Shown piece by piece: positions 1 through 64,000 of a stretch of DNA of 64,000 nt (position 1 is the first letter of the stretch; each line of letters opens with the position of its first letter). The notes below the pieces were generated by a model that saw only the letters and a program-made list of their open reading frames with translations, was not told the origin of the DNA and did no database searches. The stretch is from positions 2,418,001 through 2,482,000 of the forward strand of contig NZ_JAUTBF010000001.1 in assembly GCF_030818955.1 (NCBI RefSeq), in the 5' to 3' direction. The position numbers were made by a program, and so were the translations under genes. Origin of the DNA: Microbacterium trichothecenolyticum. Lineage in GTDB: Bacteria; Actinomycetota; Actinomycetes; Actinomycetales; Microbacteriaceae.

Positions 1-1
1 C

Positions 2-625
2 CTCGTCGCCGAGCGTGCCCACGACAGGCTGGGGATCCGCGTGTCGCAGGCGCTCATCCTCCCCCTCGCCGATCACCTGGCCTTCGCGATCGACCGCGTC
101 CGGCGCGGGATCGAGATGGACTACCCCCTGCGCTGGGAGGTGTCGCAGCTGTACCCCCGCGAGGTGGCGGTCGGGCGCGAGGCGGTGGATCTCGCCGCCG
201 CGCGCCTGGGTGTCGTGCTCCCGGCCGACGAGGCGATCTCGTTCGCGCTGCATTTCGTCAACGCCGCGTTCGCCTCGGAGGGCATGGCCCCCACCATCCA
301 CATGACCGAGCGCATCGGCCGGGTGCTGGAGGTGGTGTCGCAGTCGATGGGGGTGACCCTGGATGCCGAGTCGATGAACGTCGCGCGCTTCGTCACGCAC
401 CTGCGCTACCTCTTCGTGCGCCTGGACGCCGACGCCTTGTTCGACGACCCTTCCGCCGAGCTGCTCGGCGGCATCCGCGCCTCGCATCCCGCCGCGTACG
501 CCTGCGCGCAGCGCGTGCGCTACCTGCTCGAGATGGGCGGGGCGCGCCTCACCGAGGACGAGGTGCTCTACCTGGCGCTGCACGTGGCGCGGGTCACCAC
601 GCGCGCCGAGACGCGCACCGACTGA
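2..625 (+). CDS. PRD-domain transcriptional antiterminator (BglG/LicT type), 5' truncated by window
   Basis: Only the C-terminal part is present; the frame is open to base 2. Two PTS-regulation domains can be read. PRD1 holds a conserved His in LADHLAFAI and a second in the FALHFVNAAF stretch. PRD2 has THLRYLFVR and ends with LYLALHVARV. These histidines are the sites that PTS proteins phosphorylate in BglG/LicT-family RNA-binding antiterminators, which let transcription read through a terminator ahead of PTS sugar genes. The N-terminal RNA-binding domain and the presumed PTS partners lie to the left of the window. The gene ends in TGA and is followed by a hairpin shared with the convergent gene. 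Family assignment is firm; the sugar is not visible. Confidence 0.85.
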   Translation, partial: LVAERAHDRLGIRVSQALILPLADHLAFAIDRVRRGIEMDYPLRWEVSQLYPREVAVGREAVDLAAARLGVVLPADEAISFALHFVNAAFASEGMAPTIHMTERIGRVLEVVSQSMGVTLDAESMNVARFVTHLRYLFVRLDADALFDDPSAELLGGIRASHPAAYACAQRVRYLLEMGGARLTEDEVLYLALHVARVTTRAETRTD

Positions 626-686
626 GGGGCGCTCTGCGCGGCACCACGGCGCGCGCGGGAGCGAAGCGGGCACACCGACGAACGCG

Positions 687-722
687 GTCGGGTGCCGGCG
701 GATCACTCCGCCGACACCCGAC
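687..722. terminator. Bidirectional hairpin between convergent genes
   Basis: A 16-bp stem (687-702 with 707-722) with one mismatch and a 4-base loop lies between the stop of the PRD gene and the stop of the convergent secreted-protein gene. There is no T-tract, as is common for GC-rich actinobacterial terminators. Confidence 0.6.
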
Positions 723-736
723 CTGCTCCCGAGCGC

Positions 737-1279
737 TCAGGCCGCGGCGACGGTGATGTCGAAGGTGGTGCGCTGGCCGTCGGCGCCGGCGATCCAGCCC
801 TTCGTGGCGCCGGCCTTTCCGGCGGAGAATGCCGCGTTCAGCGAGACCTCGTCGTCGTCGGGGCTGAGGACGGCGGCGTCGAAGTGCGCCACGCTGTCGT
901 CGTCGGAGCCGCCGGTGCCGGTGAAGGCGCCGCCGTTGTCGGCGTCGAGGACGACGACCAGCGTCTGCCCGACCTGCAGGGTCACCGGGCCCTTGGCGAG
1001 GTCGGCCGGGGTGAGCATCAGCGGGGCGGGCATGCCGCCGAGGACGACGCCGTCGGCGTCGGGGGCCTCGTCCGCATCGCCGGCCGGGGCGGGCACGCCG
1101 TCGATGTAGGTGTCGCTCTGCGGGGCGGGCACGCCGTCGACGTAGGTGTCGCTCTGCGGGGTGGGCACGCCGTCGACGAACGTGTCGCTCTGCGGGGCGG
1201 CGAACGCAGCTGCTCCGCCGGTCATCAGACCCACGGCGAGGATCGAGGCGGTCACAGCGGAGAGGGTACGAATGCGCAT
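737..1279 (-). CDS. Secreted repeat protein A (paralogue of the 3901-4347 product)
   Basis: A 180-residue exported protein of unknown function. ATG at 1279 is chosen because GAAAGG sits 8 bases upstream; a GTG at 1288 is in frame but lacks this spacing. It has an Arg start, a hydrophobic core and an AFA-AP cleavage-like site, so a Sec signal peptide. The mature N-terminus has three 12-residue tandem repeats of the type PQSDTYVDGVPA, then an acidic linker, then a domain with LTPADLAKGPVTLQVGQ, FTGTGGSDDDSV and GWIAGADGQRTTFDITV. That domain is shared with the paralogue at 3901-4347 and looks like a small beta-sandwich (inference). The upstream promoter matches those of the ECF gene and the paralogue, so it is probably part of that regulon. 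I recognise no named family. Confidence 0.75.
   Translation of the reverse strand: MRIRTLSAVTASILAVGLMTGGAAAFAAPQSDTFVDGVPTPQSDTYVDGVPAPQSDTYIDGVPAPAGDADEAPDADGVVLGGMPAPLMLTPADLAKGPVTLQVGQTLVVVLDADNGGAFTGTGGSDDDSVAHFDAAVLSPDDDEVSLNAAFSAGKAGATKGWIAGADGQRTTFDITVAAA
1086..1193 (-). repeat. Three 36-bp tandem repeats inside secreted protein A
   Basis: Units 1086-1121, 1122-1157 and 1158-1193 are near-identical and in frame, each encoding a 12-residue PQSDT(Y/F)(V/I)DGVP(A/T) unit. The paralogue has a single degenerate unit, so the copies here probably arose by recent duplication. Confidence 0.9.
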
Positions 1280-1304
1280 GAGCTGCACCTTTCAGTCGAC
1301 GCCG

Positions 1305-1320
1305 CAGCCCGTTCCGGGTG
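1305..1320 (-). promoter_or_regulatory. Conserved leader motif ahead of secreted protein A
   Basis: The plus-strand string CCCGTTCCGG at 1308-1317 recurs at 4375-4384, at a similar distance before the start of the paralogue. In the mRNA it gives a small CCCG-GAA-CGGG stem-loop in the 5' leader. Its role is unknown; it may just be retained duplication. Confidence 0.4.
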
Positions 1321-1348
1321 AACGAGCGATCATCGCGGCCTGTACCCC

Positions 1349-1378
1349 TTCATGGCCGGCACCCCCCGAGGCCTTTCA
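1349..1378 (-). promoter_or_regulatory. Candidate ECF promoter for secreted protein A
   Basis: Read on the minus strand: TGAAAG (1378-1373), an 18-base spacer, then CATGAA (1354-1349). An A6 tract (complement of 1392-1397) lies about 13 bases upstream, like an UP element. The same layout occurs at 4415-4444 and 4477-4505, next to the ECF sigma gene. Confidence 0.6.
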
Positions 1379-1417
1379 CCTCGGACGGAACTTTTTTCGG
1401 AGATGTTCCACGGCGCG

Positions 1418-3898
1418 TCACACCGTCGAGGTCGACGACCGACGCGACGTCCGCATGCGCACCGCCAGACGTGCCGCGCCGGCGAGGCTCAGCCCAGGGA
1501 CATAGCAGCGGAGGAGGGCGAGGGCGATCGCCGGGAGATGGATGGCATCGGGGTAGACGACCCACAGGGGGCAGAACTGCGGCTGGAACTTGTTCTTGAA
1601 GTGCGCCAGCGAGCGGAAGCCGTACGCGGGCTCGAGCGCGCCGCTCAGCGTTTCCAGGAACCGGTCGACGGCCGAGAGATCTCCGGTGTCGCCGCCGCGG
1701 TGGGGAGCCAGCGGCGACCCCGACAGGCTCAGCAGCGTGCAGCCGTCCGCCCGCAACTGCTCGACCACCGCCCCGATGAGGAACTCCATGATCCCGTTCA
1801 TGGCGTCGTGGCGTCGGCGCATGACATCCAGGGCGTAGCCCGTCAGCCCCTCTTCGCCGAAGACGGGGATCCATGTCGTGACCGCGACGATCCGTTCCGA
1901 TGCATCGCGGGCGAGCATCAACCGCGCCGCCGGGTCGGCCGCCTCATCGACGGTGCCGAGGGTGAAGCCCATCTCGGGGATCGACTTGTCGGCGACCCAG
2001 GCCTCGGAGATCTCGCGGATCTGCACGCGGTCGACGAGCGTGAGCGCACTCCACGACACCCACTGCGCCCGGACGCCCTCCCGGTGCGCGCGGTTGGTGG
2101 CCGTGCGGACGTCTTGCCGCTTCTTTCCCGCGGGAGTCCACGTTCGCGGGTCGAGGACGGCCTCGTCGGCCACCCGTGTCCGCCGCCACTGCAGTGCGTC
2201 GAGCGCCGTGGCCGCGGCATCGTCGACGCTGTAGAAGACCGGGATCCATCCGTTGTCGCCGCAGAACTCCACGAACGCCGCCCCGATCTCTTCGCGACAT
2301 CGATCGGCGCCGAAAGCGCCGCCCAGCGTCACCGCCACGCCCCCGTGCAGACGGTAGGCGAAGCCGGCATCCGCTTCCCCGGCGAACCAGTACGTATTGC
2401 CGGGCCAGGTGGCCATGAAGCCCAGGGAACCGCAGCCGCGCTGCAGCATCTCCCGTGCCCGCACGCGATCTTCCGCGCCCTGCACGGATGACCGGCTGAA
2501 CACCAACCGTGCGGTCGCCGCCACGCACACCGTCCAGAAGACGGCGGACGGCAGATACCAGAGGGCCTGCGACACGGCGGTCGTGGGGACGGCGTGCACC
2601 CATCCGCCGGGCAGGAGCGAGGGCGGCAGCAGCCGCAGGGGGACGTCGCGCAGCAGCTCGCCCACCGTCGGCCGTGGCGAGAAGTCCGCCGCAGCGAGCA
2701 GTCCGCCCGCGAGCGACAGCACCGACACCGTTGCGGCCCCGATCGAGATCGACGCGAAGAACGAGCCGACGGCGCTCGTCGTCGGCGGGACCGACACCGA
2801 GCGGCGGCACACGAAGAGCGTCACGGCCACACCGAGGGGGACCAGGGCTGCCGCGAGGAGGCCCACCAGGGACTGCCACGCCCCCGACGCGTCGGTACCC
2901 CGGACCTGGGCGAGCAGAGCGAGCATGTCCGGTTCCGAGACGACGAAGAGAGCGGTCATCCCCGCGAACACGAGCAGGTTGACCGTGATGGCCACGCCCA
3001 GAGCGGCCAGCCGACCGCGGAGAATGCCCCACGCGGCGACCAGGAGGACGACGAGCGGAAGGGCGGCGATCCACCCGGCGCTCGGCTGAAGCTCGTGGTA
3101 GCTCGCCGCGTCGGGACAGGGGACGATCGTCGAGCCCGCCGCACACGTCACCGCATCGGCGACGACCAGCGGATCGTACGACAGCCATCCGTAGACGGAG
3201 AGCAGTCCGGCGCCACTGCCCCAGAGGGTGGCGACGATCGGCCCCACCGCGGTGATCGCCGTCAGAGCGCACAGCAGGACACGGACCTCGTGATGCGAGC
3301 TGCGCTGCCCTCGCATTCCGGCTCTCCGGCCCCCGAGGAGCACCCCTGCGCCGAGCCCTACCGGGAGAGCGAGCAGCGAGAACAGGTCGCTCGCCGACGC
3401 CGCATAAAGGAACACCGTCACCGCCGACACCAGACACGCCCCCCGGACGCGGCGACGCCACAGGGCACCCGTGAAGCAGCTCGCGGCCATCGCCACAGCC
3501 AGGAGCGCGGGGACGGGGGTCGCCCCCGTGGCCGGCGACTCGCCGAGCGGGATGGCGGGGAAGAGGTTCGTCTCCCACCCCCCGACGGCCAGACCCGCCG
3601 CCGACGTGACGACGCCCCCGCAGGCGTAGGCGAACAGCATGCGTGCGCCTCCCATGAGGCGTTCGGCCCATCCGCACACGAGCACGACGGCGATCACGAC
3701 GACGGGAAGCGTCGCGGGATCGTCCACCCGGGCGAGGGTCAGCACGATCGCGCGGAGGTCGTAGACGCTCGCGCCTCGGAAGGCGCCCGCGTTCATGGAG
3801 ACCACGCTGACCGCGATGACGATGGCAGCGAGGGTGAGAGTGGCGAAGGGAAGGGACCGCCGACGGTCCGTGGTCACCGCGACGAGCGTGGACCCCAC
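1418..3898 (-). CDS. MprF-like membrane protein with C-terminal DUF2156 aminoacyl-phosphatidylglycerol synthase domain
   Basis: An 826-residue protein. Roughly residues 1-450 form many hydrophobic segments, consistent with a polytopic membrane domain. From about 470 to the end is a soluble region with features of the DUF2156/MprF catalytic domain (GSLGFMATWPGNTYWFAG, GGAFGADRCREEIGAAFVEFC, RRRHDAMNGIMEFLI, FKNKFQPQFCPLWVVY). Family members move lysine or another amino acid from tRNA to membrane phosphatidylglycerol, lowering surface charge and sensitivity to cationic peptides. The GTG start at 3898 lies two bases after the TGA of the upstream secreted-protein gene and has no Shine-Dalgarno, suggesting translational coupling. 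The ECF promoter ahead of that gene should therefore drive both. Amino-acid specificity cannot be read. Confidence 0.8.
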   Translation of the reverse strand: MGSTLVAVTTDRRRSLPFATLTLAAIVIAVSVVSMNAGAFRGASVYDLRAIVLTLARVDDPATLPVVVIAVVLVCGWAERLMGGARMLFAYACGGVVTSAAGLAVGGWETNLFPAIPLGESPATGATPVPALLAVAMAASCFTGALWRRRVRGACLVSAVTVFLYAASASDLFSLLALPVGLGAGVLLGGRRAGMRGQRSSHHEVRVLLCALTAITAVGPIVATLWGSGAGLLSVYGWLSYDPLVVADAVTCAAGSTIVPCPDAASYHELQPSAGWIAALPLVVLLVAAWGILRGRLAALGVAITVNLLVFAGMTALFVVSEPDMLALLAQVRGTDASGAWQSLVGLLAAALVPLGVAVTLFVCRRSVSVPPTTSAVGSFFASISIGAATVSVLSLAGGLLAAADFSPRPTVGELLRDVPLRLLPPSLLPGGWVHAVPTTAVSQALWYLPSAVFWTVCVAATARLVFSRSSVQGAEDRVRAREMLQRGCGSLGFMATWPGNTYWFAGEADAGFAYRLHGGVAVTLGGAFGADRCREEIGAAFVEFCGDNGWIPVFYSVDDAAATALDALQWRRTRVADEAVLDPRTWTPAGKKRQDVRTATNRAHREGVRAQWVSWSALTLVDRVQIREISEAWVADKSIPEMGFTLGTVDEAADPAARLMLARDASERIVAVTTWIPVFGEEGLTGYALDVMRRRHDAMNGIMEFLIGAVVEQLRADGCTLLSLSGSPLAPHRGGDTGDLSAVDRFLETLSGALEPAYGFRSLAHFKNKFQPQFCPLWVVYPDAIHLPAIALALLRCYVPGLSLAGAARLAVRMRTSRRSSTSTV

Positions 3899-3900
3899 GC

Positions 3901-4347
3901 TCAGGAGGTTGCGACGGTGACGTCGAAGCTCACGCGCTGGCCGTCGGGTCCCGAGACCCAGGCTGTGGTCGTGCCGGGCTTGTGGGCGAAGAAGGAGGCG
4001 TCGTCGGTGGCGTCGGCCGCTTCGAATTGGACGATGCCGTCGTCGCTGGATCCGCCCGTGCCCGTGAAGGTCCGGCCCTGGGGCGCGTCGGAGACGACGA
4101 GGAGGATCTGGCCCGGCTGCAGCGTCACGGGCCCTGCGGCCAACTGGTTCGGGGTGAGGATCAACGGGGCGGAGGGGGCATCGATCGCGTCGTCTGCGGG
4201 GGCGGGGACGGTATCGATGTAGGTGTTGTCGTGTGGGGCGACGGCGTTTTGGAGCGCGGCGACGGCGGTGCCGCCGATGAACCCCAGGCCGCCGATGAAG
4301 ATCACAGCGGTGGCGGCGGTCAGTGCGGTCAGGGTCTTGATGTTCAT
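3901..4347 (-). CDS. Secreted repeat protein B (paralogue of the 737-1279 product)
   Basis: A 148-residue exported protein starting at ATG 4347 (MNIKTLTALTAATA), with an AAGG eight bases upstream. It has a long hydrophobic signal segment, one copy of the DTYIDTVPAPA unit, then the same C-terminal domain as protein A (LTPNQLAAGPVTLQPGQ, FTGTGGSSDDGIVQF, AWVSGPDGQRVSFDVTV). It is the first gene of a two-gene unit with the MprF-like gene and is divergent from the ECF sigma gene. Its promoter shares the TGAAAG-N18-CATGR pattern. Function is unknown; location and co-regulation suggest an envelope-stress role outside the membrane. Confidence 0.75.
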   Translation of the reverse strand: MNIKTLTALTAATAVIFIGGLGFIGGTAVAALQNAVAPHDNTYIDTVPAPADDAIDAPSAPLILTPNQLAAGPVTLQPGQILLVVSDAPQGRTFTGTGGSSDDGIVQFEAADATDDASFFAHKPGTTTAWVSGPDGQRVSFDVTVATS

Positions 4348-4374
4348 GGGAGGGGCCTTATCTCTCAGCTGCGG

Positions 4375-4384
4375 CCCGTTCCGG
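4375..4384 (-). promoter_or_regulatory. Conserved leader motif ahead of secreted protein B
   Basis: CCCGTTCCGG on the plus strand, identical to 1308-1317, about 30 bases upstream of the start codon. See the matching entry for secreted protein A. Confidence 0.4.
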
Positions 4385-4414
4385 TGAGCGGGCGGTCGGC
4401 GCAGCGTCGTTGTG

Positions 4415-4444
4415 TCCATGGCCACCACCGCGCCGGACCTTTCA
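4415..4444 (-). promoter_or_regulatory. Candidate ECF promoter for secreted protein B and the MprF-like gene
   Basis: Minus strand: TGAAAG (4444-4439), 18-base spacer, CATGGA (4420-4415), with an A7 tract (complement of 4457-4463) about 13 bases upstream. It is back to back with the promoter at 4477-4505; the same A/T tract sits symmetrically between them. Confidence 0.6.
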
Positions 4445-4476
4445 TGTCGCCGAACATTTTTTTCGACGATTCGAGG

Positions 4477-4505
4477 TGAAAGCATCGCCCGAGCCCGGAC
4501 ATGAT
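4477..4505 (+). promoter_or_regulatory. Candidate autoregulated promoter of the ECF sigma gene
   Basis: TGAAAG at 4477-4482, 17-base spacer, CATGAT at 4500-4505, and a T7 tract at 4457-4463 about 13 bases upstream. The expected transcription start falls around 4511-4513, right at the GTG at 4512. Confidence 0.55.
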
Positions 4506-4511
4506 GATTTC

Positions 4512-5054
4512 GTGCACACACTTCCGATGGAACGCTCCCGAGCGTACGAATCGCTCGTACGAACGCACGGCGATGCGGTCCTCCGCTTCCTTCGTCGACG
4601 AATCGATCCGCAGACCGCGGACGATGTCTTCTCCGAGACGATGCTGATCGTCTGGAGACGGTTCGACGATGTGCCCGAGGAACCCCTGCCGTGGCTGTAC
4701 GTCACCGCGCGCAACTGCCTGCGAAACGCCGAGCGTTCCGCACGGAGGCAGTGGCGGGTGGCGGAGCGGATCATCACCGTCGACCCACCGACCGACACCG
4801 TGGACCCCGGCCCGGAGGAGGATCCGCGTGCCGACTGCCTGCGCGCGGCCCTGGCCCGCCTGTCGGCCACCGACGCCGAGGTCCTGCGCCTGTGGGCGTG
4901 GGAAGAACTCGGACCGCCCGAGATCGCGACGATCCTGGACATCACGACCAACGCGGCCACGATCCGCCTGCATCGAGCCAAGAAGAAACTGCGACAAGAG
5001 ATGGAAGCACCACGCCGACCAACCGGCACCACCACGAAAGGGGGAGAGCGATGA
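4512..5054 (+). CDS. ECF-family RNA polymerase sigma factor
   Basis: A protein of about 180 residues with a sigma-70 region 2 (YESLVRTHGDAVLRFLRRR, then DDVFSETMLIVWRR) and a region 4 helix-turn-helix (LSATDAEVLRLWAWEELGPPEIATILDITTNAATIRLHRAKKKLRQ). Linker and length fit ECF sigma factors. The start is uncertain: no Shine-Dalgarno precedes either GTG 4512 or ATG 4527. I chose GTG 4512 because it coincides with the transcription start expected from the promoter at 4477-4505, which would make the mRNA leaderless; ATG 4527 begins closer to region 2. The gene ends in an ATGA overlap with the anti-sigma-like gene. It likely transcribes itself and the two secreted-protein units. Confidence 0.85.
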   Translation: MHTLPMERSRAYESLVRTHGDAVLRFLRRRIDPQTADDVFSETMLIVWRRFDDVPEEPLPWLYVTARNCLRNAERSARRQWRVAERIITVDPPTDTVDPGPEEDPRADCLRAALARLSATDAEVLRLWAWEELGPPEIATILDITTNAATIRLHRAKKKLRQEMEAPRRPTGTTTKGGER

Positions 5055-5626
5055 ACGACGATGACCTGAGGGCCCTGATGCGCCAGGCGGACCCGAGCGC
5101 GGGCGACCCGCGCCTGGACGATGCCCGGATCCGGCGCATCGTGGCCGCCGCGGAGCGCGACGACCTCGCCGGCAACACCGCGACCGCCCCCCGCCACCGG
5201 CGGCGTCTGTTCGCCGGGGTCTCCCTCGGAGCCGCCGCAACAGCCGGGGCGGCTGCCCTGATCGCCGGCCTCGTCGCCACGCCCGCCATCCAAGCCCCCG
5301 GCCCCGGCCCCGACGAGACCCCCGCCGCGTGCCAGGCACCGACCGTGGCGAGCCTGCAAGAATTCGACACTGCCTACGAAGCCACCGCCACAGCCGTCAC
5401 CGGCGAGAACGTCACCCTCACCGTCACCGAGGTGTTCGCCGGCACCCCCGGCACGACGTTGACCGTCGAACAGGTGCAGGAAGACACCGGCGTGCTGTTC
5501 ACCGCCGGCCAGACGTACCTCGTCGCCGCAACGGACGACTTCATCTCACCCTGCGACAGCGGCCCCGCAACGGACGCGCTGCGACAGCTCTACACCACCG
5601 CATTCGGGACGTCCTCGAACGGCTGA
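5051..5626 (+). CDS. Membrane anti-sigma-like protein with NTR-like extracytoplasmic domain
   Basis: A 191-residue protein, translationally coupled to the ECF gene by the ATGA at 5051-5054. A short charged cytoplasmic N-terminus (residues 1 to about 52, including DDARIRRIVAAAERDD) is followed by one membrane segment (about 53-80) and an exported domain. That domain has CQAPTV near its start, VTLTVTEVFAGTPGTTLTVEQV, TAGQTYLVAATDDFISPC and ALRQLYTTAFG. The pattern resembles the NTR/TIMP-like fold found in some actinobacterial secreted proteins (inference from spacing and motifs). The layout and coupling are those of a single-pass anti-sigma factor; no zinc HxxxCxxC motif is present, so it is not the ZAS type. 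A hairpin follows the stop. Confidence 0.65.
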   Translation: MNDDDLRALMRQADPSAGDPRLDDARIRRIVAAAERDDLAGNTATAPRHRRRLFAGVSLGAAATAGAAALIAGLVATPAIQAPGPGPDETPAACQAPTVASLQEFDTAYEATATAVTGENVTLTVTEVFAGTPGTTLTVEQVQEDTGVLFTAGQTYLVAATDDFISPCDSGPATDALRQLYTTAFGTSSNG

Positions 5627-5631
5627 TCGCT

Positions 5632-5659
5632 GCAGGCCGGGGCCCGCGCCCCGGCCTGC
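5632..5659 (+). terminator. Strong hairpin after the ECF/anti-sigma operon
   Basis: A perfect 12-bp stem (5632-5643 with 5648-5659) with a 4-base loop starts 6 bases after the anti-sigma stop. The MarR gene converges on the same side, so it may serve both directions. Confidence 0.75.
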
Positions 5660-5711
5660 GGTCACAACTCCCGAGGGATCGCGACGCGGCCAGAACGTCG
5701 ACGACGTCTCT

Positions 5712-6260
5712 TCAGCGCTCTGCCCCGCCGCGATCTTGCACGGGCTCACCCGTGTCTTCGGCGGACGCGTTCTCGCTCCCGGGGCCCTGAGAGATGTAGT
5801 CGTCGGTGGCATCCCTCATCGCCATCAGCACCGCCGAGAACTCGGCGAGGAACGCCGGCGAGTGCGCGGCGAGCATCGCGTCGAGGCGCCGCCCGAGAGG
5901 CGCGAAGAACTCATCGGCCAGCCGCTGGACCTCGGGTGTCGAATGCAGGGTCACGACCCGCCGATCCGCCTGCGTGCGGCTGCGGGTCACATGGCCGACC
6001 GCTTCGAGCCGGTTCAGAAGGGTCGAGGTGGCACCGAAGCTGAGTCCGATCTGGTCGCTCAGTCTCGCAGGCGACAGCGGCGTGCCGCGCTCTTCGGCCC
6101 CGAGGATCTCGATCATCGCCGCGGCGTCCGTGGAGTGCAGTCCGGCGTATGCGGCGAAGGCCCGCGCGACCTGCGCGTACGTCGCACCGTAGGCGCGGAG
6201 TGCGTCCGTGACCGAGGGCGAAACCGGGTCCGAAGAGTGAGCGGCGTCGTCGTCACCCAT
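5712..6260 (-). CDS. MarR-family transcriptional regulator
   Basis: A 182-residue winged-helix regulator. The core has LSPARLSDQIGLSFGATSTLLNRLEAVGHVTRSRTQADRRVVTL (recognition helix and wing with the DRR motif typical of MarR). An unusually acidic N-terminus (about 15 residues) and a polar C-terminal tail extend it beyond the usual 140-150 residues. ATG 6260 has GGAGGG just upstream. The gene is divergent from the MFS pump and FAD monooxygenase, and the shared region carries a perfect palindrome, so it is probably their repressor, released by a drug-like ligand. Confidence 0.85.
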   Translation of the reverse strand: MGDDDAAHSSDPVSPSVTDALRAYGATYAQVARAFAAYAGLHSTDAAAMIEILGAEERGTPLSPARLSDQIGLSFGATSTLLNRLEAVGHVTRSRTQADRRVVTLHSTPEVQRLADEFFAPLGRRLDAMLAAHSPAFLAEFSAVLMAMRDATDDYISQGPGSENASAEDTGEPVQDRGGAER

Positions 6261-6305
6261 GAAGCCCTCCGTTCCGGCATCCCGCGACCGGACTTGCAGG
6301 TTATC

Positions 6306-6317
6306 ACTTCATCAAGT
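6306..6317. promoter_or_regulatory. Inverted repeat in the MarR/MFS intergenic region
   Basis: ACTT-CATC-AAGT lies in the AT-rich divergent region upstream of the MarR and MFS genes. It is short, so only a weak operator candidate. Confidence 0.3.
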
Positions 6318-6335
6318 TATTCTCCCAAAGAACCA

Positions 6336-6348
6336 TTTCACTGTGAAA
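6336..6348. promoter_or_regulatory. Palindromic operator candidate TTTCAC-T-GTGAAA
   Basis: A perfect 6+1+6 palindrome sits 20 bases upstream of the MFS start codon, between the divergent MarR and MFS genes. Position and symmetry fit a MarR dimer site blocking MFS transcription. Confidence 0.6.
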
Positions 6349-6367
6349 CTATTTGAGGAGAGACACC

Positions 6368-8026
6368 ATGCCACGATCCGAGAGTGCGCGCCGCTGGATC
6401 GGCCTGATAGCCGTGGCTCTGGGGGTCGCCCTGATCGTCGTGGACACGACGATCGTCAACGTCATCACCCCCTCGGTGATCGACGACCTGGGCATCGACT
6501 CGAGCCAGGCGCAATGGATCCAGGAGTCGTACGCGATCGTCTTCGCCGCGCTGCTCCTCGTCGTCGGACGCCTCTCCGACCTGTGGGGGGCGAAGACGGT
6601 GTTCCTCGCCGGCGTCGTCGTCTTCGGCCTCACGAGCCTGCTCGCCGGTCTCGCACCCACGGGCGAGATCCTGGTCCTCGCCCGCTTCCTGCAGGGCATC
6701 GGCGCCGCGGCCGTGCTGCCGACCTCGCTCGCCCTGCTGAACGCGATGTTCGTCGGCGCCGCACGCGGTAAGGCGTTCGCCGTCTGGGGTTCGACGATCG
6801 GCGCCGCCACCGCGCTCGGTCCCGTCCTCGGCGGGTGGCTCTCGGAGCACGCGTCGTGGCGCTGGGCGTTCGGCATCAACATCCCGCTGACGATCGTGAT
6901 CGTCGTCATCGGCGTGCTGTTCCTCCTCCAGCCCGCCCGCTCGCGTGGCGGCGTCGACGTCATCAGCGCCGCTCTCTCGGTCAGCGGTCTCGGACTGCTC
7001 GCGTTCGGGCTCGTCGAGGGTCGTGTCTACGGCTGGATCCTGAGCGAGAACGCTCTCGAGGTGTTCGGCTTCCGCTGGGACTCCGGCCTGTCGCCCGCCT
7101 TCGTCGCACTCGTCGCCTCGGCGTTCCTCCTCGCCTCGTTCATCTGGAGGCAGGCACGGCTCAGCCGCCCCGGCAGCCGCCACCAGCCGCTCATGGACAC
7201 GCGCCTGTTCTCGATCGCGTCCTTCCGCAACGGCAACGTGGCCACCCTGATCATCGGGCTCGGCGAATTCGGCATCATCGCCGTGCTTCCCCTCTGGCTG
7301 CAGTTCACCCTCGGCTACTCGCCCCTGCAGGCGGGCCTCGCCCTCGTCCCGATCGCGATCGGCAGCTTCGTCGCCAGCGGCATCAGCTTCCCCCTCTCGA
7401 ACCGCGTCAGCGCGCTGGCCTTCGTGCGACTCGGACTGGTGCTCGAAGTGCTCGGCCTCGCCGGCCTCGGTCTCGTCGCGGCTGTCACCGACGCATCGTG
7501 GCTGCTCATCGCGGTCGTCCTCTTCTTCTACGGCGTGGGCGTCGGCTTCGCCACCGCGCAGGTCACCAACGTCGTCCTCGCCGACGTGCCCGCCGAGGAG
7601 GGCGGCCAGAGCTCCGGCATCCAGAGCACCTTCCGCCAGCTCGGCTCGGCGCTCGGGATCGCGGCGCTCACGACCGTGTTCTTCTCGACCTTGGGCGGGG
7701 GACTGCAGAACAGGCTCGAGGCCAGCGGGTATGCCCCTTCCGACGCGAAAGGCTTCGCCGATGCCGTGACCGACAGCGCCGGCGCGGCGATCGAACCGAT
7801 CGGTCAGGTGCCGGGCCTCGAGAACGTCGCCGACCTGGCACGTCAGGCGATGACGGATGCCGTGGCCTTCGGCGCCGTCCTCGCCGCCGGGTTCTTGGTG
7901 GTCGGCGTCATCGCCACCTTCCTGATCCCCTCGCGCCCGGCGGGCGTCGAGGCAGCGCGCGGCGCCGAGCGGCAGACCGGCGAGCCGTCGGCCGCGGCGA
8001 CAGCCACGACGGAGGTGGCGCGATGA
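6368..8026 (+). CDS. MFS efflux transporter, DHA2 (14-TM) family
   Basis: A 552-residue polytopic membrane protein with the DHA2/EmrB-QacA pattern: VDTTIVNVITPSVIDDL in TM1, a GRLSDLWGAKTVFLAG motif A, FLQGIGAAAVLPTSLALL, and motif C-like GAATALGPVLGGWLSEHASWRWAFGINIP. ATG 6368 is chosen for the GAGGAGA about 7 bases upstream; an earlier in-frame codon at 6353 lacks one. Members use the proton gradient to export drugs and hydrophobic compounds. It overlaps the downstream FAD monooxygenase by ATGA, giving an export-plus-modification pair, and faces a MarR gene. The substrate is unknown. Confidence 0.9.
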   Translation: MPRSESARRWIGLIAVALGVALIVVDTTIVNVITPSVIDDLGIDSSQAQWIQESYAIVFAALLLVVGRLSDLWGAKTVFLAGVVVFGLTSLLAGLAPTGEILVLARFLQGIGAAAVLPTSLALLNAMFVGAARGKAFAVWGSTIGAATALGPVLGGWLSEHASWRWAFGINIPLTIVIVVIGVLFLLQPARSRGGVDVISAALSVSGLGLLAFGLVEGRVYGWILSENALEVFGFRWDSGLSPAFVALVASAFLLASFIWRQARLSRPGSRHQPLMDTRLFSIASFRNGNVATLIIGLGEFGIIAVLPLWLQFTLGYSPLQAGLALVPIAIGSFVASGISFPLSNRVSALAFVRLGLVLEVLGLAGLGLVAAVTDASWLLIAVVLFFYGVGVGFATAQVTNVVLADVPAEEGGQSSGIQSTFRQLGSALGIAALTTVFFSTLGGGLQNRLEASGYAPSDAKGFADAVTDSAGAAIEPIGQVPGLENVADLARQAMTDAVAFGAVLAAGFLVVGVIATFLIPSRPAGVEAARGAERQTGEPSAAATATTEVAR

Positions 8027-9222
8027 CGGCGCGCCGGCGCGTGCTCATCAGCGGCGCGAGCATCGCGGGGCCGGCGCTGGCCTTCTGGATGGAGCGCGCG
8101 GCATGGGACGTCACCGTCATCGAGCGCGCGCCCGAGCTGCGCGCGGGCGGGCAGAACATCGACATCCGCGGCGCTGGCCGCGAGGTGGTGCGCCGCATGG
8201 GAGTCGAAGATGCGATCCGGGCCCGGAACACGCGTGAGGCGGGAACGCGATTCATCGGGACCCGCGGGCAGACGGTGGCGAGCTTCCCCGCCGGGCGTGA
8301 CGACACCGGCGGGGCGACGGCCGAGCTCGAGATCCTCCGCGGCGAGTTGTCGCGGGTGTTGTTCGACCTCACCCATGAGCGCGTCGAGTACCGCTTCGGC
8401 ACCACGATCCGTTCGATCGACGATCGCGGCGCCGGCGCACACGTCACGTTCGACGACGGAACCGACGAGCAGTTCGACCTCGTCGTGATCGCCGAGGGCA
8501 TGCGCTCTCGCACACGCCGATTGATCTTCCCCGGCGTCGATCCGATCGTCTCGAAGAACATGTCGACGGCGTACCTGACCATCCCACGCGAGCCCGACGA
8601 CACCGACTGGTGGCGGTGGTACACCGCCACGGGCGGACGGAGTATCAGCCTGCGCCCCGACAACCTGGGAACGATCCGCGCCACACTGTCCTACCCGACC
8701 CGCGGCGACGAGCGGGCCGACACAGGCGACGACGACTCCGGTCGTTCGCGAGACGCGCTGCTCAGGCGATTCGCGGATGCCGGGTGGCAAGCGCCTCGCG
8801 TGTTGCGCGAGATGGCCCACGCTAAGGAGTTCTATCTCGACAGGGTCGGCCAGGTACACCTCGACACGTGGCACCGTGGCAGCGTCGCACTCGTCGGCGA
8901 CGCCGCCTATTGCGCGTCTCCCCTGAGCGGCATGGGCACGACCCTCTCGCTCGTGGGTGCCTACGTCTTGGCCGGCGAGCTCGGGCGCAGCACCGATGTC
9001 GAGACGGCCCTTCAGCGCTACGAGGACATCCTCCGTCCGTTCGTCGAGCGTGCACAGGATCTGCCACCAGGCACACCGCGACTCGCGAATCCCCGCTCCC
9101 GCGCCGGACGAGCCCTCTTTCACGGGGTGCTGCGAGCGGCCTCATCGCGCGCCGGACGTCGGCTGACCACGGGCCTGTTCCGCCCTCCCGCCGACACGTT
9201 CGCACTGCCCGACTACGGGTGA
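8023..9222 (+). CDS. FAD-dependent aromatic-type monooxygenase (PHBH fold)
   Basis: A 399-residue flavoprotein. The N-terminal dinucleotide site reads VLISGASIAGPALAFWMERAAWDVTVIERAPELR, a GxSxxG variant of the Rossmann motif. AGGQNIDIRGAGREVVRRMG is characteristic of the TetX-like/class A flavin monooxygenase group. The C-terminal GD motif is VALVGDAAYCASPLSGMGTTLSLVGAYVLAGEL. The start ATG overlaps the MFS stop (ATGA), so pump and enzyme are translated together. Such pairs commonly inactivate and expel an aromatic or antibiotic-like compound; which one is not shown. Confidence 0.85.
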   Translation: MTARRRVLISGASIAGPALAFWMERAAWDVTVIERAPELRAGGQNIDIRGAGREVVRRMGVEDAIRARNTREAGTRFIGTRGQTVASFPAGRDDTGGATAELEILRGELSRVLFDLTHERVEYRFGTTIRSIDDRGAGAHVTFDDGTDEQFDLVVIAEGMRSRTRRLIFPGVDPIVSKNMSTAYLTIPREPDDTDWWRWYTATGGRSISLRPDNLGTIRATLSYPTRGDERADTGDDDSGRSRDALLRRFADAGWQAPRVLREMAHAKEFYLDRVGQVHLDTWHRGSVALVGDAAYCASPLSGMGTTLSLVGAYVLAGELGRSTDVETALQRYEDILRPFVERAQDLPPGTPRLANPRSRAGRALFHGVLRAASSRAGRRLTTGLFRPPADTFALPDYG

Positions 9223-9344
9223 CCCGCAGGCCCGGTGCCGCCGGCCCCTCGGGGGGAGAGAACGTGGCGGATCGCATCCCGCGGCCCACGCCTGCGGCAG
9301 CGCGTGCGCTTGTGCTCGAGAGGGGCGAGGCGCGTCCATCTGTG

Positions 9345-9377
9345 CTATCTTTTAGGTACTACCTCCCCTAAAGATAG
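9345..9377. promoter_or_regulatory. Interrupted inverted repeat overlapping the ribosome binding site
   Basis: CTATCTTTTAGG (9345-9356) faces CCTAAAGATAG (9367-9377), differing by one extra T. A second palindrome, AGGTA-C-TACCT, is centred between the arms (9354-9364). The right arm covers the AGATAGGAA Shine-Dalgarno of the next gene. It is a good operator candidate for the HxlR regulator encoded downstream; the rest of the 9223-9344 gap shows nothing clear. Confidence 0.6.
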
Positions 9378-9384
9378 GAACATC

Positions 9385-10032
9385 ATGGCAAAGGTCGTCG
9401 TCTTCGGCTCCACCGGCTACGCGGGAAGCAACATCGCCGCGGAACTCACCCACCGCGGTCACGAGGTCGTCGGCGTCTCGCGCTCGGGCGGCGAGACCGC
9501 CGAGGGCGTGGCATCCGTCGCCGGCTCGATCTTCGACGAGGCGTTCGTGCGCGAGGTCACGGCCGACGCGCAGCACATCGTCGTCGCCCTGCCCGCGACC
9601 GCGCGCCAGGAGGGCGAGCCGAACCTGATCGTCGCCCTGCCCGCGGTCGTCTCCGCCGCTCTGTCGGCGGGAGCGCGCCTCGGCGTCGTGGGCGGCGCCG
9701 GTTCGCTCGCCGTCGCCGAAGGCGGCCCGCGCCTGGTCGACACCGACGAGTTCCCCGCCGCTTTCGTGCCCGAGGCACGCGCGCACGGCGAGATCCTCGA
9801 CGCGCTGCGCGGCAGCGACACCGCCCTCGACTGGTTCTACCTGAGCCCCGCCGCCACCTTCGGCTCGTGGAACCCCGGCCAGCGCACCGGCACCTTCCGC
9901 CTGGGCGGCGACGTGCTGCTGACGGATGCCGAGGGCACCTCCGCGATCTCGGGCGCCGACTACGCCATCGCCTTCGTCGACGAGATCGAGCAGCACGCTC
10001 ACCCCCGCGCGCGCTTCTCTGTGGCTTACTGA
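9385..10032 (+). CDS. NAD(P)-binding oxidoreductase-like protein (atypical SDR/YwnB type)
   Basis: A 215-residue single-domain Rossmann protein. VVVFGSTGYAGSNIAAELTHRGHEVVGVSRS gives the GxTGxxG dinucleotide site. The rest (DTDEFPAAFVPEARAHGEILDALR, FYLSPAATFGSWNPGQRTG) matches small NAD(P)H-binding proteins grouped with atypical short-chain dehydrogenases. ATG 9385 has AGATAGGAA upstream. It is first in a unit with an HxlR regulator (25-base gap) and a DsbA-like gene, an arrangement usual for electrophile- or redox-responsive detoxification. No substrate can be inferred. Confidence 0.85.
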   Translation: MAKVVVFGSTGYAGSNIAAELTHRGHEVVGVSRSGGETAEGVASVAGSIFDEAFVREVTADAQHIVVALPATARQEGEPNLIVALPAVVSAALSAGARLGVVGGAGSLAVAEGGPRLVDTDEFPAAFVPEARAHGEILDALRGSDTALDWFYLSPAATFGSWNPGQRTGTFRLGGDVLLTDAEGTSAISGADYAIAFVDEIEQHAHPRARFSVAY

Positions 10033-10057
10033 AACCCGACCGATCGAGAGGACGCCC

Positions 10058-10432
10058 ATGGACGAGGTACTCGGCTTCGACCCGTACAACCCCGACTGCC
10101 CCAGCCGGCAGCTGGTGGACCGGATCGGCGACCGCTGGACGATTCTCGTCATCGGCGTCCTCTCGGACGGACCCGCGCGCCACGGCGATCTCGCACGACG
10201 AGTCGCCGGCATCTCCCCCAAGATGCTCTCTCAGACCTTGAAGGGTCTCGAACGCGACGGTCTGCTCACCCGCACCGTCCAACCCACGAGCCCGCCCCAC
10301 GCGATCTACGAGCTCACCGAACGCGGCGCGAGCCTCGGCCCCCTGCTGCTCGCGGTCGAGAACTGGGCACGCACCCACATGCAAGACGTGCTCGACGCGC
10401 GTCACGCGTTCGACGAAGCCGCCCCCCGATGA
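10058..10432 (+). CDS. HxlR-family transcriptional regulator
   Basis: A 124-residue winged-helix protein with the HxlR signature: CPSRQLVDRIGDRWTILVIGVL, then HGDLARRVAGISPKMLSQTLKGLERDGLLTRT and YELTERGASL. The Cys near residue 12 is the conserved position that senses thiols or electrophiles in several members. GAGAGGAC precedes ATG 10058. It lies between an NAD(P)-binding gene and a DsbA-like gene and probably autoregulates through the repeat at 9345-9377. Confidence 0.9.
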   Translation: MDEVLGFDPYNPDCPSRQLVDRIGDRWTILVIGVLSDGPARHGDLARRVAGISPKMLSQTLKGLERDGLLTRTVQPTSPPHAIYELTERGASLGPLLLAVENWARTHMQDVLDARHAFDEAAPR

Positions 10433-10443
10433 CAGGACACCCC

Positions 10444-11124
10444 ATGCACGACCTCCTCTACGTCTTCGACGCCTACTGCGGCTGGTGCTACGGCATGGCG
10501 CCGGCCCTGCACGAGCTGGCCGCCGATGACGACATCCGCATCACCGTGGTCCACGGCGCCCTGTTCTCGGGCGCGAACTCCGCCCCGATCGGGCGCTTCG
10601 GCCACATCCCCGGCGCGAACGCCCGCATCGCCGAGCTGACCGGTGTCGCCTTCGGCCCCGACTACGAGCGCCTCCTGAGCGAGGGCCGCACGCTGCTGGA
10701 CTCGGATGCCGCGGCCCGCGGCCTCGCCGCCCTGCGCGCGAGCGCGGGCGATGACCGCGCGCTCGAGATGGCGGGCGCCATGCAGGCGGCGTTCTACCGC
10801 GACGGTCGCAGCCTCTCGGATGCCGAGACCTACGCCGCCATCGCGGCCGACCGCGGACTCGACGCCGACGCCGTGCAGCGGCACCTCGACGACGACGTGA
10901 TCGCCGGCCAGGCCCGACGGGACCAGGACTGGCTCGCCGAGCTCGGCGTCCACAGCTACCCGATGCTGCTGCTGCGGCGCGGCGACGAGCTCGTGCAGAT
11001 CGGGAGCCCGACCGCGTCAGCCGCCCAACTGCGGGCGCAGATCACCGCCGCGGCGCGGATCGTGCCGGCACCGCACGAGGCCACCGCAGGGCTCGCGTGC
11101 AGCCCGGACGGGTGCGCCGACTGA
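10444..11124 (+). CDS. DsbA/FrnE-family thioredoxin-fold protein
   Basis: A 226-residue cytoplasmic protein (no signal peptide). The N-terminus LLYVFDAYCGWCYGMAPAL has the CxxC redox pair (CGWC) of DsbA-type oxidoreductases. GVHSYPMLLL supplies the cis-Pro region and the C-terminus ends in ACSPDGC, a possible extra thiol pair. ATG 10444 is chosen because AGGA lies about 7 bases upstream; an ATG at 10429 overlaps the HxlR stop but has no ribosome site. Its place behind HxlR suggests thiol redox repair or thiol-dependent detoxification. Confidence 0.85.
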   Translation: MHDLLYVFDAYCGWCYGMAPALHELAADDDIRITVVHGALFSGANSAPIGRFGHIPGANARIAELTGVAFGPDYERLLSEGRTLLDSDAAARGLAALRASAGDDRALEMAGAMQAAFYRDGRSLSDAETYAAIAADRGLDADAVQRHLDDDVIAGQARRDQDWLAELGVHSYPMLLLRRGDELVQIGSPTASAAQLRAQITAAARIVPAPHEATAGLACSPDGCAD

Positions 11125-11184
11125 ACGCACGCCTCACGAAGGCATGACACCGGTCGTCGCGGGTTCCGCGGCGGCCGGCTCCGC

Positions 11185-11230
11185 ATCCTGGCGGGGGCGG
11201 GACTCAGAGCAGTCCCGCCCCCGCCAGGAT
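11185..11230. terminator. Perfect 20-bp hairpin, partly inside the ROK coding end
   Basis: ATCCTGGCGGGGGCGGGACT (11185-11204) is exactly complementary to 11211-11230 with a 6-base loop. The loop and right arm contain the TGA and last codons of the minus-strand ROK gene, so it serves the convergent DsbA-like and ROK genes. Confidence 0.8.
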
Positions 11231-12361
11231 CGACGTGTGCTTCAGGTCGGAGGCCACGACCGTCATCCCCGCCGTGATGCCGGGGTGGGTGTGCTGCGTG
11301 ATGCTGCGGACGAGGCTCTGCGTCACCGCGTCGTCGCCCACCTCGGTCAGGGTGTCGTTGATGATCACGGCGTCGGGGTCGAAGACGTTGGCGACGCTGC
11401 CGACGGCGCGACCGATCTGCCAGCCGATGTCGGCGAACAGACGCCGCACGGCGGGGTCGCCCTGCGCCGACGCGGTCGACAGCTCCTCGTACGCCTCCGC
11501 GTTCATGTCGACCCCGCGCGCCTGGAGGAACAGCCGGAGCTGATTCGCCGTCTCGGCGGCGAGGCATCCACGTTGCCCGCAGGGACAGATCACGCCGTCG
11601 GCGTGGACGCTGACGTGACTGATCTCACCGGCGAAGCCTCGCGCCCCCTCGAACACGCGACCGTCGACGACGATGCCGGAGCCGATCCCCTCGTGGCCGA
11701 TCCCGAGGACGATGAAGTTCTTCCTCCCGCGTCCCGCCCCGAGGCGGAGCTCGGCGAGGGTCGCGAGCGTCGCACCGTTGGCGATCGTGACGGGAAGCCC
11801 GAGCGCCGATGCGAACTCGTCGACGGTCGCACCGTCGGTCCAGCTCGGCATGAGCGCGCGCGCGCCAGCCGGGTCGACGAGCTGACGCTCGTAGTCCACC
11901 ATCGTCGGAAGCCCGAGGACCGCGCGCGCCGGGTGGCGCCCCTCGTCGCGATCGAGTGAACGTGCGAGTGCGACGAGGGTGCCCACCGTATGCGAGCGAC
12001 CCCGCGCGATATCGGCATTCGCTTCGGCGACGGACAGGATCGCTCCGGCGGAGTCGACCAGCGCGACCCGGAGACGGTCGGGAGAGATGTCGGCGGCGAG
12101 CGTGACCTCTTGTCGCACCGGGAGGCGCAACACCCGCGCGGGGCGGCCCACACCGCGGTCGGGTCCGCGGTCGGCGTCGGCTTCGTCGACGAGCCCGGCC
12201 TGCTTCATGTCGTCGACGATGCCGCCGAGCGCACGACGGGAGAGCCCCGTCACCTCCGCCAATGCGGTCCGACTCGCCTCGCCGCTCTGACGCAGGTGTT
12301 CCAGGATGCGCGCGCGGACGTACTGCTGGAACGCCGAGACGGCGGACTGATCGGAAGACAC
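11204..12361 (-). CDS. ROK-family transcriptional regulator
   Basis: A 385-residue repressor-type ROK protein. A winged-helix domain (residues about 10-75, SRTALAEVTGLSRRALGGIVDDMKQAGLV) precedes the sugar-kinase-like domain. That domain has VLGIGHEGIGSGIVVDGRVFEGARGFAGEISHV and the zinc motif CPCGQRGCL. GTG 12361 is the only sensible start; no strong ribosome site is seen. It is divergent from the amidase/ABC/nitrilase unit across a 228-bp AT-rich region, so it likely controls those genes. The ligand could be a sugar or a glycosylated nitrogen compound. Confidence 0.85.
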   Translation of the reverse strand: MSSDQSAVSAFQQYVRARILEHLRQSGEASRTALAEVTGLSRRALGGIVDDMKQAGLVDEADADRGPDRGVGRPARVLRLPVRQEVTLAADISPDRLRVALVDSAGAILSVAEANADIARGRSHTVGTLVALARSLDRDEGRHPARAVLGLPTMVDYERQLVDPAGARALMPSWTDGATVDEFASALGLPVTIANGATLATLAELRLGAGRGRKNFIVLGIGHEGIGSGIVVDGRVFEGARGFAGEISHVSVHADGVICPCGQRGCLAAETANQLRLFLQARGVDMNAEAYEELSTASAQGDPAVRRLFADIGWQIGRAVGSVANVFDPDAVIINDTLTEVGDDAVTQSLVRSITQHTHPGITAGMTVVASDLKHTSILAGAGLL

Positions 12362-12589
12362 CTCAGCACTCTACTCGGATGGACCAATTAATGTCGCTCG
12401 CTTCACAAAATTAGGTGCGCCATTATCGACAGAACGCTCGGATTACCCAGCGATGACGGGGATTGTGCGTCCGACGCTCCCTTATGTTTCCGGCATGTTG
12501 AGGACCTATTACGTTTCATATGATCCCTAATTACGTCACGCATCGGTCTGTTTAGATCCTCTCAGTTCCCAAATTCGCAAAGGACTGTT
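12362..12589. promoter_or_regulatory. AT-rich divergent control region (ROK / amidase operon)
   Basis: Much richer in A+T than the rest of the window. It carries direct repeats CTATTACGT and CTAATTACGT around 12505-12535 and loosely mirrored ACCAATTAAT / AAAATTAGGT near 12385-12415. These are plausible ROK operators and promoters for both directions; no single palindrome stands out. Confidence 0.5.
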
Positions 12590-13909
12590 GTGATCTCTCT
12601 CCCCACCCTGGGCCGGCCGGGCGTCGATGACCCCGTGCTGGCGCGCATCCGCTCCCTCGACATCGCGCCCACCGGCTTCGGCGCGGTCGCGACGGTCGAT
12701 GAGCAGTGGAAGACGCGCGCGTCGGCGGCCCCGACGCCGGGGCTGGAGGCGTTGACCGTCCTGGTGAAGGACAGCATCGACGTGGCGGGCCTGCCGACCA
12801 CCGCGGGGTCCCGCGCACTCGCCGAGTCCGTTCCGGACCGGGATGCCGACATCATCGCTAACCTGCGTCGCGCCGGTGCCGGCATCGTCGGCAAGACCAA
12901 CCTGCAGGAGCTCTGCGGATGGGTCACCTTCGCCGCCCCGGGAGGGTACAGCGCGCGGGGAGGATCGCCCCGCAACCCCCGCGGGCACCGCTTCCCGACG
13001 GGCGGATCGAGCTCGGGATCCGCCGCGGCGGCGGCCGCCGGCCTCGTGGACGCCACGATCGGCACCGACACCGGCGGGTCGATCCTCGTTCCGGCGGCGA
13101 ACTGCGGCGTCTACGGTCTGCGTCCCACCGTCGGGCTGCTGTCGCGCCGCGGAGCGCTGCCGATCACCCTCGCGCAGGACACACCGGGTCCGCTCGCCCT
13201 TCGCGTCGCCCACCTCGCGGCCGCGCTCGGCGGGATGCGCCCCGACGATCACCGCCGGTACCTCGACGCCCTGCGCGTCGACCGCCTCGCCGGCGCGCGC
13301 ATCGCCCTCTGCCTGGCCGGCCCCGAGGCGGACGCGCAGACCGCGTGGGCCGACGCGGTCGCGACCCTGATGACCGCGGGGGTCGACCTGCGGCCGGCCA
13401 CCACGGCGATCCCCGTCGACCGGCCCAGCGACCTCCTCGTCCCCGCGTTCGACTTCCGCGACTCAGTCGGTGAGTACTTCGACGCCCTCCCCGCCGGTTC
13501 CCCCGTCCGCGATTTCGACACGCTCTACGCGCACTACCGCGACGCGACTCCCGACGAGCAGCCCTACGGCATCGACAACATCGAGGCCTCCGCGCGGGTG
13601 GACCTGAGCGCCGACCGCGCCTTGCGCAACCGACTCCGCGCCGACGAGTACGACGCGGCACAGCGCGTGCTCGAGCATCTGCGCGAGATCGACAGTGTCG
13701 ACGCCGTGCTGTTCCCCGGTCCGCTCGCGACATTCCTCGCCAGCAAATCCGGCCACCCCGCCGTCGCGCTGCCCGCCGGCACGCTCCCCGGCGGCCGACC
13801 CTTCGCCCTCAGCCTGCTCGCCACCCGCCCCGACGACGAGCAGTACCTGCTCGATCTCGCCGCCTCGTGGGAACACCTGATCGGCCCCACTCCGTCCGCC
13901 TGCCCCTGA
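12590..13909 (+). CDS. Amidase (amidase signature family)
   Basis: A 439-residue amidase-signature enzyme. The Ser-cisSer-Lys triad is visible: Lys60 in LTVLVKDSIDVAGLPTTAG, the cis-Ser in FPTGGSSSGSAAAAAAG (about 141) and the nucleophile Ser164 in GTDTGGSILVPAANCGVYGLRP. Such enzymes hydrolyse amides to acids plus ammonia in the cytoplasm. GTG 12590 has AAAGGA five bases upstream. It heads an operon with a peptide-type ABC importer, a nitrilase and an exporter, which suggests an imported amide- or nitrile-bearing substrate. The family includes biuret and acylurea hydrolases, so the exact substrate is open. Confidence 0.9.
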   Translation: MISLPTLGRPGVDDPVLARIRSLDIAPTGFGAVATVDEQWKTRASAAPTPGLEALTVLVKDSIDVAGLPTTAGSRALAESVPDRDADIIANLRRAGAGIVGKTNLQELCGWVTFAAPGGYSARGGSPRNPRGHRFPTGGSSSGSAAAAAAGLVDATIGTDTGGSILVPAANCGVYGLRPTVGLLSRRGALPITLAQDTPGPLALRVAHLAAALGGMRPDDHRRYLDALRVDRLAGARIALCLAGPEADAQTAWADAVATLMTAGVDLRPATTAIPVDRPSDLLVPAFDFRDSVGEYFDALPAGSPVRDFDTLYAHYRDATPDEQPYGIDNIEASARVDLSADRALRNRLRADEYDAAQRVLEHLREIDSVDAVLFPGPLATFLASKSGHPAVALPAGTLPGGRPFALSLLATRPDDEQYLLDLAASWEHLIGPTPSACP

Positions 13910-13962
13910 TCCACCTCACCTCGACGCGTTCGCGCACCACCCCACCCGAAGGAGCTCCTCCC

Positions 13963-15480
13963 ATGCCACGCCCCCTCCGCGTGACGGCGGCCATCGCCCT
14001 CTCGCTCTCCGTCACCGCCGCCCTCGCGGGCTGCGCCGGCTCGTCATCCGGCTCGTCGACCGACGAGCTCGACATCGCCACGACCGTCAGCGCCGTGAGC
14101 TTCGACCCGTACCTGGCCGACTCCGGTCCCTCGATCTGGATCCTGCAGCCCGCCTACGAGACGCTCATCACCAAGAACGTCGACGGCACCTACACCCCCG
14201 GCCTCGCCTCGGCGTACGAGTACCTCTCCCCCACCAGCTTCCAGCTCACCGTGCGCGACGGCGTGACCTTCTCCGACGGCACCGCCCTCGACGCGGCCGG
14301 TGTGGTGGCCAACCTCGAGCGCGTCAAGACCGTCTCGGGTCCCGCGATCGGCAACGCGGCGGCGATCGACACGATCACCGCGACGGATGCCAAGACCGTC
14401 CTGATCACGCTGTCGGCGCCCTTCCCCGCGATGGAGGATCTGCTGTCGCACAACGTGGGGATGATGGTCAGCCCGGCCGACCTGAGCAGCCCGGATCTCG
14501 CCACCGAGCCGGCGGGCACGGGCCCGTACGTCCTCGACACCGACGCCACCGTGTCCGGCGACCACTGGCGCTTCGTCCGCAACGCGAACTACTGGGGCGA
14601 TGCCTCGGCCTTCTCGTACGACGCCCTGGAGTACAAGTACTTCACCGACCCGTCGTCGACGCTGAACGCGGTGCGCGCCGGCACGATGGACATCGCCCTC
14701 GGCAACACCACGACGGCCGCGGCCGCGAAGTCGGCGGGGCTGCAGATCGTCACGCAGTCCACCGACACGTGGGGACTGGTCCTCGGCGACCGCGCCGGCA
14801 CCAACCAGCCCGCGCTCGGCGACGTCCGCGTGCGGCAGGCCCTGAACTACGCGATCGACCGCGACGCCATCACGAAGGCGGTCGTCGGCGAGTACGGCAG
14901 CCCCGCGCACCAGTACTTCGGAACCCAGACCACCGGCAACGTCCCCGCTCTCGACGACGCCTACCCGTACGACCCCGAGAAGGCGAAGGAGCTGCTGGCC
15001 GACGCCGGGTACGCGAACGGATTCACGTTCGCCGTCACCTCGGTCCCCGGCATCCACGACGCCATGGTCCAGGCCATCCAGGGGTACCTCGCCGAGGTCG
15101 GGGTCACGATGACCATCGACCAGGACGGCGACTTCTTCGCCAACGTCCAGGCCGCGAAGGACCCCGCCTACGCCCTGACGTACACGCAGGGCGACATGTA
15201 CACCACGCTGGCGCCGATCGTCACCCCGACGGGCGTGCTCAACCCCTACAAGTCGTCGGACGAGCGGATCAACAGCCTGTACGCCCAAGCGGCCGCGTCG
15301 AGCGACCCGGCCGAGCAGACGTCGCTGTACCAGCAGATCGCGCAGATCGTCTCGGACGACGCGTGGTTCCTGCCGGTGTACTACGCCGACGTGATCGTCT
15401 ACGCCTCGAAGAACGTCCAGGTGAAGCTGTGGCCCGGCGAGGGCTACCCCTGGATCTACGCCTGGTCGCCGATCTCCTGA
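13963..15480 (+). CDS. ABC importer substrate-binding lipoprotein (peptide/opine/nickel family 5)
   Basis: A 505-residue exported lipoprotein. The signal peptide ends in the lipobox LAGC (Cys24). The body follows SBP family 5: SFDPYLADSGPSIWILQPAYETLI, LTVRDGVTFSDGTALDAAGVVANLERV, GTGPYVL and VRQALNYAIDRDAI. GAAGGAG precedes ATG 13963. It is the first transporter gene after the amidase; a hairpin at 15490-15522 follows, which often raises binding-protein transcript levels over the permease genes. The ligand is not readable. Confidence 0.9.
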   Translation: MPRPLRVTAAIALSLSVTAALAGCAGSSSGSSTDELDIATTVSAVSFDPYLADSGPSIWILQPAYETLITKNVDGTYTPGLASAYEYLSPTSFQLTVRDGVTFSDGTALDAAGVVANLERVKTVSGPAIGNAAAIDTITATDAKTVLITLSAPFPAMEDLLSHNVGMMVSPADLSSPDLATEPAGTGPYVLDTDATVSGDHWRFVRNANYWGDASAFSYDALEYKYFTDPSSTLNAVRAGTMDIALGNTTTAAAAKSAGLQIVTQSTDTWGLVLGDRAGTNQPALGDVRVRQALNYAIDRDAITKAVVGEYGSPAHQYFGTQTTGNVPALDDAYPYDPEKAKELLADAGYANGFTFAVTSVPGIHDAMVQAIQGYLAEVGVTMTIDQDGDFFANVQAAKDPAYALTYTQGDMYTTLAPIVTPTGVLNPYKSSDERINSLYAQAAASSDPAEQTSLYQQIAQIVSDDAWFLPVYYADVIVYASKNVQVKLWPGEGYPWIYAWSPIS

Positions 15481-15489
15481 TGTCCCGCG

Positions 15490-15522
15490 GTCGGGGGCGG
15501 GGCCGCGAGCCCCGCCCCCGAC
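15490..15522 (+). terminator. Intercistronic hairpin between binding protein and permease genes
   Basis: A perfect 13-bp GC stem (15490-15502 with 15510-15522) with a 7-base loop, 10 bases after the stop. Inside an operon it probably acts as an attenuator or mRNA 3' stabiliser. Confidence 0.65.
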
Positions 15523-15559
15523 TCCCACCCTCGCGTTCCTCCTCCGGAAGGAGAATCCC

Positions 15560-16495
15560 GTGCTCTCGGTCATCGGACGCCGTCTCGCGATCGCCGTCCC
15601 CCTCGTGCTCCTCGTCTCACTGCTGACGTTCCTGCTCGTCCCGCTGATCCCCGGCGACCCCGCCGCGACGATCCTGGGCAACACCGCCACCCCCGCACAG
15701 CTCGCATCGCTGCGCGACGCGCTGGGCCTGGACCGCCCGCTTCTCGAGCGCTACCTCGACTGGCTCACCGCGGCGCTGCGAGGCGACTTCGGCACCAGCT
15801 TCTACGACCACTCCCCCGTGCTGGACACCATCGCCGCCCGCATCCCGGTCACGCTGAGCCTCACGCTCGCCGCGACCCTGCTGTCGCTGATCGTCGGCGT
15901 GGGGATGGGGGTGCTCGCCGCGGTCCGTGGCGGCATCGTCGACCGCGCCGTGCAGCTGGTGTCGGTCGTCGGCATGGCGCTGCCCAACTTCTGGCTCGCC
16001 CTCGTCCTCGTGCTCTGCCTGGCGATCTGGGTGCCGATCTTCCTCCCGTCGGGCTACATCCCGTTCGAGGATGACCCCAACGGCTGGTTGCGCAGTCTGA
16101 CGCTGCCGACGATCGCGCTCGGGCTCGCCTCGGCGACCGCGATCGCCCTGCAGACCCGCGCCAGCCTCACCGATCTCGCACGGCGCGACTTCGTCCGCAT
16201 CCTGCGCGCGAAAGGCGTGTCGCGCACGTCGATCATCACGAAGCACCTGCTGCGCAACGCCTCGGGCCCCGTCCTGACGGTGACCGGCCTGCAGTTCGTC
16301 GGCATGCTGGGCGGCGCGGTCGTGATCGAGCAGGTGTTCGCGCTCCCCGGGCTCGGCAGCCTCATCTTCGCCTCCGTGTCGAAACTCGACGTTCCTCTCA
16401 TGCAGGGGGTCGTTGTCGTCATGACCCTGCTCGTGGTCGCCGTGAACCTCCTCACCGACCTCGTCTCCGCCTGGCTCAACCCGAAACTGAGGTGA
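15560..16495 (+). CDS. ABC importer permease, DppB type
   Basis: A 311-residue inner-membrane protein with six expected TM segments. It carries the DppB N-terminal pattern (LIPGDPAATILGNTATPAQLASLRDALGLDRPLLERYLDWL) and the EAA loop (DFVRILRAKGVSRTSIITKHLLRNASGPVLT). GTG 15560 follows GGAAGGAG. It pairs with the permease half of the next gene to form the channel. Confidence 0.9.
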   Translation: MLSVIGRRLAIAVPLVLLVSLLTFLLVPLIPGDPAATILGNTATPAQLASLRDALGLDRPLLERYLDWLTAALRGDFGTSFYDHSPVLDTIAARIPVTLSLTLAATLLSLIVGVGMGVLAAVRGGIVDRAVQLVSVVGMALPNFWLALVLVLCLAIWVPIFLPSGYIPFEDDPNGWLRSLTLPTIALGLASATAIALQTRASLTDLARRDFVRILRAKGVSRTSIITKHLLRNASGPVLTVTGLQFVGMLGGAVVIEQVFALPGLGSLIFASVSKLDVPLMQGVVVVMTLLVVAVNLLTDLVSAWLNPKLR

Positions 16496-16497
16496 CC

Positions 16498-18252
16498 ATG
16501 TCCACCGCCCTCTCCCCCGCGCCCGCGGTCCCCACCGTCCGGACCCGCCGCGCCCGCCCGCGAATCTCGGTTCCGCTGGTCCTGGCACTCCTGTGGATCG
16601 CGATCGTCGTGATCGGCGCGATCGCCGCGCCCCTGCTCACCCCCTACGACCCGGTCAAGCAGGACCTGGCGAACACGCTCTCCCTCCCGACCGCCGCGCA
16701 TCCGCTCGGAACCGACGGCCTGGGGCGCGACATCCTCAGCCGCCTGCTCCACGGCGGCCAGGTGAGCCTGCTCGGCGCCCTGCTCGCTCTCGTGGTCGCC
16801 TTCGTCATCGGCGTGCCCGCGGGGCTCACGGCCGGCTACTTCCGCGGGGGCCGCTGGGATGCCGTCTCGGCACGCATCATCGACCTGCTGCAGAGCGTGC
16901 CGGTCATCGTCATCCTGCTCACGATCCTCGCCGTGACCGGGAAGAACGTGTACACGGCCATGGCGGTGTTCGGCCTGATCGTCTCGCCGGTGTTCTTCCG
17001 ACTCGCCCGCGACGGCGCCGCCGCCACGAGCGCGGAGCTGTACGTCGACGCCGCGAAGGTCTACGGGCTCCGCTCGCCCCGGATCATCGCGCGCCACGTG
17101 CTGCCGAACGTTCGCAACCCCCTGATCGTCCAGGCCACGATCGTGCTGAGCCTCGCGCTGCTCACGCAGGCGGGCCTCAGCTACCTCGGGCTCGCGAGCC
17201 CTCCCCCGGCACCGAGCTGGGGCGGGTCCGTGGCCGACGCGAACACCTACATCAACCAGCAGCCGTGGATGCTCGTCCCCTCCGGTCTCGTCCTGGTGCT
17301 GACCATCCTCGCGTTCACCGTCGTCGGCGACGCGGTGCGGGATGCCATTCCCGGCAACGCCGGCACCGGGCGGGGCGTGATGGTCGCACGGACCCCTCTC
17401 CCCGCCGACGCGACCCCGGTGGACCAGCGGGGCGCGATGCTGTCCGTCCTCGGGCTCTCCGCGGCCGCCGGCGCGACGCCCCTGCTCACCGACGTGTCGT
17501 TCGAGCTGCGGCGCGGCGAGATCCTCGCCCTGGTCGGCGAGTCCGGCTCCGGCAAGACGATGACCGCCATGTCGATCATCGGTCTGCTGCCGACCGGCGT
17601 CGAGGCGACCGCGGGGCGCATCGTGCTCGACGGCGACGACCTGCTCACTCTCCCCGAGAGCGAGCTGCGCCACGTCCGCGGCCGTCGCATCGCGTACATC
17701 GGCCAGGAGCCGATGGTGAGCCTGGACCCGGCGTTCTCCGTCGCGCACCAGATCGACGAGTCGCTGCGACTGCACCGCACGCTCGACCGCCGCGCCCGCC
17801 GGGACGAGGTGCGCCGGCTCCTCGCGCAGGTGAAGATCGCCGACGTCGAGCGCGTCGCACGCTCGTTCCCGCACGAGCTCTCGGGTGGGATGGCACAGCG
17901 CGTCTGCATCGCGATGGCCCTGGCCGCCGAGCCCGAGCTGCTGATCGCCGACGAGCCGACCACGGCGCTGGACGTCACCGTCCAGGCCGACATCCTCGAG
18001 CTGCTGCGCGAGCTGTGCCGGGAACGGACGATGGCGATGATCATCGTCACGCACGACTTCGGGGTCGTCGCCGACGTCGCGGACCGCGCGATCGTGATGC
18101 TGCACGGGCGGATCATCGAGAACGCCGCCGTCGAGGAGCTCTTCGATCACCCGAGCCACGAATACACCGCAGGTCTGCTCGCGGCGAACCCCGCGATGCG
18201 CGGCGACGAACACGCCGTCTGGTATGCCGATGAGGAGGCGAGCACCCGATGA
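16498..18252 (+). CDS. Fused ABC permease (DppC type) and ATPase (DppD type)
   Basis: A single 584-residue chain. Residues 1 to about 290 are a DppC permease (LLTPYDPVKQDL, PLGTDGLGRDILSRLLHGG, EAA loop ELYVDAAKVYGLRSPRIIARHVLPNVRNPL). From about 310 it is a nucleotide-binding domain with Walker A GESGSGKT, signature LSGGMAQRV, Walker B LLIADEPTTALD and H-loop THDF. The join is clean, without stop or frameshift, and overlaps the next ATPase gene by ATGA. ATG 16498 is preferred over GTG 16492 because GAGGTG lies just upstream. Permease-ATPase fusions of this kind occur in other actinobacteria. Confidence 0.9.
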   Translation: MSTALSPAPAVPTVRTRRARPRISVPLVLALLWIAIVVIGAIAAPLLTPYDPVKQDLANTLSLPTAAHPLGTDGLGRDILSRLLHGGQVSLLGALLALVVAFVIGVPAGLTAGYFRGGRWDAVSARIIDLLQSVPVIVILLTILAVTGKNVYTAMAVFGLIVSPVFFRLARDGAAATSAELYVDAAKVYGLRSPRIIARHVLPNVRNPLIVQATIVLSLALLTQAGLSYLGLASPPPAPSWGGSVADANTYINQQPWMLVPSGLVLVLTILAFTVVGDAVRDAIPGNAGTGRGVMVARTPLPADATPVDQRGAMLSVLGLSAAAGATPLLTDVSFELRRGEILALVGESGSGKTMTAMSIIGLLPTGVEATAGRIVLDGDDLLTLPESELRHVRGRRIAYIGQEPMVSLDPAFSVAHQIDESLRLHRTLDRRARRDEVRRLLAQVKIADVERVARSFPHELSGGMAQRVCIAMALAAEPELLIADEPTTALDVTVQADILELLRELCRERTMAMIIVTHDFGVVADVADRAIVMLHGRIIENAAVEELFDHPSHEYTAGLLAANPAMRGDEHAVWYADEEASTR

Positions 18253-19109
18253 TGACCACCACGACACCCGCGCCCGCGACCGACGGGACGCTGCGCGTAA
18301 GCGACCTGCGCGTCACCTACCGCAAGCGCGGTCTGTTCACCCCGGCGTACACCGCGATCGACGGCGTCTCGTTCGAGCTGAAGCCCGGACGCACGCTCGG
18401 CCTCGTCGGCGAATCCGGCTCCGGCAAGAGCACCATCGGACGCGCGATCCTGGGCCTCACCCGCGTGGCCGGGGGACACATCTCCTACGACGGGCGCGAC
18501 ATCACGCACCTGCCGCTCGCCCGTCGACGCGAGGTGAGCACGCAGATCCAGGTCGTCTTCCAGGACCCCTACAGCTCGCTGAACCCCTCCCTGACGGTGG
18601 GCGACATCCTCACCGAACCGCTGCTGGCGCTTCGCCGGATGACGCGGGCCGAGGCGGACGGCATCGTCCGCGGCCTCCTCGACCGCGTCTCCCTGCCCGC
18701 AAACGCCGTCGACCGCTACCCGCGGGAGTTCTCGGGCGGACAGCGCCAACGCATCGCGATCGCCCGCGCTCTCGCCGTGTCGCCGCGACTCGTCGTCTGC
18801 GATGAGCCCACGAGCGCGCTGGATCTCACGACGCAGGCGCAGGTGCTCGACCTCATGGCGGAGCTGCAGCGCGACCTCGGCGTCAGCTATCTGTTCATCT
18901 CGCACGACCTCGCCGTCGTGCGCCAGGTCTCGCACGAGGTCGCCGTGCTCAACAAGGGCCGGATCGTGGAGTTCGGCCCCACCCGCACCGTGACCGAGAC
19001 GCCGGCCGACGACTACACGCGTCTGCTGCTCGCCGCCGCTCCCGTCCCCGACCCTCGCCTGCAGCAGGAGAGGCGCCTCGCCCGCCGCGCCCTGCTGGCC
19101 GGCGCCTGA
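18249..19109 (+). CDS. ABC importer ATPase, DppF type
   Basis: A 286-residue ATPase with Walker A GESGSGKST, signature FSGGQRQRIAIARAL, Walker B LVVCDEPTSALD and H-loop ISHDL. The C-terminal extension is short compared with usual OppF proteins. It is the second nucleotide-binding subunit beside the fused ATPase at 16498-18252; the two genes overlap by four bases. Confidence 0.9.
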   Translation: MMTTTTPAPATDGTLRVSDLRVTYRKRGLFTPAYTAIDGVSFELKPGRTLGLVGESGSGKSTIGRAILGLTRVAGGHISYDGRDITHLPLARRREVSTQIQVVFQDPYSSLNPSLTVGDILTEPLLALRRMTRAEADGIVRGLLDRVSLPANAVDRYPREFSGGQRQRIAIARALAVSPRLVVCDEPTSALDLTTQAQVLDLMAELQRDLGVSYLFISHDLAVVRQVSHEVAVLNKGRIVEFGPTRTVTETPADDYTRLLLAAAPVPDPRLQQERRLARRALLAGA

Positions 19110-19129
19110 CCGTCCCCGAAGGAGCCCCC

Positions 19130-20020
19130 ATGGCCCAGATCACTCTCGCCGCCGTGCAGTCCGAGCCGGTGTGGTTCGACCTCGACGGCACGACCGACAA
19201 GACCGTCGCCCTGATCGCCGAGGCGGCCGCCCACGGCGCGCGTGTCATCGCGTTCCCCGAGACCTGGCTGCCGGGCTACCCCAGCTTCATGTGGTTCGGC
19301 GACGAGGACTACCGCGCGCCGTTCCGACAGCGCTACCTCGAGAACTCGCTCGTGGCGGGCAGCGCGCAGCATCGGCGGATCGAGGCGGCGGCGCGAGAGG
19401 GGCGCATCACCGTCGTCCTCGGTCTGAGCGAACGCGTGGGCGACGAGCTCTACATGGCGCAATACGTCATCAGCGACGACGGCATCACCACCATGAAGCG
19501 GCGGAAGCTGAAGCCGTCCGCGGTCGAGTGGGACATCTTCGCCTCCGGATCCGGTGCCGATCTCGAGGTCGTCGACAGCTCCATCGGCCGCATCGGTGCC
19601 CTCAACTGCTCCGAGAACCGCCGTCCGCTCCTCCGACACGCCCTGTTGTCGCAGAACGAGCAACTCCATGTGGCCTCGTGGCCCCACTTCGGGCTCTATC
19701 CCGGGTTCGTCCCGATGAGCGCCGAGGCGAGCATGGCCGCGAGCTCGCAGTACGCCGCCGAGGGCGGTGTCGTGACCCTCGCCCCGACCATCGTGGCCGG
19801 CGCCGCCTACCTCGAGCTGCTCGAGCTCCCGGAGGGCGAGCGCGATCGCATTCTCAGCGGCGGCGGTTCCACGCGCATCTTCGGACCTTTCGGTGAGAGC
19901 ATCGCCGAGCCGCTCGCCCCCGAGGTCGACGGCATCCTGTACGCCACCGTGGACGAGTCCCTTCTCCGTCGCGACCAGGAGTACGACGCGGACCCGACCT
20001 CCATCGTCAAACCGTGGTGA
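19130..20020 (+). CDS. Nitrilase-superfamily hydrolase (nitrilase branch)
   Basis: A 296-residue member with the catalytic Glu44 (AFPETWLPGYPSFMWFG), Lys126 (MKRRKLKPSAVEW) and Cys160 (GRIGALNCSENRRPLLRHALL). The ETWLPGYP and HVASWP motifs place it in the true nitrilase branch, which turns nitriles into acids plus ammonia. The residue after the nucleophile is Ser instead of the usual Trp (CSE rather than CWE), and the C-terminus is shorter than in typical nitrilases. GAAGGAG precedes ATG 19130. It stands 20 bases after the ABC ATPase, so its substrate probably enters by that importer. Confidence 0.85.
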   Translation: MAQITLAAVQSEPVWFDLDGTTDKTVALIAEAAAHGARVIAFPETWLPGYPSFMWFGDEDYRAPFRQRYLENSLVAGSAQHRRIEAAAREGRITVVLGLSERVGDELYMAQYVISDDGITTMKRRKLKPSAVEWDIFASGSGADLEVVDSSIGRIGALNCSENRRPLLRHALLSQNEQLHVASWPHFGLYPGFVPMSAEASMAASSQYAAEGGVVTLAPTIVAGAAYLELLELPEGERDRILSGGGSTRIFGPFGESIAEPLAPEVDGILYATVDESLLRRDQEYDADPTSIVKPW

Positions 20021-21261
20021 GCGCCCTCGCGGGGGGAGAGGATGCCGCCCGGCCCGGCCGTTCGCCGATCGCGAGCTTCGCCTTCCCCGCGTTCCGCGCC
20101 TACGCGGCGAGTGCGCAGCTCGCGTTCATCGGCTCGTGGATGCTGGGCACGTCGCAGAGTCTGCTCGTGCTCGACCTCAGCGGCGGGAGCGGCGCGGTGC
20201 TCGGCATCACCGCGGCCATCCAGTTCGTCCCGCTCCTGGTCCTCGGCCCCGTGATCGGCGTGCTCGCCGACCGGTGGGGACCGCGTCGCCTGCTCATCGC
20301 CGGGGAAAGCACGATGGCCCTGGTCGGGCTCGCGCAGGCGACGTCGCTCCTGCTGGGGGTCATGACCCTTCCCCTCGCCCTCGTCCTGGCCGCGGTGTAC
20401 GGCCTCGGTTCCGCGCTCGAGAGCGCGATGCGGCCCACGGTCATCACCGAGATCGTGCCGGCCCGTGTGCTCTCGAACGCCGTCGGGCTCAACACCCTGT
20501 TCTTCCAGCTCGGCCGGCTGATCGGCCCGAGCGCCGCGGGGTTCCTCATCGCGGGATTCGGGAACGGCCCGTCGTTCGTCGTCGGCGCCGCCGCCCTGGG
20601 CGTCTTCGCTCTCGTGCTGACCCGGCTGCCCCGCCGGCGCGACGGCCAGCCCGACGGCGACGAGGCCGTTCCCGCGGGGATGGGGCACGCGGTGCGCTTC
20701 GTCTTCACCGAACCGCGCCTGCGCCTCGTCTTCGCGCTCACCGCCGTGGCGGGACTCATCTCCCCCAACATCCTGTCGATCGCGACCCTGGCCGCAACGC
20801 AGGACTTCTCCGCGGGAGCGACCGGCGTCGGGCTGCTCGGGTCGGCACTCGCGGTCGGCACCATCGCGGGGGCTGCCCTGACGGCGGTCCTCGGTCGGGT
20901 CACTCCCCGCTCGATCGCCGCTGCCGCCATCGGCGTCTGCCTGCTCACCGCGGCCACCGGTGCGCTGCCGACCTTCCCCCTGTACGCGGTCGGCCTCGTC
21001 CCGGCGGGAATCGCCTCCATGCTGCTGATGGCGCAGGGCGCCGCCTTCGTGCAGCTGGTCACCCCGCACGCGCTGCGCGGCCGCGTCAACGCGCTGTTCG
21101 CGATGGTCACGCTCTGCGGCATCCCTCTCGGCTCTCCCGTCCTCGGGATCCTCGCGGATGCCGTGGGGGCGCGATCCGCCTCGATCATCGCCGGAGGGGC
21201 CGTCGCCGTCGCGCTCGGCGTCGTCCTCCTCGCGCTGCGCGGCGGATTGCGACGCCCGTGA
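20017..21261 (+). CDS. MFS transporter (EntS/MFS_3-like, 12 TM)
   Basis: A 414-residue polytopic membrane protein: FPAFRAYAASAQLAFIGSWMLGTSQSLLVLDL at the start, motif A GVLADRWGPRRLLIAG, and LRGRVNALFAMVTLCGIPLGSPVLGILAD in the second half. GTG 20017 overlaps the nitrilase stop (GTGA); GTG 20014 is an alternative. It probably exports a product or toxic intermediate of the amidase/nitrilase pathway. Confidence 0.85.
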   Translation: MSALAGGEDAARPGRSPIASFAFPAFRAYAASAQLAFIGSWMLGTSQSLLVLDLSGGSGAVLGITAAIQFVPLLVLGPVIGVLADRWGPRRLLIAGESTMALVGLAQATSLLLGVMTLPLALVLAAVYGLGSALESAMRPTVITEIVPARVLSNAVGLNTLFFQLGRLIGPSAAGFLIAGFGNGPSFVVGAAALGVFALVLTRLPRRRDGQPDGDEAVPAGMGHAVRFVFTEPRLRLVFALTAVAGLISPNILSIATLAATQDFSAGATGVGLLGSALAVGTIAGAALTAVLGRVTPRSIAAAAIGVCLLTAATGALPTFPLYAVGLVPAGIASMLLMAQGAAFVQLVTPHALRGRVNALFAMVTLCGIPLGSPVLGILADAVGARSASIIAGGAVAVALGVVLLALRGGLRRP

Positions 21262-21288
21262 CGCCGGCGGCGCCCCGGTCGGCGGATC

Positions 21289-21453
21289 TCAGCGCGTGCC
21301 CTCCTCCCGGTCCGACGTCTCCGCGGCGAACGCCCGCACGGCATCCTCCAGCACCGTGAAGAACCGCCGGCGGCCCGCGGTCGGAGCGGTCCGCGCGCAT
21401 CGACCGGCGGGCAGCGCTGCGCGCTGACGTGCGACCGAGGGACGCAACAACAC
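21289..21453 (-). CDS. Possible small ORF or gene remnant
   Basis: A 54-codon minus-strand frame starting at GTG 21453 ends RRRFFTVLEDAVRAFAAETSDREEGTR. The last 25 codons show the strong G/C third-position bias of the neighbours; the first half is Arg/Ala-rich and unconvincing. No ribosome site is visible. It could be the tail of a decayed gene after the Nit1C-linked operon. Confidence 0.2.
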   Translation of the reverse strand: MLLRPSVARQRAALPAGRCARTAPTAGRRRFFTVLEDAVRAFAAETSDREEGTR

Positions 21454-21481
21454 ACGAGGAGCGCCACGCCTCCCGTGCCGC

Positions 21482-22912
21482 TCAGCCGACGAACCGCTCC
21501 GCCAGAGCCGACCGCCGCACCTTCCCGGCGTCGTTGCGCAGCGGCGTGGTCGACACGTGCAGCGCGACGGGCGCGCGACGACCCAGGTGCGCCCGGGCGT
21601 GGGCCATCACCGACGCGGATGCCGCTGGGTCGGTGAGCCGGACGGCGGCGTGCACCACCTGGCCCAGCTCGTCGTCGGCGACGCCGAAGGCGACGGCTTC
21701 CGCCACGGCGGGATGCTCTTCGAGCGCCGCCTCGATGACGGCGGGGGCGATCTTGTCACCCCCGCGGTTGATCATGTCGTCGGACCGGTCGTGCAGGAAG
21801 AGGTAGCCGTCGGCATCCACGTGTCCGACGTCGCCGAGGGTGTCCCAACCCTCGGCGTCGCGGCGCGAGCTCGCGCCCACGTAGGCGTAGGCGGGGGCGG
21901 CGCCGCGCCGCATCCACACCAGTCCGCCCTCGCCCGTGGGCAGGTCGCGCCCGCTGTCGTCGCGGATACGGATCTCGGTGCCCCCGATCGGCCGCCCGAC
22001 GCTGCCCGGGCGCTCGAGCCAGTCGGTGCCCGTGATGCGGGTGAGACCGTTCGACTCGCTGCCGGCGTACACCTCGTCGACCCGCTCGGCGCCGATCCAG
22101 TCGAGGAAAGCGCGCTTCAGTGTTGGCGCGCACGGCGCCCCCATGTGCAGCACGCTCTCGATGCTCGCGACGCGCTCGGGCACCCGCGCTTCGGCGGGCA
22201 GACGCAGCAGCCGCGCCATCATCGCGGGAACCAGCAGACCCCACGTCGCCCGGTGCGTCTCGACGGCCGTGACCCACGCGGCGGGATCGAAGCGGTCCAG
22301 GATGACGAGACGGTGACCCGTCAGCAGGCCGCGGAACGCGTAGGTGAACACGGCGGAGTGCCACAGGGGTCCGGCGACGATCTGCGTCGCCCGGTGGGGC
22401 AGGAACTCCGCGACCGGGCGCGAGGGATCCAGGGTCGCGGGCGCGGCGGCGCGCACGATCTTGGGCCGTCCCGTCGAGCCCGAGGTCGCCGGGGCCTTCC
22501 AGCACGATGCCGCCGTATCCGGCAGCTCGCCGCCGCGCGGGGCCACGCGCGCTCCGGGCAGCCACGCGATCCCCGGCGACACGGGCCGCGACCCCACGGC
22601 GGCCGCGGGCACGGCCAGCGCCTCCAGGGCGCCGCGCTCCCCCGCGGTCAGCTCGGTCGACAGGGGCTGCGGCGTCGCGCCCGCCCGCCAGATCCCGAAG
22701 CAGGCGATGACGAAGTCACGCCCGTTGCGCAGCGACACCGCGACGAGGTCGTCGCGCCGCACCCCACGGCGGAGGAGTTCGTGCGCGAGCGCCGAGGCCG
22801 CGGCATCCAGCTCCCCCGCCGTCATCGCCCCGGCACTGTCCACGACGAGGGGCTCGTCGGGATCGGCCCGCGCGCGCTCAGCGAGGATCGCCGAGAATGT
22901 CTGCTCGGTCAT
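21482..22912 (-). CDS. AMP-forming acyl/aryl-CoA ligase-like enzyme
   Basis: A 476-residue ANL-superfamily adenylate-forming enzyme, complete through its core motifs: KAPATSGSTGRPKIVRA (phosphate loop), VYAGSESNGLTRITG, WDTLGDVGHVDADGYLFLHDRSDDMINRGGDKIAP and the C-terminal catalytic Lys in LRNDAGKVRR. It would activate a carboxylate with ATP and pass it to CoA or another nucleophile. ATG 22912 overlaps the glycosyltransferase stop (ATGA). It is the last gene of the Nit1C-type operon, which suggests that the nitrilase-side product, an acid, may be its substrate (inference). Confidence 0.85.
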   Translation of the reverse strand: MTEQTFSAILAERARADPDEPLVVDSAGAMTAGELDAAASALAHELLRRGVRRDDLVAVSLRNGRDFVIACFGIWRAGATPQPLSTELTAGERGALEALAVPAAAVGSRPVSPGIAWLPGARVAPRGGELPDTAASCWKAPATSGSTGRPKIVRAAAPATLDPSRPVAEFLPHRATQIVAGPLWHSAVFTYAFRGLLTGHRLVILDRFDPAAWVTAVETHRATWGLLVPAMMARLLRLPAEARVPERVASIESVLHMGAPCAPTLKRAFLDWIGAERVDEVYAGSESNGLTRITGTDWLERPGSVGRPIGGTEIRIRDDSGRDLPTGEGGLVWMRRGAAPAYAYVGASSRRDAEGWDTLGDVGHVDADGYLFLHDRSDDMINRGGDKIAPAVIEAALEEHPAVAEAVAFGVADDELGQVVHAAVRLTDPAASASVMAHARAHLGRRAPVALHVSTTPLRNDAGKVRRSALAERFVG

Positions 22913-24006
22913 CGCGCGCTCGCCAGCGGCACGCGGGCGTAGAACTCCTCGTGCGCTCGCGCGGCGCGATCCCACGTGTGGGCGCGGGCGAGCTCGACCC
23001 CGGCGGCCGCGTCGATCGACGCCCGTCCGCGCAGCACCGCGTCGAGCCGGGCGGCGATCTCGGATGGCGTCGACGCGTAAAGCACCGCGTCGCCGAACAC
23101 CTCGCGGATCACCGGCAGGTCTCGCGCGACCACCGGCGTGGCCGCGGCGAGCGCCTCCATCGCGGCGAGACCGAAGCCCTCCTTGGTCGAGACGAACGCG
23201 AGCGCCCGCGCCTCGGCGACCAGGGCCGGCAGCGCGGCGTCGTCGACCGGACCGAGGATGATCGGACGGATGCCGAGCTCGACGGCTCGCGCCTCGAACC
23301 GCGCGCGGTAGTCGCGGTAGTCGAACAGCGTCTCGCCGCCGCCGAAGACCAGGCGCAGGTCGGGGTGCGTTTCGCGCGTGAGGGCGTAGGCCTCGAGCAG
23401 GTCGATCGAGCCCTTCCGCGGCTCGATGCCCCCGAGGGCCAGCACGTACGCGCCGAGCTGACTCCTCCACTGAGCCCGGTCGTCATCGGCCGCGGCCGCG
23501 AACCGCTCGGCATCCACCCCGTTCGCGATCACCTCGGGCCGCACGCCGTAATCGCGCTCGACCTCGCGCGCGACGGCCCGCGAGACGCACAGTCGCGCGA
23601 CCGGTTCGACGACCGCACGGTCGTGGCAGGCCACGAGCTGCGGCGTCGTGAAGGTGTCGAGGTGGTGGATCGTGCGGACGACCGGGATGCCGCGACGAAG
23701 CGCCGCGTTCGCCGAGATGCAGTCCTGCGCGTGGACGATCTCGGCATCCGGGTCCAGCGCCGCGGCCATCAGCTCGATCGAGCGCTCGATGCGTTCCCCC
23801 ACGCCCTCGCCGTCGCGCGGGGGGAAGGGCACGACGCGCACGCGGACGCGCGGGTCGACCGGACGGAAGAACGCGGTGTCGTCGCCGCGCCCCAGCGTCC
23901 ACACCTCTACGTCGTGCCCGCGCGCGGCCAGCGCCTCGGCGAGCGCGAGGGTGTGCACGACCCCGCCGCGGGGTTTGGTGGAGTAGGTCAGCTGCGCGAT
24001 GCGCAT
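22909..24006 (-). CDS. Glycosyltransferase, MSMEG_0565-like (GT4)
   Basis: A 365-residue GT-B enzyme: RIAQLTYSTKPRGGVVHTLALAEALAARGHDVEVWTLGR at the N-terminus, LGGIEPRKGSIDLLEAY, and the nucleotide-sugar motif STKEGFGLAAMEALAAATPVVARDLPVIREVFGDA. The start matches the group known from Nit1C-type clusters of mycobacteria (MSMEG_0565 family), which fits its neighbours. GGAAAGGAC precedes ATG 24006. It probably attaches a sugar to the cluster's small-molecule product; donor and acceptor are unknown. Confidence 0.85.
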   Translation of the reverse strand: MRIAQLTYSTKPRGGVVHTLALAEALAARGHDVEVWTLGRGDDTAFFRPVDPRVRVRVVPFPPRDGEGVGERIERSIELMAAALDPDAEIVHAQDCISANAALRRGIPVVRTIHHLDTFTTPQLVACHDRAVVEPVARLCVSRAVAREVERDYGVRPEVIANGVDAERFAAAADDDRAQWRSQLGAYVLALGGIEPRKGSIDLLEAYALTRETHPDLRLVFGGGETLFDYRDYRARFEARAVELGIRPIILGPVDDAALPALVAEARALAFVSTKEGFGLAAMEALAAATPVVARDLPVIREVFGDAVLYASTPSEIAARLDAVLRGRASIDAAAGVELARAHTWDRAARAHEEFYARVPLASAR

Positions 24007-24036
24007 GGGTCGTCCTTTCCGCGGCGAGCACGGGGT

Positions 24037-24894
24037 CTACGCCGGCGCGCTGAGCCGGTAGGCGTGTTCGGCGCGCTGCGCGAGGTGGTTGAGCGAGCGT
24101 CGCGCGCGGGCCACGTCGGCGGAGACGTCGGCCTCCGCGACGGCGAGCCCGCCCTTCGCCCAGGTCTTGGCGACGATCTCGCCCGCGGGGTCGACGACCT
24201 TCGCCTGCCCGAGGAAGCGCAGGCCGCCCAGCACGCCGGTCTGGTTCGACGACACGAGGTAGACCTGGTTCTCGGCCGCGCGCGCGCAGTCGTACAGGTC
24301 GAACAGGTGGGCCTGCCGGTCGTTGCGGATGCGGTCGGACCGGTCGGTCACGCTCGCCGGCCACGCGCTCAGGCACGCGATGACCTGGGCACCGTCGAGC
24401 GCGACCGACCGCGCCGCCTCGGGGAAGGTCTTGTCGAAGTCGATCAGCATCCCGATGCGACCGACCGGGGTGTCGAAGGCGCGGAAGTCGTCGCCGGCGG
24501 CGTAGACCTCCGATTCGCCCAGCGGCAGGTGCACCTTGCGGTGCACCCCCAGCACGCCGTCGCCGTTCACACAGACGGCGGTGTTGTACCGCCGCTCCTC
24601 GCCGCCGTCGACGGCGCGCTCGGCGATTCCGAAGCACACCGTCATGTCACCCGCCAGCGCGACGATCGCGGCCACCTCGGGCCCGTCGATCTCGACGGAG
24701 TGCGGGATGCCGTCACCCTCCTCCACCGGATGGTGCAGGTCGAGCAGGTAGCCGCCGATCGTGGCATCCGGGAGCACGAGAAGGTCGACGCCGCGCCCGC
24801 GCGCGTCCTCGACGATGCCGGGGAGCTTCGCGAGCGTGCGGTCCACGTCGCGGCCGAAGTGGGCCGCCACCGCAGCCATCGTCACGGATGCCAT
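24037..24894 (-). CDS. Nitrilase-superfamily homologue lacking catalytic Cys and Glu (predicted pseudoenzyme)
   Basis: A 285-residue protein that aligns along its whole length with the nitrilase at 26464-27366 (IGGYL, YNTAVCVNGDGVLGVHRKVHLPLGE, RAFDTPVGRIGM, DKTFPEAAR, GLRFLGQAKVVDP). At the three catalytic places it has Asp43 instead of Glu (LVLPDATIGGYL), Lys120 conserved, and Asp152 instead of Cys (RIGMLIDFDKTFPEAAR). Without the Cys thiol the usual thioester chemistry is impossible, so it is either a binding or regulatory partner or uses other chemistry. The frame is intact and codon use normal, so it is not a decaying gene. It lies between the flavoprotein and glycosyltransferase genes. 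Confidence 0.85.
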   Translation of the reverse strand: MASVTMAAVAAHFGRDVDRTLAKLPGIVEDARGRGVDLLVLPDATIGGYLLDLHHPVEEGDGIPHSVEIDGPEVAAIVALAGDMTVCFGIAERAVDGGEERRYNTAVCVNGDGVLGVHRKVHLPLGESEVYAAGDDFRAFDTPVGRIGMLIDFDKTFPEAARSVALDGAQVIACLSAWPASVTDRSDRIRNDRQAHLFDLYDCARAAENQVYLVSSNQTGVLGGLRFLGQAKVVDPAGEIVAKTWAKGGLAVAEADVSADVARARRSLNHLAQRAEHAYRLSAPA

Positions 24895-24918
24895 TCCCCG
24901 AGAGTACGCGCTGGCCGC

Positions 24919-26175
24919 TCAGCGCACGGCGAGGACGCCGCGCGACGCCGCCACGATGCCGGCGGCGACGTGCTCGGCATCCCGTGCGATCGCGTGGAAA
25001 CGGCCCGAGCCCCACGTGTGCAGCCACGGAAGCCCCACGAAGGAGAATCCGGGGACCGCCGTCGCGCCGCGGTCGTGCGCCGGGTGCCCGGCCGCATCGA
25101 GCACGTCGAGGTCGCCGAGCCACGACCAGTCCGCGCGGAAGCCGATGGCCCAGACGACGGCGTCGATCTCATCGAGGTCGAGCCGGGTGGGGCCTCCGCC
25201 AGGCGTCCACACCGGCCGGTAGCGCTCTTCGACGGGAGCGTCGATGCCCTCGCGGGCGATGTAGTTGTCGATGTCGTTCTTGATCGACTCGGCGACCGCG
25301 TCGGCCCGGTCGAGGTTGGCCGTGAGGCTGTCGTCGAACGCGAGGGTTCCGTCGGCGACGCCGATCGCCCGTCCGTGCAGGCCCATCCCCTGCGCCGCGA
25401 AGAGGCGGAGGTCGATGTCGCGTCCGCCGTCGCGCCCGGTGACGTAGTGGTTGGTCGCCGCGCGTTTGGCCGCGGCCTGCTCTCCCACCGGCACGTCGTA
25501 GACGCCCATGTCGGCGAGCCACGTCATGCAGTCCCGCCCGCGGTAGAACCGCGCCACGCGCGGCGCGCGCCCCACGGCGAGGTGCACCTGGCGCCCCTCG
25601 AGGTGGAGGTCCTCGGCGATCTGCGTGCCGGACTGCCCCGTCCCCACCACGAGCACCGAACCCGGGAGCTGTCCCGCGTTGCGGTAGTGGTGCGAGTGCA
25701 TCTGGACGATGCGCTCGGGCAGGTCGTCGGCCCACGACGGCGTGATGGGGCGGTGATAGCCCCCGGTCGCCGACGTGACGGCATCCGCGGTGATCTCGCC
25801 CGCGCTGGTCTGCACGACGAACACGCCGTCGTCGCGACGGTCGACCCGCCGCACCTCCACACCCTCGGCGATCGGCGCGTCGAACGTGTCGGCGTAGCCG
25901 CGCACCCAGGCGTAGACCTCGTCGCGGGTCATGAACCCGTCGGGGTCGGGGCCGTCGTAGGGGTAACCGGGAAGCCGGCAGTGCCAGTTCGGGGTCACGA
26001 GGGTGAAGTTGTCCCACCGCCCGTCGCGCCACTCGTGCGCCGCGGACTCCCGCTCGATCACGACGTGCCGCACGCCCGCCTGCGCGAGGTGCCAGCTGAC
26101 CGAGAGGCCCGCCTGGCCGCCGCCGACGATGACCGCGGAGTAGTGGTCGCCCGGCTGCAGGTCGACGGCGATCAT
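24919..26175 (-). CDS. Flavin-dependent oxidoreductase, MSMEG_0569-like (Nit1C cluster)
   Basis: A 418-residue FMO/trxB-like flavoprotein: SAVIVGGGQAGLSVSWHLAQAGVRHVVIERE for FAD, GSVLVVGTGQSGTQIAEDL for NAD(P)H, and AVVWAIGFRADWSWLG with FSFVGLPWLHTWGSGRF near the end. The string WDNFTLVTPNWHCRLPGYPYDGPDPDGFMTRDE is typical of the flavoprotein that travels with Nit1C nitrilases. ATG 26175 overlaps the preceding stop (ATGA). It would oxidise the cluster's substrate, possibly at nitrogen. Confidence 0.9.
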   Translation of the reverse strand: MIAVDLQPGDHYSAVIVGGGQAGLSVSWHLAQAGVRHVVIERESAAHEWRDGRWDNFTLVTPNWHCRLPGYPYDGPDPDGFMTRDEVYAWVRGYADTFDAPIAEGVEVRRVDRRDDGVFVVQTSAGEITADAVTSATGGYHRPITPSWADDLPERIVQMHSHHYRNAGQLPGSVLVVGTGQSGTQIAEDLHLEGRQVHLAVGRAPRVARFYRGRDCMTWLADMGVYDVPVGEQAAAKRAATNHYVTGRDGGRDIDLRLFAAQGMGLHGRAIGVADGTLAFDDSLTANLDRADAVAESIKNDIDNYIAREGIDAPVEERYRPVWTPGGGPTRLDLDEIDAVVWAIGFRADWSWLGDLDVLDAAGHPAHDRGATAVPGFSFVGLPWLHTWGSGRFHAIARDAEHVAAGIVAASRGVLAVR

Positions 26176-26471
26176 GACGCACCCACCGGGAGGGGAGGCT
26201 CCATGCGCAGCACGGTGACCTCGCCGCCGTCGTAGGCAGCCGCCGACCGCACGATCTCGTCACGGGATGCCATGGCCGAGGTGCACGCGAAGCCGTAGGC
26301 GGCCCGCACGCGTTCGCCCGCGGCATCCAGGGCCTCGCTCGATCGCGCGACGAAATCGGCGACGTCGTAGCTGCTCCCGGTGGTGAGGTAGTCGTGCATC
26401 ACGAGGCTCGGCGAGTAGTGCGAGGACTCGACACCGTCGGGCCAGCGCACCGCGAAGCGCATCTCAGGCAC
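26172..26471 (-). CDS. MSMEG_0570-like small nitrogen-starvation protein
   Basis: A 99-residue protein: MPEMRFAVRWPDGVESSHYSPSLVMHDYL, SYDVADFVARSSEALDAAGERVRAAYGFACTSA. This matches the small protein found beside Nit1C nitrilases and labelled a nitrogen-starvation response protein. GTG 26471 has AAGGAG upstream and overlaps the nitrilase 3' end by eight bases. Biochemical role unknown; it could be a scaffold or carrier-like partner. Confidence 0.85.
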   Translation of the reverse strand: MPEMRFAVRWPDGVESSHYSPSLVMHDYLTTGSSYDVADFVARSSEALDAAGERVRAAYGFACTSAMASRDEIVRSAAAYDGGEVTVLRMEPPLPVGAS

Positions 26472-27366
26472 GGGCCAGCTCCTTCCAGCCCTCGACGTGC
26501 TCCCCGGCCGTCTCGGCGACCGGGCCGTACACGTCGGGCCTACGGTCGCGCAGGTGGAACATGCCCCCGCGCATCGTCCGGAACGTCTCTTCGATGTCGA
26601 TCTCGGCGATGGCGAGCCCGGTGCCGAGAAGGGTCGTCGCGAGGATGTTGCCGCCCGGGTCGACGACCTTGGCGTTGCCGACGTAGCGGAGCGATCCGAA
26701 GGTGCCCGACTGGTTGGATGCCATCCAGAACACCTGGTTGTCGAGGGCCCGCGCGATGTCGAACTGGTTGAACCGGTAGGTCCAGCGGTCGTCCTGCAGG
26801 TTCTCGGCGGTCGCGGTGCGCGCCGCGGGCCACGCCGACATGCTCACCACGATCTCGGCGCCGTCGAGGGCGAGCATGCGCGCAGCCTCGGGGAACGCCT
26901 TGTCGTAGCAGATCTGCATGCCCACGCGCCCGACGGGGGTGTCGAAGGCGCGATAGGTGTCACCGGCCGAGTACGACATGTTCTCGCCCAGCGGCTGGTG
27001 CACCTTGCGGTACGAGCCGTAGATGTTCTCGCCGTCCAGGCACACGGCGGCGTTGTACCGCGTCTCACCGTCGTCGGCCAGCTCGCAGAAGCCGATCGTC
27101 ACGACCATGTCGCCGACGAGCTCCTGCACGCGGGCGATCTCGGGGCCGTCGAGCCGGATGGCCGGCGGCATCGAGCGCTTCGTGGTCTTGACGGTGTCGC
27201 CGTGGTTGCCGAGGGAGGAGAGGTACCCGCCGATGGCGGCCTCGGGGAACGCGAGGAACGACACCCCCGCGGCGCGCGCCTCGGTCACCAGGTCGGCGAT
27301 GAGCGCGTAGTTCTGCTCCAGGTCTCGGGTGAAGTTCGCCGAGACGGAAGCCACTTTCATGGTCAT
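26464..27366 (-). CDS. Nit1C-type nitrilase
   Basis: A 300-residue carbon-nitrogen hydrolase with an intact triad: Glu42 (FLAFPEAAIGGYLSSLGNHGD), Lys121 (IYGSYRKVHQPLGENM), Cys153 (GRVGMQICYDKAFPEAARMLALDGAEIVV). The close linkage to radical SAM, GNAT/AIR, flavoprotein and Sll0783-like genes identifies it as the nitrilase of the conserved Nit1C cluster, linked in some proteobacteria to growth on cyanide. ATG 27366 follows a GAGG; ATG 27360 is a less likely alternative. It starts 8 bases after the Sll0783-like stop. Confidence 0.9.
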   Translation of the reverse strand: MTMKVASVSANFTRDLEQNYALIADLVTEARAAGVSFLAFPEAAIGGYLSSLGNHGDTVKTTKRSMPPAIRLDGPEIARVQELVGDMVVTIGFCELADDGETRYNAAVCLDGENIYGSYRKVHQPLGENMSYSAGDTYRAFDTPVGRVGMQICYDKAFPEAARMLALDGAEIVVSMSAWPAARTATAENLQDDRWTYRFNQFDIARALDNQVFWMASNQSGTFGSLRYVGNAKVVDPGGNILATTLLGTGLAIAEIDIEETFRTMRGGMFHLRDRRPDVYGPVAETAGEHVEGWKELARA

Positions 27367-27374
27367 GCCGGGCC

Positions 27375-27902
27375 TCAGAGGTTGTAGGTGGAGTTGATGA
27401 TCGCGCCCTTGCGCGCGTAGTAGATGAGCGCGTCCTGCACGTCGAGCGGGTGCGCGGGGATGACACCCTCGATGAGGTCCTCTTCGCGGATGCCGTGCAG
27501 GGCCAGGCCGAAGCGGCAGCAGTAGACCGTGCCGCCCTCCTTGATGAACGTCTCGAGCGAGTTGTTCATGTTCAGCTCGCCGGGGAAGCCCGCGTCGCCC
27601 GTGGTGGGGAAGCCGCGGTTGGCGGTGGCGGCCAGCGTTCCCGGACCGTAGAGGTAGATGGCCGACTCGAAGCCCTTGCGCAGGGCCCGGGTCGCCTGGA
27701 GGATCGCGACGAAGCTCACCGAGGACTCGTGCGGGATGCCGTGGATGAGCGTGAAGTACGACTCGCCGTTCTCGGCCTGGAAGTCGGGGAAGAGCTTGGT
27801 GGAGCCGTAGATGTTGCTGCCCTTGGGGAGCGAGGGGTGCGGAACCTCGCCGAGGGACTTGGCGATGTTCTCGGCGATCTGAGCGTCGATGTCGGTGGTC
27901 AT
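27375..27902 (-). CDS. MSMEG_0572/Sll0783-like nitrogen-starvation protein
   Basis: A 175-residue protein: HPSLPKGSNIYGSTKLFPDFQAENGESYFTLIHGIPHESSVSFVAILQATRAL and a C-terminal half resembling DsrE-like folds (AIIYYARKGAIINSTYNL; my inference). It is a hallmark member of the Nit1C cluster. AAGGA lies 7 bases before ATG 27902. The 102-bp gap upstream carries a GlnR-box-like site, so this gene may start a second transcript of the cluster. Confidence 0.9.
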   Translation of the reverse strand: MTTDIDAQIAENIAKSLGEVPHPSLPKGSNIYGSTKLFPDFQAENGESYFTLIHGIPHESSVSFVAILQATRALRKGFESAIYLYGPGTLAATANRGFPTTGDAGFPGELNMNNSLETFIKEGGTVYCCRFGLALHGIREEDLIEGVIPAHPLDVQDALIYYARKGAIINSTYNL

Positions 27903-27970
27903 GATGGTGTCCTTCGCGTCGGTGGAGCCGGGGATGGAGCGTTTGTCTGATACCAGGCTCGTCGGTTCGT

Positions 27971-27986
27971 GTTTCGGATTGGTTTC
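27971..27986 (-). promoter_or_regulatory. GlnR-box-like site upstream of the Sll0783-like gene
   Basis: On the minus strand GAAAC-N6-GAAAC, fitting the actinobacterial GlnR pattern GNNAC-N6-GNAAC. It lies about 70 bases upstream of the start at 27902, inside the Nit1C cluster. Fits the nitrogen-starvation link of the family; not proven. Confidence 0.45.
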
Positions 27987-28004
27987 GGCCGGAAAGAGGT
28001 TGCG

Positions 28005-29396
28005 TTACGCCTGGCCGAGGCCCGTGGCATCCGTGTCGAGCGCACGGGTCTCGACGCCGTCGGGCCACCGCAGCACGACGCCGGGCTCGGCGCTGAGTTC
28101 GCCGATCGTCGCCGAGTGCGCGAGCGGCGAGGGGATCTCGGGCGCATCGGCAGTGAGCATGCCGTACCCCGGGAAGCAGGTGAGCCAGTCGCCGAAGGCG
28201 ACGTCGGGCGGTGCGGGGATGTCGGCCACGTCGATGCGCGCGCCGGTGCCCGACGCCTCGGCGAGCATCGCCGTCGTCCCGACGATGCCGGCCATGCTGA
28301 CGTCTTTCGCCGCGGCCGGTCGGTGCGCGGCGAGGAGCCCCGCCAGGTGCCGCAGCTCCTCGCCCGTCCGGGTGGAGGTCGAGTCCCACTGGCGTCCCTC
28401 GAAGCCGCGGCGCCAGCGGCCGTGCAGGTCGACGGTGAGTCCCAGCCGGTGCCCGGCTCGCCCGCCCCCGCCGGGGATCGGCGCGGTCGTGCGCCCCAGC
28501 GCGGTCACAGCCAGCGACGACGCCCCCCGCAGCTGCGTGTGCCCGCCGAGGATCGGCACATCCCACGCGACCGCGGCGCTGCGCAGCCCCGAGACGATGC
28601 GGCGCACCGCCGACGGGGTGGCGGCCGACACGGCATCCATCAGTCCCACCGCCCGCGCACCCATCGCCGACAGGTCGTTGACGTTGACCAGCACCCCGCA
28701 CCACCCCGCCCACTCGGGGTCTTTGTCGATGAGGGCGGGAAGGATCGCGTCGGTGGCGACCACGACGTCGGTGCCCGACACGAGCGCCCCGTCGTCTCCG
28801 ACCCAGCCGTCGCCGCCGAGGGAATCGGGATGGTCGTCGCGGATGCCGGCGAGCACGTCGCCGAGGGGCAGCTTCATCGCCCCGACGAGGTCGGCGATGC
28901 GGTCGATGGGCCAGCGCATCCGCACGTGGGGGGTACCGCCGATCGAGGTCTCGCCCCAACGCACCCACCCGAGGTGACGGAAGAGGGGCTCGTTGCGTTC
29001 CTGCACGGTGGCGTCGAAACGCAGCACGCCCCGGCTCACCGCCTCACGACACGCTTCGCGAACGAGAGCGGAACCGATCCCGCCCGCGTGGCGAGCGCCG
29101 CGGCGCACGACGAGACGCCCACCCGTCCACCAGCCGATGTCGCGCGCGGTGGCGGGGGCGAGCCGCACCCCGCCGAGGACGTCGCCCGCGGCGGTGGCCG
29201 CGACCAGCACCACGGTGCGCGGGTCGTCGTCGATGTCGTCGTGATCCGACCCGGCGAACAGTCCCTGCTCGTCGACGAACACGTCGCGCCGGATCGCGCG
29301 GTAGGCGGCGAGGTCGGCGGCATCGGCCACCCGGATCACCCACGCGGGCGCCTCCTGCGCACGGGGTGCGCCGGTCAGCACCGGCACGTCGAACAT
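28005..29396 (-). CDS. GNAT N-acetyltransferase fused to AIR synthase-like domain (Sll0786-Sll0787 type)
   Basis: A 463-residue two-domain protein. Residues about 20-150 are a GNAT acyltransferase (RAIRRDVFVDEQGLF, LVVRRGARHAGGIGSALVREACREAVSRGV, acetyl-CoA loop RxxGxG-like). From about 160 on is a PurM/AIR-synthase-related ATP-binding domain (GDDGALVSGTDVVVATDAILP, LVNVNDLSAMGARAVGLMDAVSA, KDVSMAGIVGTTAMLAEASG). In cyanobacteria these are two genes. It begins at the TGATG overlap with the radical SAM gene. Together they would acylate and phosphorylate the pathway intermediate (inference). Confidence 0.9.
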   Translation of the reverse strand: MFDVPVLTGAPRAQEAPAWVIRVADAADLAAYRAIRRDVFVDEQGLFAGSDHDDIDDDPRTVVLVAATAAGDVLGGVRLAPATARDIGWWTGGRLVVRRGARHAGGIGSALVREACREAVSRGVLRFDATVQERNEPLFRHLGWVRWGETSIGGTPHVRMRWPIDRIADLVGAMKLPLGDVLAGIRDDHPDSLGGDGWVGDDGALVSGTDVVVATDAILPALIDKDPEWAGWCGVLVNVNDLSAMGARAVGLMDAVSAATPSAVRRIVSGLRSAAVAWDVPILGGHTQLRGASSLAVTALGRTTAPIPGGGGRAGHRLGLTVDLHGRWRRGFEGRQWDSTSTRTGEELRHLAGLLAAHRPAAAKDVSMAGIVGTTAMLAEASGTGARIDVADIPAPPDVAFGDWLTCFPGYGMLTADAPEIPSPLAHSATIGELSAEPGVVLRWPDGVETRALDTDATGLGQA

Positions 29397-30490
29397 CACG
29401 CGCCCGCCGTCTTGAGGATGCTGCACGCACCGCACGCGGCACACCCGGCCTTCTGATCCTCGCCGCGCATGCCGGCCGCGTGCAGCAGCTGCGCGACCCG
29501 TGAGGTGATGTCGTCGACGACCGCGCGGTGCGGGGCCGGCACCTTGTCGACGTCGGTGGCGAGCGTGCCCTTGAGCGGGCGGAACGGCACGACGAAGGGG
29601 TAGACGCCCATCTCGATCAGCTCGCGCGCCCCCTCGACCGCCTCGTCGGGGTCTTCGCCCATGCCGACGATGAGGTAGGTCGACACCTGGTTCCACCCGA
29701 ACACCCGCACGGCCTCGCGCCACGCGGCGCGGTACTCGTCCATGCTCACGCGGGACTTCCCCGGCATCCATCGGCGGCGCACGTCGTCGTCCATCGACTC
29801 GACATGGATGCCGATGGATCGGGCACCCGCGTCGTACAGGTCGGTGATCGCCTGCAGGTCGGCGGGCGGCTCGCACTGCACCTGGATCTCGAGCTGCGGG
29901 ACGGCGGCCTTGACCGCCCGCACGCAGCGCGCGAGGTGCTTGGCGCCGCGGTCCCATCCGTTCGAGGTGCCGGTGGTCATGACCATGTGCGTCACGCCGT
30001 CGAGCCGTACGGCCGCCTCGGCGACCTCGGCGAGCATCGCGGGGGTCTTCACCGCGATCGTCGTGCCCGCATCGAGCGAGGCCTCGATGGCGCAGAAGCG
30101 GCAGCGCTCGCTCTCGTCGTAGCGGACGCAGGTCTGCACGACGGTGGTGGCGAGCACGTTCTTGCCGTGGAGCTTGGCGATCTTGTCGTAGGCCACGCCC
30201 TCGTCGGTCTGCAGGTCGTAGAACTTCGGCCGGACGACCGGGGCGACGTCGAAGCCGAGATCGGCACCGTCGCGGGTCAGGCGCCCAGACGCGGTGATGA
30301 CGTACGGACTGTTCGGATTGAGGGGGATGGCCGCGCCCTCGCCGTCGACGACGAAGTGGCCGTCGTCGCTCGGGCCGGCTCCGCCGGTGCGGCGGACGGG
30401 GGCGTCGCTGCGGACGCCGAGCAGGGCTAGGCTGACACGCGTCGAGACGCGATCACGATCGGCGGGTGCGAGCGCTGAAGCGTTGTCCAT
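29396..30490 (-). CDS. Radical SAM enzyme, MSMEG_0568-like (Nit1C cluster)
   Basis: A 364-residue radical SAM protein. The SAM-cluster cysteines are Cys121, Cys130 and Cys133 in TCVRYDESERCRFCAIE, a C-x8-C-x2-C spacing wider than the classical C-x3-C-x2-C. A C-terminal AGCAACGAC gives three more Cys (CxxCxxC), a possible auxiliary cluster. SNGWDRGAKHLARCV and YLIVGMGEDPDEAVEG match the biotin-synthase-like fold. It is the first gene of the Nit1C operon, starting from ATG 30490, and probably performs its defining chemistry. The upstream 165 bp are shared with a divergent LLM gene. Confidence 0.9.
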   Translation of the reverse strand: MDNASALAPADRDRVSTRVSLALLGVRSDAPVRRTGGAGPSDDGHFVVDGEGAAIPLNPNSPYVITASGRLTRDGADLGFDVAPVVRPKFYDLQTDEGVAYDKIAKLHGKNVLATTVVQTCVRYDESERCRFCAIEASLDAGTTIAVKTPAMLAEVAEAAVRLDGVTHMVMTTGTSNGWDRGAKHLARCVRAVKAAVPQLEIQVQCEPPADLQAITDLYDAGARSIGIHVESMDDDVRRRWMPGKSRVSMDEYRAAWREAVRVFGWNQVSTYLIVGMGEDPDEAVEGARELIEMGVYPFVVPFRPLKGTLATDVDKVPAPHRAVVDDITSRVAQLLHAAGMRGEDQKAGCAACGACSILKTAGA

Positions 30491-30655
30491 TCCCCCAGTA
30501 GAACGATGGCGTGTTTCGAGACGACGTCCAGCGGATAGCGGTTCTGTTTCCGCATCCTGAGTGTTCGCGCTTTCCGTTCAGCCCGGGCGGGGGCCGGAAC
30601 CCGCGATGACGGACCGTGACGCCGCGACCCCCTCCCGGTCGGCGACGCCGTTAGC

Positions 30656-31678
30656 GTGACGAGGGTGACCCGGCCGCTGCGCTCCCTCGGATTCCTCACC
30701 ATCGGCCTCTTCGACCGCGAGAACCCGCGGGCCGGGCACGAGACGACCCTCTCGATCATCGAGCGCGGCGAGCGCCTCGGCTTCGACAGCGCGTGGCTGC
30801 GCGACCGGCACCTGCAGTACGGCATCTCGTCGCCGGTCGCGGTGCTCGCGGCGGCATCCCAGCGCACGAGCCGCATCCGCCTGGGCACCGCGGTGATCCC
30901 GCTGGGGTGGGAGAACCCGCTGCGCCTGGCGGAAGACCTCGCGACGGTCGATGTGCTCACCGGCGGGCGGCTGGAGCCCGGCTTCTCGGTCGGGGCTCCG
31001 CGACGCTACGACGAGATCGCCCCCGCGCTGTACCCCGACACCGCCGACCAGGAGGACTTCGGCTACGAGCGCCTCGCGCGCCTGCGCCGCTTCCTCGCGG
31101 GTGAGCGGGTCAGTCCGTTCTCGGGCACCGAGGGCATCGAGGAGTACTCGGAGCGCGTCGAGCCCCACGCCGCGGGTCTCGCCGGTCGCCTCTGGTACGG
31201 CGCCGGGAGCCCGGCATCCACCACCTGGGCCGCCGAGAACGGTTTCCATCTGCTGACCAGCAGCGTCATCCAGTCGGTGCACTCGACCGACTTCGACGTC
31301 GAGCAGGACGCGCAGATCCGCCTGTACCGTGAGACGCACCCCGATGGCGAGAACGCCCGGGTGTCGCAGGGTCTCGTCGTCGTACCGACCGACTCAGCGA
31401 CGCCCGCGCAGCGCCGACGCTATGAGGCGTACGCGGAGTCACGGCGGGGGCGCGTCGGCATCCCTCAGGGTCCGCGGGGGCTGCTGTTCGCCGAGGATCT
31501 CGTCGGCACGTCGGAGCAGATCGCGGAGCGGCTGCTGTCGTCGCGGTCGTTCCCGCAGGTCGACGAGGTGGCGTTCGCGCTGCCTTTCGCCTTCGAGCCC
31601 GACGACTACGCGCAGATCCTGGAGGACATCGCCGGGCGGTTGGGGCCGCTGCTCGGGTGGGCGCCGTCCCCTCGTTGA
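30656..31678 (+). CDS. LLM-class flavin-dependent monooxygenase
   Basis: A 340-residue luciferase-like protein: SLGFLTIGLFDRENPRAGHETTLSIIERGERLGFDSAWLRDRH, TSRIRLGTAVIPLGWENPLRLAEDLATVDVLTGGRLEPGFSVG, and GTSEQIAERLLSSRSFPQVDEVAFALPFAFEPDDYAQILEDIA. It would use FMNH2 from a separate reductase to oxidise a small substrate. GTG 30656 is the first possible start; GTG 30665 is an alternative and neither has a clear ribosome site. It is divergent from the Nit1C radical SAM gene, so the two could share control. Confidence 0.85.
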   Translation: MTRVTRPLRSLGFLTIGLFDRENPRAGHETTLSIIERGERLGFDSAWLRDRHLQYGISSPVAVLAAASQRTSRIRLGTAVIPLGWENPLRLAEDLATVDVLTGGRLEPGFSVGAPRRYDEIAPALYPDTADQEDFGYERLARLRRFLAGERVSPFSGTEGIEEYSERVEPHAAGLAGRLWYGAGSPASTTWAAENGFHLLTSSVIQSVHSTDFDVEQDAQIRLYRETHPDGENARVSQGLVVVPTDSATPAQRRRYEAYAESRRGRVGIPQGPRGLLFAEDLVGTSEQIAERLLSSRSFPQVDEVAFALPFAFEPDDYAQILEDIAGRLGPLLGWAPSPR

Positions 31679-31717
31679 CACCCGGATCCAGGATGCCGTG
31701 ACCCGCCGCGGCATCCC

Positions 31718-31850
31718 GCGCACAACCTCCGCGATGCGCACAACCTCCGCCCCCACACCCGCAAATCACGCGAAGTTGCGCACATCACGGAGCGAGCGCA
31801 CCCGCGGCGCCGAACCCGCGCCCCGCACGACCAGCGCACCCGCGGCGCCG
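31718..31850. repeat. Two pairs of direct repeats in a convergent intergenic region
   Basis: GCGCACAACCTCCGC occurs at 31718-31732 and 31736-31750 (18-base period); GCGCACCCGCGGCGCCG at 31796-31812 and 31834-31850 (38-base period). The 198-bp gap (31679-31876) between the LLM and aminotransferase stops has no gene I can support. Confidence 0.6.
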
Positions 31851-31876
31851 CAGAACCCGCGCCACCCGCCACCCCC

Positions 31877-33061
31877 TCAGCGCTGCCGCGCCACCGCCCG
31901 GGCCAGCCGTGCCGCGGCCTCGCGCAGCAACGACTCGTCGGTGTCGCCGTAGGCGAGGCGCAGGTGCCGGTCGGCATCCGTCCCGGGGCCCGAGGGGAAG
32001 AACGATCCGCGCTGGTACTCCACGCCCTCGGCGCTTGCGTCGGCGGCGAGGCGGTCGGCATCCAGGGAGTCGTCGGTCAGACGCGGCCACAGGAACAGCC
32101 CGCCGTCGGGCACCGTGACGTCGAAGAAGCCGGATGCCGTGAGCGCCTCGGCCAGAGCGTGCGCCCGCGACCGGTACAGCTCCCGCGCCGCCCCCAAGAC
32201 GCGCGGGAACAGTCCGGCGTCGCTCGTCAGCAGCTCGGCGACCACCGCCTGCACGAGAGTCGACGAGTGCGAATCCTGGCGGCTGCGCAGGGCCACGGCA
32301 TCCGGAATCAGGCGCTCGGGCAGCACGACCCAGCCCAGGCGCAGACCCGGGCCGAGGGTCTTGGTGAAGGTGTTGACGTGGATGACGTGGTCGGAGTCGT
32401 GGAACGGCGCGAGCGACTCGGGCTCGCCGTGGAAGCGCAGCTCGCGGTACGGGTCGTCGGCGAACACGACGAAGCCGTACTTCTCGGCGAGATCCACGAG
32501 TTCCCGACGCCGGGCTGTGGGCAGCGACGACTGCGAGGGGTTGTGGAACTCCGGCACCGTGTACACCGCGGCCGGGCGCGCGCCGGCGCGCAGCTCGGAT
32601 GCCAGGGCGTCGACGTCGAGCCCGTCGGCGCCGACGCGGATGGGCAGCACGCGCGCGTCGGCGAGCTCGAGGCCGCGCAAGAACAGCGGGAACACCGGGT
32701 TGTCGACAGCGACGAGATCGCCACGCTCGAGCACCGTCTGCACCGCGATCGCGAGGCCGTGGAAGCCGCCGTTGGTCACGAGCACGCGCTCCACGGGCAC
32801 GCCCTCGTGCGCGGCGATCCACTCGCGCAGGGCGGGGATGCCCTCGGTGCGCGAGTACTGCAGCGACGGCGCACCGGCCCGACCGAGCACCCGGGCGGTC
32901 GCCTCGGCGAGCTCGGCGCTCGGCAGCACGGAGGGGTCCGGGATGCCGCCCAGCAGCTCGATCGCATCGGCGCGGCGGTCGCGCAGGGTTTGGTCGCCGA
33001 ACCCCTTCGGCGCCGTGAAAGCCTGCACGAGCGCAGGACGGGAGGGGGCGAGAACGCTCAT
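31877..33061 (-). CDS. PLP-dependent aminotransferase (class I/II, LysN/ARO8-like)
   Basis: A 394-residue fold-type I enzyme: LQYSRTEGIPALREWIAAHEGVPVERVLVTNGGFHGL, NPVFPLFLRGLELADARVLPI, FADDPYRELRFHG and the PLP Lys in FTKTLGPGLRLGWVVLP. It resembles multi-substrate 2-oxoadipate/aromatic aminotransferases. ATG 33061 overlaps the ABC ATPase stop. As last gene in the operon it may deaminate the amino acid delivered by the transporter. Confidence 0.85.
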   Translation of the reverse strand: MSVLAPSRPALVQAFTAPKGFGDQTLRDRRADAIELLGGIPDPSVLPSAELAEATARVLGRAGAPSLQYSRTEGIPALREWIAAHEGVPVERVLVTNGGFHGLAIAVQTVLERGDLVAVDNPVFPLFLRGLELADARVLPIRVGADGLDVDALASELRAGARPAAVYTVPEFHNPSQSSLPTARRRELVDLAEKYGFVVFADDPYRELRFHGEPESLAPFHDSDHVIHVNTFTKTLGPGLRLGWVVLPERLIPDAVALRSRQDSHSSTLVQAVVAELLTSDAGLFPRVLGAARELYRSRAHALAEALTASGFFDVTVPDGGLFLWPRLTDDSLDADRLAADASAEGVEYQRGSFFPSGPGTDADRHLRLAYGDTDESLLREAAARLARAVARQR

Positions 33062-34710
33062 CGGGGACTCCGGAGGTCGGGGGTGGGGATCGCGTCGACG
33101 AGGGCCCGCGTGTATTCCTCGCGCGGGTGCGAGAGCACGTCGGCCACGCGCCCGGCCTCGATAACCCGTCCGTCTTTGAGCACCGAGACCGTGTCGGCGA
33201 TCTGCCGCACGAGCGCGAGATCGTGCGAGACGAAGAGGTAGGTCAGGCCGCGTTCGCGCTGCAGCCGGCGGAGTACGTCGAACACCCCCGCCTGCACCGT
33301 CACGTCGAGCGCCGAGGTGGGCTCGTCGAGCACGATGACGTCGGGTTCGAGCACCAGGGCGCGTGCGATCGCGACGCGCTGACGCTGACCGCCCGACAGC
33401 GCGTCGGGGCGACGGCGGGTGAGCTGCGACGACAGGCCCACGGCATCCAGGGCCGCGGCGACCTTCGCCGACCGCTCGGCCCGCGTGCCGACGCGGTAGC
33501 GGTCGAGGGGTTCACGGACGATGCGCCCGACGCTCCACGTGGGATCCAGCGAGGTGAAGGGGTTCTGGTACACGAGCTGGAGGTGGCGACGGATGCCGCG
33601 GAGCTCCGCCTCGGTGCGCCCGGTCGCGGGTTTGCCGTCGATGAGGATCTCGCCGGCGTCGGGGGTCTCCAGGCCCAGCAGCAGCCGTACCGTGGTGGTC
33701 TTGCCCGAGCCCGACTCCCCCACGAGGGCGTGGGTCGTGCCCGGCGGCACGCGGAACGACACCGCCGATACCGCCGCGCGCTCGGACCCGTCGACCACGA
33801 AGCTCTTGGAGACCTCCCGCACCTCGATGCGGGTCGCGGTGGTATCGATGGTCCACGCGTCGACCCCGCGCCCGTCGGCATGCCGGTAGCGGTCGGGGTT
33901 GAGCGCCGGGGCGTCGGCCTGCAGCTGCAGCGTGTAGGGCGAGGTCGGCGCCTGGAAAACCTCGCGCGTGCGCCCCGCCTCTTGCACCCGCCCATCCTTG
34001 AGCACGACGATCTCGTCGGTGCGCTCGGCGGCGATCGCGAGGTCGTGCGTGATGAGGAGCAGACCGATGCCGAGCTCGGCGCGCAGCTCTCCGAGCAGGT
34101 CGAGGATGCGCTTCTGGATGGTGACGTCGAGCGCGCTGGTGGGCTCGTCGGCGACGAGCAGCTCGGGCTTCGGCAGCACCGCGAGCCCGATGAGCACGCG
34201 CTGCAGCATGCCGCCGGAGAGCTGGTGCGGGTACGAGCCGTAGACCCGACCCGGGTCGGGCAGGCCGACGCGGGCGAAGACCTCGAGGATGGCTTCGCGC
34301 CGGGCGTCGGCATCCGTGATCCCCGCCAGCTCAGCCGCTTCGTGCGCCTGCGAACCGACGGTGCGCACGGGGTTGAGCGCGTGCGAGGGATCCTGCGGTA
34401 CGAAGCCGATGCGCCGGCCGCGGAAGGGGCGGAACCGCGCCTCGCTCAGCCCGAGCAGCTCGTCGCCGCCGAACTCCACGCGCCCGCGCGCCCGTCCGGT
34501 GGCGCGCGGCAGCAGCCGCAGCACCGACCGCGCGATCGTCGACTTGCCCGAGCCCGACTCGCCGATGAGGGCGAGGCTGCCCCCGGCCGGGATCGAGAAC
34601 GACACGTCGTGCACCACGGGGGTGCGGCCGTAGGCCACCGTGAGACCGTCGACGCGCAGGAGGGCGGTCGCGGGAGACGTGTCGGGGCGCAGGGGAAGAG
34701 TGAGGGTCAT
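33058..34710 (-). CDS. Duplicated ABC ATPase (DppD-DppF fused)
   Basis: A 550-residue protein with two complete nucleotide-binding domains. The first has GESGSGKST, LSGGMLQRVLIGLA, LLVADEPTSALD and THDL; the second has GESGSGKTT, LSGGQRQRVAIARAL, VIVLDEPTSALD and SHDL. It supplies both ATPases for the peptide-type importer encoded upstream. It overlaps its neighbours on both sides by four bases. Confidence 0.92.
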   Translation of the reverse strand: MTLTLPLRPDTSPATALLRVDGLTVAYGRTPVVHDVSFSIPAGGSLALIGESGSGKSTIARSVLRLLPRATGRARGRVEFGGDELLGLSEARFRPFRGRRIGFVPQDPSHALNPVRTVGSQAHEAAELAGITDADARREAILEVFARVGLPDPGRVYGSYPHQLSGGMLQRVLIGLAVLPKPELLVADEPTSALDVTIQKRILDLLGELRAELGIGLLLITHDLAIAAERTDEIVVLKDGRVQEAGRTREVFQAPTSPYTLQLQADAPALNPDRYRHADGRGVDAWTIDTTATRIEVREVSKSFVVDGSERAAVSAVSFRVPPGTTHALVGESGSGKTTTVRLLLGLETPDAGEILIDGKPATGRTEAELRGIRRHLQLVYQNPFTSLDPTWSVGRIVREPLDRYRVGTRAERSAKVAAALDAVGLSSQLTRRRPDALSGGQRQRVAIARALVLEPDVIVLDEPTSALDVTVQAGVFDVLRRLQRERGLTYLFVSHDLALVRQIADTVSVLKDGRVIEAGRVADVLSHPREEYTRALVDAIPTPDLRSPR

Positions 34711-35552
34711 GACGTCCTCCGAAGCCACCGGCTGATGCGGTTGATCGACAGCACGGTCGCCACCGTGACGAGCGCCGGCCACACGACGAGCCACGGCGCG
34801 CGCGGGTAGTCCTTGCCGGCCGAGATGAGCAGACCCCAGTCGGATGCCGGGGGCGGATCGCCGTAGCCGAGGAAGGCGAGTCCCGCGATGACGAGGATCG
34901 ACAGGCCGAACTGCAGCACGGCGAGCGGGATGAGCGAGCGCGAGGCATTGGGCAGGACGTGCCGGAACAGCACGTGCAGGCTCGATCCGCCCTGCAGCCG
35001 CGCCGCCTCGACGAACACCGACGAGCGCACCCGCAGCACCTCGGAGCGCATGACCCGCGCGAACACGGCGACGGCCGAGACGCCGGTGGCGATCGCGGCG
35101 TTGATGGTCTGGAAACCCAGGGAGCTGACGATGACGACCGCGAGCAGGAACGCCGGGATCGCCAGCAGCACGTCGACGAAGCGGGCGAGCACGGTGTCGG
35201 TCCACGACCCGAGGAACCCGGCGAGCAGGCCGATGAGCCCGCCGACGACGACGCCGATCGCGACGGCGACCAGGGCGCTCGTCACCGACGACTGCGCGCC
35301 GAAAACGATGCGCGCGAACAGGTCGCGGCCGAGGTGGTCGGTGCCGAGCAGGTGCGCGACGCTCGGCGGCTGCAGCTTGTCGGCCGGCACGCCCTGCGCG
35401 GGATTCTGCGACGTGAAAAGGGTCGGCGCGACCGAGAAGGCGAGCACCACGGCCACGACCGCGAACGACACGACGACACCGACCGGGACGGCGAGACGGA
35501 TGCCACGGACCCGGGCGATCGCGGGGCGCGACGGCGAGACGAGCGCGGTCAT
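34707..35552 (-). CDS. ABC importer permease, DppC type
   Basis: A 281-residue membrane protein: LLGTDHLGRDLFARIVFGAQSSV, EAA loop SSVFVEAARLQGGSSLHVLFRHVLPNASRSLI, FLGYGDPPPASDWGLLI. ATG 35552 overlaps the DppB-type stop. It forms the channel with the 35549-36559 product. Confidence 0.9.
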   Translation of the reverse strand: MTALVSPSRPAIARVRGIRLAVPVGVVVSFAVVAVVLAFSVAPTLFTSQNPAQGVPADKLQPPSVAHLLGTDHLGRDLFARIVFGAQSSVTSALVAVAIGVVVGGLIGLLAGFLGSWTDTVLARFVDVLLAIPAFLLAVVIVSSLGFQTINAAIATGVSAVAVFARVMRSEVLRVRSSVFVEAARLQGGSSLHVLFRHVLPNASRSLIPLAVLQFGLSILVIAGLAFLGYGDPPPASDWGLLISAGKDYPRAPWLVVWPALVTVATVLSINRISRWLRRTS

Positions 35553-36559
35553 ACGATGCTCACCTCCTCGCGCAGCAGCGGCGCGGGCTCCGTCCGGGAC
35601 GCGACCGCCGCGGTGCGCGAGCCGATGGACACGCGGGGGTCGAGCAGGGGGTAGGCGAGGTCGGCGAGCAGGTTCACGACGACGAACACGATGGCCGCGA
35701 GCGAGACGACCGCCTGCAGCACCGGGAGGTCCTGGCTGGCGACGGCCTGCTCGACGAGGGTGCCGATGCCGACGCGGCCGAAGATCGCCTCGGTGATGAG
35801 CGCGCCGCCGAGCAGTTCGCCGACGATGAGCGCGAGCACGGTCACGGTCGGCAGCGCCGAGGGCTTCACGAGGTGGCGTGCGAAGAGCGCCCCCTGGCGG
35901 AGGCCCCGCGAGCGGGCGACCGCGACGTACTCCTGCCGCGACTCGTGGTCGAGCGAGGCGATGAGCACTTCCGCGAGCTGCGCAGACACCGGGATGCCGA
36001 GTGCCACCGCCGCGAAGAACGTGCCCCAGGGGGTCTCGGTGTCGATCATGCTGAACAGCCCGAGACCGAACGCGAACACGTGGATGAGCAGCAGGCCGAT
36101 GACGAAGTTGGGCACCGACAGGAAGAGCGAGGGCAGCGAGCGCACCACGCCCTGGCCGAAGCGTGCGGGAATGAATTGCGTGCCGTACGCGATCGCGACG
36201 GCGAGCACGATGGCCACCAGCAGAGCGACGGCCGCGAGGCTGAGGGTGGAGCCGAGCGCGTCGAGCACGAGGGTGCTCACCGGCAGGTTCGATCGCAGCG
36301 AGACGCCGAGGTCGCCGATGACGAAGCGTCCGAGCGAGGCCCCGAGCTGCACCCACCAGGGCTGGTCGAGGCCGTAGTAGGCCACGATGCGGGCGATGTC
36401 GTCTTCGGTGAAGCCCGCGTCGGGCGTGCGCAGGATGCTCGAGATCGGGTCGCCGGGCAAAATGCTGAGCACGAAGAACGTGAACAGATACGCCAGCAGC
36501 ACGACGACGATCGCTTGACCGGTGCGCCGCAGCGCGAAGCCGCCGTAGGTGCGGAGCAT
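35549..36559 (-). CDS. ABC importer permease, DppB type
   Basis: A 336-residue membrane protein: LSILPGDPISSILRTPDAGFTEDDIARIVAYYGLDQPWWVQL, EAA loop QEYVAVARSRGLRQGALFARHLVKPSALP, ITEAIFGRVGIGTLVEQAV. The C-terminal tail after the last TM is longer than usual. It begins 24 bases after the palindrome that separates it from the binding-protein gene. Confidence 0.9.
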   Translation of the reverse strand: MLRTYGGFALRRTGQAIVVVLLAYLFTFFVLSILPGDPISSILRTPDAGFTEDDIARIVAYYGLDQPWWVQLGASLGRFVIGDLGVSLRSNLPVSTLVLDALGSTLSLAAVALLVAIVLAVAIAYGTQFIPARFGQGVVRSLPSLFLSVPNFVIGLLLIHVFAFGLGLFSMIDTETPWGTFFAAVALGIPVSAQLAEVLIASLDHESRQEYVAVARSRGLRQGALFARHLVKPSALPTVTVLALIVGELLGGALITEAIFGRVGIGTLVEQAVASQDLPVLQAVVSLAAIVFVVVNLLADLAYPLLDPRVSIGSRTAAVASRTEPAPLLREEVSIV

Positions 36560-36583
36560 GCTCTCTCCTCTCGTGTCGGTGAG

Positions 36584-36621
36584 CCGATGGGGGTGGATGC
36601 CATGGCATCCACCCCCATCGG
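36584..36621. repeat. Perfect 38-bp palindrome between binding-protein and permease genes
   Basis: Two 19-base arms (36584-36602 and 36603-36621) are exact complements with no loop, starting 2 bases past the binding-protein stop. The centre reads GGATGCCATGGCATCC, joining both orientations of the window's over-used heptamer. As RNA it makes a very stable hairpin, likely protecting the upstream transcript. Confidence 0.9.
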
Positions 36622-36623
36622 GA

Positions 36624-38270
36624 TCAGCCGTTCAGCCAGGCGTCCAGGTAGTACGCGTAGGCGAGGCCGTTGTACGTGACGCCGCTGACCTCGGGGGACT
36701 GCACGTAGACGCGCTGCACGATCTGCGTGAGCGGCACGAAGTAGCCCTGATCGAGCACGTAGCCCTGCAGCTCGTCGGCGACCTTCGCGCGGGCATCGCG
36801 GTCGGTGGCGGTGGCGATCCTGGTCGACAGGTCGTTCAGCGTGGCATCCGAGGTCCCCACCTTGAACCAGTCCTCGTCGCCCTTCTTCTGCGAGGTGAGC
36901 ACGCCCGCGACGGTTCCGACGTCGACGAAGCTGCGCGTGATCTCGGTCGCCGGGATCGTGGCGTTGCCGATGACCTTCTGGCCGTACGTCGGCACGTCGT
37001 AGGTCTCGAGGTTCACGTCGAACCCGAGGCTGGTCAGCTGCTGGTCGACGAGCTCGTCGACCGACTGCGAGGCCTGCAGGTAGGGGTTGGGGTAGAGCGT
37101 GAACGACAGCTTCTGGCCGTTCTTCGTGCGGACGCCGTCGGACCCCTTCGCCCAGCCCGCCTCATCGAGCAGTGCCGCAGCCTTGTCGGGGTCGTAGGCG
37201 AAGTCGGCGCTGTGGTCGGTCGCCTCGGGCACCGTGCTCTGAATGAACGACTCCGCCGCGAACCAGTCGTCGGTGTAGACGGTCGAGAGGATCTCGTCAC
37301 GGTCGATGCCGTGCTGCACCGCCTGGCGCACCTTAATGTCGTCGAAGGGCGCGACCGAGGTGTTCAGCGCGTAGCCGTTGACGAACCCGAGGTAGCGGGG
37401 GGTCTCGACGGTCAGCCCCTCCTGCTTGAGGGCCTCGAGGTCTTGCGGGCTGGCGTTGTACGCCACCTGCGCCTGGCCGGACTCGACCGAGGCGGTGCGC
37501 AGCGTCGGCTCGGCGACCTGCTTGTACGTGATCGTGTCGAGGTAGGCGGGGCCCTCGTGGCCGATGGCCTCCGGACCCCAGTCGTAGTCGTCGCGCTTCT
37601 TCAGCACGACGCTGTCGCCGTCGGCGACCTTCTCGACGACGAAGGGACCACTGCCGATGTCTTTCGTCAGGTCGGCCTGCTGGTCCGCGGGCAGGGCGAG
37701 AGTGGCCGGCGAGATGAGGATCGAGCCGTGATAGGCCAGGGTCGGGATGAAGCTCAGCGTCGGGGCTGCGAACGACACCTTCACCGTCGTGGCATCCACG
37801 GCCTCCGCCCCCACGTAGTTGGCCGAGGGGAACAGGCCGATGCGGTTGATGCCCTCGTCGGGGCGCCCCTTGGCCCAGATGTCGATGTTGGCGACGACCG
37901 CGGCGGCATCCAGAGGCGTGCCGTCGGAGAACGTCACGCCGTCCTTCAGGTGCAGCGTCAATTCGGTCTTGTCGGCGTTCTCGTCCCAGCTCTTCGCGAT
38001 CCACGGGCTGAGGTTTCCCTCGGCGTCGACGTAGACGAGCTTGTCGGTGAGGTGGCCCCAGATGTGGCCCTGGTAGCTCGAGATGGAGCTGTTGTTCGGG
38101 ATCCAGGTGGCACCGAGAGAGTCGATGAGGAACACCAGATCGCCGCCGGGCTTGGGGGTCGAGCTCTCGGCCGGGGCGGCGGAGGTTCCGGCACCGCACC
38201 CGCTGAGCAGGACGGCTCCGACGGTAAGGGCGGAGGCGACGCCGAGAAGGCGTCGGAGGCGAGCGGTCAT
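36624..38270 (-). CDS. ABC importer substrate-binding lipoprotein (SBP family 5)
   Basis: A 548-residue exported lipoprotein: signal peptide with lipobox LLSGC (Cys25), then LTLHLKDGVTFSDGTPLDAAAVVANIDIW, GSGPFVVEKVADGDSVVLKKRDDYDW and VRQAVQHGIDRDEILSTVYTDDW. It feeds the importer encoded next. The hairpin at its 3' end would keep its mRNA above that of the permeases. It lies 29 bases after the GlcD-like gene. Confidence 0.9.
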   Translation of the reverse strand: MTARLRRLLGVASALTVGAVLLSGCGAGTSAAPAESSTPKPGGDLVFLIDSLGATWIPNNSSISSYQGHIWGHLTDKLVYVDAEGNLSPWIAKSWDENADKTELTLHLKDGVTFSDGTPLDAAAVVANIDIWAKGRPDEGINRIGLFPSANYVGAEAVDATTVKVSFAAPTLSFIPTLAYHGSILISPATLALPADQQADLTKDIGSGPFVVEKVADGDSVVLKKRDDYDWGPEAIGHEGPAYLDTITYKQVAEPTLRTASVESGQAQVAYNASPQDLEALKQEGLTVETPRYLGFVNGYALNTSVAPFDDIKVRQAVQHGIDRDEILSTVYTDDWFAAESFIQSTVPEATDHSADFAYDPDKAAALLDEAGWAKGSDGVRTKNGQKLSFTLYPNPYLQASQSVDELVDQQLTSLGFDVNLETYDVPTYGQKVIGNATIPATEITRSFVDVGTVAGVLTSQKKGDEDWFKVGTSDATLNDLSTRIATATDRDARAKVADELQGYVLDQGYFVPLTQIVQRVYVQSPEVSGVTYNGLAYAYYLDAWLNG

Positions 38271-38299
38271 GGGGGTCCTTGTGCGGTGAGGAGATCGGG

Positions 38300-39715
38300 T
38301 TACAGGGCTTTTCCGGGGTTGAACAGACCGGCTGGGTCGAGCGCGTTCTTGATCGCGAGCTGTGCGACGCGCACACGTTCGGCGAGCTCTTCGGCGGCGA
38401 GCTCGCGCTTGACCGTGCCGATGCCGTGCTCACCGCTGACGGTGCCGCCGACCGCGAGCGCCGCACGCACGAGGTCGTCTGCCGCGTCGTGCAGCACCCT
38501 GGGCACCGCAGAAGGATCGGCACCGGCCGGGATCGGCAGGGTGATGACGGGATGCAGGTTGCCGTCGCCGGCGTGGGAGACCGCGCTCACGGCGACGCCG
38601 TAGCGGGCCTCGATCTCGGGGAAACCGGCGAAGACCTCGGCGATGCGCGACTTGGGCACGGCGATGTCACCGGCGACGAACCAGGACCCCTCGCCGAGGC
38701 GACGGCCCGCCCGGCGCAGTTCCCACAGCAACTGGGCGTCCGCATCGCCCTCGGTCTCGACCCGCGCGCCAGCGGCCTCGAGGGCGATGGTCAGTTCGGC
38801 GGTCTGCTCGTCGATGCCGAAGCCGTCGAGCTCGATGAGCAGCAGCGACGCCCCGCGGGCACGCAGTCCGGAAGCGTTCGCCGCGTCGATGGCGTCGAGG
38901 GTGGGCTCGTCGAGGAACTCGATGACGCTCGGGCGCACGCGCGACGCGGTGATGGCGCCGATTCCGGCGGCTCCGGCCGCCGTGGAGTCGAAGAACGCCG
39001 TCACCGTACGACGGGCGACGGGCAGCGGTCGGATGCGCACGGTCGCGCGCACGACGATGCCGAGCACCCCCTCCGATCCCACGAACAGCGAGACGAGGTC
39101 GAGTCCGGTGACGCCCTTGATCGAGCGGTGGCCGATCGAGACGAGGCTGCCGTCGGCGAGCACGACGTCGAGGGCGAGCACCGACTCGCGTGTGACGCCG
39201 TACTTGGCGCAGCGCAGGCCCCCGGCGTTGGTGGCGATGTTGCCGCCGATCGTCGAGATGCGCCAGCTGGCGGGGTCGGGGGCGTAGAAGAGGCCGAGAG
39301 GGGCGAGGTGGTCGTTGAGGGCGGCGTTGAGCACGCCGGGCTCGACGACCGCGACCTCGTCGGCGGGCGAGACCTCGACGATGCGGTTCAGGCGCTCGGT
39401 CGTGATCACGAGCTGGTCGGCGTGAGCCGAGGCACCGCCGGAGAGGCCGGTGCCGGCACCCCGGGGGACGACGCTCACCCCGTGGCGGGCGGCGAGACGT
39501 ACGAGCTGCTGCACCTGCTCCGCCGACGCGGGGAAAGCCACCGCGGGCCCGTCGAGCCCTGCGGCCCCGTGCCGGGGCGCGGTGGCGGCGTCGTACGCGA
39601 ACGCGGTCGTCTCGGCGGACGGCGGGCGCACCTCGATACCCGGCGCCTCGGCGCGGACGTCGTCCAGCAGAGCGGACAGACCCGTCGACGGGGCGATCGC
39701 GGTGGGAGCGCTCAT
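38300..39715 (-). CDS. FAD-linked oxidase, GlcD/D-2-hydroxyacid dehydrogenase type
   Basis: A 471-residue VAO/PCMH-family flavoprotein: GVSVVPRGAGTGLSGGA, PDPASWRISTIGGNIATNAGGLRCAKYGVTRESVLALDVVLADG, and the C-terminal SHAGDGNLHPVI and SGEHGIGTVKRELA motifs that bind metal and substrate. It would oxidise D-lactate, glycolate or a similar 2-hydroxyacid. It is first in the operon that continues with the importer and aminotransferase, starting at ATG 39715. Confidence 0.88.
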   Translation of the reverse strand: MSAPTAIAPSTGLSALLDDVRAEAPGIEVRPPSAETTAFAYDAATAPRHGAAGLDGPAVAFPASAEQVQQLVRLAARHGVSVVPRGAGTGLSGGASAHADQLVITTERLNRIVEVSPADEVAVVEPGVLNAALNDHLAPLGLFYAPDPASWRISTIGGNIATNAGGLRCAKYGVTRESVLALDVVLADGSLVSIGHRSIKGVTGLDLVSLFVGSEGVLGIVVRATVRIRPLPVARRTVTAFFDSTAAGAAGIGAITASRVRPSVIEFLDEPTLDAIDAANASGLRARGASLLLIELDGFGIDEQTAELTIALEAAGARVETEGDADAQLLWELRRAGRRLGEGSWFVAGDIAVPKSRIAEVFAGFPEIEARYGVAVSAVSHAGDGNLHPVITLPIPAGADPSAVPRVLHDAADDLVRAALAVGGTVSGEHGIGTVKRELAAEELAERVRVAQLAIKNALDPAGLFNPGKAL

Positions 39716-40090
39716 GGGCGGACCTCTCGGTGGGAAGCGGATACGGTGGGCTCCGGCCGAACATAGGCGGGACCGAAGGCGGGGTCACCTCCGACGACAC
39801 GCTCTGTCGCGATGCGTCACCGTCCGTCACGACGCGTCGCGGGGCGTCACGAACAAGCGCGCGAAAGAGCGTCCCGCCGCGCTCGCGCCCCGCCCAGCTC
39901 TGTTGAGTGTCCAAGACACGCCGTAACCCCGAGCTGAGTTGCGGCGTGTCTTGGACACTCAACAAAGCGGGGAGCGCGGCGTAACAATGACGTCTCGCGG
40001 CGCTGCGTTACGCCCGTGATTGTGTACCTGCGACCGCGGCGGCACAGTGGGCGTCTCGGCGGGATCGGCCCGCCGCGAAGGGATCCCCCG
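39716..40090. promoter_or_regulatory. 375-bp divergent control region
   Basis: Between the GlcD-like operon (minus) and the LLM operon (plus). It holds repeated GCGTCAC strings (39805-39850), the 23-bp inverted repeat at 39901-39964, and a GGCGTAAC/GTTACGCC pair near 39977-40014. No reading frame here has convincing codon bias. Promoters for both operons must lie here. Confidence 0.5.
39901..39964. repeat. Perfect 23-bp inverted repeat with 18-base spacer
   Basis: Arms 39901-39923 and 39942-39964 are exact complements; each includes TGTTGAGTGTCCAAGACACG or its complement. The spacer holds a smaller mirrored AAC...GTT. Either a hairpin element or a large operator in the divergent region. Confidence 0.9.
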
Positions 40091-41296
40091 ATGCCCGACC
40101 GCATCCACCTCGCCGTCGCCCTCGACGGTGCCGGCTGGCATCCGGCCGCCTGGCGCGAGCCGTCGGCCCGGCCCAGCGAGCTCACGTCGGCGCGGTACTG
40201 GCGCGATCTCGCCGCGATCGCCGACAGCGGCGGCATCCTCTTCGCCACGATCGAAGACGCCCTCTCGCTCGGCGGGCGCTCGTTCGAGCCGGATGCCGAG
40301 ACCCGGCGCGACCGCGCCCGGGGGCGCCTCGACGCGGTGCTGGTGGCGTCGTTCCTGGCTCCGGCCACGCGCCGCCTGGGCCTCGTGCCGACCGTGACCA
40401 CCGCGCACCCCGAGCCCTTCCACCTCGCCACGGGCCTGCAGACCCTCGACCACGTCAGCCGCGGCCGTGCCGGGGTGCGGATCGTCGCCGGATCGACGCC
40501 GCAGGAGCGCGCGAACTTCGGCCGCCGCGCCGACGGCCCCACCGTGCGCCCCGCGTCGGGACGGATCGAGGACGACCCTGCGATCGTCGCCGCCTTCCGT
40601 GAGGCGGGTGAGGTCGCCGACGTCATCCGCCGCCTCGCCGACTCGTGGGAGGACGACGCGATCGTCCGCGACCTCGAGACGGGGAAGTTCCTCGACCGCG
40701 ACCGCGTGCACAACGTCGAGTTCGCGGGCGAGTTCTTCTCGATCACGGGCGCCTCGATCGTGCCGCGCTCCCCGCAGGGCACGCCGCTCATCACCGCGCT
40801 CGCCCACCAGACGGTGCCGTACCGCCTCGCGGCCGAGCACGCCGACCTCGTGTACGTCACCCCCTCCGACGCGGCGGCGGTCGCCGGCATCCTGAGCGAG
40901 ATCGCGGATGCCGCGGACGCGGTGCGCGCGCTCGACGAGCCGCTGCGCGTGTTCGCCGATCTGCTCGTGCTCGTCGAAGAGACCCCGGCCGCGGCCGCCT
41001 CGGCCTGGGAGCGCCTGCAGGAGCGCGCGACGCTCGCGACCGACGCCCGCGTGGTGGTGGGCACCCCCGACGACGTCGTCGACGAGCTGCGTGCGTTGGC
41101 AGACGCCGGCGTCGACGGGGTGCGCCTGCGGCCCGCGCGCCTTCCGGCCGACCTCGAGGCCATCGCCGACCGGGTCGTGCCGCGTGCGGCGGCCGCCGGC
41201 ATCCTGCTCCCCGACGACGGGGCGCCGACGCTACGCGAACGCGTCGGACTGCCCCGCCTCGCCAGTCGATACGCCCGTCAGGAGGTCGGCGCATGA
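40091..41296 (+). CDS. LLM-class flavin monooxygenase
   Basis: A 401-residue luciferase-like protein (MPDRIHLAVALDGAGWHPAAWREPS, RLGLVPTVTTAHPEPFHLATGLQTLDHVSRGRAGVRIVAG). ATG 40091 follows GAAGGGA. It overlaps the next LLM gene (ATGA). Two unlike LLM enzymes side by side are usual in pathways that strip sulfur or nitrogen side groups, as in the SnaA/NtaA/DszA group; the substrate is not known. Confidence 0.85.
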   Translation: MPDRIHLAVALDGAGWHPAAWREPSARPSELTSARYWRDLAAIADSGGILFATIEDALSLGGRSFEPDAETRRDRARGRLDAVLVASFLAPATRRLGLVPTVTTAHPEPFHLATGLQTLDHVSRGRAGVRIVAGSTPQERANFGRRADGPTVRPASGRIEDDPAIVAAFREAGEVADVIRRLADSWEDDAIVRDLETGKFLDRDRVHNVEFAGEFFSITGASIVPRSPQGTPLITALAHQTVPYRLAAEHADLVYVTPSDAAAVAGILSEIADAADAVRALDEPLRVFADLLVLVEETPAAAASAWERLQERATLATDARVVVGTPDDVVDELRALADAGVDGVRLRPARLPADLEAIADRVVPRAAAAGILLPDDGAPTLRERVGLPRLASRYARQEVGA

Positions 41297-42645
41297 CCCG
41301 CCGCCAGATCCACCTCGCCGCGCACTTCCCGGGCGTGAACAACACCACGGTCTGGACCGACCCGACCGCGGGCAGCCAGATCGACTTCGCGTCGTTCGAG
41401 TACTTCGCCCGCACCGCCGAGCGCGGCTTCTTCGACTACCTCTTCCTCGCCGAGGGGCTGCGTCTGCGCGAGCACCGCGGGCAGCTGCACGACCTCGACG
41501 TCGCCGGCCGCCCGAACACGCTCGCGATCCTCACCGCCCTGGCCGCGGTGACCGAGCACATCGGCCTCGTCGGCACGCTCAACACGACCTTCAACGAGCC
41601 CTACGAGCTCGCCCGTCAGCTCGGCACCCTCGACCTCCTGTCGAACGGGCGCGCCGGGTGGAATGCCGTGACCAGCTCCGACGCCTTCCACGGCGCGAAC
41701 TTCCGCCGCGGCGGCTACCTCGACCACGCCGACCGGTACGTCCGGGCGGCGGAGTTCGCGGCGCTGTCGAAGGCCCTGTGGTCGTCGTGGCGCGACGACG
41801 CGATCGTGGCGGATGCCGACACCGGCGAGTTCCTGCGGGAGGACGCCGTCGCGCGGGTGCGGCACGAATCGCGCCTGTTCGACGTCGACGCGGTCTTCGA
41901 CGTTCCGCGGTCGCCGCAGGGCCGCCCCGTGATCGTGCAGGCCGGGGACTCCCCCGACGGCCGCGACTTCGCCACCGAGCACGCCGACGTCGTCTTCTCG
42001 ATGCACACGGCGTTCGACGATGCGCAGCAGTTCTACCGCGACGTGAAGGGGCGTCTGGCGGCGAACGGCCGCGACGAGGACTCGCTGAAGATCCTGCCCG
42101 CGGCCACCTTCGTGCTCGGCGACACCGCCGACGAGGCCCGCGAGCGCTCGCGCGAGATCGCCCTGCAGCAGGTGCGGCCGCAGACGGCGATCACCTACCT
42201 CGAGCAGATCTGGAACCGCGACCTCAGCGGGTACGACGCCGACGGTCCGCTCCCCGACATCGAGCCCGACACCGGCGTCGAGACCGCGCAGGGCTTCGCC
42301 GGCCGCCACGCGGCGATCCGGGCCCGCGTCGGCCAGCTGCGCGAGCAGGCGGTCGCCGAGAACCTCAGCATCCGCGAGCTCGTCATCCGCTTGACCGCGA
42401 AGCACACCTTCGTCGGGACACCGGAGCACGTGGCATCCGAGATCGACCGCTACGTGCAGGAGCGCGCGACCGACGGCTTCACCGTCGTCGGGCACGTCAC
42501 CCCGCACGGCATCGACGAGTTCGCCGACCGGGTGGTGCCCCTGCTGCAGGAGCGCGGGTCGTACCGGCGCTCGTACGACGACGGCGCGACGCTGCACGAC
42601 CTGTTGGGGCTGCCGCCCGTCTCCGATCCGGTGCCCGTGCCGTGA
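41293..42645 (+). CDS. NtaA/SnaA/DszA-family flavin monooxygenase
   Basis: A 450-residue protein with the family's N-terminus (IHLAAHFPGVNNTTVWTDPTAGSQIDFASFEYFARTAERGFFDYLFLAEGL), NTTFNEPYELARQLGTLDLLSNGRAGWNAVTS, and RSPQGRPVIVQAGDSPDGRDFATEHADVVFS. Members oxidise nitrilotriacetate, sulfones or related compounds with FMNH2. It is coupled to both neighbours by start/stop overlaps. No flavin reductase is encoded nearby, so one must act from elsewhere. Confidence 0.9.
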   Translation: MTRRQIHLAAHFPGVNNTTVWTDPTAGSQIDFASFEYFARTAERGFFDYLFLAEGLRLREHRGQLHDLDVAGRPNTLAILTALAAVTEHIGLVGTLNTTFNEPYELARQLGTLDLLSNGRAGWNAVTSSDAFHGANFRRGGYLDHADRYVRAAEFAALSKALWSSWRDDAIVADADTGEFLREDAVARVRHESRLFDVDAVFDVPRSPQGRPVIVQAGDSPDGRDFATEHADVVFSMHTAFDDAQQFYRDVKGRLAANGRDEDSLKILPAATFVLGDTADEARERSREIALQQVRPQTAITYLEQIWNRDLSGYDADGPLPDIEPDTGVETAQGFAGRHAAIRARVGQLREQAVAENLSIRELVIRLTAKHTFVGTPEHVASEIDRYVQERATDGFTVVGHVTPHGIDEFADRVVPLLQERGSYRRSYDDGATLHDLLGLPPVSDPVPVP

Positions 42646-44531
42646 CCGACCTCGTGATCGTCGGCGCGGGTCCGCGCGCGGTGATGCTCGTCGAGCGTCT
42701 GCTCGCGCGCCGCACCCGCGCGGCCAGTCCCCCGCTGCACATCACGCTCGTCGACCCCTACCCGCCCGGCGCGGGACGCATCTGGCGGCGCGCCCAGTCG
42801 CCGCTGCTGAAGCTCAACTCGATGGCGCGCGACGTCACCGTCTTCACTGACGAGACCTCGACCATCTCGGGCCCCGTGCGCTCGGGCCCGTCGCTCATCG
42901 AGTGGGCCGAGCGGGTGCGCGACGGCCGCATCCCCGACGCCGAGATCGATGATCCCGACCTGGATGCCGAGCTCCGCGCGCTCCGCGGTGACAGCTTCCC
43001 CACCCGGCGGCTGCAGAGCGCGTACCTCGACTGGTTCTGGCGGCGGACCGTCGCGATCGCCCCGCCGGGCGTCGAGGTGCAGTATCGGCCGGGCACCGTG
43101 CAGTGGGTGGACGACACGGTCGAGGGATACGAAGTAGCTCTGGACGACGGCATCCGTCTGCCCGCCGACATCGTCGTCTACGCGCTCGGGCACAACGGGC
43201 GCGAGCCGGTCGGTGAAACGGTCGAGCTGATCGACGCCGCCGCGCGGGCGGGCCTGACGTACGTACCGCCGGCGTTCACCGCCGACGCCGACCTCTCCGT
43301 TCTCGCGCCCGGCGACGACGTGATCGTGCGCGGCATGGGGTTGGCGGCGGTGGATGCCATCGTGCTGCTGGCCGAGGGACGCGGCGGCCGCTTCTCACCG
43401 GCACCGGACGGGACGCTGCGCTACGAGCCCTCCGGTCTCGAACCGCGGCTGCACCTCGGCTCGCGTCGCGGGGTGCCGTATCGCTCGAAGGTGTCGTCGG
43501 AGCTACGCGGCGACCCACCCGTCCGCGAGGTGCTGACGGCGGCCGCGATCGCCACGTTGCTCTCGCGCCCCGGCCCGGTCGATTTCCTCGTCGACGTGTG
43601 GCCGCTCATCGCCCGGGAGCTCGTGTGGGGCCACTACCGCGAGCTGTTCACCGGGCACCCCGAGCGCGTGCTCGTGCCCTGGGGCCAGTTCCGCGAGACC
43701 CTGCGCGAAGTCGACGGCGACACCGACGCACTGCGCCGCGCGGTCGCCGAGGTCGTCCCCGATCCGCTCGACCGGTTCGACGTGCCGGCGCTCGACCTGC
43801 CCCTCGCCGGGCAGACCTTCGAGGATTCCCGCGCCGCGCACGACCGCGTGCGCCGCCACATCGTCGAAGACCTGCACCTGCGTACCGCGCCGGAGCGCAG
43901 CACGTCGCAGGCACTGTTCCTGACGACCCTGATGTCGTTCCTGGCGCTGGCCGACATCCCCACCGACCGCTGGAGCGCCCGCTCCCGCGCGGTCGACCTC
44001 CCCGTGACCTGGCACACCTTCTTCAGCTACGTCGCCTCCGGCCCGCCCGCGCACCGGCTCGAGGAGCTCCTCGCCCTCGCCGACGCCGGGATCGTGCGGT
44101 TCCTCGGACCCGACGTGTCGGTGCGGGTCTCGGACGACGGGTTCGTGGCATCCTCTCCGCGGGTCGGCGGCGAGGTCATCGCGCGGGCGCTGGTCGACGC
44201 GTGGCTGCCCGGCAGCGGCGCCGCCGCGAGCGACAACCCGGCGCTGCGCGAGCTCGCCACCCGTCACGGCCGCGAGGTGTACGTGAGCGACGAGAGCTTC
44301 ACCGGCTCGCTCGGGCGCATCGACGTCGACCCCGACGGTCGCGTGATCGCGCGGGACGGCACCCCGCACGCGAACCTGTTCGCAATCGGCCCGTTCACGT
44401 CGTCGACCGAGGCGGGTGCCTTCACCCGCCCGCGCTCCGACTCCCTGTCGCTGCGCCAGACCGACCGCGTCGCCGAGGCGGTGTCGGCCGCCGTCGCTAC
44501 CGCCGCGCAGGCCCGCGCGTTCTCCGGCTGA
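42642..44531 (+). CDS. FAD/NAD(P)-binding protein (large, FAD_NAD_binding_9-like)
   Basis: A 629-residue flavoprotein starting at GTG 42642 (GTGA overlap): DLVIVGAGPRAVMLVERLLARR gives a GxGxR-type Rossmann site; YPPGAGRIWRRAQSPLLKLNSMARDVTVF, PTRRLQSAYLDWFW, VVYALGHNGREPVG and ANLFAIGPFTSSTEAGAFTRPRSDSLSLRQTDRVAEAV follow. This fits the family of large proteins found with LLM monooxygenases in actinobacteria. It may oxidise or reduce an intermediate of the two LLM enzymes. Confidence 0.8.
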   Translation: MTDLVIVGAGPRAVMLVERLLARRTRAASPPLHITLVDPYPPGAGRIWRRAQSPLLKLNSMARDVTVFTDETSTISGPVRSGPSLIEWAERVRDGRIPDAEIDDPDLDAELRALRGDSFPTRRLQSAYLDWFWRRTVAIAPPGVEVQYRPGTVQWVDDTVEGYEVALDDGIRLPADIVVYALGHNGREPVGETVELIDAAARAGLTYVPPAFTADADLSVLAPGDDVIVRGMGLAAVDAIVLLAEGRGGRFSPAPDGTLRYEPSGLEPRLHLGSRRGVPYRSKVSSELRGDPPVREVLTAAAIATLLSRPGPVDFLVDVWPLIARELVWGHYRELFTGHPERVLVPWGQFRETLREVDGDTDALRRAVAEVVPDPLDRFDVPALDLPLAGQTFEDSRAAHDRVRRHIVEDLHLRTAPERSTSQALFLTTLMSFLALADIPTDRWSARSRAVDLPVTWHTFFSYVASGPPAHRLEELLALADAGIVRFLGPDVSVRVSDDGFVASSPRVGGEVIARALVDAWLPGSGAAASDNPALRELATRHGREVYVSDESFTGSLGRIDVDPDGRVIARDGTPHANLFAIGPFTSSTEAGAFTRPRSDSLSLRQTDRVAEAVSAAVATAAQARAFSG

Positions 44532-44597
44532 GCGCCGACGCGCGGCCCGGCGGCGCGACGGAGTTGCGGCCGTCGGGCGGCCGAGCGGCGCACAACG

Positions 44598-44684
44598 CGG
44601 GCCGAACTCCTGAGAAACGCCGCGAACCGGCCCGGAGCCGTCCGAATCGACGCGTCTCGGACGATTTCTCAGGAGTTCGGCCCG
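44598..44684. terminator. Nested long inverted repeat between convergent genes
   Basis: CGGGCCGAACTCCTGAGAAA (44598-44617) pairs exactly with 44665-44684. Inside the 47-base spacer CGTCCGA (44639-44645) pairs with 44657-44663. It sits between the FAD protein stop and the MarR stop and could end transcription both ways. Nothing else is seen in the 44532-44700 gap. Confidence 0.65.
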
Positions 44685-44700
44685 GCCCGGCCGAGGCCCA

Positions 44701-45156
44701 CTAGGCCCGCGACCGCTCCAGCACCTCGGCCAGGTGCCCGACGAGGGAGCGGGATGCCGTAGCCCCGACGCCGAAGAACGTCTCGTCCACGTCCTCGACG
44801 GCGCGGTTCGCCTCGCGGGCCCGCTCACGCCCTGCCGCAGTGGCGCGCACGCGCACGGCGCGGCGGTCGTTGGCATCCTGACGCCGTTCGACGAGGTCGC
44901 GCTCGGCCAGGACGCGGATCACCTGCGACACCATCATCGGGTCGGCGCCCGCGCGCTGGCTCAGCATCGCCTGCGTCATGCCCTCGTCAGTGTCGTCGTC
45001 CGTGAGCACCGCCAGCAGCACGAACTGCACGTGCGTGAGATCGTGTGGAGTGAGCGCCCGCCGGATGGCGGCCTGCCACCGGTTCGTGACCTGCCACAGC
45101 AGAAAGCCGGGACTGACGTCGCCGGACGGGAAGCGGCTGTCGAGCGGAGTCGTCAT
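44701..45156 (-). CDS. MarR-family transcriptional regulator
   Basis: A 151-residue winged-helix regulator: LTHVQFVLLAVL, TQAMLSQRAGADPMMVSQVIRVLAERDLVERRQDANDRRAVRVRATAAGRE. The DRR wing motif is intact. Its ATG overlaps the TGA of a 32-codon ORF that in turn follows the SRPBCC gene by a few bases, so all are one unit. The 16-bp palindrome ahead of that unit is its likely operator. Confidence 0.9.
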   Translation of the reverse strand: MTTPLDSRFPSGDVSPGFLLWQVTNRWQAAIRRALTPHDLTHVQFVLLAVLTDDDTDEGMTQAMLSQRAGADPMMVSQVIRVLAERDLVERRQDANDRRAVRVRATAAGRERAREANRAVEDVDETFFGVGATASRSLVGHLAEVLERSRA

Positions 45157-45251
45157 CCCTCGATCATCGCGCGTGCGATGACGTCGGCGTCGGTATCGGT
45201 GATCTCGACCAGCCCGCGTCGCAACTCGTACCGGAGGCGACCCCGATCCAC
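45153..45251 (-). CDS. Candidate 32-residue small protein in the SRPBCC-MarR operon
   Basis: GTG 45251 to TGA 45153 encodes MDRGRLRYELRRGLVEITDTDADVIARAMIEG if GTG is read as Met (too short for most gene finders). It starts 4 bases after the SRPBCC stop and its TGA overlaps the MarR ATG. Codons have the G/C third-position bias of real genes here. There is no Shine-Dalgarno, so it would rely on re-initiation. It might be a translation bridge or a small effector; no family recognised. Confidence 0.4.
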   Translation of the reverse strand: MDRGRLRYELRRGLVEITDTDADVIARAMIEG

Positions 45252-45255
45252 GACG

Positions 45256-45675
45256 TCATGACGTTTCCACGAGGGCGACGAGTCGGTCCAGGTCTTCCGG
45301 CACCGAGGTCGCGAACCCCGAGAACGCGGTGCGTGCCCACAGCCACGACAGCGGCCCCTCGAGCGTCACCTCTGCCGTCACCCACGACCCGGTCCCGACC
45401 GGCTCGACGGTGTGCCGGAAGGTCAGTCGGGTTCCCGGCATCCGCGTGACATCCGTGTAGACGCGGTCGGTCTCGACCTCGGCGACGACGAAGGACACGC
45501 GGGGTCCGCCCTTCGGCTTCAGGATGCCGCGGGCCCCCTGCCGCACCGGACCGTCGAGGCGCACCCACTCGGTGTCGGGAGACCACTCGCTCCAGGAGTC
45601 GTGGTCGATCCATCGGGCGTAGAACGCCGAGCAAGGGGCGAAGGACGTGCGGGTGGCGGAAGCAAGGGAGCGCAT
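45256..45675 (-). CDS. SRPBCC-family protein (polyketide cyclase/START-like fold)
   Basis: A 139-residue protein: CSAFYARWIDHDSWSEWSPDTEWVRLDGPVRQGARGILKPKGGPRVSFVVAEVETDRVYTDVTRMPGTRLTFRHTVEPVG fits the SRPBCC hydrophobic-cavity fold. ATG 45675 is chosen because the conserved part starts there; longer in-frame starts would cover the palindromic operator. It is first in the operon with the MarR gene. It probably binds a hydrophobic ligand. Confidence 0.8.
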   Translation of the reverse strand: MRSLASATRTSFAPCSAFYARWIDHDSWSEWSPDTEWVRLDGPVRQGARGILKPKGGPRVSFVVAEVETDRVYTDVTRMPGTRLTFRHTVEPVGTGSWVTAEVTLEGPLSWLWARTAFSGFATSVPEDLDRLVALVETS

Positions 45676-45681
45676 GCATTT

Positions 45682-45697
45682 AGTATGCGCGCATACT
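45682..45697. promoter_or_regulatory. Perfect 16-bp palindrome AGTATGCGCGCATACT
   Basis: It lies 7 bases upstream of the SRPBCC start in an otherwise plain 141-bp gap, flanked by TTT-rich bases, and is ideally placed to block the operon. Likely the operator of the MarR protein encoded at 44701-45156. Confidence 0.65.
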
Positions 45698-45816
45698 TTA
45701 TGAATCCGCAACGCCCATCGCCCCGAGGCGCACCCGAGTGTCCACGCCGAAGCGGACGCCCGATACGGAGACGGCGCGCGTCCGGGCGGCACCGACGACA
45801 CCTCCCGTCGGGCGGG

Positions 45817-46839
45817 TCAGCGCAGGCGCCGCGCCACCTCCGCCATGGCCTCGGCGAACGCCTCCTCGCCGCCCTCGCGGCCACCCGACAGGTTCACGCC
45901 GACCACGCCGGGCAGCGCGAGCATCTCCTCGGCGAGCGCGACCGTCAGCGCGATGCCCTCGGCCCGCGGGTCCGCAGCGCCCCGGACGCGGGCCAGGAAC
46001 CCGTGCGGGAGCACCAGGGTCGTGAACGACTCCAGCAGGTCGGCGGAGGCGGCATCCACCACCACCGGCACGCAGGGGATGTACCGCACGTCGGCGGCGA
46101 CCTCGTCGATGAACCGCCGCACCGCCGCCGCGCCCCCGGCGTGGTTCACGAAGCACACGTCGGCCCCGGCGTCCACCTTCTCGCGCAGCCGCGCCGCGCG
46201 CCGCTCGACGGGGGGCGCGGCCGGCGATGCGGCGACCGACACGACGTGCCCGACCGCGCGGGCGAGTGCTGCGGCCTCGGTCGAGTCGAGGTCGAACACG
46301 GGCGCGGCGTCGGGCCGGTGCCCGGTGCGGGTGTGGTCGCCGGTCACGCAGTGCACCCCCGCGACGCCTTCCACGGCCAGCGCCGCCAGCTCGCCCTCGA
46401 TCGCGACCCGGTTGCGGTCGCGCATGTTCAGTCCCGTCCACACCCGCAGCCCCCGCTCGTGCAGCAAGCGGGCACGGTACGCCGGCGGGAACTGCACGCG
46501 CGCGCTTCCCGCGTCGCCCGCGAGCACGGCATCCACGTTCCCGGCGAGCGCCGCGGCGCACGCGTCGAGGGATGCCACGCTCAGCGCCCGCGCGGGCAGG
46601 TCGGCCACGATCCAGGGACGCGTGCCGAGGGCGGCCAGGGTGTCGGCGGCCGCAGCCGTCCGCGCACCCGTAGCGGGACGAGCGACGCGGTCCACCCCCG
46701 TCCAAGGCACGGTGGGCCGATCCACGAAGAGGCAGCGGTGCTGTGCGTCGATCTCGCACGAACCGTCGAACCCGACCCCGCCGCACGGGCCGTACTCCAT
46801 GCGTTTGGGGCATGCGTCGATGAGCGGCAGCGAGATCAT
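45817..46839 (-). CDS. Methylenetetrahydrofolate reductase-like protein with N-terminal Cys-rich (MTHFR_C-like) motif
   Basis: A 340-residue protein. The main body follows the MTHFR TIM barrel (GLNMRDRNRVAIEGELAALAVEGVAGVHCVTGDHTRTGH, LREKVDAGADVCFVNHAG, GVVGVNLSGGREGGEEAFAEAM). Residues 1 to about 40 carry CPKRMEYGPCGGVGFDGSCEID, the motif of the small domain normally at the C-terminus of, or separate from, bacterial MTHFRs. The usual barrel Gln (as in ITQ) is replaced by FVNHAG, so substrate use may differ. ATG 46839 has no ribosome site. It is divergent from the xanthine-dehydrogenase-like operon; a link to one-carbon units from purine breakdown is plausible. Confidence 0.75.
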   Translation of the reverse strand: MISLPLIDACPKRMEYGPCGGVGFDGSCEIDAQHRCLFVDRPTVPWTGVDRVARPATGARTAAAADTLAALGTRPWIVADLPARALSVASLDACAAALAGNVDAVLAGDAGSARVQFPPAYRARLLHERGLRVWTGLNMRDRNRVAIEGELAALAVEGVAGVHCVTGDHTRTGHRPDAAPVFDLDSTEAAALARAVGHVVSVAASPAAPPVERRAARLREKVDAGADVCFVNHAGGAAAVRRFIDEVAADVRYIPCVPVVVDAASADLLESFTTLVLPHGFLARVRGAADPRAEGIALTVALAEEMLALPGVVGVNLSGGREGGEEAFAEAMAEVARRLR

Positions 46840-46883
46840 GCGGGGAGTGTACGAAGTGCGTGTTTCGCCGAATGTTCGTCTCG

Positions 46884-46899
46884 GCAACATCGCCGAAAC
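46884..46899 (+). promoter_or_regulatory. GlnR-box-like site upstream of the molybdoenzyme operon
   Basis: GCAAC-ATCGCC-GAAAC matches GNNAC-N6-GNAAC. It is part of a larger imperfect mirror (GTTTCGCCGA near 46862 against TCGCCGAAAC) between the MTHFR-like and flavin-oxidase-fold genes. Would place both under nitrogen control if real. Confidence 0.45.
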
Positions 46900-46948
46900 G
46901 CGGATTCTCTACGCTCGGCCCTACCCGCAGCGCTCCCCGGAGGTGGCC

Positions 46949-47563
46949 ATGATCACGGCCGGCACCACATTCGGTTCCGATGTCGACGACACCGATTCGC
47001 TCGTCGATGACCCCCTCGCCCTGATGGTGCGGTGGCTGCCGACCCCCGACAGCGAGCTGCGGCCCCTCGCCGCCCTCTCGACGATCGGCCTCGACGGCCT
47101 TCCGTCGGTACGCCACGTGCTGGTGAGCGAACGGGATGCCGCGGGCCTGACGTTCCACACCGATTCCGCCAGCACGAAGGTCGCCGAACTCGCCGCCAAC
47201 CCGGTCGCCGCCGTCGCCGTCGCGTGGCCCGAGATCGGCCGGCAGCTGGTGGTGCGCGGAGTCGTGCAGCGCGTCAACGCCGACGAGGCGGCTCGGGTGT
47301 ACGCGGAGCGCTCGCGCTACCTGCAGCTGCTGGCGTGGATGAACACGCGCGAGAACGCCCAGCTGCCCGCCGCCGCCCGGCAGCGCCTGTGGGCCGACTT
47401 CGACGACACCCATCCCGAGCTGACCCCGCCGGCCCGCTGGGTCGGCTTCCGTCTGCGCCCGGTGACGCTGACGTTTTGGCGCGGTGACCCGATCGGACAG
47501 AGCACGCGACAGCACTACACCCTCGTCGACGGACGCTGGGCGGGCGAGATCCTGGCGGGCTGA
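46949..47563 (+). CDS. Pyridoxamine 5'-phosphate oxidase-like flavoprotein
   Basis: A 204-residue split-barrel protein: RPLAALSTIGLDGLPSVRHVLVSERDAAGLTFHTDSASTKVAELAANPVAAVAVAWPEIGRQLVVRGVVQRV, with a PNPOx-type C-terminus (PARWVGFRLRPVTLTFWRGDP). GGAGG precedes ATG 46949. True PdxH enzymes share this layout, but being first in a molybdoenzyme operon argues for a specialised FMN oxidase. It stops two bases before the next start. Confidence 0.8.
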   Translation: MITAGTTFGSDVDDTDSLVDDPLALMVRWLPTPDSELRPLAALSTIGLDGLPSVRHVLVSERDAAGLTFHTDSASTKVAELAANPVAAVAVAWPEIGRQLVVRGVVQRVNADEAARVYAERSRYLQLLAWMNTRENAQLPAAARQRLWADFDDTHPELTPPARWVGFRLRPVTLTFWRGDPIGQSTRQHYTLVDGRWAGEILAG

Positions 47564-47564
47564 C

Positions 47565-48398
47565 GTGGACATCACGACCGTCACCTCGTACCGCGCCGCG
47601 CGAGAGCGCGCCGACCTCACCCTGGCCCCGGGCGAGGTGGTCATCGCCGGCGGCACCTGGCTGATGAGCGAGCCGCAGCCCGACACGACAGGCTTCGTCG
47701 ACCTCACCACGCTCGGCTGGCCCGACCTCGAGATCACCGACGCGGGTCTGCGCATCGGGGCGACGTGCACCATCGCGCGCCTGCTGGAGTGGGCCGAGAA
47801 CGAGGCTCCCGCCGCGTGGACCTCGCTCGCGCTGGCCCGCCCCGCCGCGAACGCGCTGCTGGCGTCGTTCAAGATCTGGAACACCGCCACCGTGGGCGGC
47901 AACGTCTGCCGGGCCTTCGCCGCGGGCGCCATGATCTCGTTGCTGTCGACCCTGGATGCCACGGCCCTGATCTGGACGCCCGACGGCGGCGAGCGCCGAA
48001 TGGCCGTGGCCGACCTGGTCATCGACAATGCCGCGACCTCGCTGACTCCCGGCGAGGTGCTGCGCGCGCTCGACGTGCCCGCGCACGCCCTGGGCGCGCG
48101 CGTCGGGCTGCAGAAGATCGCCCTGGCCGAGCTCGGACGATCGGGCGCCGTGGTGAGCGCGCGTGTCGACACCGACGGCTCGGCCGTGTTCGTCGTGACG
48201 GCGGCGGTGCGCCGGCCGCGCGTGCTGCGCTTCGCGCGTGTTCCGAGCGCCGGTGAGCTTCGTGACGCTGTGGCCGCCGCGACCGACTTCTACACCGACC
48301 CCCTCGGCACCGCCGACTGGCGACGCGGGGTGAGTGTGGTGCTCGCCGAGCGGGTACGCCAGGGGTTCCTCGCCGCAGAGCGGGAGGGCCTCGCGTGA
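47565..48398 (+). CDS. Xanthine dehydrogenase-type FAD-binding subunit
   Basis: A 277-residue CoxM/CutM/XdhB-like protein: GEVVIAGGTWLMSEPQPDTTGFVDLTTLG is a variant of the FAD pyrophosphate loop (AGGT), and NTATVGGNVCRAFAAGAMISLLSTLDAT the second FAD motif (TxGGN). It passes electrons from the Fe-S domains to NAD or another acceptor. GTG 47565; it overlaps the fused Fe-S/Mo gene by GTGA. Confidence 0.88.
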   Translation: MDITTVTSYRAARERADLTLAPGEVVIAGGTWLMSEPQPDTTGFVDLTTLGWPDLEITDAGLRIGATCTIARLLEWAENEAPAAWTSLALARPAANALLASFKIWNTATVGGNVCRAFAAGAMISLLSTLDATALIWTPDGGERRMAVADLVIDNAATSLTPGEVLRALDVPAHALGARVGLQKIALAELGRSGAVVSARVDTDGSAVFVVTAAVRRPRVLRFARVPSAGELRDAVAAATDFYTDPLGTADWRRGVSVVLAERVRQGFLAAEREGLA

Positions 48399-51223
48399 AG
48401 TTCCACATCAACGGCTCCCCCGTCGACGCGGAGCCGCGACCCGGCCAGTGCGCGCGCACCCTGCTGCGCGAGACGGGGCACGTCGAGGTGAAGAAGGGGT
48501 GCGACGCGGGCGACTGCGGTGCGTGCTCGGTACTCATCGACGGCTCGCCGACCCACTCGTGCATCGTTCCCGCGGTGCGCCTGGAAGGCCGCTCGGTCAC
48601 GACGGCCGCGGGGCTCGCCCCCGGCGACGCCCTGCACCCGGTGCAGGAGGCACTGGCCACCGGCTTCGGGTTCCAGTGCGGTTTCTGCACCCCGGGCATG
48701 AGCGTCACGGCATCCACGCTCACCGCCGACGACCTCCCCGACCTCGACCGCCGCATGAAGGGCAACCTCTGCCGGTGCACGGGCTACCGCCCGATCCGCG
48801 AGGCGATCCGCTCGGCCGTCCTGGGGCCGGTGCGCGAGACCGGTCCCGCGGCGCACACCTGCACCGACCACCCGGGCGCGGGCGGGTGCGGCGGCGGCGC
48901 AGCGGCATCCCGTGGCGACGGCCGCGTCGGCACCTCGGTCGCGCCCGAGGCAGCACGCCGCGTCGTGCAGGGCCGCGAGCCCTACACCTTCGACGATCCC
49001 GTCTCCGGCGGCCCGCCGCTGGTGCTGCGCGTCGTGACCTCGCCCCACGCGCACGCCCGCGTCGTCTCGATCGACACCGCCGCGGCCCTCGCGATCCCCG
49101 GCGTCGTGGCCGTGTTCACGCACGAAGACGTTCCCGACGTGCGTTACTCGACGGGGCGGCACGAGCACCGCACCGACGACCCCGACGACACGCGCATGCT
49201 CGACGACGTCGTGCGCTTCATCGGCCAGCGCGTGGTCGCGGTGGTCGGCGAGACAGCCGAGGCGGCGGATGCCGGGTGCCGAGCGATCACGATCGAATAC
49301 GACGTGCTGCCCGCCGTCTTCGACCCCGAAGAGGCACGTCGGCCCGGAGCGCCGCTGCTGCACCCCGACCGCACGCCCGAGGAGCGGGTGATGGATGCCG
49401 GACGCAACGTCGTCGCGGGCTTTCACACCGGCCACGGCGGCGACATCGACGCGGCCCTCGCCGCCAGCGACGTCACCGTCTCGGGCGAGTGGCGGACGGC
49501 GCGCGTGACGCACGCGGCGCTCGAGACGCACGGAGCGATCGGCTGGCTCGACGACGAGGGACGCCTCGTGATCCGTTCGTCGACCCAGGTTCCCTTCCTC
49601 ACCCGCGACGAGCTGGCCCACATCTTCGGCCGGGAGCGGGAGAGCATCCGCGTCTACGCCAACCGCGTCGGTGGGGGCTTCGGCGGCAAGCAGGAGATCT
49701 TCACCGAAGACCTCACCGCGCTGGCGGTGCTGAAGATCGGCCGCCCCGTGGCGTTCGAGTTCGCACGCACCGATCAGTTCGTGCGCGCGTCCCTCCGACA
49801 TCCGATGCGCGTGCGCGTGACATTGGGGGCGGATGCCGGGGGCACGCTGACCGCGATGAAGCTCGACGTGCTGAGCGACACCGGGGCGTACGGCAACCAC
49901 GCGATCGGTGTGCTGTTCCACTCGTGCGCGGAGTCGACGACGCTGTACCGCGTGCCGACGAAATGGATCGACGCCGAGGCGGTGTACACGAACAACCCGC
50001 CGTCGGGCGCGTTCCGCGGCTACGGTTTGGGCCAGGTGGTGTTCGCCGTCGAGTCCGCCCTGGACGTCCTCGCCGACAAGCTCGACATCGACCCGTTCGA
50101 CCTGCGCCGCCGCAACGCGGTGAAAGAGGGCGATGCCCTGCACCCCGACGACGACGAGAAGTACGAGGAAGACCTGATCTGGGGCAGCTACGGCTTCGAC
50201 CAGTGCCTCGATCTCGCGCAAGACGCCCTACGCCGCGGCAACGGCGTCCAGGCCCCCGCGGGCTGGGTCGTGGGCGAGGGCATGGCGGCCGCGATGATCG
50301 CGACGATGGCCCCGCGGGGCCACATCGCGCACACCACCGCCACCCTGCGCCGCGACGGCACCTACCTGTTGCGCGTCGGCACCGCCGAGTTCGGCAACGG
50401 CACCTCGACCGTGCACCGCCAGATCGCCGCGACCGTGCTCGACGCGACGCCCGAGCGTCTGGAGCTGTGGGCCGCCGACACCGACGCCGTGCGCCACGAC
50501 ACCGGCGCGTTCGCCTCGGCCGGCACCACCGTCGCGGGCAAGGCCCTGCACGCCGCGTGCACCGTGCTGCGGCGGCGGATGACGACCGTCGCCGCGGAGC
50601 TCGTGGGCGGCGATGCCGGGAGCGCCGAGCTCGTGGCATCCGGAGTCCGTGTGGGCGACGAGACCGTCACGTGGGAGCGGATCGTCGCGGCCTCGCCCGC
50701 CGACCACGTCGACGCCGAGGGGCTCACCGCCGACGGCGCCGAGTTCGGCGACGTGCGCTCGCTCGCCTTCAACGTGCACGCGGTGCGCGTGGCCGTCGAC
50801 CCCGAGACGGGCACGGTGAAGGTGCTGCAATCGATCCAGGCCGCCGACGCCGGCGTGGTGATCAACCCCGCCCAGTGCCGCGGGCAGATCGAAGGCGGCG
50901 CGGCGCAGGCGCTCGGCGGTGCTCTGTACGAAGAGGTGTACCTCGAAGACGGCGTCGTGAAGAACCCGGTGTTCCGCACGTACCGGGTCCCGCAGTTCGC
51001 CGACGTCCCCGACACCGAGGTGTACTTCGCCGAGACCGACGACACGGTCGGTCCGTTCGGGGCGAAGTCCATGAGCGAATCGCCGTACAACCCCGTGGGC
51101 GCGGCGATCGGCAACGCGGTGTCCCGTGCCCTCGGGCGCCGCGGCTACGAGCTGCCGTTCTCGCGTGACCGCGTGTGGCGTCTGGCGGCGAGCGTCGAAA
51201 GCGGCACGCCCGCTACCGTGTGA
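48395..51223 (+). CDS. Xanthine dehydrogenase-family enzyme, fused 2Fe-2S and molybdopterin subunits
   Basis: A 942-residue chain. Residues 1 to about 150 are the Fe-S subunit: plant-type cluster Cys36, 41, 44, 56 and the CO-dehydrogenase-type cluster Cys95, 98, 126, 128 (GFCTPGM, CRCTGY). A Gly/Ala-rich linker with extra Cys and His (about 150-190) leads to the Mo subunit: FVRASLRHPMR, NRVGGGFGGKQEIF, PSGAFRGYGLGQ and the active-site Glu region FGAKSMSESPYNPVGAAIGNAV. The usual order is separate genes or FeS-FAD-Mo in one chain; here FAD is separate. Likely substrate is a purine such as hypoxanthine or xanthine, given the deaminases and importer downstream. Confidence 0.9.
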   Translation: MKFHINGSPVDAEPRPGQCARTLLRETGHVEVKKGCDAGDCGACSVLIDGSPTHSCIVPAVRLEGRSVTTAAGLAPGDALHPVQEALATGFGFQCGFCTPGMSVTASTLTADDLPDLDRRMKGNLCRCTGYRPIREAIRSAVLGPVRETGPAAHTCTDHPGAGGCGGGAAASRGDGRVGTSVAPEAARRVVQGREPYTFDDPVSGGPPLVLRVVTSPHAHARVVSIDTAAALAIPGVVAVFTHEDVPDVRYSTGRHEHRTDDPDDTRMLDDVVRFIGQRVVAVVGETAEAADAGCRAITIEYDVLPAVFDPEEARRPGAPLLHPDRTPEERVMDAGRNVVAGFHTGHGGDIDAALAASDVTVSGEWRTARVTHAALETHGAIGWLDDEGRLVIRSSTQVPFLTRDELAHIFGRERESIRVYANRVGGGFGGKQEIFTEDLTALAVLKIGRPVAFEFARTDQFVRASLRHPMRVRVTLGADAGGTLTAMKLDVLSDTGAYGNHAIGVLFHSCAESTTLYRVPTKWIDAEAVYTNNPPSGAFRGYGLGQVVFAVESALDVLADKLDIDPFDLRRRNAVKEGDALHPDDDEKYEEDLIWGSYGFDQCLDLAQDALRRGNGVQAPAGWVVGEGMAAAMIATMAPRGHIAHTTATLRRDGTYLLRVGTAEFGNGTSTVHRQIAATVLDATPERLELWAADTDAVRHDTGAFASAGTTVAGKALHAACTVLRRRMTTVAAELVGGDAGSAELVASGVRVGDETVTWERIVAASPADHVDAEGLTADGAEFGDVRSLAFNVHAVRVAVDPETGTVKVLQSIQAADAGVVINPAQCRGQIEGGAAQALGGALYEEVYLEDGVVKNPVFRTYRVPQFADVPDTEVYFAETDDTVGPFGAKSMSESPYNPVGAAIGNAVSRALGRRGYELPFSRDRVWRLAASVESGTPATV

Positions 51224-51259
51224 GCCACGACCCCGCTCCGCGTCCATCGAAAGGCTGAC

Positions 51260-52030
51260 GTGACCGCATTCCTGCCCCTGCCCGGGCCGCGCGCCGAGGG
51301 CGAGGGCCTCCGGGTACAGCACGGGCTGCTGCGGTACGTGCGCGAGGCCGCGGCATCCGGTTCGCCCCTTCCGGGCGAGCTCGACCTCACCGCACGGTTG
51401 GCGTGCACGCGTCAGCAGCTGCGGCGCGCGATGGCGGCGTTGGAGGCCCAGGGGATCGTGCGACGACGCCAGGGCTCGGTCACCACCGTCGATCCGATCG
51501 CCCTGCGCCTCAGCGTGCGATTGGAGGAGCAGTTCGAACACACCGAGCTGCTCGACCGGCTGGGCTACCGCTCCGAGGTCGAGACCCTCACGATCGGCCA
51601 GGTCGAGCTCGGGGCCGAGTCGGGGGCGGCGATGGAGCTGGCGCCGAGCTCTCCGGCGCTGGCCGTGCGCAAGCGCTGGCGGGCCGACGGCACGGTGGCG
51701 ATGATCGCGGATGACGTGGTGCCGCTCGAGGGCGGCATGCCCGACGACCCCGAAGAGTCTGTGTTCAGCGTCGCCGCGCGCGTATGGGGAGAACCGGTCA
51801 TCTGGGAGGTCGCCACTCCCGGGGTCTCGACTCTGGGGCCGGAACTGGCCGAGCTCTTCGAGCGGCCGACGGGCACGCCGGTCCTGACCCTGGAGGTGAT
51901 CGGCATCGGCGCCAGCGGCCGGCGCCTGCTGCACAGTCTCGAGTACCACGATCCGACACTGGTGTCGTACTCGTTGGTGCGTACGGTGCGACCGCCGTGG
52001 GGCGGCGCGGCGCGGCCGCCGCGTGCCTAG
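51260..52030 (+). CDS. GntR-family regulator, HutC/UTRA type
   Basis: A 256-residue protein: an N-terminal winged helix (LPGELDLTARLACTRQQLRRAMAALEAQGIVRRRQGSVTTV) and a UTRA-like ligand domain (ALAVRKRWRADGTVAMIADDVVPLEGG, RRLLHSLEYHDPTLVSYSLVRTVRP). GAAAGG precedes GTG 51260. It follows the molybdoenzyme gene by 36 bases and is the natural candidate to bind the two CTTGT-NN-ACAAG sites at 52548 and 52653. Confidence 0.85.
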   Translation: MTAFLPLPGPRAEGEGLRVQHGLLRYVREAAASGSPLPGELDLTARLACTRQQLRRAMAALEAQGIVRRRQGSVTTVDPIALRLSVRLEEQFEHTELLDRLGYRSEVETLTIGQVELGAESGAAMELAPSSPALAVRKRWRADGTVAMIADDVVPLEGGMPDDPEESVFSVAARVWGEPVIWEVATPGVSTLGPELAELFERPTGTPVLTLEVIGIGASGRRLLHSLEYHDPTLVSYSLVRTVRPPWGGAARPPRA

Positions 52031-52037
52031 GAGGGCC

Positions 52038-52538
52038 TCAGGCCCAGAACCCCTCGTGCGCCCGGGCGGCCTCGTCTTCCAGCAGGGGACCGACGACCTC
52101 GATGCGCCGCTGACCGCGGGCGAACACCTCGCGGCACGGCAGCGAGAAGGTCGGGTTCTCGGGGTGGTCGCCGGTCAACACGAGAAGGCGTTGCTCTGAC
52201 AGGGCGTAGACCACGCGGTCGATTCCGCACCAGTACGCCGCGCCCGCGCACATGGCACAGGGCTCGGCGCTGGTGAACAGCGTGGTTCCCGCCATCGCGT
52301 CGGGTCCCAGCGCCCGGAAGGCTGCGGCGACGGCGCGCAGTTCGGCATGCTGTGTGGGGTCGCCGTCCGGGGGGAGCGAGTTGTTGCCGGCGGAGCTGAC
52401 GACCTCGCCCGACGCGGTGGTCACGAGGGATCCGAACGGGTGCGCGCCAGCGGCGCGGGAGCGCTCCGCGACGTCGATGCTCTCACGCAGGAGGGCGAGG
52501 TCCGCGGGTGGGAGCGAGGGGCCGACATCGATCGTCAA
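52038..52538 (-). CDS. Nucleoside/guanine deaminase-like zinc enzyme (CDA fold)
   Basis: A 166-residue deaminase with zinc motifs HAE (TQHAELRAV) and PCAMC (TSAEPCAMCAGAAYWCGIDRVVYAL), as in guanine and tRNA-type deaminases. TTG 52538 is chosen because AAGGAG lies 6 bases upstream; longer in-frame starts extend into the operator region. It would release ammonia from guanine or a similar base. The ribosome site overlaps the palindrome at 52548-52559. Confidence 0.85.
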   Translation of the reverse strand: MTIDVGPSLPPADLALLRESIDVAERSRAAGAHPFGSLVTTASGEVVSSAGNNSLPPDGDPTQHAELRAVAAAFRALGPDAMAGTTLFTSAEPCAMCAGAAYWCGIDRVVYALSEQRLLVLTGDHPENPTFSLPCREVFARGQRRIEVVGPLLEDEAARAHEGFWA

Positions 52539-52547
52539 GACGGTCTC

Positions 52548-52559
52548 CTTGTGAACAAG
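52548..52559. promoter_or_regulatory. GntR-type operator candidate, copy 1
   Basis: Perfect palindrome CTTGT-GA-ACAAG overlapping the ribosome binding site of the deaminase gene. The same half-sites recur at 52653-52664 in the same divergent region. Confidence 0.65.
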
Positions 52560-52652
52560 TGCTACGAAGAATTTGAGCACCGCGAGGGGTTCTCCCAGAA
52601 TCATGCCTGAGCATTTCCCTGAAGTTACGGATTGCGAAAGGTCCTGCATCAG

Positions 52653-52664
52653 CTTGTCAACAAG
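52653..52664. promoter_or_regulatory. GntR-type operator candidate, copy 2
   Basis: Perfect palindrome CTTGT-CA-ACAAG, 48 bases upstream of the adenosine deaminase start. With copy 1 it frames the divergent promoters of the deaminase and the adenosine deaminase/importer operon. Confidence 0.65.
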
Positions 52665-52711
52665 TGACGTTTGATAGCTAACCTTCGAGGCGACCCGAAC
52701 GAAAGATCTCC

Positions 52712-53830
52712 ATGCTCACAGACCCCTCGCCCACGCGCATCGACGAGGCGACGATCCGCGCACTCCCCAAAGCGGAAGTCCACGTGCACCTGGAGGGGAC
52801 CTTCGCGCTCGCGGACATCCTATTTCTCGCGAAAGAGAACGGCGAGTACCTGCCCGGCCCTGCCGCAACGCTCTTCGACATCACCACCCACGACGCCTTC
52901 GCCGCGCCCGCGGTCAGCACCGGCGGCGGGGCGGGTGCCGGAGCCGCCGGGCTGAGCGGGTTCCTCCGGTTCCTCGACTGGCAGTGCGGACTCGTCCGCA
53001 CCCCGGCCCAGGCGGCCCGCGTGGCGTACGCCTTCGCCGCCCGGCAGAGCGCGTCGGGCGTGCGCTACTCCGACGTCATCGTCAACCCGACACACTGGAA
53101 CGCCTGGCGGGGCCGCGAGATCGCCCTCATGCGCGCCCTCTCGGCCGGGTTCGACGAAGCCGAGCAAGACGGCCTGTGCGCCGTCGGCATCGCCTACTCG
53201 CTGCTGCGCAGCCAGTCCGCCGCCTCGGCGGTCGACGCGGTGGCCACCCTCGCCTCCGCCCGACCCGGCCATGTCGTGGCCATCTCGGTCGACGGTGACG
53301 AGAAGGTGACCGGACGCACCGGCGAGAAGTTCCACGAGGCGTTCCGGCTGGCCCGCGCGACGGGTTTCCGCCGCACCGTCCACGCGGGCGAGTCCAGCGG
53401 TCCCGACGGCGTGTGGGACGCGCTCGACCTGCTCTTCGCCGAGCGCATCGATCACGGCGTGCGTGCGGTCGAGGACCCGGCGCTGCTCGCGCGCCTCGCG
53501 GCGGACGGGATCAGCCTCGGCGTCTGCCCCCGCTCGAACCTGACCCTCGGCATCTACCGTTCGTGGGACGAGCATCCCCTGCCGCGACTCCTCGCCGCCG
53601 GGGTCGAGGTCACACTGAACACCGACGATCCCGCCCCCCTGGGGTCGTGCCTCGAGGCCGACTGGGCGGTGACGGCCGAACAGTTCGGCTTCGACGAGGC
53701 CACCATGATCGGCTTCGCCGCGCGTTCGATCGAGGCCTCGTTCGCCGACGACGACCGCAAGGCCGCGCTGCGGTCGGAGCTGGCGGCGGTCGTCGACGAG
53801 CGCTCGCGCACGGGGGCACTGTCGTCATGA
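52712..53830 (+). CDS. add: Adenosine deaminase
   Basis: A 372-residue TIM-barrel zinc enzyme with all key motifs: VHVHLEG (His24, His26), RRTVHAGESSGPDGVWDAL, ERIDHGVRA and NTDDPAPLGS. It converts adenosine to inosine plus ammonia; related members deaminate adenine or modified nucleosides. ATG 52712 follows GAAAG. It overlaps the next gene by ATGA and heads the nucleoside uptake operon. Confidence 0.92.
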   Translation: MLTDPSPTRIDEATIRALPKAEVHVHLEGTFALADILFLAKENGEYLPGPAATLFDITTHDAFAAPAVSTGGGAGAGAAGLSGFLRFLDWQCGLVRTPAQAARVAYAFAARQSASGVRYSDVIVNPTHWNAWRGREIALMRALSAGFDEAEQDGLCAVGIAYSLLRSQSAASAVDAVATLASARPGHVVAISVDGDEKVTGRTGEKFHEAFRLARATGFRRTVHAGESSGPDGVWDALDLLFAERIDHGVRAVEDPALLARLAADGISLGVCPRSNLTLGIYRSWDEHPLPRLLAAGVEVTLNTDDPAPLGSCLEADWAVTAEQFGFDEATMIGFAARSIEASFADDDRKAALRSELAAVVDERSRTGALSS

Positions 53831-54456
53831 TCCGGTTGCGCCTGTCCCTCACCCTCGCCGCTGTCGGCGTGGTGCTGGCGGGCGCGTGCGGAGCGGCCGT
53901 CGCCACCGCCCAGGTGCGCGAACCCGCCACGATCCCCCTCGCTCCCGTGGTCGCGGCCTGGCCGACCGGCTTCGTGGCCGAGGGGATGAAGTCGGAACCC
54001 CTTTACACCGAGCACATCCGCATCGAACGCGACGGCGACGACCTGCGCCTGCGCATCGAGGTCGTCGGACAGGGTGACGAGCCGTTCGGAACGCAGGAGG
54101 GCGCGGTACACGTCGGTGCCGACGGAACCGTGGCCTGGTCGTCCGGCTGCCCGAAGGACCCCGCCACGTGCGCGGACGACACGCAGCTGCGAGGGTTCCT
54201 GACCACCGCCGCCCTCCTCGCTCTCGCACGCACCGACCGGCTGCCGCACGACGGCGTGGTGCGAGAGGTGCACGCAACGCCCGCCGTGTGCGTCGACGAT
54301 GCTGCGCTCCACCCCGACGCGCCCCCGGCGGTCGTGCGCCTCGATCCCTGCTTCGATCTCGCCACCGGCGCCGTGCTCGCGCACTGGTCGCCCGACAGCG
54401 CCGCCTTCGTCGGTGCGACCCTCGCCCCCGGCTTCACCGTCGAATCCCGTCCCTGA
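53827..54456 (+). CDS. Exported protein of unknown function
   Basis: A 209-residue protein with a clear N-terminal hydrophobic signal (MIRLRLSLTLAAVGVVLAGACGAAVA); Cys22 has only a weak lipobox (AGAC). The mature part has WPTGFVAEGMKSEPLYTEHIRIERDGDDLRLRIEVVG and two Cys pairs (CPKDPATC; CVDDAALHPDAPPAVVRLDPC) that could form disulfides. Start ATG 53827 overlaps the adenosine deaminase stop. Placed between a cytoplasmic deaminase and a binding lipoprotein, it may aid substrate capture; no family recognised. Confidence 0.75.
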   Translation: MIRLRLSLTLAAVGVVLAGACGAAVATAQVREPATIPLAPVVAAWPTGFVAEGMKSEPLYTEHIRIERDGDDLRLRIEVVGQGDEPFGTQEGAVHVGADGTVAWSSGCPKDPATCADDTQLRGFLTTAALLALARTDRLPHDGVVREVHATPAVCVDDAALHPDAPPAVVRLDPCFDLATGAVLAHWSPDSAAFVGATLAPGFTVESRP

Positions 54457-54497
54457 CCATTCCTGCACCCGACACCACCCGACCCGAAAGGCCGTCC

Positions 54498-55511
54498 ATG
54501 CGTATCCGTCCTGCTCTCCTCGCCGTGCTCGCCGCCGGCGCCCTCACCCTCGCCGGATGCTCCGGCGGAGGCTCCGCCTCGTCGACCGCGTCCAGCGGAG
54601 GAGGCGATGACGTCATCCGCGTCGGCGCCCTCACGCCGGGCAACGCGAACGACGGCGCCTTCAACCAGGCTCTCGCCGACGCGCTGAAGAAGCTCCAGGA
54701 CGAGGGTGAGATCACCTATCAGCTGCGCGAGGGCATGGCCGACCCTGCCACGAGCGAGCCGGTGGTCGCCGACTTCGCCAGCCAGGGCGTCGATCTCGTC
54801 ATCGGCCACGGCATCGAGCTCGGGGATGCCATCTTCTCGGTCGCCAAGAACTTCCCCGACGTGCACTTCACCGCCTCGGGCGGCCCCGACATCCTCGACA
54901 AGTACACCGACAACGTCGAGACGTGGACCTACGACTCGGCCCAGGTCGGCTACCTCTCGGGCTACATCGCCGGTTCCACCGGTGCCACACCGATCGGCCG
55001 CGTCGAGAGCATGGAGCTCGACTTCGTCAAGGCCACCGACTCGTTCTTCCAGCAGGGCCTGACCGCCGCGAACCCCTCGGCCTCGCTGCTGCCCGTGGTC
55101 TACGCCGGCAGCTTCGACGACGCCGAGGCCGCCGCCTCCGCGACCACCGGCCTGATCAGCCAGGGCGCTCAGCTCGTGTACACGACCGGTGACGGAATCG
55201 CCGCCGGCGTGGGCGCCGCCGCCTCCACAGCGGGCAAACTGTCGGTCGGGGTCTCCCCCGCCGCCGGCTCCGAGGCGCTGAAGACCAACGTCTCGACCGT
55301 CGACATCGACATGTACCCGATCGTGAAGGGCTGGGTCGACGAGGTGAAGGCGAAGAAGTTCGGCGGCAAGAGCGTCACCTCCACGCTCGCCAACGGGGGG
55401 ATCGTGTACCAGGACATCAACACGGTGGGCGGTGCGGTCCCGGCCGATGTGGCGACCAAGGTGAAGGACCTGGTGACGGGGATCTCCGACGGAAGCGTGA
55501 CCGTTCCGTGA
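54498..55511 (+). CDS. BMP-family nucleoside-binding lipoprotein
   Basis: A 337-residue lipoprotein: signal peptide with LAGC (Cys21), Ser/Gly linker, then the BMP/PnrA fold (VGALTPGNANDGAFNQALADALKKL, GVDLVIGHGIELGDAIFSVAKNFPDVHFTASGG, AQVGYLSGYIAGSTG). Family members bind purine nucleosides for ABC import. GAAAGG lies upstream of ATG 54498. Its permeases and ATPase follow. Confidence 0.92.
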   Translation: MRIRPALLAVLAAGALTLAGCSGGGSASSTASSGGGDDVIRVGALTPGNANDGAFNQALADALKKLQDEGEITYQLREGMADPATSEPVVADFASQGVDLVIGHGIELGDAIFSVAKNFPDVHFTASGGPDILDKYTDNVETWTYDSAQVGYLSGYIAGSTGATPIGRVESMELDFVKATDSFFQQGLTAANPSASLLPVVYAGSFDDAEAAASATTGLISQGAQLVYTTGDGIAAGVGAAASTAGKLSVGVSPAAGSEALKTNVSTVDIDMYPIVKGWVDEVKAKKFGGKSVTSTLANGGIVYQDINTVGGAVPADVATKVKDLVTGISDGSVTVP

Positions 55512-57040
55512 CGAAGGCCCATGCGCGGACCGATCGGGCGCTCGTCGCCCGGTCGGTCTCGCGCCGTTTCGGCGCCGTCCAGGCGCTCGACGATGTCGAC
55601 TTCGAGGTGCGCGCGGGCGCGGTGCACGCCCTGGTCGGCGAGAACGGCGCGGGCAAGTCCACCCTCGCGAAGATCCTCGCGGGCGTCGACAGACCGGATG
55701 CCGGGACCCTGACGCTCGGGGGCGAACCCTACGCGCCGCGCGATCGCGCCGACGGCCGCATCCGCGGCGTCGACCTCGTGCCGCAGCAGCTCAGCCTCGT
55801 CGGCGAGCTCACGCTCGTCGAGAACCTCCTCCTCGCGGGTCGCCGCCGCCTCCTGCGTCGCCGTGCGGCCCGCGCGAGTCTCGTCGCCACCCTGGAGCGT
55901 GCGGGGGTGAGCGTCGACCTCGACGTTCCCACCGCACGTCTCAGCCAGGCGCACCGGCAGCTCGGCGAGATCGTGGTCGCTCTGGCCGAGGGGGCGACGA
56001 CCCTGATCCTCGACGAGCCGACGGCCAGCCTCGGCCCCGTCGAGGTCGGCGGACTGTTCGATCATCTGCGGGCCCTGTGCGACCTCGGTACGGCCGTGGT
56101 CCTCATCACGCACCGTCTCGACGAGGTGCGGGCGGTCGCCGACGACGTGACGGTGCTCTCGCATGGCCGCCGGGTGCACGCCGGCCCCGCCCGGGGACTC
56201 GAACCGGCCGCGATCGCCACGCTGATGGTCGGAGAACTGCCGGCCCCCGCGACACGCGCCCCGCGGGCCCCCGGCGAGATCGTCGTCGACCTGCGGGGCG
56301 TCTCCGCCGCGACCGACGCCGGCACCCGCCTCGACGACGTCACGCTCAGTGTCCGTGCCGGAGAGATCGTCGGTGTCGCCGGTGTCGCCGGCAGCGGTCA
56401 GGACGCGCTGCTCGAGGTGCTCGCGGGGCTTCGGGCTCCGGCATCCGGGATCGTCCGCGTCGCTGACGTCGCCGACCCGGACGCCGCACAGCTGCTTGCG
56501 GCGGGGGTCGCCTGGATCCCCGAGGAGCGCTCCGACGCCCTCGTGCCCACGCTCTCGCTCGGCCAGACCCTCGACGTCTACGACGTCGCGCGCGGGGCTG
56601 GCCGCGGGGCTTCCGCCGGCGATGCCGCGGAGCGCCTGCGCGCGTTCGACGTGCGACCGGCCGTGCCGTCGCTCGCCGCAGGGGGCCTCAGCGGCGGCAA
56701 CCAGCAGAAGCTCCTGCTCGCGCGCGAGCTCGGGCGGTCGTGGCCGGGCACCCCCTCGGGCGCCCCGCGCCTCGTGCTCGCCTACGGCCCCTCGCAGGGG
56801 CTCGACCTTCGGGCCGCGCAGGCCGTGCGCGAACGACTGGTGGCGGCGGCCGAAGCGGGTGCCGCGGTGCTCGTCGCCTCGCACGATCTCGAAGAGATCC
56901 GCGACGTCGCCGATCGCGTCGTCGTGCTGTACTCCGGCCGGGTCGTCGCCGACCTCCCCGCTTCCGAGGCCACGACCGCGCGCGTGGGCGCGGCGATGGC
57001 CGGCCTGACCGACCCGCATCCCGCCGAGGACACCGCATGA
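55508..57040 (+). CDS. Nucleoside ABC importer ATPase (two-domain)
   Basis: A 510-residue ATPase with two domains. The first has Walker A GENGAGKST and Walker B TLILDEPTASLG. The second has GVAGSGQDALLEVLAG, the Gln-for-Lys variant usual in this family, and LSGGNQQKLLLARELG. It energises the BMP-linked importer. GTG 55508 overlaps the binding-protein stop; the end overlaps the adenine deaminase start. Confidence 0.9.
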   Translation: MTKAHARTDRALVARSVSRRFGAVQALDDVDFEVRAGAVHALVGENGAGKSTLAKILAGVDRPDAGTLTLGGEPYAPRDRADGRIRGVDLVPQQLSLVGELTLVENLLLAGRRRLLRRRAARASLVATLERAGVSVDLDVPTARLSQAHRQLGEIVVALAEGATTLILDEPTASLGPVEVGGLFDHLRALCDLGTAVVLITHRLDEVRAVADDVTVLSHGRRVHAGPARGLEPAAIATLMVGELPAPATRAPRAPGEIVVDLRGVSAATDAGTRLDDVTLSVRAGEIVGVAGVAGSGQDALLEVLAGLRAPASGIVRVADVADPDAAQLLAAGVAWIPEERSDALVPTLSLGQTLDVYDVARGAGRGASAGDAAERLRAFDVRPAVPSLAAGGLSGGNQQKLLLARELGRSWPGTPSGAPRLVLAYGPSQGLDLRAAQAVRERLVAAAEAGAAVLVASHDLEEIRDVADRVVVLYSGRVVADLPASEATTARVGAAMAGLTDPHPAEDTA

Positions 57041-58851
57041 CCGCCTACACCGACCTGCTCCCCACCACCGACGAGCTCGTGCGCCTGCGCGCGGTCGCCG
57101 CCGGGCTCGAGGCCCCCGACCTCATCGTGCGCGGTGGGCTCGTGCAATCGCCTGGCACCGAGGAGTGGCTCGAGCGCGACGTGATCGTCGCGGGCCGGCA
57201 CATCGCGGCGCTGACGCCGTGGGGCCACGTCGCCGTCGACGACACCGTGGAGCAGGTCGACGCGCGCGGGAGCCACGTGGTACCGGGGTTCATCGACACC
57301 CATCTGCACATCGAGTACACCAACCTCACGCCGGGGGAGCTGGCCCGCCTCTCGGTGCCGCGCGGGACGACCACCGTGTTGACCGACCCGAACGGTGCGG
57401 CGAACGTCTGGGGCACCGCCGGCATGGATCTACTGCGGCGCACCCGCACGCCGCTGCACATCTTCGAGCAGGTCTCGCCCACCACCCCCACCTCGGCCGA
57501 GCTCGAGCGCGGCGGCCAGGTGATCGCCGAAGAGGTCGTGCGCGCCCGTCTGCACGACGACGACACCGTGACGCTCGGCGAGAGCAACCCCTTCGACCTC
57601 GGGGAGCTGTCGACCGGGCGCTTCCGCGCGGCACTCGCGGCGGGACGGCGGCTCACCGGTCACACGGCCTCGCAGACGGGCGAGTCGCTGTGGGGCTACC
57701 TCGCGGCCGGCATCGGCGACGACCACAACGCCCGCACCGTCGACGAGGTGCTCGAGCGCGTGCGGCTCGGAACCCGGATCACGGTGATGGGATCGTCGTT
57801 GACCGACAACACCGGTCCGCTGTTCGCCGACCTGGACGCCATCGCCCCGGCGCTGCGATCCCTGAGCTTCTGCGCCGACGACAAGCACGCCCTCGATCTC
57901 TCGACCGAGGGACACATCGACCACCACGTGCGCGCGGTGATCCGCGCGGGCGTCGACCCGCAGCTGGCGTACCGGATGGCGACCACCCAGCCCGCGCTGT
58001 ACTACCGACTCGACCAGGTGCTCGGAGTGCTGGCGCCCTCGCGACTGGCCGACATCCTCGTCATCCCCGACCTCGCCGACGTGAGGCCGGCGGTCGTCGT
58101 GGTGGCGGGCGAGATCGTCGCCCGCGACGGCGAGGCGCTCTTCGCCAACACCGACGTCATCCCGCACTGGGCGCGCGACACGGTGCATCTGCCCGCCGAA
58201 CTGCCCGCCGATCTGTTCTCGGTGCCCGCGCCCACCGGCGCCGACCCCGTGCACGTGCGCGCGATGGAGATGTACGACGGGTACTTCAAACGCGCCTTCA
58301 CCGCGCGCCTGCCCGTCGACGACGGCGAGGTCCTCGCCGACCCGGCGCAGGACGTGCTCAAGATCGCCGTCGTCGACCGCCACCGCGGCGAGGCGATCTC
58401 CGGCATCGGGTTCGTCCGCGGGTTCGGGCTGCGCCGCGGGGCGATCGCGATCACCATGAACTGCCCCAACATGAACATCTCGGTGGTCGGCGCCGACGAC
58501 GCCTCCATGCGCTTGGCCGTCGAGGAGCTCGGCCGGATGGGCGGGGGCTTCGTCACCGTCGCCGACGGCGAGGTCCTCGCCCGGGTCCCCCTCCCGGTCG
58601 GCGGCATGATGAGCGACGCCCCGTTCGAAGAGACGGCCGCGGCGCTCGCGGCGGGACACGCGGCCACGCATGCCCTCGGATGCCGCATCCCCTCGCCGTA
58701 CATCATCCTGTCGTTCGTCGGCCTGTACGTCGTCCCCGACCTGGGCCTCACCGAGCTCGGGCTCATCGACGCGGCGACCCAGCGTTTCGTCGACGTGCTG
58801 CTTCCGGGCCCGGTCGACGCGTGCGGTCACGAGCACGAGGCGACGTCGTGA
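57037..58851 (+). CDS. ade: Adenine deaminase
   Basis: A 604-residue amidohydrolase of the Ade type: metal ligands in VVPGFIDTHLHIEYTNLTPGELARL (His89, His91), GESNPFDLGELS, LTGHTASQTG and SFCADDKHALDL, plus the C-terminal domain with GFGLRRGAIAITMNCPNMNISVVGADDASM. It converts adenine to hypoxanthine plus ammonia, feeding the xanthine-dehydrogenase-like enzyme. Unusually it sits between the ATPase and permease genes of the importer, overlapping both by four bases. Confidence 0.9.
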   Translation: MTAYTDLLPTTDELVRLRAVAAGLEAPDLIVRGGLVQSPGTEEWLERDVIVAGRHIAALTPWGHVAVDDTVEQVDARGSHVVPGFIDTHLHIEYTNLTPGELARLSVPRGTTTVLTDPNGAANVWGTAGMDLLRRTRTPLHIFEQVSPTTPTSAELERGGQVIAEEVVRARLHDDDTVTLGESNPFDLGELSTGRFRAALAAGRRLTGHTASQTGESLWGYLAAGIGDDHNARTVDEVLERVRLGTRITVMGSSLTDNTGPLFADLDAIAPALRSLSFCADDKHALDLSTEGHIDHHVRAVIRAGVDPQLAYRMATTQPALYYRLDQVLGVLAPSRLADILVIPDLADVRPAVVVVAGEIVARDGEALFANTDVIPHWARDTVHLPAELPADLFSVPAPTGADPVHVRAMEMYDGYFKRAFTARLPVDDGEVLADPAQDVLKIAVVDRHRGEAISGIGFVRGFGLRRGAIAITMNCPNMNISVVGADDASMRLAVEELGRMGGGFVTVADGEVLARVPLPVGGMMSDAPFEETAAALAAGHAATHALGCRIPSPYIILSFVGLYVVPDLGLTELGLIDAATQRFVDVLLPGPVDACGHEHEATS

Positions 58852-60029
58852 ATCGTTTCCGGCTGCGCTCGCTCACCTCGACGGCGGTGGTCGTGGTCAT
58901 CGTCGTCGCCGTGGCGATGGCTCTGATCGTCTTCGCGGGCGCCGACCCACTCGTGGGACTCCGCGGACTCGTCGAGGGCGTGTCCAGCTCGCCGTACCGG
59001 GTCGGCGAGCTTCTGGTCGGCGCGGTCCCGGTCGCGATCGTCGCCCTGACGCTCGTGCCGGCGCTGCGGGCGGGAGTGTTCTCGGTCGGGGCGGAGGGGC
59101 AGGTCGTGATCGGCGCGATCGCAGCGACCGCCGCGACCTTCGCGGTGCGCGGTGTGCTCGGCGACGCAGCACCCGCCCCGCTGTACTGGCTCACGGGGGC
59201 GGCGGCGGGAGCGGCCGGCGGCGCGCTCTTCGCCCTGCTGCCCGCCTGGCTCGCCGCGCGGTGGAACGTCAACGTCATCCTCTCCACACTGCTGCTGAAC
59301 TACGTCGCCGCGGGGGCGCTCGGCTGGTCGTTGCGCACGTGGCTCGCCAGCCCCGAGAACACCGCGACACCGCAGAGCGACAAGCTCCCGGCTGCGGCCG
59401 CCCTTCCCGACCTCATCCCCGGCACCCGCGCGCACGTGGGCGTGCTGCTGGTCGTGGTGGCCGTGGTGGTCTTCGAGTTCTGGCGGCGCAGCCCCCATGC
59501 GACACGCGTGCGCATCTTCGCCGAGCGGCCCGCGCTGGCCCGCCGTCTGGGCGCCACCCGCACCCGCACCATCGTGACCACGATGCTCGTGTCGGGCACC
59601 GGCGCGGGAGTGGTGGGGTGGATGCAGGTGGCCGGCGTCAACGACCGGCTCTTGGCCTCGGTCTCGGGTGGCGTCGGCTTCTCAGGCCTCGCGGTCGCCC
59701 TGCTCGGCGGCCTCCTGCCGGTCGGGATCGCGGCTGCGGCGGTGTTCTTCTCGGCTCTCGCCGTCGGCGCGGTCGGGATGCAGTCGGCCACGGGCACCGT
59801 TCCGTCGTCGATCGCCGACGTCATCAAGGGTGTGCTGCTGCTGGGCGTGGCGGTGGTCGCCGCGACGCGCCCCGGGCTGGTCGCTCCCGCGCACGCCGCG
59901 CCCGCTCCCGCGCCGGACGACGGCGCGCTGGGCGCCGACGAGACGGCGGCCGCGACGGCCGCGTCGGGAGAGCCGCTCCTGGCCGACGCGTCGGCCCAGC
60001 CCCGCACCGCCGCGGAGGGAGCACGATGA
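58848..60029 (+). CDS. Nucleoside ABC importer permease 1
   Basis: A 393-residue polytopic protein of the BPD_transp_2 type: LRAGVFSVGAEGQVVIGAIAAT, WNVNVILSTLLLNYVAAGALGW, GTGAGVVGWMQVAGVNDRLLASVSGGVGFSGLAVALLGG. A 60-residue Ala/Pro-rich tail after the last TM is longer than in most homologues. GTG 58848 overlaps the deaminase stop. Confidence 0.88.
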   Translation: MNRFRLRSLTSTAVVVVIVVAVAMALIVFAGADPLVGLRGLVEGVSSSPYRVGELLVGAVPVAIVALTLVPALRAGVFSVGAEGQVVIGAIAATAATFAVRGVLGDAAPAPLYWLTGAAAGAAGGALFALLPAWLAARWNVNVILSTLLLNYVAAGALGWSLRTWLASPENTATPQSDKLPAAAALPDLIPGTRAHVGVLLVVVAVVVFEFWRRSPHATRVRIFAERPALARRLGATRTRTIVTTMLVSGTGAGVVGWMQVAGVNDRLLASVSGGVGFSGLAVALLGGLLPVGIAAAAVFFSALAVGAVGMQSATGTVPSSIADVIKGVLLLGVAVVAATRPGLVAPAHAAPAPAPDDGALGADETAAATAASGEPLLADASAQPRTAAEGAR

Positions 60030-60940
60030 GCGCCGAGTTGTGGGTGTCGATCCTCGTCGGGGCTCTCGCCCTCGCTGCACCTCTCGTGATCGCCGGGATC
60101 GGCGAGGGGTTCGTGGAACGCGCGGGCCGATTGAACCTCGGCATCGAGGGGATGATGATCCTCGGCGCCCTCGCGGGCGTCTTCGTCGCCGCCTCGGCCG
60201 GGCCGTGGATGGGGCTGTTGGCCGGAGCCGTCGTGGGGGCTGTGCTGGCGGCGGGGATGAACGCCCTGGTCTACCTGTTGCGCGCGAACGAGATCGTCGT
60301 GGGCGTGGCGGTGACGATGCTGGGCCTCGGCCTGTCGACCTACCTGTTCCAGCTGTGGATCCCCGCCGGCACGACCAACGTCAGCGTCGACACGCTGGGC
60401 CGTGTCGATCTGGGGCCGCTGAGCGAGGTCCCCGTGCTCGGTCCCGTGCTGTTCGCGCAGAGCCCGGTCGTGTACGCCGCGGCGGTCCTCCTCGTCCTGG
60501 CGTGGGCCCTCGCGCGGTTCACCCGCTTCGGCATCCAGGTGCGTGCGGTCGGCTCCGACCCGATCTCGGCGGCGCTGCGTGGCGTGCGTCCGCGCGAGGT
60601 CGGCGAGCGCGCGCTGCTGCTGGGCGGCACGCTGGCGGGGGTGGCGGGAGCGGCGATCGCCCTCGGCTCCATCGGCGCGTTCACTCCCGGCATGACCGCC
60701 GGGCGCGGGTACATCGTGCTCGCGATCGTCATCATGGGTCGCATGACACCGGTGGGTATCGCGCTCGGTGCGCTGCTGTTCGGCTTCCTGCAGTCGTTCT
60801 CGCTGCTGGCGCAGTCGGCCGCCGCCCAGTTGCCCAGCGAGATCTACGCCACGCTCCCCTACCTGGTGACCTTGGTCGTGCTGGTGCTCACCTCCCGCGC
60901 GCAGCTACGTCGCCATTCCGCTCGATTGCGTACCGCCTGA
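60026..60940 (+). CDS. Nucleoside ABC importer permease 2
   Basis: A 304-residue polytopic protein: GIGEGFVERAGRLNLGIEGMMILGALAGVF, LRANEIVVGVAVTMLGLGLSTYLFQLW, GIQVRAVGSDPISAALRGV, GFTPGMTAGRGYIVLAIVIMGR-like segment. It pairs with permease 1. GGAGGGAG precedes ATG 60026. Confidence 0.88.
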   Translation: MSAELWVSILVGALALAAPLVIAGIGEGFVERAGRLNLGIEGMMILGALAGVFVAASAGPWMGLLAGAVVGAVLAAGMNALVYLLRANEIVVGVAVTMLGLGLSTYLFQLWIPAGTTNVSVDTLGRVDLGPLSEVPVLGPVLFAQSPVVYAAAVLLVLAWALARFTRFGIQVRAVGSDPISAALRGVRPREVGERALLLGGTLAGVAGAAIALGSIGAFTPGMTAGRGYIVLAIVIMGRMTPVGIALGALLFGFLQSFSLLAQSAAAQLPSEIYATLPYLVTLVVLVLTSRAQLRRHSARLRTA

Positions 60941-60975
60941 CCGATCGGCCCCCGCCCGCACAGAAGGGTTCTCCC

Positions 60976-62100
60976 ATGTTCCGTCGTCCTTCCCCCGTCG
61001 CCGTCCCCGCCGACGAAGAGCACTGGATACGTCTCGTCGCCGACCTCGCCGCGGGATTCGCCGCGACCGTGGCCGACGACGATGCGACGGCCCGGCTCCC
61101 CCTCGACCACCTCGCCGCCCTCTCGGCGAGCGGCCTCGACGCGGCGTTCCTGCCGAAGGCGGCCGGCGGTCTGGGACTGTCGTATGCGGCCCTGGGCCAC
61201 GTCGTGCGGACCCTGGCGCACGCGCATCCGGCCGTCGCAACGGTCTGGCTCATGCACGTGGGGGCCGCGCACGCGCTGGTGACGACGTCGCCGCCCGCGC
61301 AGGCGGCGTTCTTCGCGGCCGAGCTGCGCGCCGGCAAGCGGTTCTCGAATGCGCTGTCCGAACCCGCCGGCGGCAACCACTTCCTCACGTCTCAGCAGGA
61401 TGCCGAACCAGCCGACGACGGGTGGACGCTCACCGGCCGCAAGCTCTTCGTGTCGGGCTCGGAAGCCGCCGACCATCTCTTCCTCAACGCCCGCGTCGAC
61501 GGCGAGCCGGGGTTCTTCGGCGTCACCGTCGACGACTCCGTCTCGTTCCCGCCCATCGAGGAGACGATGGGCATGCGTGCGACCCGCAGCCGCACGATCG
61601 TCTTCGACGGCACTCCGCTGCCCGCCGCCCGCCGGTGCGGGCCGCCGCCCGCCGATGCCGCCAACCTCATCAGCGTCGGCTTCGCGTTCTTGTCGATCGG
61701 GATCGCGGAGGCGGCTCTGGATGCCGCCGTCGCCGCGGCGATCCGCTCCCGCGGCGGCTCGCGCGTGGCCGATGCCGGGTGGGCACGGCAGCAGACGGGC
61801 CTGGCGTGGGCCGAGGTGACGGCCGCGGCGCTGCTGGCAGAGCGCACGGCGTGGCTCGCCGACACGCGTTCCGACCAGACCATGCCCGCCGCGATGGAGA
61901 GCAAGATGCTCGCGAACGAGGTCGCCAAGAAGGCGGCGGCGCTGGCGTTGTCACTCGGCGGCGGCGGCGCCTACCTGGTGTCGTCGCCCATCCAGCGCAT
62001 TTTCCGCGATGCGCAGGCCGGCGCGCTCATGGCCTATTCGGTGCCGTTCAGCGCGGAACTCGTCGGTGACGGGGTGTTCGAAGACGCCGGCGCGCAGTGA
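60976..62100 (+). CDS. Acyl-CoA dehydrogenase-like flavoprotein (DszC/SfnB-like group possible)
   Basis: A 374-residue ACAD-fold protein: LDHLAALSASGLDAAFLPKAAGGLGLSYAALGHVVRTLA, FSNALSEPAGGNHF, DGWTLTGRKLFVSGSEAADHLFL, then a four-helix C-terminus (AMESKMLANEVAKKAAALALSLGGGGAYL). I do not see the usual catalytic Glu context of beta-oxidation enzymes, so a monooxygenase-type role is possible. GAAGGG precedes ATG 60976. It closes the nucleoside operon, suggesting a modified purine or a side chain as substrate. Confidence 0.8.
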   Translation: MFRRPSPVAVPADEEHWIRLVADLAAGFAATVADDDATARLPLDHLAALSASGLDAAFLPKAAGGLGLSYAALGHVVRTLAHAHPAVATVWLMHVGAAHALVTTSPPAQAAFFAAELRAGKRFSNALSEPAGGNHFLTSQQDAEPADDGWTLTGRKLFVSGSEAADHLFLNARVDGEPGFFGVTVDDSVSFPPIEETMGMRATRSRTIVFDGTPLPAARRCGPPPADAANLISVGFAFLSIGIAEAALDAAVAAAIRSRGGSRVADAGWARQQTGLAWAEVTAAALLAERTAWLADTRSDQTMPAAMESKMLANEVAKKAAALALSLGGGGAYLVSSPIQRIFRDAQAGALMAYSVPFSAELVGDGVFEDAGAQ

Positions 62101-62112
62101 GGCGCCGGCGGC

Positions 62113-62970
62113 TCAGAGCGGCGTCGCCGTGCCCCGCACGGTGATGCCCCCGGATGCCGGGACCTCGACCTCGAGCACGCTCGGGCGTCCGATGTGCCGC
62201 CCCTGCCGCACGGTGAGGGCGAACGGCGCCGGAACACCGATGCGATCGCGCAGGTAAGCGCCGAGCGACGCCGCGGCGGAGCCCGTCGCGGGGTCTTCGG
62301 TGATGTCGGCGACGGGGAACAGGTTCCGCGCCTCGACGACGACACCGTCGGCGATCTCGGCGTCGACGTGCACGACGATCACGGTGCCTTTCCATCCGCG
62401 CTCGTCGAGCAGTTCGCGCAAGGGGCCCGGGGGGAAGGTGAACGCGTCGAACAGCTCTCGCGAGGCGACCGCGACCACCGGGTGCAGGTTGCCGGCGAAG
62501 GACTGCGCCAGCGGCATCCGCTCGTCGAGGTCGTCGCGGCTCAGGCCGAGAAGGCTCAACAGGCGGTCGGCGACGTCGTGCTCGAGGTCGATGACGTGCG
62601 GGTCGACGCTCGTGAACCCGGCCGTCACGCGCCCCTCCGCGTCGCGTGCGGTGGTCACCTCGACCGCTCCGGCCGCGGTGTCGAAGACGAACTCCCCCGG
62701 CCCCTCGTCCTCGGCGAGCGCGACCGCGGTCGCGATGGTGGCGTGCCCGCAGAAGGGCACCTCGTCGTCGGGCGAGAAGTACCGGACGCCGATGCGTTGT
62801 CCCGCGCGTGCGGTGACGAACGCGGTCTCGGGGTGGCCGAGGTCGGCGGCGATGCGCTGCATGTGCTCCTCGTCGAGACCGGTCGCGTCGAGCACCACAC
62901 CGGCCGGGTTGCCGCCGCCGGGTTCGGCGGCGAAGGCGAGGAGTTCGAGGACGGCGGGTTTTTCGGTCAT
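62113..62970 (-). CDS. PhzF-family isomerase/epimerase
   Basis: A 285-residue PhzF-like protein: PGGGNPAGVVLDATGLDEEHMQRIAADLGHPETAFV (Glu48 as catalytic acid/base), RYFSPDDEVPFCGHATIATAVAL and DITEDPATGSAAASLGAYL. The family isomerises small molecules; most housekeeping members have unknown substrates. It ends 12 bases from the ACAD-like stop (convergent). Confidence 0.88.
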   Translation of the reverse strand: MTEKPAVLELLAFAAEPGGGNPAGVVLDATGLDEEHMQRIAADLGHPETAFVTARAGQRIGVRYFSPDDEVPFCGHATIATAVALAEDEGPGEFVFDTAAGAVEVTTARDAEGRVTAGFTSVDPHVIDLEHDVADRLLSLLGLSRDDLDERMPLAQSFAGNLHPVVAVASRELFDAFTFPPGPLRELLDERGWKGTVIVVHVDAEIADGVVVEARNLFPVADITEDPATGSAAASLGAYLRDRIGVPAPFALTVRQGRHIGRPSVLEVEVPASGGITVRGTATPL

Positions 62971-63080
62971 ACGTCGATTCTCCTGCCCCCACCGCCCCAC
63001 GGCGCACGGCCAATCGTGATCGTCTGGCCCTGCGCCGCGTCGCCGCGCGGCCGTACCCCGGTCGGCGCCCCCGCTGCTGC

Positions 63081-63148
63081 GTTTGGGGCGCGTTCTTCCG
63101 TTTGGGGCACGGAATTCCGCGCCCCAAACGCACTTTCGCGCCCCAAAC
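63081..63148. repeat. 68-bp imperfect palindrome centred on GGAATTCC
   Basis: GTTTGGGGC at 63081-63089 and 63100-63108 mirrors GCCCCAAAC at 63121-63129 and 63140-63148, all symmetric about 63114/63115. Each pair is spaced by 19 bases. It lies in the 239-bp gap between the PhzF and M20 genes, which otherwise holds only the G-rich tract. Confidence 0.85.
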
Positions 63149-63157
63149 CCGGGAGTC

Positions 63158-63208
63158 GGGGGCGTGGGGCGGGGGGCGGGGCGGCGGGGCGGGGCGGGGC
63201 GGCGAGGG
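63158..63208 (+). repeat. G-run tract with quadruplex potential
   Basis: Seven or more runs of four to six G separated by one or two bases directly beside the M20 gene stop. On the plus strand it fits a G-quadruplex; the M20 mRNA would have the C-rich complement. Confidence 0.6.
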
Positions 63209-63209
63209 G

Positions 63210-63998
63210 TCAGCGCGGCTCGGCCGCCAGGTGCAGCACGGCCTCGGCCAGGGCGCGGATCCCGACGGCCACGTCTTCGCCCGCCACGGCCTCGTCGGGG
63301 TGGTGGCTGATGCCGTCGGGGTTGCGCAGGAACAGCATGCCGACGGCGGTGATCGCACCGATCGACATCGCGTCGTGCCCGGCACGGCTGAACAGGGTCG
63401 GGGCCTCGCCGCCGATGCCGGCACGCACCACGTCCTGCAGCAGCGGGGCGCAGAAGACCGCCGGGGCGCTGTGCACCTCGCGCGCCTGCCAGCGCAGACC
63501 GCGGCGGCCCATGATGGCGTCGAGCTCCCGCGAGATCTCGTCCCACGTGTGGTCGCGGGTGGTGTCGAACTCGCCGCGCAGGTCGAGGGAGAAGTGCGCC
63601 TCGCCGGGCACGACGTTCACCGCGCCCGGGAAGGCTTCGAGCTGACCCACGGTGCCGATGATGTGGTGCTCGCCGCGGCAGATCCGTTCGACCGCGAGGG
63701 CAGCTTCGCTCGCGCCGAGCAGCGCGTCACGGCGCATGTCGTACGGCGTGCCGCCGGCGTGACGGGCCTCCCCCTCGACGACCACCTGAAACCGACGCGC
63801 CGACGCGATGGACGACACCGCGGCCAGCGCCTGGCCGCTGCGATGCAGTTCGGGGCCCTGTTCGATGTGCGCTTCGAGATACGCGATCAGCTGGTCGGGA
63901 CGGCGTGCGGCCTCGCCGATGCGGCCCGGGTCGAGACCGAACTCGCGGAACGCCTCGCGCAGGCTGATCCCGTCGGCGTCGGCGAGATCCCACCACGA
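63210..63998 (-). CDS. M20-family amidohydrolase (allantoate amidohydrolase/N-carbamoylase type), N-terminus outside window
   Basis: The 262 visible residues begin SWWDLADADGISLREAFREFGLDP and continue LIAYLEAHIEQGPELHRSGQALAAVSSIAS, GEARHAGGTPYDMRRDALLGASEAALAVERI, GEAHFSLDLRGEFD, SRAGHDAMSIGAI and GISHHPDEAVAGEDVAVG. The E in AHIEQGP and the His of AGHDA and SHHPDE are metal ligands of the allantoate/ureidoglycolate/carbamoylase group. With the upstream purine genes, a role in ureide nitrogen release is likely. The start codon and N-terminal part lie past base 64000. Confidence 0.85.
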   Translation of the reverse strand, partial: SWWDLADADGISLREAFREFGLDPGRIGEAARRPDQLIAYLEAHIEQGPELHRSGQALAAVSSIASARRFQVVVEGEARHAGGTPYDMRRDALLGASEAALAVERICRGEHHIIGTVGQLEAFPGAVNVVPGEAHFSLDLRGEFDTTRDHTWDEISRELDAIMGRRGLRWQAREVHSAPAVFCAPLLQDVVRAGIGGEAPTLFSRAGHDAMSIGAITAVGMLFLRNPDGISHHPDEAVAGEDVAVGIRALAEAVLHLAAEPR

Positions 63999-64000
63999 CG

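Follow-up and report, generated by a model that had tools for sequence, protein, structure and literature searches.

The window, by which we mean the whole analysed stretch of 64,000 nucleotides from Microbacterium trichothecenolyticum, carries a tight run of nine genes, all on the minus strand, which includes two paralogous genes of the nitrilase superfamily, here called A and B (Table 1). A matches PF00795 with 124.1 bits against a gathering cut-off of 23.2, and structure prediction gave a complete nitrilase fold with a pLDDT of 95, which bears out the description of the 285-residue reading frame in a first-pass annotation as a complete and intact homologue. Only the Lys of the Glu-Lys-Cys triad is retained in A (D43-K120-D152), and the second active-site Glu is present in the window protein as E127. 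B is 45.8% identical to A and has E-K-C; it is the active-looking paralogue that the same annotation had placed in the operon. A shares the fold, the Lys, the second Glu and the motifs with the CN hydrolases of the AguB and archaeal branches (PF00795, TIGR03381, NF040852; structures 1j31/6ypa, 3ivz and 5h8i), but differs from them in having neither the Cys nucleophile nor the catalytic Glu. Each protein stays below the cut-off of every NCBIfam family that it matched (10 for A, 11 for B): the scores are 85.4 (A) and 105.4 bits (B) against 410.25 for the AguB equivalog TIGR03381, and 39.8 (A) and 41.2 bits (B) against 502.6 for the Nit6803 nitrilase equivalog TIGR04048.

Table 1 Coordinates of the genes and catalytic codons in the window
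Feature	Position	Strand	Basis
A: 285-aa protein of the nitrilase fold, lacking the nucleophile (D43-K120-E127-D152)	24037..24894	-	ATG start, ORF and DNA reading
D43 codon GAT (triad Glu position; labile within the A clade)	24766..24768	-	DNA reading
K120 codon AAG (invariant Lys)	24535..24537	-	DNA reading
D152 codon GAC (site of the nucleophile, which is Cys in relatives; almost always Asp in the A clade)	24439..24441	-	DNA reading
B: 300-aa CN hydrolase with E-K-C, paralogue of A	26464..27366	-	ORF, Pfam, alignment
Adenylate-forming (FadD-like) ligase, last of the gene run	21482..22915	-	start near 22915 inferred
MSMEG_0565-family glycosyltransferase	22909..24006	-	TIGR04047 above cut-off
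MSMEG_0569-family flavin-dependent oxidoreductase	24919..26175	-	TIGR04046 above cut-off
MSMEG_0570-family small protein	26172..26471	-	TIGR04042 above cut-off
MSMEG_0572/Sll0783-family protein	27375..27902	-	TIGR04044 above cut-off
GNAT and AIR-synthase-like fusion, start codon approximate	28005..29393	-	TIGR04045 and TIGR04050 above cut-offs
MSMEG_0568-family radical SAM protein	29396..30490	-	TIGR04043 above cut-off

Seven NCBIfam families named for the MSMEG_0565-0572 / Sll0783-0787 cluster were found above cut-off, and by these families we class the operon with the Nit1C/gpr clusters of nitrogen starvation (Podar 2005, PMC1199592; PMC6039565), which resembles the present case in the seven cluster families and in the Mycolicibacterium-type gene order. 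However, Nit1C has its own nitrilase family, TIGR04048, whose cut-off lies far above the scores of A and B, and as defined by Podar 2005 (PMC1199592) it holds one nitrilase, whereas the window operon carries a pair. The Mycolicibacterium-type order of locus L208 (S0572-B-S0570-FAD-rSAM-GNAT/AIR-A-GT) fits the eight-gene operon MSMEG_0572 to 0565 of PMC6039565 and thus places A by synteny at the position of MSMEG_0566, as the first-pass annotation had anticipated. In nitrogen-starved M. smegmatis, GlnR induces this operon; its deletion renders such cells peroxide sensitive, plasmid expression restores resistance, and the authors were unable to attribute this phenotype to individual genes (PMC6039565). 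The same paper proposes that MSMEG_0571 is a selenoprotein made by UGA read-through; in the window, B, the 0570-family gene and the flavoprotein gene are separate, close reading frames with their own starts and stops, so that such read-through is not required in this genome.

A third nitrilase-like gene lies on the plus strand (19130-20020), adjoining ABC transporter genes (13867-19109, by eye). Its closest family is TIGR04048, with 161.7 bits against the cut-off of 502.6; the automatic alignment reads E-R-E-C, and by eye a Lys stands beside the Arg and the Glu and Cys motifs look intact.

Catalytic positions across relatives

By similarity, 68 ORFs of the first locus set, in which some genomes occur twice, went to A and 51 to B: 67 of the former read D-K-D and one D-K-S, and all of the latter, like all 21 other CN hydrolases, read E-K-C. 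The D-K-D of A is accordingly due neither to chance nor to an error of sequencing. The full locus set, sorted by similarity alone and possibly repeating genomes, held 161 ORFs closer to A, in which position 152 is D in 158, S in two and C in one, and 138 closer to B, all of which have C. The two S152 ORFs represent one genome held twice, and the sole C152 belongs to L094, a single-copy gene. The first-pass annotation had proposed an alignment of orthologues as a check, and in this alignment the loss of the nucleophile proved to be fixed; being fixed across orthologues, it is not a strain-level loss. The E-K-C orthologues in the same position that would have spoken for such a loss did not appear, the nearest case being L094, which is slightly closer to A than to B and lies outside the A clade on the careful tree described below.

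We also collected 212 distinct rows (the two proteins of the window plus 210 sequences from the loci), and position 152 is D or S in 99 of them. K120 is present in all 99, position 127 is E in 98, and at position 43 there are 91 rows with D, seven with G and one with Q, one row of this locus alignment being gapped at position 43; these counts are partly circular because residue 152 itself was used for sorting, and the independent evidence on this position comes from the similarity-sorted sets and the trees. Three queries against the database gave 356 listed rows. D-K-E-D was found in 119 of 120 relatives of window A and N-K-E-D in one (best 120 of 4598 matches), and in 120 of 120 relatives of a Mycolicibacterium A (best 120 of 4359 matches). 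The third query, L091, gave 116 relatives, comprising 57 with E-K-E-C, 56 with D152, in which position 43 is D, H, S or M and position 127 is E or D, and three odd ones. These three, the only odd rows among the 356, read E-K-E-S (partial), Q-K-E-G and A-A-H-C. Among the 296 listed D152 proteins, K120 is invariant (296/296), position 43 holds D in 281 proteins and H in 12, with one each for N, S and M, and position 127 is D in 30. One subgroup, with L091:4348-5193 and proteins P0123-P0151, reads D-K-D-D, E127 having also become Asp, and another D152 subgroup has His at position 43.

Because position 43 varies, the signature of the A clade is, on these alignments, K120 together with D152, and D43 is common but labile. 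The first-pass annotation held that the catalytic Glu and Cys had both been replaced by Asp, which describes the window protein correctly but does not serve as a family mark, for which D152 with K120 is diagnostic.

Seven sites are fixed differently between A and B (43, 152, 156, 194, 197, 207 and 228). Three of them (43, 152 and 156) are at or beside catalytic positions, and another three (194, 197 and 207) fall within helix 193-209, which may correspond to helix alpha-6 of the A-interface, a candidate dimer interface. L094, an E-K-C gene of a lineage without A, has Q194 and A207 as in A, which suggests that W194 and L207 arose in B and leaves R197L as the only change on the A side; a simple remodelling of the interface in A thus becomes less convincing.

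Origin and constraint of the A clade

The trees were built with the catalytic columns left out and after removal of short or over-similar rows, which was also done before the dN/dS and distance-coupling analyses. On both the quick tree (94 rows, with long outgroup branches) and the careful tree (70 rows), the D152/S152 rows form one group with no Cys row inside, of 42 and 27 rows, respectively, and column 152 needs two changes, which is consistent with one C-to-D and one D-to-S change. Such a single group with two changes indicates that A is an old duplicate. Support for the A clade on the careful tree is moderate (UFBoot 82, SH-aLRT 96); its sister group there consists of B and the L094 gene (UFBoot 95, SH-aLRT 92), and position 43 changes eight times on this tree. 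A was found in several families of the class and from one genome outside it (G568, locus L091). The search was made in Actinomycetota and in a plasmid collection, where five records had A-like matches, four from Rhodococcus at about 62% and one from Sinorhizobium at 35%.

The median dN/dS was 0.175 for A (417 pairs) and 0.193 for B (732 pairs), values from a simple Nei-Gojobori script with non-independent pairs of high-GC genes, which should be read relative to each other, A against B. Across 76 loci, the mean distance was 0.322 for A and 0.323 for B. Judged by these values, A is constrained like B and maintained by selection, and decay or strain-level loss of A, which we considered, is contradicted by the conservation and the dN/dS. 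A shows features expected of a pseudoenzyme in a paralogue pair: a catalytic residue is lost, the loss is fixed and the gene is under selection.

Association of A with B and its limits

In a class sample of 394 genomes (match threshold E <= 1e-40), 50 genomes were matched, of which 32 have A and B, one has A alone and 17 have only the E-K-C type; B was thus found in 32 of the 33 A-bearing genomes. A second, B-like match also accompanied A throughout the other two samples, in 14 of 14 A-bearing genomes among the 199 of the family and in 13 of 13 among the 198 of the genus. As the latter count shows, A itself is patchy even within its own genus. B lies upstream of A on the same strand in all 106 loci with both genes (genomes may repeat), and the two are less than 200 bp apart in 17 loci from nine genomes, a count in which duplicate sequences were retained. 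For 71 non-redundant loci (reduced from 93), the partial correlation of distances between A and B was 0.68 (5-95% range 0.60-0.78 in 500 subsamples), the highest of the 15 pairs among six cluster genes, so that the two vary together more than membership of one operon would account for. It rose to 0.82 after removal of four Mycolicibacterium-like loci, and in a sparse set of 30 loci it was 0.46, with 0.39 for A and the glycosyltransferase. We considered gene conversion as the origin of this coupling and rejected it: A-B identity was 0.498 within loci, a value reached by 5 of 2000 permutations, and 0.493 between loci. This excess of 0.5 percentage points is small but not zero, and part of the coupling may come from weak gene conversion or a common composition.

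Nevertheless, the two genes are separable. In G613 (98% complete), A is present and B is absent genome-wide, and no recognised cluster gene was found in the 20 kb fetched around A. The A gene at L180:9842-10705 fits this description, having no recognised cluster neighbours and no B in its genome, listed as 98% complete. Among the 17 matched genomes with only E-K-C relatives, G870 has a remote relative and no cluster genes, and in G709 and G834 the contigs are cut near the gene. In G780 and G621, the cluster has the flavoprotein and B but no A, which in G780 is missing between the flavoprotein and glycosyltransferase genes. Loci L182-L189, L191, L192 and L194-L197 belong to one family; in the stretches fetched, some of them short, they show an E-K-C gene but neither A nor TIGR04046. 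In L183, which likewise has neither gene nearby, the glycosyltransferase gene is separated from the E-K-C gene by one for a 532-residue protein (L183:10518-12116), which matches FAD_binding_3 weakly (30.8 bits). A second E-K-C relative, divergent and situated outside the cluster, occurs in L236 (about 7540-8400, minus strand), in a genome without A. B of four Mycolicibacterium-like loci (L090, L092, L208 and L209) is 76-80% identical to that of Microbacterium locus L055, whereas A is 63-65% identical, and B was therefore apparently exchanged horizontally without A. Strict dependence of the cluster on A is ruled out by the clusters that lack it, which make A accessory to the pathway. The lone-A genome, the 17 E-K-C-only genomes and the separate exchange of B together argue against an obligate A-B complex, and for a gene that is both accessory and separable a tuning subunit fits better than an obligate one.

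Interpretation

Hydrolysis in the nitrilase superfamily proceeds via a cysteine thioester. A has no Cys there and its Glu position varies, even to the point that part of the clade has no acidic residue at 43, so A should be unable to run this chemistry, and we infer that it is without catalytic turnover; the C-E-E-K tetrad of the superfamily is stated in PMC6637149. The long-kept exchange of Cys for Asp suggests a partner subunit or a new function of the pocket rather than decay. The reading that we tentatively favour, and to which we give a little under an even chance, is that A, a paralogue of B that arose long ago and has been kept by selection, does not hydrolyse but assembles with B and tunes it. 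On this reading, A is probably a hetero-oligomer subunit with B: it would assemble through the conserved interfaces of the superfamily, its K120-D152-E127 site may be kept for the stability of the subunit or for binding a substrate-like ligand, and it would tune the activity, specificity or stability of B, serving the pathway as an accessory. The first-pass annotation had raised such a subunit role, with which the co-occurrence and the strongest distance coupling are consistent. It had also proposed that A might bind a nitrile of the pathway, such a nitrile being itself hypothetical.

A could instead be a protein that acts alone, a carrier or sensor whose pocket takes up a pathway compound (amide, nitrile or carboxylate) and leaves it uncleaved, with no need of a complex with B. 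We regard this as possible but unlikely, since B accompanies A in nearly every genome, the A-B pair is the most tightly coupled in distance and the pocket ligand is only putative. Another way to account for a pocket in which D152 and K120 are kept about as strictly as C and K in B, in a gene under the same constraint as B, is new chemistry, in which D152, K120 and E127 would act on another substrate as carboxylate nucleophile, acid-base pair or metal site. This we consider rather unlikely, because position 43 is variable (D, G, H, Q, N, S and M), position 127 can be D (30/296 listed database D152 proteins), one genome has S152, and D152 may have a structural explanation as the counter-charge that a buried K120 requires once the Cys is gone. 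For D152 opposite K120, a salt bridge, a ligand anchor and new catalysis are all conceivable roles. The most specific form of the new-chemistry reading, a natural cysteine-free nitrilase-fold enzyme using Asp152-Lys120 chemistry (with Glu or Asp127) on an intermediate of the nitrogen-starvation pathway, appears quite unlikely; as speculation, Asp resembles an oxidised cysteine (sulfinate), and a peroxide-proof site would fit an operon of peroxide resistance.

Perhaps A works chiefly not with B but with the neighbouring flavin oxidoreductase (TIGR04046), whose gene is in the locus of 30 of the 33 A-bearing and 2 of the 17 A-lacking genomes and whose partial correlation with A is 0.36. We hold this to be very unlikely: G568 and G608 have A and no genomic TIGR04046 match at E <= 1e-20, G780, G621 and G319 have TIGR04046 but no A, and the rSAM tree offers just three independent pairs, too few for a test. 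The A-flavoprotein link was accordingly set aside, its counts being suggestive yet dependent on those three pairs and broken by the two genomes. A decaying duplicate or a strain-level loss, for which two lost catalytic residues and the clusters without A might speak, deserves almost no credence given that D152 is fixed across many families, that dN/dS is about 0.18 and no faster than in B, and that the predicted fold is complete.

Known systems and significance

A hetero-oligomer of A and B would have parallels. The grass NIT4A/NIT4B pair likewise consists of two paralogous subunits of one fold that are possibly interdependent. According to work by Jenrich in 2007, both grass isoforms reportedly retain the active Cys. 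Heterocomplexes of NIT4A/B are needed for activity (PMC6214922, PMC3537687), and this complex has been demonstrated, whereas the one between A and B is deduced from co-occurrence and distance coupling. Closer in kind are the Capsella subunits CrNIT1 C182A and CrNIT2 F80H C182A (PMC6214922), which likewise put a nucleophile-less subunit beside an active one; in two mixtures, an excess of C182A subunits drew the active enzyme towards the specificity of the inactive subunits, and CrNIT1 mixed with excess CrNIT2 C182A showed no effect (PMC6214922). Those subunits were made in the laboratory with Ala, whereas A is natural, old and has Asp. In titles and the beginnings of abstracts of the openly licensed PMC literature, we found this family unnamed as a nitrilase pseudoenzyme or inactive paralogue; an earlier notice elsewhere is possible.

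MSMEG_0566 is labelled an aliphatic amidase or putative aliphatic amidase in PMC6039565 and in the transcriptome papers PMC4222082 and PMC4617892, and the authors of PMC6039565 suggest that this putative amidase could supply nitrogen assimilation. If MSMEG_0566 is of the A type, as synteny suggests, the amidase annotation is probably wrong, because the known mechanism of amide hydrolysis is closed to an A-type protein. If the complex forms, the nucleophile-less A clade with B would be a natural case of an inactive subunit beside an active one, the counterpart of what has been made by mutation in nitrilases, and the pair would offer a clean two-gene system for studying how dead subunits tune oligomeric enzymes.
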